NCBI RefSeq assembly: GCF_037975245.1
Contig: NC_092569.1
Coordinates: 19,337,501-19,401,500 of the forward strand
Direction: 5' to 3'
DNA: 64,000 bases
From: Apostichopus japonicus
Lineage: Eukaryota > Echinodermata > Holothuroidea > Aspidochirotida > Stichopodidae
Shown: one piece after another, positions 1 through 64,000 of the stretch
Position numbering within the stretch: position 1 is the stretch's first letter
Layout of the letters: every line of letters begins with the position of its first letter
Position numbers and translations under genes: made by a program
Notes under the pieces: model-generated
What the model was told of the DNA's origin: nothing
Database searches by the model: none
What the model saw: the letters and a program-made list of their open reading frames with translations, nothing else

Positions 1-154
1 AGTTCATTATATTTCAAAGACTGACAATGTAAGATACGCTAGGAGGAAACAACTCAAATAATATGTTTCTAATTGATGGAAGTTTGCTCAAAGTTGCGTA
101 GACCAGATATTGTGTATGTGTTAGTTAAAACCTTTCTTCCTTTTCTTTGAACAG

Positions 155-426
155 GTGAGAGTGTTGACAAAACCGGTTCCTACGACGACGCCCTCTATTT
201 GAGTATACTCATCTACTGTGTGGCCTTTGTGTTGTACCTTCTCGTACCCTTCTACCAGAAATGTTTCACCAAACGATTCATCATGGCCAAAGAAAAGAAG
301 AGGAAGATAACGCTCGCTGATGAGTGGGGTGTTGGTGGACCACACCCTAACATTGACCGAAGAGAAAGTTTCTCACCTTCCCCGCTGACAAACGAAACTC
401 GCGTCGAAAGAGAAAGTTGCGTCTAA
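155..426 (+). CDS. Last coding exon of an unidentified membrane protein
   Basis: An acceptor (TTTGAACAG) ends at 154, and an open frame then runs to a TAA at 424-426. The first two bases complete a codon, so the exon begins in mid-codon. It encodes about 90 residues: a short acidic stretch (ESVDKTGSYDDALYL), one strongly hydrophobic segment (SILIYCVAFVLYLLVPFY) suitable as a transmembrane helix, then a basic stretch (KEKKRKI) and a Ser/Pro-rich polar tail. The positive residues after the helix suggest the tail is cytoplasmic. The upstream exons lie outside the window. I do not recognise the family. Composition is more balanced than in the surrounding AT-rich DNA, which supports real coding sequence. 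It has no evident relation to the FREP array that follows. Confidence 0.5.
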
Positions 427-1827
427 CACTGAGCAGGAAAATTGATTTCTTTTCTCGTCAACAGTACTAACATTCCATTGGAATGAAACGCATGAAAGAA
501 ATTCATGTTTTCTGTTTTTGACATCATTGGTAGAGAATGATTTTGACGAGTCGTTCCTTCAATTGACGCAAGACAACTTTGTAGTTTGTCCAGTCCCGCG
601 AGGCAGGGTCGAAATCAGGACGATTTACAACCCAGTTAGGGCTTATGGATGTTACTCATGGTTTATTAGAACATTGGGAATGGGTTGGGGGGGGGGGGGA
701 GGGAATTGTGTGTGGCGGAGTTCATGTAATAAGCAAATATGTAAGATTTCTTGACGGGCTGCTCAAAATCTAAAGACATTATCCTCTGTCTTGACTCCCT
801 CTCACCCGACACCCCCCCCCCCCCCCGTCGCATACTTTGTATGATGGTATGACACTAAGCAAGCTTCACAGAAAGTTTACTTGAACAAAAGGAAATAAGA
901 GTGTATGAAGAGTATGCATGCTCGGTAATGAAATAGCCATAGCTCACAATTCCTTTAGCTTGAAAAATCTGCCAAACTGCCACACCAGAACTCTTTTTTT
1001 TTCTAACCATAAAGTGATTGGTTTATTTGTTTACATTGTATATGTCATACTAAAAGAATGACAGCCAAACATATTAAATCTATACGAGCTATACTTCTGA
1101 CAGAATGCATCAATGCTAAAGTTAAAATAGGAAACGTTCGTTATTAAACAAAATGGTGTTTCAACATATTTGCAATCAACCGCTAACTGGCTTAGACATG
1201 GCCAAGAACAAAATTGTGTCACTGAGTGAAACCATTCTTAAACATTGAGTGAAACCATTCTTAAACATGACATGATATTAACATATAGACACTACTGTTT
1301 GGTTTCAGGTTGATTATTCCACTACCATATACAGAGTGCATAAGGGTACTGCATAGCAGCTCTTGTTTGCCGTGTCGTGTGTACGTGCGTGATTAAAGAT
1401 ATTATATTCGTCTTTGATAACGTGTCGAGCTCTTTCAGATAAGATGAAACATTGACCAACCAATTAATCCTATCAATTTCGCGGGACAGACTTCCAAAGT
1501 TCACGTGTATAAGTTGAAACCAATTAATTATATGTAGCGACGGTTCTAATTGCTGTTTACTTGTTGTTGTCTTGATTAATACAACTTATTTGTAAACATC
1601 CATTACTAAGATAGAGTAAACAAATTCAATACTAATTGCGTTGTTTTCTTTATTTATTCTAAACTATAGAGTAGACCAGTCACCTATATATACCGATGGC
1701 CTATAGCATTATCTTTGATAGATTATGAACCAGATATCTAAAGACTATAGTTGTCATGCAGCTAACAAATGACACAAGTATATATGCTGGTCCGCAAGGG
1801 TAAAAACACAGCGGTAGTCTTGCCGTG

Positions 1828-1831
<4 letters not shown>

Positions 1832-1896
<65 letters not shown>
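1832..1896. repeat. (AT)n microsatellite
   Basis: A run of about 65 bases of alternating A and T. It produces an artificial Ile-Tyr repeat frame on the minus strand. Confidence 0.95.
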
Positions 1897-1900
<4 letters not shown>

Positions 1901-2048
1901 TATATAACACGATATCACAACAAATGTGTATATTTGTGTCAAGTTGCCGAATTAAGCTAACGTTCATTCATTATCAAATTGTCGTGTTGCTGCGTTGTTT
2001 CTAAACTTGATAAAAATGGATTATAGTAGTTGGTATATGACGTCATCA

Positions 2049-2112
2049 TATATATATATAGGCCTATATATATATATATATATAGGCCTATATATATATA
2101 TATATATATATA
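2049..2112. repeat. (AT)n tract broken by two AGGCCT palindromes
   Basis: Alternating AT is interrupted twice by AGGCCT (about 2059-2064 and 2083-2088), giving a nested, self-complementary tract. Confidence 0.9.
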
Positions 2113-4295
2113 TTCTTCAATAGCTTTACTTGCCTATTATAATTCGATTGATACCTAGAAATGCTTAGCATTCCTTGTTTTTCTCTTAATTTAGAATTTC
2201 ATCAAAACGCAACTTTTCTTTGTAATTTTCTTTTAATTAGTTTCTTCTAATGAAAATGATTTGAAAGATAAAACATGAACAGATTTTCAGCTCTGTATCC
2301 ATGGTGACATGGTAAAAATGTCTAGCAGTTTTGCTAAGCAATCAACTTCAGCCTAAGTGATAGGCTATTCTTGTAAGAAACTGATTTTGACACTTTCTCA
2401 GTTACTATAGAAAGATAGTAGTTACATTTTTTTATATATATTTTAATCATTTTCGAAATTTGATGAACACCTGGACAGTATTAATAGTTTTGCTTATTTT
2501 CAATATTTGCCTGAGAAATATTTTTTATCTTGTTTGGTTAGAAATCTGACGAAACTTATTTTCAACGAAGAAGAAGAAGAATGTTGGTATATACCTTGAA
2601 GTTGATGGTGTCAAAAGTTGAGGAATGAATAGTTCACACCTGATGACGTCATCTAGTCTTATCGATATCCAACGATGTAGTGATATCATAAAAAGGTCTT
2701 TATGCACATAATTGTCAGAAATGTGGGAAAGAGTTATTCAGGCCAGGGGTGGAGCGGAAGGGGAGGAAGTAGAACCAGTGGTTGTAATTATATTTTCTCT
2801 TCCTTCTGGAAAATATTTACCGTTGAATTTTTTTTTAGCCTCAGTATAAATCGTCAAAAAATCGGTTGGGTATATCGCATATTTTACGTGTACATTTATA
2901 AGATATATTTCCCCTTCATCTAAAAGACACCACGTCATTAGGTATTGTATGACGTCATGCGAATGATGCAAGTTTATTTTGAGTAGCCATCGAACGGCAT
3001 TATAGTCTTTTCTCTGTTTCTGTTTTTTTTTTGGCTTCTCTTTGAACAAACATCTTTGTATTGTCTTGCTTAATTATATGTAGTTTTTCAGTTTTCGTTT
3101 TTACTTTGTTGTTGACTCTGTTGTTTACCGTCGTTATGTTTGAAAGTTCGATTTTTCTTTTTCAATTCTCAGCTGTCACAGTCAAATATTGATAAATATT
3201 ATAACATGCTAGTGGATGAATATGGTAAACGTTACGTGCTATAATAGATATGTTATAAAGGTCATATAAATATTATTAACTCCTCCTGACCAAAAAAAGA
3301 AACAAACAGTGAGAAAATATATATTTCTTGATGATAACATGTAAAACAAAATCGCATTACCTGAAATTTGAAAGATTTTTTTTTCATCGGATTTTAGAAT
3401 AAGTGATGGTAGGTGCGTACATTTAGTTGTTAACACGTTTCAGGTACGCAAAAAATAAATAACGTCGTTTTGCGTCAACGTCATTTATGTTTAAGAATGA
3501 CGATGACGCAATGTCATATAATAATGTAAAATCGAACGTTGTTATGTTTTACGCCATCTGCATCATCATAGCAGGAGAATATATTACACCAATTTGAAAG
3601 ATTTGGGGTTGACTGTGTTACATGTTATTGACGCATTTTGCTGTTTTGATATAATTTACAAGTAAGACCAGTATATAGTTATAAACTGTTTATATTTCGA
3701 ATTTCAAGAGTAAAATAAAATAAAAAAGGCAATATTTATATTCAAAGTTATACGTCTCATTAATTTCTCGTTGCAATCTCAAAGTATTATACACAAACCA
3801 CGTTGGGTGAGGTGGGGTGTGACCGTGATGGGTTGGTGGAGGGGGTAGAGAGGAAGGGAGAACGTAGTGCAGGGGTATGGTGGATAGTCGCGTTCGTGAT
3901 CACACGTATATTCAGTCGTATCGGCAGATAAAATTGGACTTGTCCACGGATACCCATAAGAAGGTTAACATAAAACACACCAGAACAAAACACTGCTCCA
4001 GCCCACCCGTGCGCATGCTCGCCATATACATTGTCAGCCGGGAGTAAAACGTCCTGTAGGGGCATTTGTTGCATTAAATATGTCAGTTCGGGCACAGGAC
4101 GCCCTTCGATAAAGGTTCCTTGCCACTATGGTTATATCAGTCGGTGAAATTTAGAATTTCCATCCCACCATCCCCTCCCGTTCCCGCCTTCCCCAAACCC
4201 TCAAAACCCATTTTTTAATCCTTCACTGGCGCTTCCGTCTGTTGGTTCTTAATAAGTGTTACATACGTCATAATATACGTCATATTACATTACAA

Positions 4296-4385
4296 ACATA
4301 CATACATACATACATACATACATACACGCACACACGCATACATACATACATACATACACGCATACTTACATTACATACATACATA
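4296..4385. repeat. (CATA)n microsatellite, imperfect
   Basis: Tetranucleotide CATA repeats with CACG and CTTA interruptions. It explains the Tyr-Ile-His-Thr low-complexity frame at 4242-4454. Confidence 0.9.
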
Positions 4386-4839
4386 TCACATTACATACGT
4401 CATAATACATTTAATAGGGTATATCGTGTTGGGCAGAATAGTAGGGGTAAATAGAGGGCGATCAATTTAAATTTCGTAAACACGGTCTTAACCTACTTGA
4501 AGTGATGGGGCTATACTGATATGTTGACATTCTTCCATTATTCTTATTTTGAGATTCAATGAAGGATCACAGGTAGCCAACAATTCCAAGAGCAACGAAA
4601 CCAATTTCCTGTGAAAATGATTCGTTTATTAGGAATCCTATTACAGAGACAAACAGCTATTGAAAGAATCCACACCTTTATGTTACTGTAATGTAAACTG
4701 GAGCAATATGTAGGTTGAAAGCGAACAAGTAATTAAAACGAAAAATGTCACTTGATATATTCGAGGTCCTCATCCAAATTTCTTTCGTAAAGCCTAGACG
4801 ACAAAATGGTTCATTCTGCCTCAAAGACCATACTTTAAA

Positions 4840-6246
4840 GGGCAATAAAAGTAGCACTATAAACGGATGACTTTGGTAATGAATAGTAATAATAAACTCA
4901 AACATACCCTTTACTGATTGAGGTTATCACTTGAGTCTGTGGGAAGGCCATGTAGTAGTGTGTTCCCCCTTCCAACCCGAGAAAAAAAAGGTTCATTCTT
5001 AAGGCATAATTACCATATATAATGTAGGTCTATGCAGCAGCTCTGAAAGGAAGATTGTGCTAACAAATAAAGATAATAAACTAAAAAAGGCCCCATACTT
5101 CACTAAACGTAAACCAAGCTTTCATAATAGAGGGAATAGCTGCCGTGGAGTCGTTGGAACCGTTTAATATCAATTTAGGGGTAATGGCGTCATCGACCTC
5201 AGATTTTGCTTTTAATGTAGACATCAAGTGGTATACTTCTGAGGCATATACCATAAATACAGTCCACATAAGTAGCCCATAACGCATTTTGATTTGGAAA
5301 ACTTTGTGTGAGGCTGTTAAAAATCCCCGACCAAACCATTTGTATACGGCTGACGATCGGAGGTGGACCCCCTTCACCTTTGAGCACGCCGTTGCTCTCC
5401 ATTGCCCTACATTGGTGGGGAACCTCCCCCTTCAGTGTACATTTGAGAGAAGCTTAGGATTAAGAAATCAGAGAAGACTTTATAATATCGGAGAGACCAC
5501 TTTCCGCCCCTCCCATCAGACAAACAAACTGGGCTCATGTGAAACACCGAAGGGGAGATGATACGTTTAAATACTAGTGACGTACACAAGTGGATGAGGG
5601 AGTGGGACATAGTTCAGTCGGAGATTTCTAGAATCAGTGTGCAGAGAATTTGATCATTCGTGTGCCTCCCTCCCTATTTCAACCCCACACACAAATCCAT
5701 GTCGTCTTACATGTTAATGTTTACTCACGACAAGATATTTGAATAGGAACATGTTGATAAAAATAATCGTTCAGTCGGAGTTTTCTTAAATCAGTGTGGA
5801 AAGAATCCGACCAACCATCCGTGTGCCCCCCCCCAATCCCCGCATTTCAACCTCATATAAACCATTTCATCGTAACGGAACAGTTCAATTTGACGTGCAA
5901 TTGATAGAAAGCGTGACGCATGTACAGACACATAAAAAACATCATTATTATTATTATTATATTTGTAGTTATTCGTTATTAGATCCGGGTAATATTTTCC
6001 TCGTGTTTATACAATAGAATTTAACAAACCATTATACTGTAGCTTTCAGTAACCATCTTTAATTACATGCAATGACCCTAAAGGAAGGTCACAAGATAAA
6101 AAATTCCATCCTTGCCGGTGACAAATGATCCCTTGGTCCTCCGTACCTTTCGTCATCTTCCGCTAAACTGCTGCCAAGTGTGCTTGACATCGATTTAGTT
6201 TGATTCAGTGTTCCACGGAGAATCAGCCAGAAACCATTATTTCAAA
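4840..6246 (+). repeat. Duplicated upstream block of the FREP module (copy at gene A)
   Basis: This sequence recurs before gene C (about 47390-49238), partly at relic E (about 38700-39670), and as a short fragment near 25240-25400. Shared landmarks include GGGAATAGCTGCC near 5131, TATCAATTTAGGGGTAATG near 5167, and GTGACGCATGTACAGA near 5912. It ends at the signal-peptide exon, so it probably contains the promoter. No convincing TATA box or initiator could be identified by eye. Confidence 0.7.
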
Positions 6247-6330
6247 ATGTGGATCCCAAGAAAGCTACGATTTCTTATACAATTTTGTTTCTTTGTCCTG
6301 TCAAGAAATATAATCTGTTTCCACGGAGAG
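6247..6330 (+). CDS. Gene A exon 1: signal peptide
   Basis: ATG at 6247 opens a basic N-region (WIPRKLR) and a hydrophobic core (FLIQFCFFVL), ending CFHGE before the donor GTGAGT at 6331. It is 28 codons, phase 0. The start was chosen because this ATG is the only one in frame, and the same exon is recognisable at gene C. Confidence 0.75.
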
Positions 6331-9300
6331 GTGAGTACATTTCTTTCATTCTATTATTTCAGACTTTTTGTAATTTATTTTATTATAAAATTGTGGTTAT
6401 TATATAACTAATTTAATGGTAATTTTACCTATTTCAATAAATAAAATGTTAAATATCATTTTACTTATTCCAATGTATTAAATAGTACTAAATATTTCCT
6501 TCGGTGAGGTAGATTTTAAATCCCGTTAGTTTTTCTGCCTTTAGTTGGATTTTAACTTTAACAAATTTCATTAACTATTCTCAACAGGCTTCCTAAAAAA
6601 TACCAAAAACCAAACCCAAACCAAATGGGTTCCTAAATGTAGAACCACAGCTGTGTGTGTAGTTTTTATTAGTTGTCATCCCCAAATATAGGGAATACAT
6701 TTGAAAACAGAAATCATTTTTAATTTGATTTCCAGATATGAAAGCTATATGTATGAAAAACACGCGGTATTTAAAGTGATGTGAAAAGTGTAAAGTATTT
6801 TGTGTTGGCAGTTTTATATATAGTTGTCATCTCTCAGTATGTATAGGACATGCACGAGAAATTAAAGTCATTTCTATTTTTTGAATGGAATTCAAGAAGT
6901 TAAAGCTAGTCGTGACAAATACATGGCATTTAAAATTTTGTCCTCTTTGAATATGCATTTTTAGGAACTATTACTAAAAAAACTTTCCTGATTATTCTAA
7001 ACAAAATTCTGTATAGTATAGAGACTGTAAAATTTCACTCGCGTCACAGACCGTCATTTAAAATAATGTAAAGATCGTAGTTTCATTTATTTCTCTCAAT
7101 AAGTTTGTGTGTGTGCAACTTGTATATTGTTGTCATCTCGCAATAAAGATCCAAACTGGTCAAAAATGATTTAATTTTTAGATCTATTTCAATTGATTTC
7201 CAGAAATCAAATCTAAGTACAACACAAACATGTTATGTAAACCTCGCTCTCGTTGGACAAGCAGTTGTACAATCTATCCCCCATAAAACGGCAAACTCAC
7301 TGCTGTTTGATATTCTTTAATAGTGAATTTCTATTCTTCCAAATTAACAGACTTAAACTTGGCTTTTAAAAGCTATATCATATATCTTTATGTTCATTAG
7401 AGTTCTCTAAAATACCAATAAAAGTATATTATTTAGCTTGATTGTGAGATATTGAATAAGTCAATTCTTTCAATTATTTATCAAATCTGATTGCGATTGA
7501 TCAAACAAAGACATCTGTCTAGAGCCTGCTGCTATTTTACATTAAGAGTAAATAAAATCTCATCTCGTCCATTCTGAGAAATTTAAGTGCCTGTCACGTT
7601 ACTATTGTTTCTAACCACACCAAACTCAGACGAAACTTGATTGAGTGAATCAAGTTCAAACGACTGTGACTTCAGTATTATCGTAGCCTTATAATAAAAA
7701 AAAAAATGTATTCAAAATGTTGCATTACTTTATAATTAGCGGGCATACATTTTTTGAACTAGTTAGGATCAATTTTACCAAATTTCAAATTAAATGTTCC
7801 TGAACTATGTTGTATATATATTCAATATATATTCTAGACTACTATAATTAAAAATGTCTAGGAATGACCCCAAAAAATGAAGAAGAAGATGGAATCGCGA
7901 GGAATGTATAATGATTGAATTCCGAAAGTGTATGTAAATTAAAACAGTCATGACTATATTTCTCAAACAGATCAATCTAGAATACAATTATTTCATAGAA
8001 ATTAAATCAAATCAAACATATTCCATCTTTTTATTTTTAAGATCTCAATTTGTTCAACTTTAGGTTTGTGTCGACTTCATGTAAACAATTACTCCGTTAA
8101 TACTTTTCGTTGAGTGCGCAGTTTATCTACTCAATAATTTTACTTGCATTTTCGTCACTTGAAATTACTCATACAATTCCGTCAAACATCTTTAACTTTA
8201 AGAATAACTTACATTGTCAATCCATTCTTCGTTGTCACGATAAAGTAATCTACAAAATATTAAATATAAATTTACCCCCTCCCCCTAAATCAAATTAAAA
8301 AAGTAAGACAGACAGGTGGTATCATAAAAGCGATGTCGTAGATAGAACGGTTTTTAGTACAGTAACAAGATCGCTGATTCAATCCGTTGTAGACGCTATT
8401 TTCACATTGGTAAAAGTATCTTTATCTTCAAACGCTCTTTACCTAATTCCAAATCCAAAAAAAAAAGAGAAACAAACGCTTAATGATTCTATTGAGCTAC
8501 AAATTCTAAGGTAAACGACTATATATCATTTAGACTGTTGTCAATCAACTAACAGCGTTAAAATAGTTACTGTGTTAATATTGTCATAGTGTATCTTACG
8601 ATAATTGATGCTTAATTCCCACACCAAGGAAGTAGACCTCGGCTTAATTCATTGCTTCAAAACACAAAATTTGAAGAGAAATCTATCTAGCGATTGCGTT
8701 TGCATTTGGTTAATGTATAAGATAAACGGTTCTTTATAATCGGCAAATTTAAAAAGACAATGTAGAAACACTGTAATTCATATTTAGTTCTATTTTTAGC
8801 AGTTCGAGATAATGAGTACAAGAGTTTATTGTGTGCTGTAACGGCGTTCTTTAGATTGAAAAGTTAAACTTCGGGTGAATGTCAATGTATTGCATTGAAG
8901 TAACGTTTCCAATGGGTAATCAAAGGATATTTAAATCTTAGTTGAAAACGAATCCGAACTCTTAATTTGTAATTATTGAAATTACTAATGAGTTTAAAAT
9001 GAGAGCAATAAAATAACTTAATGAAAACTGTTAAACGCTGATCAGCATAACGAAAATTATATTTCTGAAGAACAGAAACTATGGTATATTGATAATATTA
9101 TCTTTATTTTCGTGTACTTAGTTCAATAAAATACTTAAAGCAAATTTTAACATATTCATTGTAAAATGTATCAATTTTTTTCAAAAATAATAATAATAAT
9201 AATAATAAAATAAACTCTCTCTGATTTGGCCTTCAACATTTTTTGGAATATACACAAATTAACACAAACCATTCATTGTACTATTTTCTGCAAACAAAAG

Positions 9301-12300
9301 TTAACATAATTTCTTTTTACTTAGCTCAATGATCCCAACGCATTTCAACATGCAACATTTTATGACTTTTAGAACATTTATGACTGAACTCAATTCCAAC
9401 TCCTAATACACTAGCTTTACCTCAATCCTCGCTGTTATTACTCAAGTAAAGTATAAAGAAGTATTTGCCATTTGCAGGAAATAAGCACAGCCGACTCAAT
9501 TTCGTATATATGCCCTCGTAGTTTACCACTGAACATAAATTATAAATAAGTTAACGACATGTTAGTCAAATTAAAACTGTAGGGAAGAATATGTTGACTA
9601 TATTTATCGCTGATAACATATGCATGATGCTTTTAATATCCTTTACTCAGAGTAATCAACAACTCTTTGTAGGAGCGACTGAAAGCAAAGTTCACAGTGA
9701 GTGTTTATTCATTTTCTATGATTTAACGTTTTTCTTATGTTTTTTCAATCTCCTGTTCATCGTACAATTTCTCATTGACTGATATTTTTATTCCTCATAA
9801 TCCATGCCAAACATTTGTCACGGCAACATCCGTTAAACTTGTTATGATCACTTACTCTCGTGTAATATGAGAAGAGAAATATTCCTTCTACTTATTACTT
9901 CCTTCAGTCACGAGCAAGAAAAACATTTCGACATAAGAAATAACGATAGTTTTTAATAAATCTTCGACCCTATATATTTGAACTTTGTACACATATTGCA
10001 TGATAAAGCCTTTAATTATTTGTCAACATATTGTACGGTTCACGTTGTGAATTAGTAAAGGATGTGTTAAATATTTGTCCATGAATGCGCTCATTTTTTA
10101 TAGCAGTATTTTTATCACTTTATATAAAAACTATTTAAAAGGTTATTTACATTTGACTGCTAAACTTGCAGATTATCTAAGCAACCTTGTGAAATTATCA
10201 TTCACGTTTTTTTTATCGTGTATTAGTTGCAAATTGTGTACCAAATATTAGCTTTCATACATTTCTGTCACATATGTTCCAAGATTATAAATTTTGTACA
10301 AAAGTAAGAAACCTAAAGTAAACTTTTTTTTTGGAAAGGAAGTGATGTCTGAATTGAGTTTAACTTTCAAAAGCAAATTAGTAATAAATTATGTTATTAT
10401 GTTTTTCGGGATAACCTTTGATATTTTTTTATAGTATATCCGATAGTAAAATCATTTTAATTATTTTCATAACTTTTACTAAGCTTGAATGTCCCGTTTA
10501 GTTATTATTTTTTGTGACTTTTCTACAATTATTTAGATAAGTGTCGTTGTGACGAAATTTTCAATAAATTATCGATTTATAAAATATCACTGACAGTTCA
10601 AGACATGTCAAGGCAAACCAGGCTATCATTTATCATATCAATTGTCACCGGTATATGTGGTAAAATTGATCAATAAACTAAAAAGGCAAAACGTTCATCT
10701 AAGTTAATAAAGAAATATGCTTCCATATTGCGTCTACTGACGGGTTCAAAGTCATATTTTCTGTTAAAACTCATGTTGTACCGTTGCAACTCATGTCTTA
10801 CTATTGCACTCTTGCTCTTGGTGTGTTCATCTAGCATTAAGTCGAGATGAAACATAATTATTGCTTAATTATTCATTTTGGGTTTACTAATAGGTATCAT
10901 TCATGGATAAACTTCTGTCGTTACATGATAACCTAAAGACAAATCTTGAAGACAACTGAGTTCTCATGATATCAGAATCACTACTTGTTCTTCTTTTACA
11001 GACTATTTTTTCCTTTATCAACGTCCTGAATACCCTAGAGATTGTCACGAAGTGTTGCATCGTTGTTCATCTACAAGTTCCAGTGGTGTTTATCTCATTA
11101 AACCAGACGGTTATGCCGAACCTTTCGAAGTCTACTGTGATAACACCGTAGAGGATGGCGGATGGACGGTACGTAGTTCAAATTGAATTATGAATGTTGA
11201 TGCCAAACATCAGCCAGATATTCAGCTTCTTTCACATCAATGAGCAAGTTTTATAATGTTAGCCCTCATGTTTCCTTAATACTTTAAATTATTTTATGAT
11301 CGTGTTTACTTTTTCATCCTCTTTTCATAAAATTCATTTAAGTTGATCACAATATACATTTCTAACTAAAATACAAAGAAAATTGTACTTTTTACCATGC
11401 TATAACTCGTTTCATTTGTCATCCTTTCCATAATGTATCTGAATATGCATATGAAATACTTCTTCACCCAGATGGTCAGCTTCTTAAGATCTTCAAATGG
11501 GATTGCTTCTGTAGTGGCTAACAATCTGCCATAGATTTAAACTTTTATGTCACAAAATAAAGAACAAAACATTGTTTGAAACGTTAATGAATGGTAAGTT
11601 TTAATAATAATTCTAATTTAACTTAATATCTCGTATGAATTATGTTCAAATTACTTGTTCTGTTATGCAGATCATACAACGTCGGTTTGACGGAACGATT
11701 AATTTTAATCGCAGCTGGGAAGATTATCAGCTAGGATTTGGTTTTCTTTCGAGTGAATTGTGGATCGGTAATAAGAGGCTTTCATACTTAACCAATCAAA
11801 AGAGATATCAACTCCGTATCGACTTGACGACAACAGATGGTTCGTCTTTTTATGTGACGTATGACACATTCCGAATAAGCGATGACTTCAGCAACTACAA
11901 GCTCGTCAAAGCAGATATAACCAACAGAACAGTAGGTAAATATATAGAAAACCTTTCAGATACGTTTATTTATGTCCCAAATAAGTCTTATCTGGTCGAT
12001 CGAAGATTCGATATATATGAAGAAATAAGGATGCAGGATTTCGAAGGATATCACGAATTTCAAGCTAACTAAAGTTGTCACGATTAAGGAGTGTGATGAT
12101 ACCTTCGTCAATATTCAAGCTTATCAATTTTTTGTTTTGTTTACTTCCCTTCACCTTAATTCGTGTTTCTATTATTATACACTGTTTTTGTTGTGTATAA
12201 TGTGAAGAAAAAAATTAACACAATGAACTAAATTGAACTTACTAATTAACTCCCATAGTTACATCCTTCTGTACAGCCTATGTCTACAGCTATATCATCT

Positions 12301-15300
12301 CCTAAGCCTAATCTTCATCTAATCTATTCATTTTATTTTTGCTTTATTCATTGTTTTTTGTCTAATTTAGCCAACTGCCTGTCCAACTGACTTGTTAAAA
12401 GTCAGTTTGAATTTTCAAATTATAAATCTGTCTTCGTTTCAGTTTGTCTCTGACGAAGATCTAGCTAGGATTGATAAGCCAGGCCCTCTCACTTATTCAG
12501 TTTACGAAATTGTATTTGATCATAAGCTAGACTAAAGTCAAGTATCATTTCAAAATATTTTCGCATCAACTAGAACGATCTTGAAATGTCACAGTTCCTT
12601 CTTGCGTGTTAATACTTTTATACAAAGTGGTGTCGTTGTGGAGTAGAAAAACTCAGACTCAGAACATATTTCGTAATTTATAGAAATTGTCAACCAAACA
12701 CCAAACCACTGCTTGAAGTTATAACCCTTTATTAAGCCAAGTTCGTTATGTTTCGTTACAGAGTTCATAATAAGAATAGCTAATATTTAAGTATATTTTT
12801 CTTATTCTCATAGGCTATGTAAATAACTACATTGAATGGTGTCCAACAAATAAAACCTACAATGAGTGTCAACTTTGCGAGGCTACCTGTGCAGATCCTG
12901 ATAGTTGTATCAATACTTCCTGCAAAGGATCTCATTCGTGTGTCTGTCCTGGAGGATTTTTGATGAACGATGATAACTGCATTAGAATAGAGGACTGCGG
13001 ATGTTACATCGCAAGTGAAACAGATGGAGAGAAAGGTGTATTGTTAAAAGTAAGTATTTTCTTTCAGATTGTGATATCTATTACCAACAGTGTAACAATT
13101 TAAATGATGCTTTCAAAAACTGGGGTTAGTGGATCGATTTGCATTTGCCTCTGACCTCTTCCAACCCGCACCCTCGTCAACTTTGGATATACACAATTTT
13201 GCCAGTAAAGTTAGGAAAACTGATATATCTTGTACGTGTTTGCAGTATTTCATCTTATCACTACTTGAAGAAACCTTTTCAAATCCCTAAAGTTACTTAT
13301 GATACGTGTAACGATTTTCTACTCTCCAGGAAGGAGGAATTTACGTCTCTCCAAACTGTGACAAGAAATGTTCTTGTACGAATAATCATCTTTCGTGTGA
13401 CGATAGTTATCAATGCGATTCTAACGCAGATTGTGAAGAAAGGAACGGTATTTTACAATGTTACTGTCCGCCAGGGTTTAGCGGAGACGGCACACAGTGT
13501 AGGCCTACAGGCGGCACAGTTCCTTCTGACTGTAAAGAACTGTACAACAATGGCGAGAGAACAAGTGGCGTTTATGAAATCAAACCCACCATTTGGCCTG
13601 ACTCTCCGTTTGAAGTTTACTGTAATATGTCTGACGGGGGAGGCTGGACGGTAAGTGTGACAGTTTTTCTTAAACCAGTGATCCGCAAGCTTTTAGGTAG
13701 ACGACACACAAGTCATCCATGAATACCAAACCACGACCCACCAGAGCCCAATTCCTCATAACGGACGTTCAAAATACATAAAACCTAGTTTGGATTGTGA
13801 ATATGATGTTCGATTTGATACCCGTAAGCTAGTTTAAACAACGTTGCTGTATGTAGAACACGGGATTAGGCTGCCCTTTAGACGGAGAAAGTTGAATGCC
13901 TAATTTATTGCCACTAGGAGCGCATTCCCTAAGAGGAAGCATTCTCTATGTTTTGTTAGTACTTTCAGGAATTTATTAGTAGAAACTTCACGAAACTTTA
14001 CATATTGGTTGTTCTTTGGATAAGGGTTGATTTTTTGTGTGTAATTTTTATATTAACGGGCAATAGTTATGGCATCAAAATATTGGTGGTGAGAACCACT
14101 TCTAAATGACTGTAATGATGTAATACATGTATGTTCCTTAAGAACTAAATATTTACGTTGATTGTTTTAGGTATTCCAGCGTCGCGTTGATGATTCACAA
14201 GACTTTTATCTTTATTGGGATGACTACAAGATTGGCTTTGGTAATCGAAGTCGGAACTTCTGGCTCGGAAATGAAAAGATATATAGCTTGACGAACCAAA
14301 GACAGTATGAACTCCGGATCGACTTAGTTGGCCGTTACGGCGCCCCTTACTACGCCAAATACGATTTATTTCGTATCAGTGACGAGAACGATAACTTCAG
14401 GCTAGATGTTGGAGATTATTCTGACGGAGATGCAGGTAGGTTAATTTCTGCCGAATTATCAATCATTTCCTGTTATTTTCGTCAGTTTGACATCATATAT
14501 CATGCTTATATCTCCCGAATTATCAATCCTATCATGTTATTTTTTTTTGTCAGTTTGACATAATATATATTGTTTATTTAAGAACGAAGTATGTAGTACT
14601 ATTTGTATGATATAATTCACTATCCAATCACTTACTAGTTTATACACAATGTTTTGTCTTTGGTGATGATTCGACGGCAGATCCTGGTGACTTACTGTGG
14701 TAATAGTTTGTTGATCCAAGGAAGGTGCATATATCTAGTAGGTAGAAATCTCTGGACAAATAGCTGGACCTTTGGACCTACGAACACTCAAAATCAAGAC
14801 ACTTCAGTTAGTATCATATAAACCCGCCATATCATACAGTACCTAATTATGTTTATACTTCTTTGCATAAGGCACATACATAGGGAAAAGATCAGTAATT
14901 TATATTCGACAAGATAGACCGAATACTAGCAGTAATTGTTAATGTTATCAGACATGTAATGTAACGACCAAATATTACAAATCCATACTCAAAAGGAAAA
15001 TATGGAAACATCACAGGGTAAGATGATTATGTACCCTACGCAAATCTTCATGCACACGTACAGACACACACGCGTGCGCACAAGCACAAACTTAAATATG
15101 CATATTGTATCATTGTACGGTGCTGGACTCCCGAGTAGCTCGTGTTTAGAGGGTACGATAACAGATCTTGACAATTGGAGTTGTTTTAAGTGGTAGGCTA
15201 ACAATTCTAGATATGAACGATTCGTTAAAGTTGATCTCTATTGATTGATTTATTTACTCCTTCTTCTATCAAATTTTTGTCAGCGATAAGTGATGTAAGC

Positions 15301-16372
15301 AAAGATATCACATTTATTCATACCGCCAGCATGCTATATAAAAGTAACGATGATGAGATTATTCTCGTTCGAATACAAAACAGATGCAGTCGACATGCGT
15401 GCTCGCCTAGAACAGCTACGTCATAAAATATCATTGTAGGTCATGTAAAAAAAGCTGACAGCATCAATTAAATATATTCTTAACTATTACATAGCAACAG
15501 TAAACCAAATACACCGTAGCTGTTCTTGTAAAGGAAAGCCGGATCATTGTAATATTGCACTGAATAGAAATGTTCTGCATGACAATTGTCCTCTATTCCA
15601 GTCTTGAAAACTTATAGATAAAAATAAAATCAGATGTAAGGATGACAAAACAAAGTTATTCAAAATGAGGACACATGAATGAACTTCCTTTAATTTACAA
15701 ACGGCCAGATCGGGGAACTCTTGCGGTACTTATGAATATTACGATGAAAGTAGTGCATACTTCGACCATGTCGGAATTTTTTTTATTGATGTCATCATGA
15801 AAGAAAATTCGTTACAAAAAAAAAAAAAACTAAACGCTTTCACAATATGAACAATAGTTCAACAACATAATAAGCCAAACATAATATTTGACAACCCCTT
15901 TCCCTCCCCCTTCCCTTTCTACATATTTTCGTGTTTAATAATCATAGATATAACACGACGTTTAGTTTAACACACGTTAATTAAAATCAAAATCACATTT
16001 AATATCTAATTGTTGGAAGAACATTTTGCTAAGTATACTGAATCGATGCAATGAACTAATTTTTAAATTTCTTTCTGTTTCTTCTTCTTTTGTTTTTATT
16101 TAACAGGTGATTCGCTGACCTATCATGATGACAAACCGTTCACTACACGAGACAACGATAACGATGACGTCGACTATAGTTATTTTAGCTCCGAAGGTAA
16201 CAATGGAGCCCGTTATTATGATGGTGCATGGTGGTACGGTGATTATTATTATTCATCTCTAAACAGTCCCTATGGGAGTTATTACTTTTATTGGTATAGC
16301 CTTCCAGGAAATTCTTATTATAACATAAAATTTACAGAAATGAAAGTTCGCGCAATCGATGAAGAACAATAA
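6247..16372 (+). CDS. FREP copy A: secreted half-FBG / TIL / TILa / EGF-like / FBG protein, eight exons
   Basis: Joined exons are 6247-6330, 9651-9696, 11002-11168, 11671-11935, 12814-13049, 13330-13650, 14171-14435 and 16107-16372. They total 1650 nt, all junctions are GT-AG, and all phases agree (0,1,0,1,0,0,1), giving 549 residues. Order: signal peptide (1-28); linker; FBG N-terminal half (about 57-187); TIL domain with ten cysteines (197-249); TILa-like segment (251-289); EGF-like (289-323); complete FBG (about 334-545). FBG hallmarks present are SGVYEIKP, GGGWTVFQRR, YWDDYKIGFGN, FWLGNEKI, YELRIDL, the calcium-site DNDND, GAWWY and the terminal KFTEMKVR. The canonical second disulfide is absent (G495, Y508). 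N-glycosylation sequons occur at NRS, NRT and NKT. By family it is expected to be a secreted lectin-like recognition protein; its ligand is unknown. It is the only copy with no visible lesion. Confidence 0.85.
9651..9696 (+). CDS. Gene A exon 2: short linker (SNQQLFVGATESKVH)
   Basis: The acceptor TTTACTCAG ends at 9650 and the donor GTGAGT starts at 9697. The 46-nt exon takes phase 0 in and gives phase 1 out, matching exon 3. The same exon occurs at 28460-28505 (B) and 52586-52628 (C, one codon shorter), so selection on it seems likely. Confidence 0.75.
11002..11168 (+). CDS. Gene A exon 3: start of first FBG domain
   Basis: This exon encodes the A-subdomain motif: DCHEVLHRC, SSGVYLIKPDG, PFEVYCD and GGWT. 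C58 and C89 correspond to the conserved first FBG disulfide. C65 is an extra cysteine with no partner in this half domain. The donor is GTACGT. Confidence 0.9.
11671..11935 (+). CDS. Gene A exon 4: middle of first FBG domain
   Basis: It continues IIQRRFDG, WEDYQLGFG, ELWIGNKRL, YQLRIDL and FRISDD, ending phase 1 at GTAAAT. No exon for the FBG C-terminal part (calcium site, WWY) follows. The next exon encodes a TIL domain, so the first FBG is only a half domain. Confidence 0.9.
12814..13049 (+). CDS. Gene A exon 5: TIL (trypsin inhibitor-like) cysteine-rich domain
   Basis: Ten cysteines at residues 197, 206, 209, 213, 219, 224, 230, 232, 243 and 249 match the TIL pattern (CPTNKTYNEC, CKGSHSCVCPGGF, CIRIEDCGC). 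TIL domains occur as protease inhibitors and as spacers in mucin, zonadhesin and FCGBP-like proteins. Here a structural role is more likely, because a TILa-like segment follows directly. Confidence 0.85.
13330..13650 (+). CDS. Gene A exon 6: TILa-like, EGF-like and start of second FBG
   Basis: Residues 267-288 (GGIYVSPNCDKKCSC) look like a TILa/VWC segment. The six cysteines at 289, 295, 301, 310, 312 and 323, with CYCPPGFSGDG, form an EGF-like domain. From D333-C334 the second FBG starts (SGVYEIKP, FEVYCNM, GGGWT). The donor GTAAGT falls at the same FBG position as that of exon 3. Confidence 0.9.
14171..14435 (+). CDS. Gene A exon 7: middle of second FBG domain
   Basis: It encodes VFQRRVDDSQDFYLYWDDYK, FGNRSRNFWLGNEKI, YELRIDL and FRISDENDNFRLDVGDYSDG. 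It has the same length (265 nt) and phases (0 in, 1 out) as exon 4, showing that exons 3-4 and 6-7 came from one duplicated FBG exon pair. Confidence 0.92.
16107..16372 (+). CDS. Gene A exon 8: C-terminal part of second FBG and stop
   Basis: It begins GDSLTYHDDKPF, keeps the calcium-loop acidic motif RDNDNDD, and ends KFTEMKVRAIDEEQ plus TAA. The middle is Tyr-rich (GAWWYGDYYY), and both cysteines usual here are replaced by G495 and Y508. The stop codon overlaps an AATAAA at 16368-16373. Confidence 0.9.
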
Positions 16373-16714
16373 AGAACCTACAACGGCCTGTATGAAACTA
16401 TAGCACAAGAACAGTTTCCAACAGTTAAAATATAATGATGTATTGCTTCTATGTTTTGTGTATCGTAATGGCAATGCTTTTATCAATAATTATGTTACAA
16501 AACATGCTGACTCCTTTTCTTTTCTTTTTTAGTTTAGTTCGACAGAACTTCCATTCCATGTAAACGATTGGTAACTATGCACTATGGTTTGTGTATTGCT
16601 TACAAAATTGGACCTCTCCCCCCCCCACCCTAATGTTCTCAATGTTTCAACTTTTTGAGTTCTCTTAAATTTCCAAACGCAGAAATGAATATGAGAGACA
16701 GTTGCTGGATAAAA

Positions 16715-16720
16715 AATAAA
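16715..16720 (+). terminator. Candidate polyadenylation signal of gene A
   Basis: AATAAA followed by CG, about 345 bases after the stop. The same AATAAACG occurs at matching distances after B (35801) and C (59362), which favours it over the AATAAA overlapping the stop codon. Confidence 0.45.
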
Positions 16721-16854
16721 CGAAAAGCCAATATATAAGCAAACATGGCGAGACCTGTCGGAGCTTGTGGTTTGCAGAATTCTATCGAAATTAGACCATT
16801 ATGTCTTATGCATTCATTGTATTTATTTAGTCTTTCCCCAATCTTCAATCGTAA

Positions 16855-17245
16855 CACGTTGATAGTAGTTTATAAACACGCCTAGCCCTAACTTTTTTTT
16901 ATAGTAGATATAAAGTACACCTTACCGTTATGTGTTTTTAAATACACCATGCCCTAACATGTTTTAAAATACGCCTAACTCTCACATGTTTATATAAGTT
17001 TGTAAATACGCTTACTCCCAAACTTATGTATAGTAGTTATGTAATGCACCTTACCCTAGCATATTCTTAAATACACCTTACCCTAACATGTTTTAAAATA
17101 CGCCTAACTCTAACATGTTTATATGTTTTTAAATACGCCTACTCACAAACTTATTTATAAGTAGTTATGAAATGCACCTTACTCTAGCACGTTCTTAAAT
17201 ACACTTTACCCTGACATGTTTTTAAATACGCCTAACCCTAATGTA
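16855..17245. repeat. Telomere-like degenerate tandem repeat downstream of gene A
   Basis: Units of roughly 28 bases resemble AAATACGCCTTACCCTAACA followed by a T-rich stretch. A higher-order period of about 137 bases shows in the two CACAAACTTAT / ACTCCCAAACTTAT blocks (near 17016 and 17142). Related repeats follow B and C. Confidence 0.75.
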
Positions 17246-17249
17246 TTAG

Positions 17250-18829
17250 TTTAATAATTGCAACTGGAACTTACTAATAGGCGATATCTTTCTTAGGGTA
17301 AAAAATGATGTCCTGCTTACTTTATACAAAAAAAAAAAAAAAAACATTTAACTTAATTGATACAGACTATATCACTGGGGAGGGAATTCACAATTTCCCG
17401 TTTGCTTTATTTCTATTTTTTCTTTACCACTATAAAGTCTCGAACGAAGTCAATGGAGCGCCCCCCTTTAACTTTTCCTCATTTCTCTAACCCGTATGGT
17501 GGTATAAGTGTTATATAGTGTTGTTCCGAACGCTCCAATCTCCAGAACAAGCGGCTGGTTTGAAGATAGGTCAAAGATAGAAACGGGAACACGCACGCCC
17601 CTAGGTGGTGACGTAGGTTTCCGGCTCTCAGCAAAAATGATCGACTAAAATATAAAGATTCCAACCATTTTCTAATACATTTTCCAGGATGTAAATATGT
17701 AAATATAACCTTACAGATGTGATATTAAACACATTTTTGCAACGAAAACAATATGTACCAACATTCATCACGACTATAATAATTCCCCAGTCATAGTATG
17801 GTAACAACACATTAATTATTTACGAACACAAAATGTAACACTTTATAAGATTCGTAAGTTCTTAATTCTTGGTTACCGTCTTCCTTGATCAACGATGATA
17901 TTCCACTTCAAAATGTCTTCATGACTAATCTCTTATACGTTTCTTTTTACGTACCAACTCAATTAAATGCTTTCTCGAAATCCTCCCTAGGGTTTGCTAT
18001 TGAAGATGAAGAAATGTTTAATGATGGCTTCATTTTTTCTTTTGTTTTCTTTAAAGCAAAATTGCAGTTCAGATTATTCCATGCCCTATGGTATGAATAT
18101 TGAATGCAATTCACGACAAAGTATATTTATTGTATACTCTGGCAAATAGATCGCAGCCATCTAGAGAAATAGCATTAAATGTACTTACATGGTAAGGACT
18201 CTTAATTAGTTTAACGACAGCATCCTGAGCTCTCTCTCTCATGACACCCGGTCTCCCAACACGATGCGACGACGATAGGCGTTAACATCCAAACAGTGAA
18301 AACAAGAAAAGAGAAGTTACTTTCAAAATTTATCTACTGCCGCAAACACTAATAAATAACTGCCGGCCCAGCTACTAGATTACTATCTCGTGGCAATTTC
18401 TGGTGAATTAAGTTACAATAATATTGAGCTTCTTTAAGATGTATCTCCTCTGTATGGAAAGTAATTTCGGAGTGTCTTCCAAAATATCCATAATTTCGCC
18501 TTCCGAAAATAAGAAAGGACATTTTAATAAACAAAGCTAAACCCGCTTAAGCTGCTTATTTACGTAACCAATTCCGGTCATTAGGACATTTTGAGAAGCT
18601 GTGTATAAAAAAAAAGGTTTTTATACTCTACATATTAAATAAATCCAAACAAAGCATAACCTGGCGCTTAAATCCAGTCTTTCATGAAATTTCTTTAGGG
18701 AATACGGGATTAACCAAATACTTGAACATGTCTAGCCGCGATAAGGCAATCAATATATCCAAATGTTTGTTTAATCGCATGAATTACAGCCTCTAAGATT
18801 AACCGTGACGATGTTTATATATGATTTTA
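17250..18829. other. Unassigned block splitting the tandem repeat
   Basis: Copies B and C pass directly from the tandem repeat to block F, but here about 1.6 kb lies between the two repeat parts. It contains a poly-A run near 17328 and short frames without family patterns. It may be an insertion; no clear terminal repeats or target duplications were found. Confidence 0.35.
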
Positions 18830-18925
18830 AAAACGCATAACTCTAACATTTGTATAGTCGTTATAAAATACGCCTTACCCTAACAACTTTTGTCAAATGG
18901 CCTTACCCGATCATGTGTTAAGCAT
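18830..18925. repeat. Second part of the telomere-like repeat
   Basis: It contains AAAACGCATAACTCTAACAT and ATACGCCTTACCCTAACAAC, the same family as 16855-17245, and leads directly into block F. Confidence 0.6.
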
Positions 18926-18959
18926 GAAAAAATAAACTTGTTTAAAGGTACGTAATATA

Positions 18960-20232
18960 TATACATATAAATCGTATATTGAATTAATTTAACTAATGAG
19001 ACATCCCTGTCGGTGAGAATCTACAATGACATCCGTTCAGCATAAAAATCAATCCCAAATCATATTACTGTAACGCGTACTCAAACTCAGTTTCAATCAA
19101 CGACGTACATATGATTTCAAAGGAGGCGCTGTGTGATTCTAATTTCTCTCGACTCGGTGCATTTTTGAAGATTTTGGAACGGGCGTCCTGAGCCCCGGTG
19201 AGGTGGTCTCATATTTAGTGAATGCAATGGAAATAATGCCCACACTGAGATTTACACATCCACTTCGACCGGGGTTCTAGTAGCCAATGTTGTTATTAGT
19301 TTTGTTATACATTTGACCCTGTGACGTTTGACCCATCACTGACGAAGGTACTACAAGACAACGCCAGGTACACATCCTACAAGTTCATCGGCTTCAGGTT
19401 AAGGAGGAGCAGACTGCCTGGTACACTTTTTGTTCATACACAGACACATAAAATCTCGCACACTCATCACCATGACATATAAGTTTTAGACCACTATGTC
19501 CTAAATGGTAAATCTACCCCATTTGATTGAATCACACTAAGGAATCCCTCTTCCAATGTCCACCAGTTTCAGTTACAAGTTCTGCTACAACTTTTATTTA
19601 GCCACCTTCCAAAATCCCTTTTCCAACAAAATGAGATAAAGGCTCTGCCTGCATTGCTCTTAATATAGATAGTCTAAAATACTGATCTCCCTCTTTCCTT
19701 CCCATCGCACCCCTTTCCCTTCCCATCTGTCCCTCTCGCTCTTCCCTCTCCCCTCTTTCAGTACCCACTCTTCTCCCACTTCCCCTCCCTTCCTCACGGT
19801 AGCCTTTGTAAGTCGCTGAAGAATCACAAACTGTCTATATGCCTACACATAGTCAACCAGGGCAATATTTGCTGATTCTACGACTGGAAGTCAACAAACG
19901 TGCTGTAGGCTGTACTGTATATTATCGCTTGGCGATTGCTGTGCAGCGCCACTATTCAATCAGCCAACGCTCGACATACAAAAACAGTTACATTTGTACA
20001 GCTGCATATGTTATGGAGATTTGCTTACCATAGTATCCTAACCCAATCACACTTCACGGACAGTAAAGCTATGACAGAAACCGTTAACAGTAATTAAAAT
20101 AATAGTAAGAGTTAAATTGGGATCGGAATGGCCGTTCTAACCAAACCGTGGAAGAAAATGGGTCAGACAAACAGAGAGTGTTGTCAACAAGGTGGAAGCA
20201 GCATGTAAGTGCCAAACCTCGAAGTCCTTGGC
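18960..20232 (+). repeat. Flank block F, copy 1
   Basis: It is shared with blocks near 36290, 41120 and 59570. Landmarks are GTGAGAATCTACAATGACAT (near 19012), CCCCGGTGAGGTGGTCT (near 19193), TTCATCGGCTTCAGGTTAAG (near 19383), and a CT-rich stretch near 19690-19790. This copy lacks the middle section found in copy 2. It ends with a small exon-like element (20128-20204). Confidence 0.7.
20128..20204 (+). other. Exon-like element with a KPW N-terminus, copy 1
   Basis: An ATG in good context (GGAATGGCC) opens 25 codons up to the donor GTAAGT at 20205; the frame begins MAVLTKPWKK. A related element occurs at 43119-43197, also ending exactly at GTAAGT, but indels put the two in different frames after about ten residues. 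The KPWE start of the other copy recalls the N-terminus of peroxin-13 proteins; this is a weak resemblance only. No downstream exon was found, so it is probably a duplicated first-exon remnant. Confidence 0.3.
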
Positions 20233-20914
20233 TTACGTTAGCCTAAAAAAACAACTTAGACAGGCCCAATACAAATATACTGTATCATTTGGTATGTCTA
20301 GCATAGGCTTATACTAAGTGTATTGTCCTAGGATTTAACTTTCAGTGATGCGTTCCTTAGTCATACTTCATCCATAAGAATGACTGATGGTAATTATTGT
20401 AGAGCGAATGCGCGTCACAATATTGTATTCGTTAGATTAATCGTCCATTAGGCATTCGGTGCAAAGCACCGTATGTTCGTAAAATTTCGTTAACTAGGCG
20501 AGGTTACAGTAACATTACAGACATTACATAGCTTGTAATTGCATGGTGGCCCTTGTACTTTCTAGTTGGTATTATAGAAAAAAAACAGTCTTGAAAAGGA
20601 ACAGCCGTAATATACTTAACACTGGCCCAAAGTTAATAAGACTACATAGGCCTAGCTGTATTATCTGCAGTATTCTACTACAGTGCACTGTACTGTAGGC
20701 TAGGTATAGTAACGGATAGTTACGTTAATTTTAAGCTACCGTGTTAAGTAAGCACAGTGCAAACGCAAGTGCTGATGATAAGTTAGGCCTCATGTGCCCA
20801 CTGATGCAAATGTTATCAAAATTAGCTACATGACAGAAATGTCAGTTGCAGTTCGCCAATATAAATATCATACTAAAATAATAAGAAAGTTGTACTATTT
20901 ACCCTGCTAACCTT
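20233..20914. other. Intergenic stretch, nothing recognisable
   Basis: This AT-rich stretch contains AGGCCTAGCTG and a locally self-complementary segment (ACAGTGCACTGT near 20681). No coding pattern is visible. Confidence 0.5.
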
Positions 20915-21682
20915 TCAGTCGTCTGTGATAATGGCGTATATAATGGTGGGTGGACGGTACATAGTTTGAATTATAATATTGATGCCAAACATCAGCCGAA
21001 AATTCAGCTTTAACACCTAATGAGCAAAGTTTTGTACTGTGATCTTTCATGTTCCCCTAATCCTTTACACTATTTTATGATCATGTTTACTTTTTTTTTC
21101 TTTTTCATCTTTTTCTTTTATAAATTTGATCACAATGTACATTCCAAGCTAAAATACAAAGAAAGTTTTCCTATTTACTCTGCTAGAACTCGCTTCATTT
21201 GTTATTTTTTTTTCCAGAATGTATCTTAATATGCATATCAAATATTACTTGCATTCACTCCATTGACAAACTCCGAAACCTATAGTAGATTTTCAGACGT
21301 CATCAAAAATCCCACGGACACACCCAAAATTTCTTACGAACCACATTGGAGTTGACCACGAAGACTAGTTTAAAAATTGATTTGTTACGCAAACCATCCA
21401 AAAAAAGATATCCCTGTTGCCGTATGTAACATATGTAGGTACCAAATAGTCGACAAAACTTTGAGATTTTAAGATTGGCTTGATTTTTTGCTATTGTGAG
21501 GGCTTTCCCTAAGAGGAAACATTATATTAGCATATACATTTTTTGACGGGGGAGGGGGGGGGGGGGGTTGGATCAACAGACAAATATGAATGAACTCAAA
21601 ATATTGGTGGTGGGAAACACTTTCAAATTACTAAATGTCTGTATGTTCCTTCAGAACTGAATCTTTACGTCGATTGTTAGAG

Positions 21683-21884
21683 GTATTCCAGCGTCGCGTT
21701 GATGATTCAGAGTACAATTATCTTTATTGGGATGACTACAAGATTGCCTTTGCTGATCGAATTCAGAATTTCTGGCTCGGAAATGAAAACATATATATCG
21801 TGACGACCCAAAGACAATATGAACTCTGGATCGACTTTGTTAACCTTTAAGGTGATTCTTACTACGCCAAATACGATTTCTTTC
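21683..21884 (+). pseudogene. Relic D exon 7, first part
   Basis: It reads VFQRRVDDSEYNYLYWDDYK, FWLGNENIY and YELWIDF, then stops at TAA (21848-21850) where the other copies have an aspartate-glycine loop. Downstream YYAKYDFFRI is still readable before the LINE insertion. Confidence 0.8.
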
Positions 21885-22573
21885 GTATCTTGGATATTCT
21901 GCAATTCTAATTTATTGATGGAGAAGCACATTTCACACATTTGCAGATCTGGTTTTTGCCACCTTCGGAATACTAGTCGTCAGCTCAAAAACTGGTCCAT
22001 GATTTAGTTTCGTCGAGAATTTATTGGTGTGATTCACTGATCGCTGGACTTCCTATCTGTAAGTTGAAACCTTAAATTGGCGTTCAGAATACTGCCGCCA
22101 AAATTGTAGTTGAGGCTCGTGGTACGACCATATCACAGACATTTTTATCAGATTTCATTGGTTACCTTTTTGTTCAAAGAGTTTCAAATTATTGTTGTTA
22201 GTTGAAAAAAGCCCCTCATGGCCTAGCCCAGCTTTATTTATGTGAATTGGTTCAGTGGTTAGTTCCTGTTAGAAGTCTTCGCTCAGGTTCTATATATATA
22301 TATAGCGAAAAAGAAGTCTGTCACAGAGTCTAAGAGTAATGAAACATTTTTATGAGATTTTATATAAATATCATGCTTTTGATAATTTAGGTCCACGACG
22401 TTTCAACGCTTCTCCTCCATATGTCCGTTCTAGTCAAACTCATAACGTCTTTAAAAGTCGCATCAAAACACATTTATGCAAAATTCCTTTAATCTCTAAT
22501 TTGTGTACTTTCTTTCATGTTAAAAGTTTATTGAGTTTCAAAGATTCAACATTATTTTATTATTTGTAACATT
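21885..22573 (+). mobile_element. 3' fragment of a non-LTR retrotransposon (LINE) inside relic D exon 7
   Basis: Degenerate frames read like the C-terminal end of a LINE reverse transcriptase ORF: QNTAAKIV, then MA-PSFIY, then FNASPPYVRSSQ and FKSRIKTHL. These match the usual order of LQN-AA, HGLAP-YL and FK-LKTHLF. It is interrupted by a TATA microsatellite near 22291. The flanks TTCGTA (about 21885) and TTCGTA (about 22570) may be the target-site duplication. Confidence 0.6.
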
Positions 22574-23900
22574 CGTAGCAGTGACGAGAACGACAACGAC
22601 AGGCTAGATGTTGGCATGACGGAAATGGTATTTACTTCCCGAATTATCAGTCCTTACCGTCAATGTTGCATCATATATTATGTTTATTGAAAAACAATGA
22701 TAACAATAAATATATATATATATTCATATTCTGTTTTGTCCCTGTGGAATATGAGCTTATTAAGAAATTGAATGTAGATTCTGGTAATTTGTACTTTAGT
22801 AATTTTTTGTGGATCCAGATAAGGAGATACCTGTTGTGCAAGAAGACTAATTTATACTTGTTATGAATATCTCTCCGGCCAAATATCTAGTAGACCATTG
22901 CACCTATCAAAAATTCAGGCTTTGAAAATTAAGTCACTTCAGTTAGTAACATAAAAACCCATCATATTATTCATAACCAAATTATTTATTTTATTCTTGG
23001 CAAAATGCAAAAACAAAGTGAAAAGATTAGTAACCACACGCATTCGAAAGAAAGATGGAATATTCATAGTTATTTTGAATGCAATCAGACATGTAATTTA
23101 AGAGCCAATCATTTTACAAATCTCTTACCCAAAAGGAAGATACTGAAGTACCACAGTGCAGAATGATATGTACCATACGCAAATCATCACACACACGCAT
23201 ACGCATACGAACAACCAAAACCATGCGTGTGGTATACCGTACCTGTTCTTGCAGAGGAAAGCCGAATCGCTTGTAAGCAACAACTTACATTCTTGACTAG
23301 AAAAACGTCGTCTTAAAATATCATTGTATTGGAAGGATTAAACTTTTGTCATGTAAGAAAAGAGGGCGTAAAGGTGTCCATATCGTAAATTAAATATATT
23401 ACAGACTATAACATGACAATGGGCATAGGCAAATATACCGTACCTGGTCTTGTATAGGAAAGCCGAAAGTGGAAAATTTTCTTCTACTCCCCGTTTTTAT
23501 AGAAACGTATAAATAAAATAAATAAAGGCTATATAAAACACAATATAGATCACAAACTAACCTGCAGAAAATGAGCACACACGAATGCACTTCCTTTAAT
23601 TTACAACAGACCAGATCAGGGGTCTCTAACGTTACTTATAAGTATTATGTTGTAAATAGCGTATACCTCGATCATGTAGGTAATTAACTAAAGAATTAAA
23701 CAATATTAGCAATAGTTCAGTAGCATAACAAAATATACATATGTCTACATACATACAGGAGTTGATAATCCCTTCCCATTTCTGGTATTTCCGTTTAGTA
23801 ACGATAAAAATAGATAACACTCCACGTTGTTCTCACACTTCTCAATAAACATTTGTAATAAAAAATATTTTTTTGCCAAGGTGCATGGTAGTGCATTGAC

Positions 23901-24798
23901 ATTTTTGTTGTTGTTCAGTGACTGTAAGTAGTGTAATAGTTAGAAAAGTCAATCGATTTCCAATTCCTAATAAAAGTGCGCAGAAACGTCACGGCTGGAT
24001 TGTAAAATAAACCAGGCTCTATGTTTGTTTTAAAAACTCGTACGTCAGGTGCACTTTCATATTTAGTGATATAATTGGGGAAACACGTGCAAAGAAGATT
24101 GAGCTGTTTAAACCTTCCGTACGTATATATCATCACCAATGAAACGGAGTACGACATGATAGGCAGTGGCATTGAGAGCTAGATCGGGGCCCTACAGGGG
24201 AAACATGCCAACGCATACCATGTGTTCCATATGTACCATACCAATCATTATCCAAGGACCTCAATATTGTAACCCAATGGTCAAGCAATCCCTCTCCTCC
24301 CCGTGCACCCAGTAATATCTGACCATAACAATCTGCAATGTTTGACCTATACTAAATTCTCAAAGCATCTTAATTGGATTCCTAAGATATCCGTAAACTG
24401 AAACAGAAAGAACAATAGGATACATGTATACATTGAGGTAGCACGTATTTGTTAAAGTATTTCCTCAAACGTGTGGATGTTTTCAGAATATATTTATTTT
24501 CGGAAATACGGTTACCTGGCATTTCATATATATACTAGCAAGACGGAAACTTCCTTATTGATTATCACAATATTTCGCCAATCGACCCTTCAACCTACAT
24601 GTATCCTGTTGGTTACAGTCTTCAGCTTCTAAATATCCTGGTTTACTGATACCTTTGTTCAATATCTACTGACCAAGTAGAGGAAGTACATTGATGACAA
24701 AAGCACCACAGGTGATTTTGCTGTAATTCAGCAATGCTCTTAATTAAAATACATTCCATTCGTGTTGTCAATCATATTATAACCAACCATTTATAATA
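23901..24798. other. Intergenic stretch upstream of gene B leader
   Basis: It has no similarity to the upstream blocks of A and C and no recognisable coding sequence. It presumably carries the promoter of copy B, but no motif could be assigned. Confidence 0.4.
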
Positions 24799-24879
24799 AT
24801 GGACTGCCTCCTTGTCCGAGCAGTGCTTGTATCTTTCCTATGTACAGTGACGATCGGTTTCACTTTGGCAGACGGAATG
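24799..24879 (+). CDS. Gene B exon 1: unrelated signal-peptide exon
   Basis: The ATG opens 27 codons with a typical signal peptide (MDCLLVRAVLVSFLCTV, then a small-residue FTLADGM end) and the donor GTGAGT at 24880, phase 0, compatible with exon 2 at 28460. It has no resemblance to the MWIPRKL leader of copies A and C, and the surrounding upstream sequence also differs. Its assignment to gene B rests on position and phase. Confidence 0.55.
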
Positions 24880-27598
24880 GTGAGTTCAACATGTTATGAT
24901 CCTTGTTCTTGTTGTATCGAAGAATTCTTAGTTTGTAAGATTTTACTTTCCATCTGTGTGGAAATGAATACCTTATTTAAACATTTGAAAAGCTTAGTTT
25001 TCTATAAGTTTAAATATCTTCGGATTTTATAGCTGAAAAAAAGTTGTTTCTTTTATAAATATGAAGAAAATGTTATCATACAAATATAGTTGCCATGAAG
25101 TAGGCCTACAAAATGCTGTGATACGTAACACACATTTGCTACAGGCATATAAGTGGAAAAAGTAAAGATTGAATTTCATTGTATTTAAAACTATAAATTC
25201 AAGATTCCTTATGGCTTCTTACAATTTATCAAGTCATTTTGAAGACGATAACAATGGAGGGAATAGCTGCCCTGGGGTCATTGAAACCGTTTTATATCAA
25301 TGTAAGGGTATATGGTCATCGGCCCCAATTTCTTTTAATTTAGACGTCAAATGGTCTGAGGCATATGCTATAAATGCAGTCTATATAAGAAGCTAATAAC
25401 GCATTTTACGTATGAATACTTTTGCAAGGCTGTTTATTAACCCTGACCAATTATTTATCCCCCGCTGATGATCCGAGGTGGTCCTCCCATGAGACATGCA
25501 AATAGGTAATACAGGTATATATATATTGATAGGTAATATATTTCAAAACGGAAATCAATTTCATTGTTTACAGAAATGAAAGCTATTTGTATGAAAAACA
25601 CTTGTTATTTAAAGTGATGTAAAAAGTGTTATTTATTTTGTGTTGGTAGTTTTGTATGTAATCTCTCAGTATAGGCCATGCACGAGAAATGAAAATCATT
25701 TTCTAATATAAAGATGGCATTTAAATTTCGTCCTCTTTGAGTAAACATTTCTAGGAACAATTGCTCAGAAAGCTTTCCGGATTATTCTCAACAAAATTCT
25801 GTATAATAAAAGAGACTGTAAAATTTCACTCGCGTCACAGGCTTACAATTAAAACAATATACACACCGTAGTTATATTTATTTCTCTCAATAAGTTTGTG
25901 TGTGTGTAGTTTGTATATTGTTGTCATCTCTAAAGGTCCACACTGGTCAAAAATGATTTAATTTTTAGATCCATTTCAATTGATTTCCAGAAATCAATCT
26001 AAGTACAACAGAAACATGTTATGTAAACCTCGCTCTCGTTGGACACGCAATTGTACAATTTCTCTCTCAGAAAACGGCAAACACTGCTTTTGGATATTCT
26101 TGAAAAGTGAATTTATATTTTTTCGTTTGAAGAGACTGTTCACTCGGTCGGATTACAGGCTTGCGCAATAGCATGTATATTTATCTTCATTAGAGTTCTG
26201 TAACATACAAGTTAGTATATAGTATTTAGTTTGATTACGATTTGATCAACATAGACATCTGTCTAGAGCTGCTACTTTAAATTAAGACTCTGTTTTAAGT
26301 TTTATCATAATTTGAAGAAATTTTTGTTGTTGTAATCAAAACATTGCATTTATATACACCTAATACGCGCTCATGTGTTCTTTCTGGAGAATCTCTGGAA
26401 ATCCTTCACATTAAAGGTTCCTGACCCTATCTTGCATATATAATCCAAAACTGACGTGGTTTTTCTGCAACTGACTTCATCCTACAATTTGGTCTGAGAC
26501 GACCGCAAATGGACAAACACCGTACAATTAGGAATTTCTAGGAACCAAAAGAGATAAAAAGGAATCGAGAGGGATGAATAGCGACAATTTTACGTTTATG
26601 GTGATATCTTTGTTTTCATAGAAGACACCCCGTATAATGAGATTCTTTCTCATCAATTTAGTCAAGTCTCATTACAGATGATGGAGCAAAAAATTATGTT
26701 TTCGAAACTTCTTTCATTTCTAATTTGCTGTTTTACACGTGACTGAATTTAACACGACAAAGTTGTCTTGAAAACGAAAGTTAGAGAATCAAATTAAATT
26801 CGTAATAGTACTCACTCGTTCATTTATGTAATACTCCTTTGCGAGATATATAACTATTTCCACTTCAAGTTTCAGTCAACTTTACCGAATTATTTATTTC
26901 GTAAAATTATTTTGGTTGAGTTCGCAGTGACATATTGTTGGTCGACTAATAATTTTACTCGAATTGCCGTTACTTGATATTCCTCTATTTCATACAACTG
27001 TAAATTTAATTATAAATTACATTGTTAAATCATTCTTCATTGCAACGATAATGCAATCTGCCAATTATGCAATCGTAAATGTATTACAAAAAACTAAATT
27101 AAAGAGAGGAGGTTACTTATTACCGGTTTACTTGCATAAAGTGATATCGTAGATAGAACGGTATTCAGTTCAGTAACAAATCGCTGATTCAATCTGTTGG
27201 AGACACTATTTTCATATTGGTAATAATATTTTTATCTGCAGACGATTTTTACTTTTTCCCAAAATCCAACCGAAAGAAAAATTAGCTTAATGGTACTATT
27301 TAGCTACATATTCCAGGGTAAAACAATATATATTAGTTAGATATTTGTGAATCAATTAACAGCGTTGAAGTAGTTTCTGTGTTTATATTTTTATAGTGTA
27401 TCTTGCGATTATTAATGCTTTATTCCCCCATCAAGGCAGTAGACATCGGCTTTATTCATAACTCAAAAAACAAAACTGAAAATGTGAAGAGAAAGACGTT
27501 CTAGCGGTTGCGTTTGGTTTATGTAAAAGGTACACGGATATTTATAAGACAAAATTTAAATTTAATTTAATTTAAAAGACAATATAGAACACTGCAAG

Positions 27599-27600
<2 letters not shown>

Positions 27601-27636
<36 letters not shown>
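27601..27636. repeat. (AT)n microsatellite in gene B intron 1
   Basis: About 36 bases of alternating AT. Confidence 0.9.
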
Positions 27637-27638
<2 letters not shown>

Positions 27639-29596
27639 ATTTTCGTTTGTTCGTTAGATTTAAAAGTAAACCTTCGAGTGAATGTCAATGTATTGCATTG
27701 AAGTAACGTGTACAATGTGTAATCAAAGGATATGCAAACATTAGTTGAAAACGAATCCCCACGTTTAGATTGTCATAATTCGAATTTGGATAATTCTCTT
27801 CAGTTCTTATTTGTTCAGAGCAATACAAGAACTTACTAAAAATTATTAAACATTGATCAGCATAAAGAAAGTCAGAAGTCTGAAGAACAGAAACTTCGGT
27901 AAATTGATAAAATTTTATTTTTCTCGTTGCATTTTGGTATACATACTTCAATGAAACTTAAAAGCAAATTTTTACACAGTTCGCTGTCAAACATAATATT
28001 TTGTAAAAGGAGAGAAGTAAAGAAACTCTCTCTGATTGGCCCTTCTAATTGTTCAGAATATACACAAAATAACAAAAAAACATTTATTGTACTATTTTCT
28101 GAGAAGAAAACTAAACAAAGTGTTTTTTAAGTATATTTAATGATCCCAACGCATTTCAACATGCAACAATTTAAGAATTTTAGACAATTTAGGACTGAAC
28201 TCGATTCAAACTCCTATACAATAAGCTTAACTCAAACCTAGCTGTTATTACCCAAGTAAAGTATAGGAAAGTATTCGCCATTTGCAGGAAACAGGCACAG
28301 CAGATTCAATCTAGTACACATATGACCTCATAGTTCACGACTGAATATAACATGTAAATAAGTAAAGCACGAGTGAAATTGAAAATTTAGGAGAAAATAT
28401 GTTTACTATATTTATCGCTGATAACATATGCATAATGCTTTTGATTCTCTTTTACTCAGAGTAATCAGCAACTGTTTGTAGGAGCGACTGAAGGAAACGT
28501 TAAGAGTGAGTGTTTATTCATTTTCTATTAATTAACCCTTTTCTTATATTTTCTGTTTCCTGTTAATCATACAATTTCTCATTGATTAATATTTTCATAT
28601 CTCATACTCCATGACAAACATTTGTCACGGCAACATATGTTACAATTGTTATGATCACTAACTCTCGTGTAATATGAGAAGAGATATATATTTGTATTTT
28701 ACTTATTAATTCCTTCAGTCACAAGCAAGTCAATACATTTCGAACGTAGGAATTAACGACAGTTTGAACAAATCTTCGACAATATATGTTTGAAATTTGT
28801 ACACAAATTGCATGAGAAGGCTATATATCAACATATGGTACGTTACACGTTGTAAAATAATAAAGGATGCTCGGTGGTCTTAAATATTTGTTAATTCATG
28901 GTTTCATGTTTTTTTCTCAGTATTTTAATCAATGTATATAAAAGAATTTAAGTTTATTTGTATGTTGCATATATTGCATATGTTATTTATATATTTTGCA
29001 ATTTGTGCACCAAACATTAAGCTTGTGTACATATACATCACACATGTTTCATGATTTTTTTCCGTACAAAGTAATAAACCTGAAATAAACTTTTCTTGAA
29101 AAGAGTTGTAATGTCTGAATTGAGTTTTACGTTCAAAAGCAAATTAGTAATAGTTTATGTTGTCATGTAATTCAGAATGTACTCTTTTTTATTGTTTATT
29201 GTAGTACATCCCATACTCAACCTTCATTTTCATAGCTTCCACTTAACTTGAATTTTTCCGTTCAGTTCAGAATTGACCATCTATTATTTGTTTAACGTTA
29301 CAACAGCTATTTGGAGAAGTGTCTTTGTGAAGAAGTTTTCAGTAATGTATTGATTTATAAAATATCACTAAATTTTCAAGACTAGTGAAGGAATACCAGG
29401 CTATCTTTTATCATATCAATTGTAATAGTATTTTGAAAAAAAAACGTTATATTTAGTAAAACTTATCAATCAACTAAAAAGCAAAACGTTCCTCTAAGTT
29501 ATATAAGAATGCGCGTCTCTATAGCGTCTAATGACGGGTTCAAAGTCATTTTGTAATACTATTTTGAAAAAAAAAACAACCTCGTGTCTTACTATT

Positions 29597-30170
29597 GCAG
29601 TCTTGCTCTTGTCTGCTGCAGTCATGTATGTTGCAGTCATGTCTGTTGCAGTCATGTTTGCAGCAGTCATGTTTGCAGCAGTCTTGTCTGCTGCAGTCTT
29701 GTCTGCTGCTGCTGCTCTTGTCTGCTGCTGCTGCTGCTCTTGTCTGATGCAGTCTTGTCTGCTGTAGTCTTGTCTGCTGTAGTCTTGTCTGCTGCAGTCT
29801 TGTCTGCTGCAGTCTTGTCTGCTGCAGTCTTGTCTGCTGTAGACTTGTCTGCTGCAGTCTTGTCTGCTGCAGTCTTGTCTGCTGCAGTCTTGTCTGCTGC
29901 AGTCTTGTCTGCTGCAGTCTTGTCTGCTGCAGTCTTGTCTGCTGCGGTCTTGTCTGCTGCGGTCTTGTCTGCTGCGGTCTTGTCTGCTGCGGTCTTGTCT
30001 GCTGCGGTCTTGTCTGCTGCGGTCTTGTCTGCTGCAGTCTTGTCTGCTGCGGTCTTGTCTGCTGCAGTCTTGTCTGCTGCAGTCTTGTCTGCTGCAGTCT
30101 TGTCTGCTGCTATTGTCTGCTGCAGTCTTGTCTGCTGCAGTCATGTCTGCTGCAGTCTTGCAGTCTTGCT
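29597..30170. repeat. 15-bp minisatellite in gene B intron 2
   Basis: About 38 tandem units of GTCTTGTCTGCTGCA with variants (TGCGG, TGTAG, ATGTCTG). Since the unit is a multiple of three and has no stop in several frames on either strand, it creates long artificial frames, SRQDC repeats on the minus strand and VLSAA or SLVCC repeats on the plus strand. It lies between exons 2 and 3, has no splice or start context, and should not be annotated as protein. Confidence 0.95.
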
Positions 30171-33100
30171 ATTGATGTGTTAATTTAGCATTAAGCCGAG
30201 ACGAAATATATGATTGTTTAATTAAACCCATTTTGGGTTTACAAATCTGAAATATTCATGGATAAACTTCTGTCGTTACATGATAACATAATGACAAATC
30301 TTGAAGACAACTTTGTTCTCATGATATCTGAATCGCCCCTTGTCCTCCTTTTACAGACAATGTTTTACTTTATCAGCGTCCTGAATACCCAAGAGAATGT
30401 CACGAAGTGTTGCATCGTTGTTCATCAACAAGTTCCAGTGGTGTTTATCTCATTAAACCAGACGGTTATGCCGAACCTTTCGAAGTCTACTGTGATAACA
30501 CCGCAGATGATGGTGGATGGACGGTAAGTAGTTCAAATTGAAATATGAATGTTGATGCCAAACATTAGCCTAATATTCAGCTTCTTTCAAATCAATGAGC
30601 AAAGTTTTAAAATATTAGCTAGTATATTTCCCTCATCGTTGACGTTCTTTTTAAACCAAACGATTAGCAGAAAATGCTTCAATAATATAACAATATTTGT
30701 ACTTGACATTTGAGAAATAACAAGCAAAGTCTGTGAAAAAAAGTCATTGATCGAAAGCTCAGCTGATGATGAACATGTTTACATTGTTTGTTTACGTTTT
30801 TCATAAAATTAATATTAAGTTGATCCCAATGTATATTTCATACTTAAATACGAAGAAATTGTATCTCTCATGACTTATGTTCAAATTACTTGTTCTGTTA
30901 CGCAGATCATACAACGTCGGTTTGACGGATCGATTAATTTTAATCGCAGCTGGGAAGATTATCAGCTAGGATTTGGATTTCTTTCGAGTGAATTGTGGAT
31001 CGGTAATAAGAGGCTTTCATACTTAACCAATCAAAAGAGATATCAACTCCGTATTGACTTGACGAAAACAGATGGTTCGTCTTTCAATGTGACGTATGAC
31101 GCTTTCCGAATAAGCGATGACTCCAACAACTACAAGATCGTCAAAGCAGAAATTACTAACAGAACAGTAGGTAAATATATAGAACTACTTTATAGTACGT
31201 TTATTCATTTCTAAATAAGTCTTGTCTTGTCGAAAGAAGTTTCGATATATGTGAGTAAATAAGGATTGCAATGGATATGAAAAAAATTAAGATGACTAAA
31301 ATGTCACTATTAAAGAGAGTGATGATACCTTTATCAATATTCAAGCCCGAACGGGTTCTTAAGTTTACTTCTCTCCGCCTTATTTCTTGTTTCTACTACA
31401 CTGTGTTTGTTGTGTATAATGTGAAAACAACCAGCATACTGAACTGAACTGAACTTACTAATTATTCCCCATTTTGTAACATCTTTCTGTACAGTCTATC
31501 TGTTTAATTATATCATCTCCTAAGTCTGATCTTCATCTCATTAAGTTTTGCTTTATTCATTGTTGTTTATATAATTTAGTGAACTTTAGCGATAACATCT
31601 TGATGAGATCGTAATATAGTTTTGGTGATAATATCTTTATGGGAACGTAATATAGTTTTTATCAGTTACATTCACATTTGGAGTAATTCTGTCAAAATTG
31701 TCAACCAAACACAAAACCACTGCTTGTAGTTCTCACTCTTTACTTGCAATTAGCAATACTGGTTATGTTTACTTGCGAAGTTCACTAAATCAATGGCTAA
31801 TGTTTTTCATATTTTTTTATTCTGCTAGTCTTTGTAGATAACTACATCGAGTGGTGTCCAACAAATAAAACCTACAATGAGTGTCAACTTTGCGAGGCTA
31901 CCTGTGCTGATCCTGATAGTTGTATCAATACTTCCTGCAAAGGATCTCATTCGTGTGTCTGTCCTGACGGATTTTTGATGAACGGTGATAACTGCATTAG
32001 AATAGAGGACTGTGGATGTTTCATGGAAAATGAAACAGATGGAGAGAGGGGTGTATTGCCAAAAGTACGTGTTTTCTTTCAGATCGTGATATCTATTACC
32101 AATAGTGAAAATAATTTAATAGATGCTTTCAAACTGGAGTTAGTGGATCGGTTTGCATTTGCCTCCGACCCCTTGCAACCCGCATCCTCTTCAACTTTGG
32201 ATATACGCAGTTTTGCCAGTAAAGTTAGGAAAACTGATATATCTTGTATATGTATGCAGTTTTTCATCTTATCACTACTTAAAGAAACTTTTTCAGATCC
32301 CTAAAGTTACTTATGATGCCTGTAACGATTTTCTACTTTCCAGGAAGGAGGAATTTACGTCTCTCCAAACTGTGACAAGAAATGTTCTTGTACGGATAAT
32401 CATCTTTCGTGTGACGATAGTTATCAATGCGATCCTAACGCAGATTGTGAAGAAAGAAACGGTCTGTTACAATGTTACTGTCCGCCAGGATATAGCGGAG
32501 ACGGCACACAGTGTAGGCCTACAGGCGGCACAGTCCCTTCTGACTGTAAAGAACTGTACAACAATGGCGAGAGAACAAGTGGCGTCTATGAAATCAAACC
32601 CACAAATTGGCCTGACTCTCCATTCGAAGTATACTGTAATATGTCTGACGGGGGAGGCTGGACGGTAAGTGTGACAGTTTTTTTTCTTAAACCAGTGATC
32701 CGCAAGCTTTAGGCCGACGACACACAAGTTATCCGGAAGGACCAAACTACCACCCACCATAGCCCCATCCCTCAGAACGGACGTTCAAAATAAATTAGCT
32801 TGGATTGTAAATATTATGTCAAACAATGACTTGAAGATAATCAATCTCCATATACATATATCTGAAAACTCCACCAACATATATTTAAGACCCACGTTCG
32901 ATTTTACACCCGTAAGCAAGTTTAAACAACGTTGCCGTATGTAGAACACAGGATTAGGCTACCCATTAGACAGAAAAAGTTGAATGACTAATTTATTGCC
33001 ACTGTGGTATTACTATCAGGGATTTATTTTTAGAAACTTCATAAAACTTTACCTATTGGTTGTTCCCTTGAATGAGAATTGATGTTTTATTTATTTTTAT

Positions 33101-33219
33101 TTTGTTACGTGCAATAGTTATGACATCACAATATTGGTGCTGGAAAACACTTCCGAATAACTATAATTAATATGTATGTATTTTTCTTAAGAACTAAATC
33201 TTTACATTGATCATTTTAG

Positions 33220-33485
33220 GTATTCCAGCGTCGCGTTGATGCTTCACAAGACTTTTATCTTTTTTTGGGATGACTACAAGATTGGCTTTGGTAATCGAAG
33301 TAGGAACTTCTGGCTCGGAAATGAAAAGATATATGGCTTGACGAACCAAAGACCATATGAGCTCCGGATCGACTTTGTTGACAAAAATGGCGATCCTTAC
33401 TACGCCAAATACGATTTCTTTCGTATCAGTGACGAGAACGATAACTTCAGGCTAGATGTTGGAAATTATTCTGACGGAGATGCAG
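33220..33485 (+). pseudogene. Gene B exon 7 with frameshift
   Basis: It starts VFQRRVDASQDFYLF and meets TGA at 33271. After the extra T, the second frame gives WDDYKIGFGNRSRNFWLGNE and continues to the normal donor. Apart from this base the exon is highly conserved, which is why a sequencing error must be considered. Confidence 0.85.
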
Positions 33486-35190
33486 GTCGGTTAATATCTC
33501 CCGATTAATCAATCCCATCATGTTATTTTCGTCAGATTGACATCATATATCAAGTTTATTTTATAACGAAGTGTTTATAAAGAAGTATGTAATACTATTT
33601 GTATGAAGTCCACTAGCCAATAACTTACTAGTTTATACAAGCTGTTTTGCCTCTGTTGATGGTAGAATCTGGTTACTTACTTTGGTGATAATTTGCTGAT
33701 CTAAGTAAGGAGCATATATCTATAAGGAAGAATTCTCTGGCCAAATAGCTGGACCTTACGACCTTTGGACCTACGAAAACTGAAACTCAAGACACTTCAG
33801 TTAGTAATATATAAACCCGCCATGTTATACAGTACCTAATTAATTCTATACTTCTTTGCATAAGGCGCACACATAGTGAAAAGATTAGTTATTTATATTC
33901 GACAAGACAGACCGAATACAAGCAGTAATTTTTAATGTTATCAGACATGTAATGTAACGACTAGACGTTTTTACAAATCCATTACTCAAAAGGAAAGTAT
34001 GGAAATAACACAGGATAAGATGATTATGAACCATACGCAAATTTTCACTCATACGAATACACCCACGGGCGTGGGCACAAACAAAAACTTAAATATTGAA
34101 TATATTATCATTTCACTGGGCTGGAAACACGCGTAGCTCGTGTTAGAGGTTACGATAACAGATCTTACCCTCGGGAGTTGTTTTAAGGTGTAGTCTAAAA
34201 GTTCTATAAATTAAAGATACGTTCAAGTTGATCTTTATTGATTTATGTATTAACAACTTCTATCAAACTTTTGTTAACTTAAAGTGATGTAAAACATAAT
34301 ATCACATTTATGTACACCGCCAGCATGCTAGATAAAATTAACAGTGATGAGATTATTATCGTTCGATTACAAACCAGTTCCAAAGAATCAATCACAAATT
34401 GAGCCTTTAAATTCCCGACTAATCCAACCTACATGGATTCATGTTTGCTGGCCTGGGACAGCTACGTCATAAAATATCATTGTATTGGAAGGATTACATG
34501 TAGGCTAAGGGAGCTCACAGCATAAAATAAATATATTCCTAACTATTACATGACAACAGTAAACCAAATACACGGTAGCTGTTCTTGTAAAGGAAAGATG
34601 AATCACTAGTTTAACGCTGACACAGAGCTGATCTGTATGACAATTGTCCTCTTTTTCCAGTTTTTAACAACTTATAGATCAAGATAAAAACAGATTAAAA
34701 GATATTGATAACAAAAAAAAACATATCAAAAATGAGCACACATGAATTAACGTCCTTTAGTTTTCAAAATACCAGATCGGGGAGCGCTTGCGGTACTTAT
34801 ACAAATATTGTGATGAAAATTAGCCTTACATATACCTCGACCATGTAGGTAGGATATTATGGTGATGTAATCATCAAAGAAAATTCGTTACATATAGAAA
34901 ATCATCATAATCTAAACGCTTACACAATGTTAACAATGGTTCAACAGCATAACAAGCCATAAAAAGAAGTTGATAGCCTCTTTACCATCCCCTTTCCCTT
35001 TCTACATATTTCGTTTTTAATAATCATAGATAATACACGAATTTTAGTTTAACACACGTTAATCAAAACCACATGTTATATGAAATATCGTAATTACTGG
35101 GATAACATTTTGCTAAGTATACTGAATCGATACAATGATTAAATTTTGATTTTCTTTTCTGTTTCTTCTTCTTTTGTATTTATTCAACAG

Positions 35191-35465
35191 GTGATTCGCT
35201 GACCGACCATGATGACCAACCGTTCACTACACGAGACAACGATAACGATGATTATGACTTTAGTGATTACAGCTCTGAAAAGAACAACTTAGCCCGTATT
35301 TATGATGGTGCATGGTGGTACATGAATTATGACTATAATAATGATTATATTTCATCTCTCAACGGTCCCTATGCGAGTTATTCCTTTTATTGGAATACCC
35401 TTCCAGGTTCTTTTAATTACATTAAATTCACAGAGATGAAAGTTCGCGCAATCGATGAAGAATGA
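35191..35465 (+). CDS. Gene B exon 8: FBG C-terminal part
   Basis: It reads GDSLTDHDDQPF, RDNDNDDYDFSDY, GAWWYMNYDYNNDY and KFTEMKVRAIDEE plus TGA. It has an insertion relative to A and C after the WWY motif, and no cysteine at all. Confidence 0.85.
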
Positions 35466-35800
35466 TAAAGACCCACAACGGACTGTATGAAACTATAGCA
35501 CAAGAACAGTTAACAACATGCAGCTAAAATATATTGATGTATTGGTTCTATGTTTGTGTATCGTCATGACAACGCTTTTATCATAAGTTATGTTACAAAA
35601 CATGCTGACTCCTTTTCTTTTCTTTTTAGTTTAGTGAAAAATTAGACTGATTGACTGAAATGATTGATAATTATTCACTATGGTTTGTAAAATGCTTAAA
35701 AAAATTGCCCCCCCCCCAATGTTCTCAATGTTTCAAATGTTCAGTTCAGTTAATTTTCGAAACACAGAAATGGAAAAGAGAGACAGTTGTAACTTAACGT

Positions 35801-35806
35801 AATAAA
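35801..35806 (+). terminator. Candidate polyadenylation signal of gene B
   Basis: AATAAACG in the position equivalent to 16715 and 59362. Confidence 0.4.
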
Positions 35807-35934
35807 CGAAGAACAAATAAATAAGCAAACGAGACCTTTCAGAGCTTGTGGTTTGCAGACTTTTATTTAATTTATACCATTTTGTCTTCTGCACATCTTT
35901 CTGTTCATTATATTTGTAAAGCCTCCCTCAAATC

Positions 35935-36195
35935 GTTACACGTTTATAGTAGTTATAAAATACGCCTTACCCAAACAAATTAATTAAATAAGCCTTACCT
36001 TATAATTGTAACATGTTTTAAATACCTTAACTCTAACATGTTCATAGTAGTTATAAAATACGCCTTACTCTAACATGTTTTAAAATACAAATAACACTTA
36101 CTTATTTATAGCATTTATAAAATACGCCTTACCCTAACATATTTTTAAATACGCCTTAACCTAACATTTTTTTTAAATACGCCTAACATTAACAT
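35935..36195. repeat. Telomere-like tandem repeat downstream of gene B
   Basis: Repeated AAATACGCCTTACCCTAACA-type units with variants. It leads through a short spacer directly into block F copy 2. Confidence 0.75.
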
Positions 36196-36289
36196 GTTTT
36201 CAACGAATGTGTTTCAGGATACAATAAATACAACTTGTTTCTTCGATTTTTTACACATGCTTTTACGTATGTAATGTACTTTATTCGGA

Positions 36290-38695
36290 TATCGCTTTTC
36301 ATTTAACTGATGAGATGGATATACACCCCTGTTGGTGAGAATCTAGAATAACATCCGTTTAACATAGAAATGAATACAAAACCATAATTCTGTACCGTGT
36401 GCATAAACCCAGTTAAAATCAACGACGTACATATGATTTCAAAGTAGGCGCTGTATGATTCTAATTTCTCCCGACAGGGCATGATATTTCGGGACGGGCA
36501 TCCTTGGCCCCGGTGAGGTGGTCTGATTTTACTCGATTGAATGCAGGGAAAAAATCACCGACTGAGAGTTATACCATCCACCTCGACCAGGGGTCTACTA
36601 GCCAATGAGATTGGGTGGACATGGCGGCACACCCATCACAAAATTCCGACTTGTATTTTGTATCTGTAAGTCCCTTTAACCAAACAAATGATTGTCTAGG
36701 GAAAAGGGGACTAAACGGATATTATCCAACATGTCTAACACCTCCCCTAACAAATCCGAACTGTAGCTACAGACCTGCTCCCGATTGACGCTGAAGGTGG
36801 GAACATGACAATGAGGGATAAGATTTATAACAACCCACCAACACAAATTCGCACCTCTCCTTGCGCCAATGATTTTCATGTGGTACGTTTGGACTCAGTC
36901 ATTATTAAATCTTGGAAATGTCAAACAATTACACGTGAACATGCCGAATGCCAAACTAGTATTTGGCCAACATGCATATTACAAATCACAAACCCAACAT
37001 CGTAGAAAAATATAAAAGTGATATATTGCACGAAATCCTATCAAGAACAAGGGACACTATAAAACCGGAGAGCAATTTCACCCAGTATAACTGTTCCACA
37101 CTCCATAAAATGTATGGACTTCCTTTAGTTTAGTAACCACACTCTATAACTAACATATACAAAACATATGTTTATGCAGACAGATTACACTGACACATGA
37201 AAACCACATCTGTTATAAATGTTATCCCTCATTAAAGAGTAATATTTTCAACTAAGGATTGGTAAACTAAGATATAACGTTAAATTTGAGTACGCACAGT
37301 GTTATCATACTATATAACAGTGAATATCTCCAAATTGAGAATAGTCGAAAGTAATTGCTATAAGTAGATAGAAAGCTATCTTCAAACCAGTGTGCAAATC
37401 GACGAGGCTTGGTGAGAATAATGACAGCTTTAAAAATGGACAAATACCAAAGCATCATGATTAGTCTACATGATAGAAATAATCTAATTCTCGTTTGGGA
37501 GATCTCACAGATTTAGGGTTTCCGTAGCAACAAAGATGGTGCATTGATGCCCTCTAACTATGACATTTGCGTGCATCAGTTATTCATGTGTTTTCTTATT
37601 ACAATATTTATTTGATGAAACAATTGTACAGCCTCAATGATCTTTGACTTTATGACCTTATAACGTCATCAGCTACATCTAGCGAAACATACTTTATGTA
37701 CAAGCAACACAGCCCACTCAATGATTTTACGTCCATTGGCCTAACGGTTAAGTGGCAAGTTTTGTTGGCATTCTTTTGACCTCCATTGATTTTATGACCA
37801 TTGTGTCATTTTACATAAATAAGTAAAAGTTAAACCTTTAAAGTTTGGTATATCAAACATTGGTTTGAAAGTTTGTGCTTGGTTTTACAGAATTCCCAAA
37901 AATGTTGTTATTATTAACAATTTTACCTTTGATGTCATCACTGACGAAGATATTACAAGATATTCCCAGATGACCTTCCACTAAATTTTAAATTCATCGG
38001 CTTCAGTTTAAGGAGAAGCAGACTACGTGGTACACTAACAAATTAAACTCTATTACGCCTCACAATGGCACATCACTTTTCGACCTCTATCCCCAAAATG
38101 GAAAATCTACTTCATTTGTTTGTGTCACACTGAGGTGTCCCTTTTTTAATACCGACCAAGTTTCAGCTACAAGTCTGCTACAATTGTGTTTCGGCACCCT
38201 TCAAAATCCCCTCTGCCGTGGCTCACAATAAAGCCAGTACACCCTCCTAAACTTCCTCTTTCCCCTCCCCTCGTGCTCTTCGTACTCCCTCCACTCGTAC
38301 TCTTCCTGCTCTCCTTTCCCTCTTACCCTTCCCATCCCCCTCTTCTCCCTGTCCCCTCCCTTCCTGTAACCTAAACAAGTCGCTGAAAAATCAGAAACTG
38401 TCCATATAGTCAACCAGGTAAATATTGGCTGACTCTACGACTGGAAGTGAGAACACGTGCTCTAGGCTGCGACAATAACGTATCGCTTGTTGATTGCTGC
38501 ACAGCGCCCCTATTTCATCAGCCAACCCTCGACATACAAATAGTATTGAACCTGTTACGAAACAGCCCGATTCTCTGATGCCATTGGTACAGTTACATAC
38601 GTGACATGTAGCCTCTGTACAGCTGTATAGGTTATGAAGATTTCTTAACCATAGCACCCTTTACAAACATTAAAGATATGACAGAAAATGGTTTA
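36290..38695 (+). repeat. Flank block F, copy 2
   Basis: This is the longest copy of the block. It contains GTGAGAATCTAGAATAACAT near 36337, CCCCGGTGAGGTGGTCTG near 36507, GACGCTGAAGGTGGGAACAT near 36787, TTCATCGGCTTCAG near 37994 and a CT-rich stretch near 38240-38370. The open frames in the CT-rich part are low-complexity artefacts. The end of the block, including the exon-like KPW element, is missing; the sequence changes to relic E sequence near 38695. Confidence 0.7.
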
Positions 38696-41120
38696 TTCTG
38701 AGGCATAACTATTCTCATATAGGTCTATATAATGTTGGTCTATGATGTAGCCCTAAAAGAAAGATTGTGCTGATAAAAATTAATACATTACAATTTATTT
38801 TCTATCTGATTGAGGTAGAGGCCTCAACCTTGTCCAGACGTAAACCTTTGTTTTTATATTAGGGTGGGGGGGGGGGGCGTAGCTGCCGTGTGATCAAACC
38901 GTTTCATATCAATTTAGGGGTAATGGGATCATCGGACCCATATTTTGTTTTTGTATTTAGTCTTGACAACTTTTGAGGCATATACTATTAATGTGGTCCA
39001 CATCAGTAGCCCAATCAATTTTGCTTATAGATACTTTGTGTGAGACGGTTAGAAAAATACCCAACAAAACCAGTTTTACCGATTGACGATCTAAGGTGGT
39101 CCCCGCCCCCTTTGCGCACGCCACTCTCCTTTATTGCCCCTACATTGGTAGTGAGCCTCTCTGTTCAGTATACATTCGGAGGAAGCTCATGGTTTATACT
39201 TTAAAGAAGACTTTATGATATTTGAGACGCCGCCGTCTGCTCCTCGCATCAGACATGCAAACTAGGCTCGTTTGAAACACCGAAGGGGGATGCTACTTAT
39301 AAAGACTAGTGACGTTCACAAGTAGCTGAGAGAGGGGGGACATGGCTCAGTCAGGGATTTATAAAATCAGTGAGGAAAGAATCCGACCAATCCTCCATGT
39401 GCACCCCCCCTGCATAACGACCTCACACATTCCATTACTTCTCATTACATGGTATCGTTTACTCAATACAAGATATTTTAATTGGAACATATTTACAAAT
39501 AAGTTTTTATGTTTAAAATATTAACTGGCAATTTCTTTACTTTCAAACTTCGACGAAACAGTTCAATCTGACAAACAATTGGCAGAAAACGTGACGCATG
39601 TACAGAAACATCGAAAACCATAATTATTATTATTATTATAATTGTAGTTATTCCTTATAAGATCCAGGATAGGTGAGTACATTTTTCCATTCTAATATTT
39701 CAGACTTTGTGGAATTTATTTTATTATAAAATTGTGATTATTGTATAAATAATTTAATTTAACGGTAATTTTTACCTATTTCAATAAATTAAATGTTAAA
39801 TATCATTTTACAATGTATAAAATAGAACTAACAATTTTCTTCGGTGTGGTAGATTTTAAATCCTGTTAGTTTTTCTGCCTTTAAGTTGCATTTAAACTTT
39901 TTCAAATTTCATTAACTATTCTCAACAGGCTTGCTAAAAAAAACAAACCAGGCAAAAAACAAATGGGTTCCTAAAATGTAAATGTTTTAGTTTTCATCCC
40001 CAGCTCTAGGTAATATATTTTATTTTTTCAATATATTTTTATACATATTTTTTCCATTAATTTCCAGACAAGAAAGCTATAATTAAAAAAAAAGTACTTG
40101 TTATTAAAAGTGATGTGAAAAGTGTAAAGTATTTACTGTTGGCAGTTTTGTAGACAGTTGTCATCCCTCAATATAGGCAATGCACGAGAAATAAAAAACA
40201 CTTCTACTTTTGTTTTATGGATTCCAGAAGTAAAAGTTAGACGTTACAAATACATGACATTTAAGTTTTGCCCACTTTTAATTAACATTTGTAGGGACTA
40301 TTGTTCAGAAAACTTTCCTGATTATTCTTAAAAAAAAATCTGTATAATAAAAGAGACTGTACAATTCCACCCGCGTCGCAGACCGTCATTTAAGACAATA
40401 TACAGACCGTAGCTATATTTATTCTCACAATTAAGTTTGTGTGTTCCTATCTTGATGTTATATCCCAATAAAGGTCCACACTGGTAACATATGATTCAAT
40501 TTGTAGATCTATTTCAATTGATTTCCAAAAATCTAAATACAACTAAAACATTGTATTTAAAACTCGCTCTCGTTGGACAAGCAGTTGTACAATCTATCTC
40601 CAATAAAACAGCAAACTCAGTGCTGTTTGATATTCTCGAAAAATGAATTTCTATTCTTTTAAATTAACCGACTGTTCGTTAGGCTTTTTAAAGCTATATT
40701 ATATATCTTTATCTTCATTGGAGTTCTGTTTAATACAAGTTAAAGTATATTATTTGCGTTGATTGTTGGATTTTGAAGTCAATTTAATGATCTTTTAACT
40801 ATTTATCAACTCTTATTGCGATTGATCATACAAAGACATCTGTCTAGAGCCTGCTGCTATTTAACATTAAGAGTAAATATAATCTCATCTCGTCCATTCT
40901 GAGAACTTTAAGTGCCTGTCATCATACTAAATTTAAGATTTACTTCTAACCAAACTCAGACGAAACTTAATTTAGTGAATCAACTTCAAACGACTTTGAC
41001 TTCAGTATTATCGTAGTTTGGAATTAAAAAAATTGTACTCAAAATGTTGCATTACTTTATAATTAGCGGGCATATATTCCTTCTGAACCAGTTAAAATCT
41101 CAAATTAAATGTTCCTTAAC
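38696..41120 (+). pseudogene. Relic E: FREP upstream region and intron 1 without exons
   Basis: The sequence follows the upstream block of copy A (TATCAATTTAGGGGTAATGG near 38910, GTGACGCATGTACAGA near 39590). At about 39671 it jumps directly to GGTGAGTACATTTTT, the donor side of intron 1. The signal exon and about 300 bases before it are deleted. Intron 1 sequence follows to TGTTGCATTACTTTATAATT near 41044, and near 41120 it changes to block F. No coding exon remains. Confidence 0.65.
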
Positions 41121-43245
41121 CTATGCTGTATATTATGTCCATGAGATATGGTGGACATGGAGGCCAACCACTACAGAATACCAAACTGTTGTTTATATCT
41201 ATAAGTCCCCTTTACCAACCAAAATATTCTCAAAGGGGAAGGGGACTAAAATCATATTAGCCAACATGTCTGACCCCGCCCCCCATAAATCCGAACACTG
41301 TCTACGGACCTGCTCCCTATTGACGCTGAAGGTAGGCACAAGACAACATAAAACATTACCCCCCCCCCCCTTCTCACACACAAACACCTCCAATTGCGCC
41401 AATGATTTTCATGTGGTCGGCCTACATTTTTATTACAGAGTCATTATGTAATATCTGAAATGCTGAAACAGTTTTACATGCGCATGCCGAATGCCAAATT
41501 AGTAGTTGGCCTACGTTTATATCACGAAATACGAACTCAACATCCTCGGAGGAACTAAATGCGAGATATTGCAAGAAATCGTGTCAAGGAGAGGTGACGA
41601 TAAATATTCATATAGAGATCCATTTCACCCAATATCACTATTCCACACTCCATAAATGTAAGCTTCCTTTTATTTATTAACCACACATATTCGACAGGTG
41701 TGTATGTATCCAGACATATTACAATGATACATGAAAACCAAATCTGTTATAATGTTATCCCTCAATAAAGAGTAATCATTTTAACTAAGATTGGTAAACT
41801 AAGATTTAACGTGAAATTTGAGGACGCCTAACTTTGTCAACCCATATAAACATTGTAACTCTTGAAGTTACGAATATTGACGTATTAATTGTTATAAGTA
41901 GATAGATAGTTTAAACCAGTGTGTAAATCAACAAGGGTTGGTAAGAATAATGATAAAGTTACAGCACTGACTTGATCACTATGCAGCGTTAAAGAAGACA
42001 CCGACTAAACCATCATTATCTATCATATTATTCTCGTTTGGGAGAGGTTTCCCCAGCCACAAGGCTGGCATATTTATGTCATCTAACTATGGCATCTTTG
42101 AGCATCAATTACTAGTGGCTTTTTCCTTGTTTATTACAATATATATTTTCTGTAATGGAAATGGTGTTTTCAAATGCTGAATCTAAAATATTGAACATAT
42201 TATGGTGACCATATGGTAACCTCCATCGAATTGCATCACTATTATGGTGTTTTACGTTAATGAGTACGAGTTAAACGTTTTATGTTTGATCTATCAAAGA
42301 CTTTTACAGAATTCCCACAAATGATATTATTATTATTATTTTGTATTTTAACTTTTGCCCTGACGAAGGTACTACAAAACATGCCCACCCCCAATAAGTT
42401 TTAAATTCATCGGTTTCAGGTTAAGGAGAAGCAGACTACGTGGTACACAGGCACATAAAATCTCGCTCACGCATCACCATGGCACATCACCTTTCGACCT
42501 CTATCCCCAAAATGGTAAATCCACTTCATTTGATTTTGTCACACTAAGAAGTCCCTCCTCTAATGCCCACCCGTTTCAGTTACAAATTCTGCTACAACTT
42601 TTATTAAGGCACCCTTCAAAATCCCATTTTCCGACAAAATGGGACAAAAGATAGTATACCCTCCTGAACTCCCTCTTTCCCCTCCCCTCGTGCCCCTTTC
42701 CTTCTTCCTCCTCTACTTTCCCTCTTCTCCTCCCCATCTTGTAGCCCCCCTCTTCTCCCTGTCCCTTCCCTTCCTGTAACCTTAACAAGTCGCTGCAGAA
42801 ACAGAAACTGTCCATATAGTCAACCAGGTAAATATTGAATGGATGTCACAAAACGTGCTGCAGGCTGCGACAATAACGTATCGCTGAATGATTGCTGCAC
42901 AGCGCCCCTATTTCATCAGCCAACCCCGACATACAAATTGTATTGAACATGTTACGAAACAGCTCTGATGCGATAGTACAGTTACATACGTGTCATTTAG
43001 CCTTTGTACAGCTGCATAGGTTATAGAGCTTTGTTAACCATAGTACCCTTCACAAACAGTAAAGATATGACAGAAACCGTTATCAGTAATTGATAGTAAG
43101 AGTTCAATTGGCATCGAAATGGCCGCTCCAGCCAAACCATGGGAGAAAAATTGTGTCAGAACAACAGAGAGTGTTGTCAACAAGCTGGAAGCAGCATGTA
43201 AGTGCCTCACCTCGAATTCTTAGGTCTACGCTAGCCTAACAACAA
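41120..43245 (+). repeat. Flank block F, copy 3
   Basis: It starts inside the block at ATATGGTGGACATGG (near 41146) and is closely similar to copy 4. It includes GACGCTGAAGGTAGGC, TCCCCAGCCACAAGGCTGGC (near 42051) and a CT-rich part near 42660-42780. It ends with the second exon-like element. Confidence 0.7.
43119..43197 (+). other. Exon-like element with a KPWE N-terminus, copy 2
   Basis: ATG at 43119 (GAAATGGCC) opens MAAPAKPWEKN and stays open to the donor GTAAGT at 43198. It is the counterpart of 20128-20204. The MA-P-KPWE start resembles peroxin-13 N-termini, but nothing downstream confirms this, so I infer only a duplicated first exon or a remnant of one. Confidence 0.3.
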
Positions 43246-43487
43246 CTTAGGCAGGCACAAAGCCCAATGCCCAGTGCCTAATGGCCAATTTCTTTGCTTA
43301 TATCGTATTCAAAACAAGATCCTTTGCTATCGATATTTGGCAATGGGAATGTACATAACGAAATAAGGAACCAGATAAAAGCTTGTATTCGGGTAAACAA
43401 TTTGAAGATTCAAGACCGTCTCCTTTCATAACTGCTGTAAACAGAATCTTTCTGTTATCATACATTTATGAATTCATATATTGGTAT

Positions 43488-44564
43488 TGTTACGATCAAC
43501 TCGATCAAGGCCAGAATACACCTCCCCTTGGGTTCACAACTCAAATGACTAAATAGCACACTGTAAAATGTAACTTTAAATATAACAATAAGTATTTATT
43601 TAATTGTGTGTTCAAGGTAATTAAAATCAAACAAAGATCATTTATCAATATCTAAGCAGTTTACACTTAAACAGATTTAACAAGTTATACTATAATTTAC
43701 TCACGACCTGGTGTGTGCCGCGACGCGAGCGCAGTGACAAAAAGTCCTGGCGAATATTCCAGCGAAACTTGTAGACGGACGAATGTCCAATATTGAAGAA
43801 ATCCAGCTCCCAACTTGATGACTTCCACTTCCGAGGTCGACTACTAATGAATGTCCAAGTTGTGCTTGCAGCTTGTTTATCCTTGGATTCCTGTCCTTGG
43901 GTAACTCAGAGGCCACAATAATTAGTGCTGACTGGCACAGAACCGAAGACGGCTACACAACGATGGGCGACTTCGAAGCCGGTAAACTTGTAGCAAATCC
44001 ACTAATAAAAAGACAGCTATAACTTTACTGTCAAACTAAGTGAGTATTTACTCACACTGGAATTGTAGGATTCACTTGAGCGAGAAGTTATTAAACTCCT
44101 GGAGCAAAGATGGTTAACAAACTTTGATCTCAAATTATCAGGTGCTTATATAGCATTTTCACAAGTCCAGAAAGATCTTGAAATGTCCATCCATTCTAGA
44201 AGCATCTTACAGTAGCTCCAGCTCAGTTCAACCAACCCAAAAGGTCACTTCACCTTTCCAGGAAATCCTCACCTAGTGTTCTAAAAATAGCACAGGGGAT
44301 GTCCCCTTGGCGGCACTCCAATGTTCTAGCTTGTTCCAATGTGTACTATTGAGATGTTCTACATTGTTCTCAAATGTTCTAACTCTTCTAGAAGCTTCTC
44401 AACTTTTCCAAATATTCTGCACACACCAGATATGCACACACACCAGGCAGTTCTATACTATGATTCTTAGATTAATTTATAATATTCTATGATATTGATT
44501 TATAATACAACTAATTGTTGCAAAAATCATACAAATTATTGAGATTACTTAGGGGCCTGTAACA
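43488..44564. mobile_element. Solo LTR of an LTR retrotransposon
   Basis: It begins TGTTACGATC and ends GGGGCCTGTAACA, giving TG...CA ends with the short inverted repeat TGTTAC/GTAACA. The 4-bp sequence GTAT lies directly on each side (43484-43487 and 44565-44568) as a target-site duplication. The 1077-bp body contains no coding frame of note and interrupts the flank sequence between block F copy 3 and block U. Orientation was not determined. Confidence 0.65.
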
Positions 44565-44568
44565 GTAT

Positions 44569-45149
44569 ATCTATACATTTAGTTACAATAAGATTTGTGA
44601 CGGTTTACCACATAACCATTCACTCCAGGCAGCGATGGAAACTGTTACTGTAACATACAGCGTGGCTGTTTCTTCAAAAGTATAACAATTTGACTGTACA
44701 TCTTCAAATCATTAGAATTGTGTACTTTTATATTGATGATATTCAACTGTTCAACATTCGACAATAATTGCATCATTTTATTTTGTAATTCAACGGTCGT
44801 GTGAAACCATCCCTGTATGCGATAGGGCGAACACTGTTGGCCGTACTCGTTGTGCAACAAACCAAAATAGTTTTTCATAGGGTTAAATTTCACATGTCAC
44901 AGTAGTTTTGCCTCCCCCCCGCCCACCGGCAAGATTGTCCTCCATTAATATCTGCCATTTTGGTTTGCTACTGCTCCCCCGTCCGTCCGCTCCCCCGTAC
45001 GCCCGCTCCTCGTCCACATTTGGGATATACCATTCAGCACTACGAAGCAGGTCAATCGTCTTTCCCGGTAAAATTACACCAAATATTACATTTTTGATTC
45101 ATTCATTCCGATTAAAAATCTGAACCTATATGATTAATGATATACAATG
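44569..45149. other. Intergenic stretch, nothing recognisable
   Basis: It contains a C-rich segment near 44915-45010 whose open frame is low complexity. No repeats shared with other parts of the window were noticed. Confidence 0.4.
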
Positions 45150-47345
45150 ATAAATTTAGGCAATTATTCGACATTCTGTAAGTTAACATTGTTTTTTTTT
45201 GTCTATACGTTTTAAGAAAAGTCAACCTGGCTACGAAAAACCAAACAACGAACAGAACCAACTGGTCCGCTTTAAACCTCAGTCACATTACACCGAGACT
45301 GTGAGGTGTGCATTGCGATTCCTCTAGAGGGGCAAATACTGTAGCACATGCTCTAACACAAACTGCTGAGACGACCTTTGTTGTGTAATAAACAATACAT
45401 GTTGCTGTTGCCAGTCCCGAGTAGATATTGAATAAACCAGCTAGTATGTTGTCACGAGGCAAAAAATAGCTAAAATGACCTAATGTAGTGCTTGTTTTAG
45501 CATTTTATCAGTTACCATCATTGCTTGGTTGTGTCATTGTGAAAGCATAGTTTTAAGTACAGAGGATGTCAAAATAAGTAAGATTGGAGGTGATATAAAT
45601 CATTTTAGAAATTATTTGGTTAAATGTTGATATTACTCCATGTGAGATGCCTCTGTTGACATACAAATAGATGGCAGTATTTACATTTACAGTACTATCA
45701 GAATACAGGTTCATTCGTTTCGTTCCTGTTAATGGTGATTATAATCAAAGACATTATAGAGACCTCAGCTATCATGTGTGGTTGGCAGGATCTGTCAGTT
45801 GAAAACTTCAATCCATGTTTTTGGGGGTCTTGAAAGTGACTAGTTTTATGTGTAAGTCAATGGAACGATTAATTGTGGTACGACATCTATACCGTGGTTC
45901 GACTGCACACTGTCTGTCGGTCTACTACGTATCTATATAAACCGTTTATAGTGTAATTGTTTGCGGACCTTCCTATAGCTAGCTATTAATCACTAAGTCA
46001 CTGAGTCACTTATAAGTCACTGGTTTATGGAGGTAGTAAACAAGAACTGATGCGACTATCGTTTCAGCAGACGTATAAGATATGATTTGTAATCATTGTA
46101 GTGCACGCATGTACTATCAACATCTGAGATATATCAAACAACCCGGACGTCTTTTCGGTAAAAGATACTACACGAAATTATTTTTTGTTGAGTATTTCAG
46201 TAATGATATATAACATGAAGCAAAACATGATTAAAATACATTACACATAATCTGAAACAATAATTGTTTGGGAAACAAGTTGATGCTATATACTTGAAAT
46301 TATCAGGCACAAGATACGGTTAGCTCACGTTTAAAGAATGCTTGTGCCTTGGTTAGTTATTCACGATGTAACTTCAATCGAAAGTCTGAGACATATAAAA
46401 CAACACATTCGTAATTTACGGTAAAAAGTAAACACATGTTACACTTCGTGTTGAGTCTTAAAGTTATGAAATATAACCTGAAGATATATGATAGAAAAAT
46501 GTTCATTCTATTATCTTGACTTTTATTAGACAGTAGATATACGGTTTGTTGTTGTTGTGGTAAAGAATGGATCAGCCATGATTTCTTCTTTTCGATTTTA
46601 AGTCATTAACACATGGTTCATTTTTGGTATATATACCCCCCTGTAAGTTTTGCAAAGCCCTGATGTGAAATTTTGATCATTATTGTAAATCGTTGCTTAA
46701 TGATTTTCAGTATTTATGTTGCATACCCTTTCTGCAGTTACTAAATGTAGCACAGTATCTCACTTGCCCTTTACCTTTTAGAGTATACAGACAAGTCTAC
46801 TTTTGATATACTCTTTGAATTCAGTAAAATTTAAATGAATTATATATAATAATGTTTTAACTATTACCATATATGGATCCCATTCTCCAGGGACGTATTA
46901 TGCTGGACTTTAAAGGTGAAGGAGGGGGGGGGGGGCAAAATTCCGACTGATTTATAAATCTGAACTTTTATGGAAAGGCCAAAGGCGAACAAATAATTTC
47001 ATAAAGGAAGAGGACTGCCCTGGGTTCATTGAAACTGACTCCTACGTAGAGGTGGGGGGGGGGGGGGGTCTGGAGGTCCTCCCCACTTTCTGTTTTTAAG
47101 TATAGACGTCAAAAGGCACATTTCAACCTGACATAAAAGCGTTTCATCTAATACATCGTAACGTTTACTCACGAAAAAGATATTTGAATAGGAACATGTC
47201 GACAAATAAGTTCAGTTTCATCTTTCAAAAATTACCTGGGAATATTTTCACTTTCTAACTTCGACAAACAGTTCAATCTGATGTGCAATTGGCAGAAAAC
47301 GTGACACATGTACAGAAACATCAAGAAGCATCATAATAATTATTA
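45150..47345 (+). repeat. Duplicated block U, copy 1
   Basis: It matches the right edge of the window (from about 61745) over its whole length. Landmarks are ATTCGACATTCTGTAAGTTA (near 45168), TCCTCTAGAGGG (near 45320), TAGATGGCAGTATTTACATT (near 45668), GGATCCCATTCTCCAGGGAC (near 46876) and poly-G runs near 46923 and 47056. It leads into the upstream block of gene C. No gene is visible. Confidence 0.75.
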
Positions 47346-49238
47346 TTATGATTGTAGTTATTAGTTATAAAATCCAGGTAAATTAGAAGTAGCACTATAA
47401 ACGAAAGGTTGTGCTGATAAAAAGTAACAATGAACTCAAATGACCCCCCTCCCAACTGATTGAGGTAGTCACCTGAATCTAGGGGAGGGTGAGGGGCATG
47501 TAGTGGTGTTTTGCTCCTCCAAACCCTAGAAGAATTAAAAAAAAGGTTCATTCTGAGGCATAACTACATTTATATAGGTCTATATAATGTAGGTCTATGA
47601 CGAAGCTCTAAAAGGAACATTTTGCTAATAAAATGTAATGATTTACAATTTATTTTCTAACTGATTTAGGAAGGGGCCTCAACCGTCACCAGACGTACCA
47701 ATGTGTTTGTGATGGAGGGAGTAACTGCAGGTCACTGAAACTGTTTTATATCAATTTACGGGATATGGGGTCATAGAACCCAGATTTATTTTAAATTTAG
47801 ATGTGAAATTGTCTGAGGCATATACCATAAATGTGGTCCAAATAGGTAGCCCATAACGCATTTTTATTGATACTCTGTATGAGATTGTTATAAAATTAGA
47901 AAAAAAAAACATTCTTCCCCGGCTGACGATCTGAGGTGGTCCCCAGCTCAATTTTTCACACCATTGCCCTCCATTGCCCCTGTATTGGTGGTGAAACTCC
48001 CCCTGCATTTGAGAGAAGCTTAGGATTTATACTCCAGAGAAGACTTTATAATATCGAAGACACCACCTTCAGCTCCTCCCATCAGACATACAAACTGGGC
48101 TCATGTGAAACACCGAAGGAGAGACGTTTAAATAGAAGTGAAGTGCACAAGTGGGTGAGGGAGTGAAACATAGTTCAATCGGAGATTTCTAGATTCAGTG
48201 TGCACAGAATTTGACCACCCGTGTCCCCCTCCCTATTTCAACACCCGAGCCGAAAAGGTGTGAGCTTATATTTGTTCTTAACATATTAGCATATTATGCA
48301 TTTATATGCCAGGGTGTTATAACACACTAACACGTGTTATGTTTTGGGAGCATGCGGGAGCTAGATAGGTTAAAGATACAATACAGTAAATCGTAGTGGT
48401 ATTAAATATATATATTTTTTAATTTTTTTAAAAAAATTTTTATATTTTTATATAATATAAAATATTTTTATATATATTTTATTTTTATTTTTATATAATA
48501 TAAAATATTTTTATATTTTATATTTTTTATATTTTTATCTATTTTTTTAACACAGGCCGCAATAAAATGTGCCTCTAGCATAACACGTGTTATCATGTTA
48601 TAACACAGATGCATATAAATGCGCAATATATTCAAGTCGAAAACGCTATTATAAGCAACTGTACAATTCGGTTCGGGTGATTTCAACCCCCCACACAATC
48701 CATGTCGTCTTAATACATGTCAATGGGTCCTCACGACAAGATATTTGAATAGGAACATGCTGACAAAAATAATCGTTCAGTCTGAGATTACTAAAAAAGA
48801 ATCCGACCAACCGTCCGTCTGCTGCCCCCCACCCCTCACCCCCGCATATCAACCCTCACATAAAACCATTTCATCGTAACGGAACAGCTCAATATGACGT
48901 GCAATTAATAGAAAGCGTGACGCATGTACAGACACATCAAGAAGCATCATAATAATAACTATTATATTTGTAGTTATTCGTCATAAGATCCGGGTAATAT
49001 TTTCCTCGTGTTTATACAATATATTGGAACAAACCATTATACTGTAGCTTTCAGAAACCATCTTTAATTACATGCAAATGACCCTAAAGGAAGGTCACAA
49101 GATGAAAAATTCCATTCTTGCCGGTGACAAATGCTCCTCCGTACTTTTATTTATTCCCGCTTTGCCAAAGTGTGCTTTACATCGATTTAGTTTGATTCAG
49201 TGTTTCATAGAGAATCAGCCAGAAAATATTATTTCATA
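47346..49238 (+). repeat. Duplicated upstream block of the FREP module (copy at gene C)
   Basis: It follows the upstream block of gene A (4840-6246) with the same order of landmarks, but is interrupted by the MITE at 48242-48679. It ends at the broken signal exon of copy C. Confidence 0.7.
48242..48679. mobile_element. Foldback MITE with terminal inverted repeats and target duplication
   Basis: The ends are CACCCGAGCCGAA (48242-48254) and TTCGGTTCGGGTG (48667-48679), inverted repeats with one mismatch. ATTTCAA flanks both sides (48235-48241 and 48680-48686). The empty site is seen in copy A near 5681, where the flank is uninterrupted. The inverted similarity extends inward: GTGTTATAACAC and CACGTGTTATG near 48310-48340 pair with CATAACACGTG and GTTATAACAC near 48578-48607. 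The centre is almost pure A and T. The element is 438 bp, non-coding and non-autonomous; the duplication length of 7-8 bp would fit a hAT-like source. Confidence 0.8.
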
Positions 49239-49321
49239 ATGTGGATCCCAAGAAAGCTACGATTTCTTGTACAAATTTGTTCTTTGTCCTGTCAAGAAAT
49301 ATAATCTGTTTCCACGGAGAG
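49239..49321 (+). pseudogene. Gene C exon 1: signal peptide exon with 1-bp deletion
   Basis: It starts MWIPRKLRFLVQICSL and runs out of frame because TGTTTCTTT in copy A is TGTTCTTT here. The donor GTGAGT is intact. Confidence 0.8.
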
Positions 49322-52300
49322 GTGAGTACATTTTTTCCATTCTAATATTTCAGACTTTGTGGAATTTAATTTACCATAAAACTGTGATTATTATATAACT
49401 AATTTAACGGTAATTTTACCTATTTCAATAAATAAAATGTTAAATACCATTTTAAATATCCCAATTTATAAAATAGTACAAACATTTCCATCGGTTAGGT
49501 AGATTTTAAATCCCGTTAGTTTTTCTGTCTTTAGATGGATTTTAACTTAAACAAATTTCAATAACTATTCTCAACAGGCTTGCTAAAAAAACTCAAAAGC
49601 AAACAAAAAACAAATGGGTTCTTAAATGTTAAACCACAGCTGTGTGTGTAGTTTTTATTAGTTGTTATCCCAAATAAAGGTCGTACATTTCAAAACAGAA
49701 ATCATTTTTATTTGATTTCCAGATATGAAAGCTATATGTATGAAAAATACGTGATATTTAAAGTGATGTGAAAAGTGTAAAGTATTTTGTAATGACAGTT
49801 TTGCATATAGTTGTCATCTCTCAGTGTAGGCCATGCACGAGAAATCAATATTAATTTCATTTTGAATGAAATTCCATAAGTTAAACCTAGTCGTGACAAA
49901 TACATGGCATTTAAATTTCGTCCTCTTTGAATATACATTTGTAGGAACTTTTGCTCAGAAAACTTTCCTGATTATTCTAAACAAAAGTTTGTATAATAAA
50001 GAGACTGTAAAATTTCACTCGCGTCACAGGCCGTCATTTAAAACAATGTATAGACAGTATTATATAATGTATTTGTCTCAATAGGTTTGTGTGTTTCTAT
50101 ATTGTTGTCATCTCCCAATAAAGGTCCACCTTGTTCAAAAGGGATTTAATTTTTTAGATCTATTTCAATTGATTTCCAGAAGTCAAATCTAAGTACAACA
50201 AAAAACATGGTATATAAACCTCGCTCTCGTTGGACAAGCAGTTGTACAATCTATCTCTCATTAAACAGCAAACTCAGTGCTGTTTGATATTCTCGAAAAA
50301 TGAATTTCTATTCTTTCAAATTAACCGACTGTTCACTTGTCTTTATAAAGCTACATCATATATCTTTAGTTTCATTAGAGTTCTCTAAAATACCAATTAA
50401 AGTATATTATTTAGCTTGATTGTGAGATATTGAAGTCAATTCTTTCAATTATTTATCAAATGTGATTGCGATTGATCAAACAAAGACATCTGTCTAAAGC
50501 CTGCTGCTATTTTACATTAAGAGTAAATAACATCCCATCTCGTCCATTCTGAGAACTTTAAGTGCCTGTCATGTTACTATTGTTTCTAACCACACCAAAC
50601 TCAGACGAAACTTGATTGAGTGAATCAAGTTCAAACGACTGTGACTGCAGTATTATCGTAGTTTATAATAAAAAAAAAATGTATTCAAAATGTTGCATTA
50701 CTTTAAAATTGAGGGCATACATTTTTTGAACCAGTTAGGATCAACTTTACAAAATTTCAAATTAAATGTCCCTGAACTATGTTGTATATATATTCAATAT
50801 ATATTCTAGACTACTATTAAAATGTCTAGGAATGACCCCAAAAAATGAAGAAGAAGATGGAGTCGAGAGGAATGTATAATGATCAAATTCTGAAAGTGTA
50901 TGTAAATTAAAACAGTCATGACTATATTTCTCAAACAGATCAATCTAGAATACAATTATTTTATAAAAATTAAATCAAATCAAACAAATTCAATACTTTT
51001 ATTTTTAAGATCTAAATTTGTTCAAATTTAGGTTTGGGTCAACTTTATTTAAACATTTACTTTGTTAATAGTTTTCGTTGAGTGCACAGTTTGTCTACTC
51101 AATAATTTTACTTGCATTTTCGTCACTTGAAATTCCTCATACAATTCCGTCAAACATCTGCAGCTTTAAGAATAACTTACATTGTCAATTCATTCTTCAT
51201 TGTCACGATAAAGTAATCTACAAAATATTGAAAGATAAATGTTCCCCCTCCCCCATAAAAAAGAGAAGAAAAATAAGAAAGAGAGGCGGTAGCCTAAAAG
51301 CGATATCGTAGATTTTTAGTACGGTAACAAGATCGCTGATTCAATCTGTTGTAGACGCTATTTTCACATTGGTAAGAGTATCTTTATCTACAGACGCTCT
51401 TTACCTTATTTCTAAATCCAACCGAACAAGAAACAAACGCTTAAAGATGCTATGTAGCTATAAATTATAAGGTTAAGAACTATATATTATTTAGATAGTT
51501 GTCAATGAACTAACAGCGTTAAAAGAGTTTCTGTGTTAAGACTGTTAGAGTGTATCTTACGATAATTGATGCTTAATTCTCCCATCAAAGCAGTAGACCT
51601 CGGCTTAATTCATTGCTTCAAAACACAAACTTGAAGAGAAATCTGTCTAGCGGTTGCGTTTGCATTTGGTTAATGTATAAGGTTAACGGTTCTTTATAAT
51701 CGGCAAATTTAAAAAGACAACGTAGAAACACTGTAATTCATATCTAGGTCTAATTTTAACGGTTCGAGATAATGAGTACAAGAGTTTATTTGTGTGTTGT
51801 AACGGCGTTCTTTAGATTGAAAAGTAAACTTCATTGCATTAAAGTAACGTTTCCAATGGGTGATCAAAGGAAACGCAAGTCTTAGTTGAAAGCGAATCCG
51901 CACTCTTAATTTGTCATTATTGAAATTTGGATAATTCTCTACAGTTATTAATCCTTGAGAGCAATATAAGCACTTAATGAAAGCTGTTAAACACTGATCA
52001 GTAAAAAAAAAATTATATGTCTGAAGAACTGAAACTATGGTATATTGATAACAAAAATTCTCGTTATTTTTGTGTACTTAGTTCAATGAAATACTTAAAG
52101 CGAATCTTAAACTATTCACTGTAAAATGTATCAATTTTTTTCAAGAATAATGATAAAAAAAACTCTCTCTGACTCGCCTTCAACATTTTTCGGAATATAC
52201 AAAAATCAACACAAACCATTCATTGTACTATTTTCTGAAAAAGTTAACAGAATTTCTGTTTACTTGGCTTCATGATCCCAATGCATTTCAACATGCAACA

Positions 52301-54447
52301 TTTTATGAATTTTAGAACATTTATGACTGAACTCGATTCCAACTCCTAATACACTAGCTTTACCTCAATCCTCGCTGTTATTACTCAAGTAAAGTATAGG
52401 GAAGTATTCGCCATTTGCAGGAAATGGGCACAGCCGACTCAATCTCGTACATATGCCTTCATAGTTCACGACTGAACATAAACTGTAAATAAGTTAACGA
52501 CAAATTGAAAATGTAGGGGAAAATATGTTAACTATATTTATTGCTGATAACATATGTATGATGCTTTTGATTTTCTTTTACTCAGAGTAATCAACAACTC
52601 TTCGTAGGAGCGACTGAAAAAGTTCACAGTGAGTGTTTATTCATTTTCTATTAATTAACGTTTTTCTTATTTTTCAATCTCCTGTTATCGTACAATTTCT
52701 CATTGATTGATATTTTCATTCCTCATAATCCATGCCAAACATTTGTCACGGCAACATCCGTTAATATTATTATGATCACTAACTCTCGTGTAATATTAGA
52801 AGAGAAATATTTCTTCTACTTATTACTTCCTTCAGTCACAAGCAAGTATCACATTTCGGCATAAGAAATAACGATAGTTTTTTTTACAAATCTTCGACAC
52901 TATATATCTGAACTTTGTACACATATTGCATGATAAAGCCTTTAATTATTTGTCAACATATTATACGGTTTACGTTGTGAATTAGTAAAGGATGTGTTAA
53001 ATATTTGTCGATGAATGCGCCCATTTTTATAGCAGTTTTTTATCACTTTATTTAAAAACTATTTAAAAGGTTATTTACATTTGATTGCTAAACTTGCAGA
53101 TTATCTAAGCAACCTTGCGAAATTATCATTCAAGTTTTTTTTAATCGGGTATATAAATTTGTGTACCAAATATTAAGCTTTCACATTTCTGTCATATATG
53201 TTCCAAGATTATATTCTGTACAAAAGTAAGAAACCTGAAGTAAACTTTTCTTGGAAAGGAAGTGATGTCTGAATTGAGTTTAAATTTCAAAAGCAAATTA
53301 GTAATATATTATGTTGTTATGTTTTTCAGGATATCCTTTCATTTTGTTATTGTTTTTTTTTTATAGTTTATCCGATACTAAAAACTTTGATTTTCATAAC
53401 TTTCACTAAGCTTGAATTTTACGATTAGTCCAAATTTGACCATTTATTATTGGTATAACGTTACTGCAACTATTTAGAGAAGTGTCTTTGTGACGAAATT
53501 TTCAGTAATTTGTGTTTCATTCATAACATATCACTGAATATTCAAGATTAGAGAAGGCATACCAGGCTATCTTTACTTATATCAATTGTATTATTATTAT
53601 TTTGGCATTTCTAGCATTATGTCGAGATGAAACATTTGATTGTTTAATTAAACTCCTTTTTGTTTTCATAATCTGGCTGATTCACGGATAAACTTCTATC
53701 TTTATATGATAACCTAATAATACATCTTGAAGACAACTGAGTTCTCATGATATCAGAATCACCACTTGTTCTCCTTTGACAGACTATTTTTTCCTTTATC
53801 AACGTCCTGAATACCCAAGAGATTGTCACGAAGTGTTGCATCGTTGTTCATCTACAAGTTCCAGTGGTGTTTATCTCATTAAACCAGACGGCTATGCCGA
53901 ACCTTTCGAAGTCTACTGTGATAACACCGTAGATGATGGCGGATGGACGGTACGTAGTTCAAAATGTATTATGAATGTTGATGCCAAACATCAGTCGGAT
54001 ATTCAGCTAATTTCACCTAAATGAGCAAAGTTGTGTATTATTAGCTCTCATGTTCTCCTAATCCTTTAAATAATTTTATCATCATGTTTACTTTTTTATA
54101 CTTTCTTCATAAAACTCATGTTAAGTTGATTACAATATACATTTCCTACTGAAATACAAAAAAAAATGTACAATTTACCATGCTAGAACTCGTTTTATTT
54201 GTCATCCTTTCCATAATGTATCATAATTTGTATATGAAATACTTCTTCGCTCCGGTTGTCAGCTTTTTAAGATCTTCAAATGGGATTGCTTCTGCAGTGG
54301 TTCACAATCAGCCTTGAATTTAAACTTTATGTCACAAAATAAAGGAAAAAGGGAAAAAAGTTAATGAATGGTAAGCTTTATTAATAATTCTAATTTAACT
54401 TAGTATCTCCTATGAATTATGTTAAAATTATTTGTTGTTTCATGCAG

Positions 54448-54712
54448 ATCATACAACGTCGGTTTGATGGATCGATACGTTTTAATCGCAGCTGGGAAGA
54501 TTATCAGCTAGGATTTGGTTTTCTTTCGAGTGAATTATGGATTGGTAATAAGAGGCTTTCATACTTAACCAATCAAAAGAGATATCAACTCCGTATTGAC
54601 TTGACGACAACAGATGGTTCGTCTTTTTATGTGACGTATGACACATTCCGAATAAGCGATGACTTCAGCAACTACAAGCTCGTCAAAGCAGATATAACCA
54701 GTGGAACAGTAG
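54448..54712 (+). CDS. Gene C exon 4: middle of first FBG half domain
   Basis: It is open and nearly identical to exon 4 of copy A (IIQRRFDGSIRFNRSWEDYQ, ELWIGNKRL, YQLRIDL). A SGT replaces the NRT sequon near the end. Confidence 0.85.
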
Positions 54713-55983
54713 GTAAATATATAGAAAACCTTTCAGATACGTGTATTAATGTCTCAAATAAGTCTTATCTGGTCGATAGAAGATTCGATATATATGAAGA
54801 AATAAGGATGCAGGATTTCGAAGGATATCACGAATTTCAAGCTAACTAAAATTGTCACGATTAAGGAGTGTGATGATACCTTTATCAATATTGAAGCTTA
54901 TAAGTTTTTTGTTTTGTTTACTTCCCTTCACCTTAATTCCTGTTTCTACTACACTGTTTTTGTTGTGAATTATGTGAAGAAAAAAATTAACACAATGAAC
55001 TAAATTGAACTTACTAATTAACTCCCATAGTTACACCCTTCTGTATATACAACCTATGTCTACAGCTATATAATCTCCTAAGCTTAATCTTCATCTAATC
55101 TATTCATTCTATTTTTGCTCTATTCATTGTGTTTTGTCTAATTTAGCCAACTGCCTGTCCAACTGACTTGTTGAAAGTTAGTTTGAATTTTCAAATTAAA
55201 AAATTGTCTTCGTTTCAGCTTGTCTCTGACGAAGATCTAGCTATGGTTGATAAGCCAGGCCCTCTAACCTATTCAGTTTACGAAATATTTTCGCAACAAC
55301 TAGAACGATCTTGAAATGTCACAGTTCCTTCTTGCGTGTTAATACTTTTATACAAAATGGTGAGGTTGTGGAGTATAAAAACTCAGACTCGGAACATATT
55401 CCGTAATTTACAGAAATTGTCAACCAAACACCAAACCACTGCTTGAAGTTCTAACCCTCTATTTAACAAAATTCGTTATTTTTCGTTAAAAAGTTCATAA
55501 TATGAATAGCTAATTTTTAAGTATTTTTTTCTTATTCTGTTAGGCTATGCAAATAACTACATCGAGTGGTGTCCAACAAATAAAATCTACAATGAGTGCC
55601 AACTTTGCGAGGCTACCTGTGCAGATCCTGATAGTTGTGTCAATACCTCCTGCAAAGGATCTCATTCGTGTGTCTGTTCTGAAGGATTTTTGATGAACGG
55701 TGATAACTGCATTAGAATAGAGGACTGCGGATGTTACATCGAAAGTGAAACAGATGGAGAGAAAGGTGTATTGTTAATAGTAAGTATTTCATTTCAGATT
55801 GTGATATCTATTACCAACAGTGTAACAATTTCAACTTTGGATATACACACTTTTGCCAGTAAAGTTAGGAAAACTGATATATCTTGTGCGTGTTTGCAGT
55901 ATTTCATATTATCACTACTTGAAGAAACCTTTTCAAATCCCTCAAGTTACTTATGATACGTGTAACGATTTTCTACTCTCCAG

Positions 55984-56286
55984 GAAGGAGGAATTTACGT
56001 CTCTCCAAACTGTGACAAGAAATGTTCTTGTACGAATAATCATCTTTCGTGTGACGATAGTTATCAATGCGATTCTAACGCAGATTGTGAAGAAAGGAAC
56101 GGTCTGTTACAATGTTACTGAGACGGCACACAGTGTAGGCCTACAGGCGGCACAGTCCCTTCTGACTGTAAAGAACTGTACAACAATGGCGAGAGAACAA
56201 GTGGCGTTTATGAAATCAAACCCACCATTTGGCCTGACTCTCCGTTTGAAGTTTACTGTAATATGTCTGACGGGGGAGGCTGGACG
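55984..56286 (+). pseudogene. Gene C exon 6 with in-frame deletion creating a stop
   Basis: The 18 bases encoding most of the EGF loop (CPPGFSG region) are absent. The frame is preserved after the junction, but the junction codon itself is TGA (56119-56121). The downstream FBG part reads normally. Confidence 0.88.
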
Positions 56287-58776
56287 GTAAGTGTGACGGT
56301 TTTTCTTAAGCCAGTGATCCGCAAGCTTTTAGGTAGACGACACACAAGTCATCCATGAATACCAAACCACGACCCACCAGAGCCCAATCCCTCATAACGG
56401 ACGTTCAAAATACATAAAAGCTAGTTTGGATTGTGAATATGATGTTCGATTTGATACCCGTAAGCTAGTTTAAACAACGTTGCGGTATGTAGAACACGGG
56501 ATTAGGCTGCCCTTTAGACGGAGAAAGTTGAATGCCTAATTTATTGCCACTAGGAGCGCATTCCCTAAGAGGAAGCATTCTCTATGTTGTGTTAGTAATT
56601 TCAGGAATTTATTAGTAGAAACTTCATGAAACTTTACATATTGGTTGTTCTTTGGATAAGGGTTGATTTTTTTTGTGTAATTTTTATATTAACGGGCAAT
56701 AGTTATGGCATCAAAATATTGGTGGTGAGAACCACTTCTAAATGACTGTAATGATGTAATACATGTATGTTCCTTAAGAACTAAATATTTACGTTGATTG
56801 TTTTAGGTACTCCAGCGTCGCGTTGATGATTCACAAGACTTTTATCTTTATTGGGATGACTACAAGATTGGCTTTGGTAATCGAAGTCGGAACTTTTGGC
56901 TCGGAAATGAAAAGATATATAGCTTGACGAACCAAAGACAGTATGAACTTCGGATCGACTTAGTTGGCCGTTACGGCGCCCCTTACTACGCCAAATACGA
57001 TTTATTTCGTATCAGTGACGAGAACGATAACTTCAGGCTAGATGTTGGAGATTATTCTGACGGAGATGCAGGTAGGTTAATTTCTGCCGAATTATCAATC
57101 ATTTCCTGTTATTTTCGTCAGTTTGACATCATATATCATGCTTATATCTCCCGAATTATCAATCCTATCATGTTATTTTTTTTTTGTCAGTTTGACATAA
57201 TATATATTGTTTATTTAAGAACGAAGTATGTAGTACTATTTGTATGATATAATGCACTATCCAATCACTTACTTGTTTATACACAATGTTTTGTCTTTGC
57301 TGATGATTCGACGGCAGATCCTGGTGACTTACTGTGGTAATAGTTTGTTGATCCAAGGAAGGTGCATATATCTAGTAGGTAGAAATCTCTGGACAAATAG
57401 CTGGACCTTTGGACCTACGAACACTCAAAATCAAGACACTTCAGTTAGTATCATATAATCCCGCCATATCATACAGTACCTAATTATGTTTATACTTCTT
57501 TGCATAAGGCACATACATAGGGAAAAGATCAGTAATTTATATTCGACAAGATAGACCGAATACTAGCAGTAATTGTTAATGTTATCAGACATGTAATGTA
57601 ACGACCAAATATTACAAATCCATACTCAAAAGGAAAATATGGAAATATCACAGGGTAAGATGATGATGTACCCTACGCAAATCTTTATGCACACGTACAG
57701 ACACACACGCGTGCGCACAAGCACAAACTTAAATATGCATATTGTATCATTGTACGGTGCTGGACTCCCGAGTAGCTCGTGTTTAGAGGGTACGATAACA
57801 GATCTTGACAATTGGAGTTGTTTTAAGTGGTAGGCTAACAATTCTAGATATGAACGATTCGTTAAAGTTGATCTCTATTGATTGATTTATTTACTCCTTC
57901 TTCTATCAAATTGTTGTCAGCGATAAGTGCTGTAAGCAAAGATATCACATTTATTCATACCGCCAGCATGCTCGATAAAAGTAACGATGATGAGATTATT
58001 CTCGTTCGAATACAAAACAGCTGCAGTCGACATGCGTGCTCGCCTAGAACAGCTACGTCATAAAATATCATTGTAGGTCATGTAAAAAAAAGCGGAGCTT
58101 CAACAGCTGACAGCATCAATTAAATATATTCTTAACTATTACATAGCAACAGTAAACCAAATACACCGTAGCTGTTCTTGTAAAGGAAAGCCGGATCTCT
58201 TGTAATGTTACACTGAAAAAGAACTGTTCTGCATGACAATTGTCCTCTACTCCAGTTTTGAAAACTTATATATAAAAATAAAATCAGATGTAAGGATGAC
58301 AAAACAAAGTTATTCAAAATGAGGACACATGAATGAACTTCTTTTAATTCACAAACGGCCAGATCGGCGAACTCTTGCGGCACTTATGTATGTTACGACG
58401 AAAGTAACGCATACTTCGACCATGTGGGATTTTTTTTTATTTTTTATTGATATCATCATGAAAGAAAATTCGTTACAAAAAAACAAAAACAAACTTAACG
58501 CTTTTACAATAATAATACTAGTTCAATAACAACATAATAAGCCAAACATAATAGTTGATAACCCCTTTCCCTTCCCTCTTCGCCTTCTATTTATTTTCAT
58601 TTGTAATGATCATAGACAATACACGACGTTTAGTTTAGCACAAGTTAATCAAAACCACATGTAAGTGTCAATATCTAATTATTGGAATAACATTTTGCTA
58701 AGTATACTGAATCGATGCAATGAACTAAATTTTTAAATTTCTTTCTGTTTCTTCTTCTTTTGTTTTTATTCAACAG

Positions 58777-59036
58777 GTGATTCGCTGACCTACCATGATG
58801 ACAAACCGTTCACTGCTCGAGACAACGATAACGATGACTTCGATTACAGTTATCTTAGCCCTGAATGTAACAACTTAGCCAGTTATTGGGAGGGTGCATG
58901 GTGGTACTGTGATTATTATGATTCATCTCTAAACAGTCCCTATGATAGTTATGAATTTTATTGGTATACCCTTCCAGTTTATAATTACATTAAATTTACA
59001 GAGATGAAAGTTCGCGCAATCGATGAAGAACCATAA
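58777..59036 (+). CDS. Gene C exon 8: FBG C-terminal part with displaced cysteines
   Basis: It reads GDSLTYHDDKPF, RDNDNDDFDYSYL, SPECNNLA, EGAWWYCDYYDSS and KFTEMKVRAIDEEP plus TAA. Two cysteines appear, each absent in A and B: one three residues before the canonical site, one two residues before the partner site. Confidence 0.85.
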
Positions 59037-59361
59037 AGACCCACAACGCAGTGCATGGAACTCTAACACAAGAACAGTTAACAACAGTTAAAATATATTG
59101 ATGTGTTGGTTCTATGTTTTGTGTATCGTCATGACAATGCTTTTATTAATAGTTATGTTACACAATATACTGACTCATTTTCTTTTCTTTTTAGTTTAGT
59201 GTAAAGTGAGACAGAAATCCCATCCAATGCAAATGATTGACAACTATTCACTATGGTTTCACCCCCCCCCCCCAACCTTCAAGCTTTCCAATGTTTCAAC
59301 TTTTGAGTTCTGTTAATTTTCGAAACGCAGAAATGAAAAAGAGACAGTTGTTAGTTTACAT

Positions 59362-59367
59362 AATAAA
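59362..59367 (+). terminator. Candidate polyadenylation signal of gene C
   Basis: AATAAACG in the position equivalent to 16715 and 35801. Confidence 0.4.
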
Positions 59368-59439
59368 CGTAAAGCCATGATATTCAAGCAAACATGGCGA
59401 GACTTTTCAGAGCTTGTGGTTTGCAGAATTTTACATGTA

Positions 59440-59545
59440 TTCAAATAAGCCTAACCATAACATATTTTCTTAAATAGCCGTACCCGATCATGTGTTTAAC
59501 AAAAACGCCTAACGATAAAATGTTTTCAGCGAGTGCGTTTCAGAA
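59440..59545. repeat. Short telomere-like repeat remnant downstream of gene C
   Basis: It has only a few degenerate units (AAATAAGCCTAACCATAACA and AAACGCCTAACGATAAAAT), far shorter than after A and B. Confidence 0.55.
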
Positions 59546-59569
59546 TGAAGAAATACCACTTGTTTCTGT

Positions 59570-61648
59570 GTTTTTTTAAACATGTTTATTTGTACACAAT
59601 GTACATAAATCGGATATCGCCTTCGTTTAACTAATGATATTGCTATAGGCCTACACTCCTGTTGTTGAGAATCTACAATGACATCCGTTCAGCATAAAAA
59701 TGAATCCAAAATCATAATTATGTACTGCGTACATAAACTCAGTTTGAATCATCGACCTACGTTCGTTACTAATTTCATTCGACTGAGGCATGAAATTTTG
59801 GGACGGGAGTCCTGGGCCCCGGTAATGTGGTCTTATGTTTACTCGACCGAATTCAAGAAAGAAAGCCCCGACTGAGATTCACACCATCCAATTCGACCAG
59901 GGTTCTACTGCTTAATTAGATATGGTGGACATGGAGGCCAACCACTACAGAATACCGACTTGTACTTTATATCTTTAAGTCACCTTTACCAACCAAAATA
60001 ATCCCAAAGGGGAAGGGGACCAAACTTATATTAGCCAACATTTCTGACACCCCCATAAATCCGAACACTGTCTACGGATCGACATGCTCTCGATTGACGC
60101 TGAAGATGGAAACATGACACCCTACAGCCTTACCCCGCCCCCCCCCCCATGTTCACACACAGACAACTCCAATTGCGCCAATGATTTTCATGTGGTCTGT
60201 CTACATTTTCATTACAGAATCATTATGTAATATCTGAAATGCTGAAACAGTTTCACATGCACATGCCGAATGCCGAATGAGTAGTTGGCCTACGTTTATA
60301 TCACGAAATACAAATTCAACATCCTCGGAATAACTAACTGCAAGATATTGCACGAAATCGTATCAAGGAGAGGTGGACGATAAATATACATTTAGAGATC
60401 CATTTCACACAGAATCACTTTCACGGCACACTCCATATACGTAAGCTTCCTTTCATTTACCACACATATTCGACAAGTGTGTATGCATGCAGACAGATTA
60501 CAATGATACATGAAAACCAAATCTGTTATACTATGTTATCCCTCAATAAAGAGTAATTATTTTAACTAAGATTGGTAAACTAAGATATAACGTGAAATTT
60601 GAGGACGCCTAACTTTGTCAACCCATATAAACCTTGTAACTCTTGAAGTTACGAATATTTACATAGTAATTGTTATAAGTAGATAGATAGTTCAAACCAG
60701 TGTGTAAATCAACAGGGATTGGTAAGAATAATGATTACAGCACTGACTTGATCACTATGCAGCGTTAAAGAAGACACCGACTAAACCATCATTATCTATC
60801 ATTCTTTTTCTCGTTTGGGAGAGGTTTCCCCAGCCACAAGGCTGGCAGATTGATATCATCTAACTAAGGGATCTTTGTGCATCAGTTATTAATGGGTTTT
60901 ATCCAATATATTACAATATTACAATATTTATTTTCTGTAATGGAAATGGGGTTTTCAAATGCTGAATCTAAAATATTGAACCTATTATAAAACGTAGTGA
61001 TCAAACAATTGTACGGCATTAATTATCTTTGACGTTATGACCCTATAACGTAAGTTAGCTATAGCAGCCTCAACATTGGTTATGCACAGGAAGTACACAC
61101 CACTCGATGATTTGACGTCCATCGGCCTGAGCAAGTTGTGTTTGAAAAAAGTCTGGCCAATATATGGTGACCTATACCGATTGCATCACTATTATGGTGT
61201 TTTACATTAATAAGTACGAGTTAAACGTTTTAAGTTTGATCTATCAAAGCATTTTACAGAATTCCCCCAAATCACATGATTATTTTGTATATTACCATTG
61301 CCCTGACGAAGGTACAACAAGACATGCCCACCTCCAATAAGTTTTAAATTAATCGGCTTTAGGTTAAGGAGAAGCAGACTACGTGGTACACAGGCACATA
61401 AAATCTCGCACACGCATCACTATGGCACATCACTTCTCGACCTCTATCCCCAAAATGGTAAGTCCACTTTATTTGATTGTGTCACACTAAGAAGTCCCTC
61501 CTCTAATGCCTACCCGTTTCAGTTACAAATTCTGCTACAACTTTTAGTAAGGCACCCTTCAGAATCCCATTTTCCGACAAAATGTGACAAAAAGATAGTA
61601 TACCCTCCTGATCTCCCTCTTTTCCCTCCCCTCGTGCCCCTTTCCTCC
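59570..61648 (+). repeat. Flank block F, copy 4
   Basis: It contains GTTGAGAATCTACAATGACA (near 59664), ATATGGTGGACATGGAGGCC (near 59920), GACGCTGAAGATGG, TCCCCAGCCACAAGGCTGGC (near 60827) and the start of the CT-rich part. It breaks off at an AT microsatellite near 61650 before the exon-like KPW element. Confidence 0.7.
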
Positions 61649-61650
61649 TT

Positions 61651-61655
61651 ATATA

Positions 61656-61689
<34 letters not shown>

Positions 61690-61735
61690 AATATATATAT
61701 ATATTAATATATATATATATATTTATATATAATAA
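61651..61735. repeat. (AT)n microsatellite at a block junction
   Basis: Imperfect AT repeats lie exactly between block F copy 4 and block U copy 2, probably marking a recombination point. Confidence 0.9.
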
Positions 61736-61739
61736 TACA

Positions 61740-64000
61740 TATCAGCAAATATTCGACATTCTGTAAGTTAACATTGTTTTTTGTCTAAACATTTTAAGAA
61801 AAGTCAACCAGGAAAGAACCTGGCTACGAAAACAAAACAACGAACCGAACCAACTGATCCACTGTCAACCTCAGTCCCATTACGCCGAGACTGTGAGGTG
61901 TGCATTACGATTCCTCTAGAGGGAACATAATGCAGCACAAACTCTAAGACAAAATGCTGAGAAGATCTTTGTTGTGTAATAAACAATACATGTTGCTGTC
62001 GTCAGTCCTGAGTAGATGTTGAATAAACCAGCCTATATCGTCACGAGGCATCTCTCACACATAATGTAACACAAAATTAGCTTACTGAAAAAATGGTAAG
62101 TGCAAGTTAATTTGATTTAATGCCAGGATTTTGATCAAATATTAAAATTCTGAAATAACTGTCATTAAGATATCAGACAGGCTGTATGCCTTGAATTACT
62201 TTAGCTCTCACAAACGCATCTCAGATACGTAAAAGATTGACTCCTATCGGTTGGTTAACGGTTGGAAATGGAATAGCTAAAATGACCTAATTTGTGCTTT
62301 GTTATCATAATCATTGTCAGGTATCATCATTGCTTTTTCTGCCTTAATGTGAAAGCACAATTTAAAACAGATGGTTGTGAAAATAAGTAGGATTGAAGGT
62401 GATATAAACTTTTTTAGAAAGTATTTAGTTCTATGTTGATATTACTCCTTGTGAGATGCCTCTGTTTACATACAAATAGATGGCAGTATTTACATTTACA
62501 GTACTATCAGAATACATGTTCATACGTTTCGTTTCTGTTGATGTTTGTTGTGATTATAATCAAAGACATTACAGAGAAATCAGCTATCATGTATGGTTGG
62601 TAGGATATGTTAGTTTAAAACTTCTATCTATGTTTTGAGGCCTTGAAAGTGACTAGTTTAGTGTGTTATTCAATGGAACGATTAATTGATGTACACCATC
62701 TATATCTGTCTGTCGGTCTACTGCGTATCTATATAAACCGTTTATAGTGTAATAGTTTGTGGACCTTCCTATATCTAACTATTGATCAAAGTCCCTGGTT
62801 TATGGAGGAAGTACACAAGAACTGTTGCGACTATCGTTTCAGAAGTCGTATCAGATAAAGTATGCAATCATTGTAGTGTACGCATGTACTATGTACATCT
62901 GAGATGTATCAAGCAACCCGATCGTCTTTCCGGTAAAAAATACTACACGTAATTATATCACTTTTTGTTGAGTATTTCAGTTATGGAACATAACCTGAAG
63001 CAACACATGATTAAAAAAAAATACACTTAATCTGAAACTATAAATGTTTGGAAATCAAGTTTAATATATATACTTGAACTTATCAGGCACAAGATATAGT
63101 TAGCTCATTTTAAAGAAAGCTTGTGCCATGGTTAGTTCTTTACATAACCTGAAGATAAAATGATCGAAAAATGTTTATTCTACTATCTTGACATTTATCA
63201 GACTGTAGATACGGTTTGTTGTTGTTGTTGTTGTTGTTGTTGTGGTAAAGAATGAACCAGCCATGATTTCTTCTTTTCGATTTTAAGTCATTAACATATG
63301 GTTCATTTTTGGTATATATATCCCCCTGTAAGTTTTGCAAAGCCCTGATGTGAAATTTTGATCATTATTGTAAATCGTTGCTTAATGATTTTCAGTATTT
63401 ATGTTGCATACCCTTTCTGTTGTTACTAAATGTAGCACAGTATGACACTTGCCCTTTACCTTTTAGAATTTAGAGTAAACAGACAAGTCTACTTTTGATA
63501 TACTCTTTGAATTCAGTAAAATTTAAATGAATTATATATAATAATGTTTTAACTATTACCATATATGGATCCCATTCTCCAGGGACGTATTATGCTGGAC
63601 TTTAAAGGTGAAGGGGGGGGGGGGCAAAATTCCGACTGATTTATAAATCTGAACTTTTATGGAAAGTCCAAAGGCGAACAAATAATTTCATAAAGGAGGA
63701 GGACTGCCCTGGGGTCATTGAAAATGACTCCTACGTAGAGGGGGGGGGGTCTGGAGGTCCTCCCCACTTTCTGTTTTTAGGTATAGACGTCAAAAGGCAC
63801 ATTTCAACCTGACATGAAAGCGTTTCATCTAATACATCGTAACGTTTACTCACGAAAAAGATATTTGAATAGGAACATGTCGACAAATATGTTCAGTTTC
63901 ATCTTTCAAAAATTACCTGGGAATATTTTTACTTTCTAACTTCGACGTAACAGTTCAATCTGACGTGCAATTGGCAGAAAACGTGACGCATGTACAGAAA
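61740..64000 (+). repeat. Duplicated block U, copy 2 (cut by the window edge)
   Basis: It matches 45160-47305 in order and content, with a longer GTT run near 63217-63242. Copy 1 leads into a FREP gene, so another module may lie beyond the window. Confidence 0.75.

Follow-up and report, generated by a model that had tools for sequence, protein, structure and literature searches.

The window, the whole stretch of 64,000 nucleotides of Apostichopus japonicus DNA that was analysed, carries three copies (A, B and C) of a gene array. Copy A, with 8 exons on the + strand (6247–16372), is most likely one functional-looking gene coding a secreted fibrinogen-related protein (FREP). Its exon joins, as deduced from the DNA letters, follow the GT-AG rule at 7 of 7 introns, with phases 0, 1, 0, 1, 0, 0 and 1 at the seven junctions in order. 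The joined exons lack internal stops and amount to 1632 nt including the stop codon (543 aa); the open frame reported in the earlier note is thus retained while its length of 1650 nt is not. Exon 1 (6247–6330) codes the start codon and a signal-peptide-like hydrophobic stretch, whose hydropathy reaches at most 2.34 over 11 residues. Exon 2 (9673–9700) is a 28 nt linker on which GT-AG and frame agree; use of another donor 4 nt upstream breaks the frame. Exons 3 (11002–11168) and 4 (11671–11935) code the A and B subdomains of a first FBG domain. The former bears a third, odd cysteine and the latter stops, in phase 1, at the point at which P is expected to start. Exon 5 (12814–13049) codes a TIL domain with ten cysteines inside the Pfam match and an eleventh beyond it. 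The remainder is formed by exon 6 (13330–13650), coding a TILa/EGF_3 hybrid and then subdomain A of a second FBG domain, exon 7 (14171–14435), coding subdomain B, and exon 8 (16107–16372), coding the P subdomain and the stop codon.

The Pfam search defines the domain limits. Exons 3–4 alone match Fibrinogen_C with 132 bits over profile positions 2–125 of 221, that is, subdomains A and B only, while the second, C-terminal FBG is full-length (best stretch at residues 325–537, profile 2–219 of 221), with the P exon alone covering profile 141–219. The TIL domain (PF01826) scores 29.8 bits when exon 5 is searched alone, above the cut-off of 24.5, and 24.2 bits, slightly below it, in the whole protein. 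TILa (33.2 bits, residues 255–304) and EGF_3 (31.9 bits, residues 286–317) overlap by 19 residues and have cysteines in common, for which reason they are best described as one hybrid module. These matches bear out the order half FBG – TIL – TILa/EGF – FBG put forward previously, including a first FBG limited to its N-terminal part and a ten-cysteine TIL domain behind it. The TILa-like and EGF-like parts are both present, but not as the separate domains that had been proposed. Immunoglobulin and fibronectin III domains are not listed in copy A up to E 1, and neither VWD nor C8 is listed by Pfam.

Copies B and C, also on the + strand, are broken. Copy B (28482–35465) comprises exons 2–8, which start at 28482, 30357, 30906, 31829, 32344, 33220 and 35191. 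Its exon 1 was not found and its exon 7 has a frameshift of one base. Copy C (49239–59036) has exons 1–8, starting at 49239, 52608, 53783, 54448, 55544, 55984, 56807 and 58777, with a frameshifted exon 1 and an in-frame stop in exon 6. A decayed FREP remnant with exon 3-like and exon 7-like pieces lies between copies A and B (20900–22615, + strand). The possibility that a P exon is hidden after exon 4 was rejected: when the P peptide was compared with the whole window, the sole matches at E<0.5 were the last exon of each of the three copies, and none lay between exons 4 and 5, so that the first FBG stays incomplete ahead of the TIL domain. In addition, the exon 4–5 intron is 270 nt long in copy E of the array and about 200 nt at the C20 locus, too short for an extra P exon since an exon of about 250 nt and two introns would have to be accommodated.

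Exons 2–8 are present in order in all 12 array copies read, a count that is not made of independent cases because the copies are recent duplicates. The 12 copies agree on a 265 nt exon 4 followed by a GT donor and on a 236 nt exon 5 preceded by an AG acceptor. Relatives of exon 1 are found in copies C, D and J (95–99%) and in G (93%), and no exon 1 could be found in 7 of the 12. Only A, D and G of the 12 have the eight exons and an open frame. The exon 2 splice sites have been lost in H, and copies B, C, J and M are broken. This arrangement bears on whether the region holds two genes, exons 1–4 being a FREP remnant that ends at exon 4 or in intron 4, and exons 5–8 a separate TIL-EGF-FBG gene with a first exon of its own that went undetected. 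The exon 4 frame does continue for 45 residues beyond the donor in copies A and C, but it extends just 14 residues in copy B, and the phases of the exon 4 donor and exon 5 acceptor match in 12 of 12 copies as well as in distant loci (phase 1 was also read from the printed junctions of L025, L047, L048 and L049). The exon 5 frame contains no ATG between the preceding stop and the exon, and the dN/dS of exons 3–4 (see below) is not that of a remnant. Although L052, on C15, is a TIL-EGF-FBG gene whose 4 kb upstream contain no half FBG, the division of copy A into two genes is very improbable.

At the level of sequence, the half-FBG plan characterises a large family and is not a peculiarity of copy A. 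Taking the best 150 genomic matches each for the TIL exon and for the half FBG (exon 4-type), at least 81 of the 150 TIL-exon matches have an exon 4-type match upstream on the same strand, versus 0 for the opposite strand and 0 for downstream positions. The half FBG and TIL are 183–2779 nt apart in the 81 pairs, 80 of which are within 882 nt. Among the matches listed, a P match is found downstream of TIL in 45 of the 81 pairs and between half FBG and TIL in none of the 81. The 81 loci are a lower bound because, of the 69 unpaired TIL matches, four were read (L024, L052, L053, L054) and three of these do have a half FBG. Reading of 12 distant TIL loci (L024–L028, L047–L049, L052–L055), four of them (L047–L049, L055) picked from matches already paired, identified the half FBG upstream in 11. 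A half FBG ahead of every TIL was rejected, as L052 has none within 4.06 kb upstream. Conversely, four of the best 150 half-FBG matches are followed within 3 kb first by a P match and by no TIL match; one of these, L050, was read and passes from the half FBG directly to the second FBG. Half FBG and TIL are each non-obligatory, given that L050 has no TIL and L052 no half FBG.

Exon 4 ends in phase 1, as does exon 7, and could therefore splice straight to exon 8. Through alternative splicing, exon 8 would then supply P to two products, a short protein with a single FBG and a long one with two. Omission of exons 5–7 (822 nt) joins the A and B subdomains of the first FBG to P in frame and would complete the half FBG; the exon 4 length of 265 nt holds in the 12 array copies and the exon 8 frame is the same in 11 of them. 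Furthermore, exon 4 of L025, L026 and L028 ends with ...Y-T-G-E-A-G at the donor, as in an FBG running into P. However, the array exon 4 ends with ...ITNRTV in 10 of the 12 copies, with slight differences in C and E, unlike the ...DYSDGDA type of exon 7, and a TIL exon comes after the half FBG at no fewer than those 81 loci. Such splicing is considered unlikely.

In a tree of 28 rows, the 10 from half-FBG exons form a single clade (support 99/97), which is recovered in 98% of bootstrap trees. L008, which codes a complete FBG over the part read, is placed next to this clade (87/80). In the array copies the dN/dS is 0.25 for exons 3–4 (95% bootstrap 0.15–0.41) and 0.73 for exon 8 (0.44–1.23). 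With copy A as reference against ten distant loci, the mean identity is 67% for exon 3 (n=8) and 61% for exon 4 (n=10), followed by 53%, 48% and 45% for exons 7, 6 and 5, respectively (n=10 each), and 33% for exon 8 (n=6). The half-FBG exons are, on average, the best conserved between subfamilies; exon 7 is closer than exon 4 to copy A in two of the ten loci (L027, L053). This is relevant to the proposal that the half FBG lacks any function of its own and is a mere spacer spread by tandem duplication and gene conversion. Its presence throughout the array is not independent, the copies being in tandem, and several of them are broken. Nevertheless, the half FBG has on average remained best conserved among loci whose TIL exons are just 36–52% identical to copy A, and its dN/dS of 0.25 likewise speaks against a spacer, for which there is only a small probability. 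All 12 array copies carry the odd exon 3 cysteine, as do 9 of 9 distant loci in which exon 3 was read. L008 bears it too, so that it is not specific to half FBGs.

The calcium and ligand sites of FBG domains are in the P subdomain (PMC3088710, PMC3908420). The acetyl-binding FBG lectins FIBCD1, ficolins and tachylectin 5A have, like copy A, an FBG with A, B and P (PMC3908420, PMC3088710); copy A differs by the additional half FBG, TIL and TILa/EGF upstream. In an alignment read by eye, the D...D of the copy A motif TRDNDND coincides with the FIBCD1 calcium-site residues Asp393 and Asp395, while Gly, Tyr and Tyr occupy the positions of Cys401, Cys414 and His415. Copy A thus shares the calcium aspartates with FIBCD1 and is without the Cys401–Cys414 disulphide/cis-peptide and the His415 equivalent. 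Among the 11 array P exons that could be read, none showed the motif NNCA...WWYxxC on inspection by eye. The binding part is located solely in the second FBG, as had been stated, yet the canonical pocket cysteines and histidine are absent there.

The pocket loop ranges from 5 residues, as in FIBCD1, to 41, and 19 of 44 parsed P exons have Tyr/Cys-rich loops of 24–41 residues. Its dN/dS in the array is 1.46 with a 95% bootstrap interval of 0.50–7.0. Nine long-loop relatives give 0.36 (0.18–0.69) for the loop versus 0.42 (0.25–0.71) for the flank; four of these nine give 0.74 versus 0.65, five other long-loop relatives 0.59 versus 0.58, and all 14 together 0.32 versus 0.28. These loop values are affected by uncertain alignment of the loop. 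Positive selection on the pocket was rejected, no significant sign of it being found in the array or in the long-loop relatives, and the strong variation in loop length and sequence may reflect neutral or slippage-driven change.

Copy A is probably a secreted FREP of a large family in which the half FBG acts as a non-binding platform and the second FBG as a variable recognition end. The protein would run from a signal peptide and linker through FBG subdomains A and B without P, TIL and the TILa/EGF hybrid to the full-length FBG, and the half-FBG exons of the family share one descent within this genome. Since the calcium site and pocket sit in P, the half FBG would be unable to bind ligand in the usual FBG manner. 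It may serve as a conserved platform, perhaps oligomerising or dimerising via the odd cysteine of subdomain A. Dimerisation is a guess, as it rests on an odd cysteine count: from exon 2 onward copy A has 25 cysteines, whereas copies E, I and K have 26. The TIL-TILa/EGF part would form a stalk rich in disulphides, and variable recognition would fall to the P subdomain at the end of the second FBG. The plan probably arose from a complete single-FBG gene similar to L008, which lost its P exon on joining a TIL-EGF-FBG or FBG gene. A more speculative proposal, which is doubtful though conceivable, is that one chromosome holds a germline recognition repertoire combining a fixed scaffold (dimerising half FBG, TIL-TILa/EGF stalk) with second-FBG loops of 5–41 residues, resembling the ultralong cysteine-rich CDR-H3 of antibodies.

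The usual picture of FBG proteins is one of ligand binders, with the binding site in the P subdomain. Retention of FBG A and B without P at low dN/dS across a large family would point to use of the FBG scaffold apart from ligand binding. The half FBG would be a dissectable module, predicted to form a disulphide dimer and to bind no ligand, and the P exons of the family offer an unusual pocket-loop diversity open to direct testing. TIL beside TILa is more usual in structural modules than in TIL-type inhibitors, which block serine proteases by means of a reactive-site loop. In von Willebrand factor, zonadhesin and FCGBP, TIL is followed by TILa within VWD-C8 assemblies; copy A has the same succession, but with no VWD or C8 listed and with TILa overlapping EGF. 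The copy A family resembles the Biomphalaria FREPs (IgSF and FBG; PMC7588048) in being composed of diversified FBG proteins and differs from these and other mollusc IgSF FREPs in that no immunoglobulin domain is listed in copy A. FREP-A of Parastichopus parvimensis is a further FBG-containing protein of a sea cucumber (PMC2702171). Tenascins combine EGF, fibronectin III repeats and FBG, in contrast to copy A, for which no fibronectin III family is listed. FREP-A has, as far as is known, a single FBG and is not known to carry a half FBG or a TIL. The FREPs reported from A. japonicus itself, the species of copy A, mostly map to one linkage group, and 21 of the genes form a tandem cluster on Scaffold75; the passages on these FREPs mention neither domain architecture nor half FBG, TIL and EGF parts (PMC5638244). 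These FREPs were reported to be up-regulated in visceral regeneration (PMC5638244), and one chromosome of this animal, which is known for regeneration and FREP expansion, carries abundant members of the half-FBG family.

Copy A (window 6247..16372, + strand) has eight exons with GT-AG introns and a spliced open frame of 1632 nt. Its exons 3 and 4 alone match positions 2-125 of the 221 of the Pfam Fibrinogen_C profile, while in the second FBG (FBG2) positions 141-219 are matched by the P exon. The FBG of ficolins is built of subdomains A, B and P, and the M-ficolin ligand site lies in P, near the calcium site (PMC3088710). From this layout and the profile positions, the half FBG consists of A and B and lacks P, ending at the exon boundary at which P starts. 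It is followed in Pfam by TIL, by TILa and EGF_3, which overlap in the protein (255-304 and 286-317, respectively), and by a full-length FBG2. The order half FBG, TIL, TILa-like, EGF-like and complete FBG proposed in an earlier note is thus borne out by the splice model and the Pfam matches. The sequence comparisons described below show that this architecture is a family trait, and it looks constrained. In the titles and abstract openings listed from the open-licence literature no account was found of a FREP combining FBG with TIL and TILa/EGF, or carrying an FBG without P, and the parts available of PMC5638244, PMC13228809, PMC2702171 and PMC13428168 do not describe such an architecture. Automatic annotations of it may well exist already, since the search covered open-licence papers and not gene databases.

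The window lies at C9:19337501-19401500, and copy A belongs to an array at C9:19.35-19.66 Mb with 15 TIL exons, all on the + strand, spaced by 15-39 kb and 81-100% identical to that of copy A. Twelve members (A, B and C in the window and nine outside) were read as whole genes and the remaining three (L012, L013, L021) only within 1.5 kb of TIL; exon 3 of L021 is decayed. The order of exons 2-8 is kept in all twelve copies, as are the lengths of exon 4 (265 nt) and exon 5 (236 nt) with GT/AG at their ends. Copies A, D and G are complete, exon 1 included. In E, F, I and K the frame is open throughout from exon 2 onwards and exon 1 was not found, the stretch read for E and K barely extending to its expected place. 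Copy H has an open frame but lost the exon 2 splice sites. Disruptions are found in copies B (frameshift in exon 7), C (frameshift in exon 1, stop in exon 6), J (stop in exon 6) and M (stop in exon 3, break in exon 8). Half-FBG and P matches identify a sixteenth member at C9:19511419-19515863, with no TIL between them among the best 150 TIL matches. Between copies A and B lies a decayed FREP remnant made of exon 3-like and exon 7-like pieces (window 20900-22615). In the intron between exons 2 and 3 of copy B, a 15-base unit (TCTTGTCTGCTGCAG) is repeated in tandem ~37 times (window 29607-30160), which creates long frames in several readings. Downstream of copies A and B are further tandem repeats (window 16911-17241 and 36009-36200), whose unit is of a 27-base type (TAAATACACCTTACCCTAACATG...).

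Recurrence of the fusion was assessed in the genome (671,581,487 bases, 35 contigs) by pairing, by position, the best 150 TIL-exon matches with the best 150 exon 4 matches, among which the lower-scoring FBG2 exons do not appear. An exon-4-type match is found upstream on the same strand for 81 of the 150 TIL matches, at 183-2779 nt and within 882 nt in 80 of these pairs; among the best 150 of each, none lies downstream of TIL or on the other strand within 3.5 kb. Considering the best 150 P-exon matches, P follows TIL in 45 of the 81 pairs (in 44 of them at 2.5-3.2 kb and in the other at 8.0 kb), and in none of the 81 is it located between the half FBG and TIL. Twelve distant TIL loci were read as sequence: L024-L028, among the best TIL matches, L047-L049 and L055, from the paired ones, and L052-L054, from the unpaired ones. 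Note that L024 was counted as unpaired, its exon 4 match being divided over two frames. Eleven of them have the half FBG upstream (L024-L028, L047-L049, L053-L055), the sole exception being L052. This locus (C15:5086900-5094000) is a TIL-EGF-FBG gene with no half FBG within 4 kb upstream. The canonical cysteine pair is missing from its P exon too, and this exon has the SSLNSPY motif common to the window family. At locus L049 (C9:22483000-22489000) TIL and FBG2 are separated by three TILa/EGF exons in a row, which shows that the stalk varies in length. At L050 (C9:23229500-23233200) neither TIL nor EGF separates the half FBG from the second FBG, which follows it directly and whose B exon has one in-frame stop.

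In a tree of the B-subdomain exon, limited to 28 rows with four representing the twelve array copies, the half FBGs of several subfamilies, located on C9 and C20 and represented by 10 rows, form one clade (support 99/97); neither the FBG2 rows nor the other FBG rows form single clades. The nearest sequence outside the half-FBG clade is locus L008 (87/80, under the firm-support mark of the tree program). Within the stretch read, L008 is a complete FBG; it has a P exon of its own ~2.1 kb downstream, the frame of which contains one stop. Over the array, dN/dS is 0.25 (0.15-0.41) for exons 3-4, 0.43 (0.23-0.85) for exon 5 and 0.27 (0.16-0.46) for exon 6, in 12 copies, and 0.49 (0.26-0.99) for exon 7 and 0.73 (0.44-1.23) for exon 8, in 11 copies, values that are descriptive because copy pairs are not independent. 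When copy A is compared with ten distant loci (L025-L028, L047-L049, L053-L055), mean identity is highest for exons 3 (67%) and 4 (61%) and lowest for exon 8 (33%, six loci with a match); exon 7 is closer to copy A than exon 4 at two of the loci, L027 and L053.

Subdomain A of the half FBG has a third, early cysteine in the twelve array copies and in the nine distant loci whose exon 3 was read (L024-L026, L028, L047, L049, L053-L055); subdomain A of copy A FBG2 has two cysteines only. L008 has the extra cysteine too, which therefore may be older than the loss of P. From exon 2 on, cysteines number 25 in copy A and 26 in E, I and K; the odd number makes an interchain disulphide bond a fair guess for copy A. 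We hypothesize that the half FBG, which would be unable to use a P-borne ligand site, might act as an oligomerisation or docking platform, as suggested by the odd cysteine and the absence of P, and that the P subdomain of FBG2, to judge from its divergence alone, would be a variable end.

The earlier note placed both the calcium site and the binding pocket in the second FBG. Alignment to FIBCD1, by reading, upholds the former, both calcium aspartates being kept in copy A, but not a canonical form of the latter: Cys401, Cys414 and His415 correspond to Gly, Tyr and Tyr (roles of these residues from PMC3908420). The canonical cysteine pair was seen by eye in none of the 11 readable P exons of the array; those of C and J each carry two cysteines, placed elsewhere. 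FBG2 thus contains a P subdomain, without the textbook acetyl pocket.

The ligand-pocket loop of FBG2, between the GAWW(Y/F/H) and LNG motifs, has 5 residues in FIBCD1 and tenascin-R. In this genome a fixed pattern parsed 44 of 57 collected P exons, with loops of 5 to 41 residues, 19 of them of at least 24 residues, a fraction that is not representative because 21 of the 57 (L056-L075, L095) come from the best 150 matches of a long-loop query. Five of the 13 unparsed exons (L065, L070, L071, L072, L074) are long by eye. The 19 long loops are rich in Tyr (29%), Cys (14%) and Ser (12.5%), and recall ultralong CDR-H3 loops, which are cysteine-rich. No significant sign of positive selection was detected in the long loops, and slippage of TAT/TAC codons could generate their tyrosine runs. 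The variation in loop length was noted in P exons of relatives on C9 (L048, L053, L054, L056-L075 and L095) and in the window P exons, whose loops are GDYYY in copy A (16107-16372), MNYDYNNDYI in B (35191-35465) and CDYYD in C (58777-59036).
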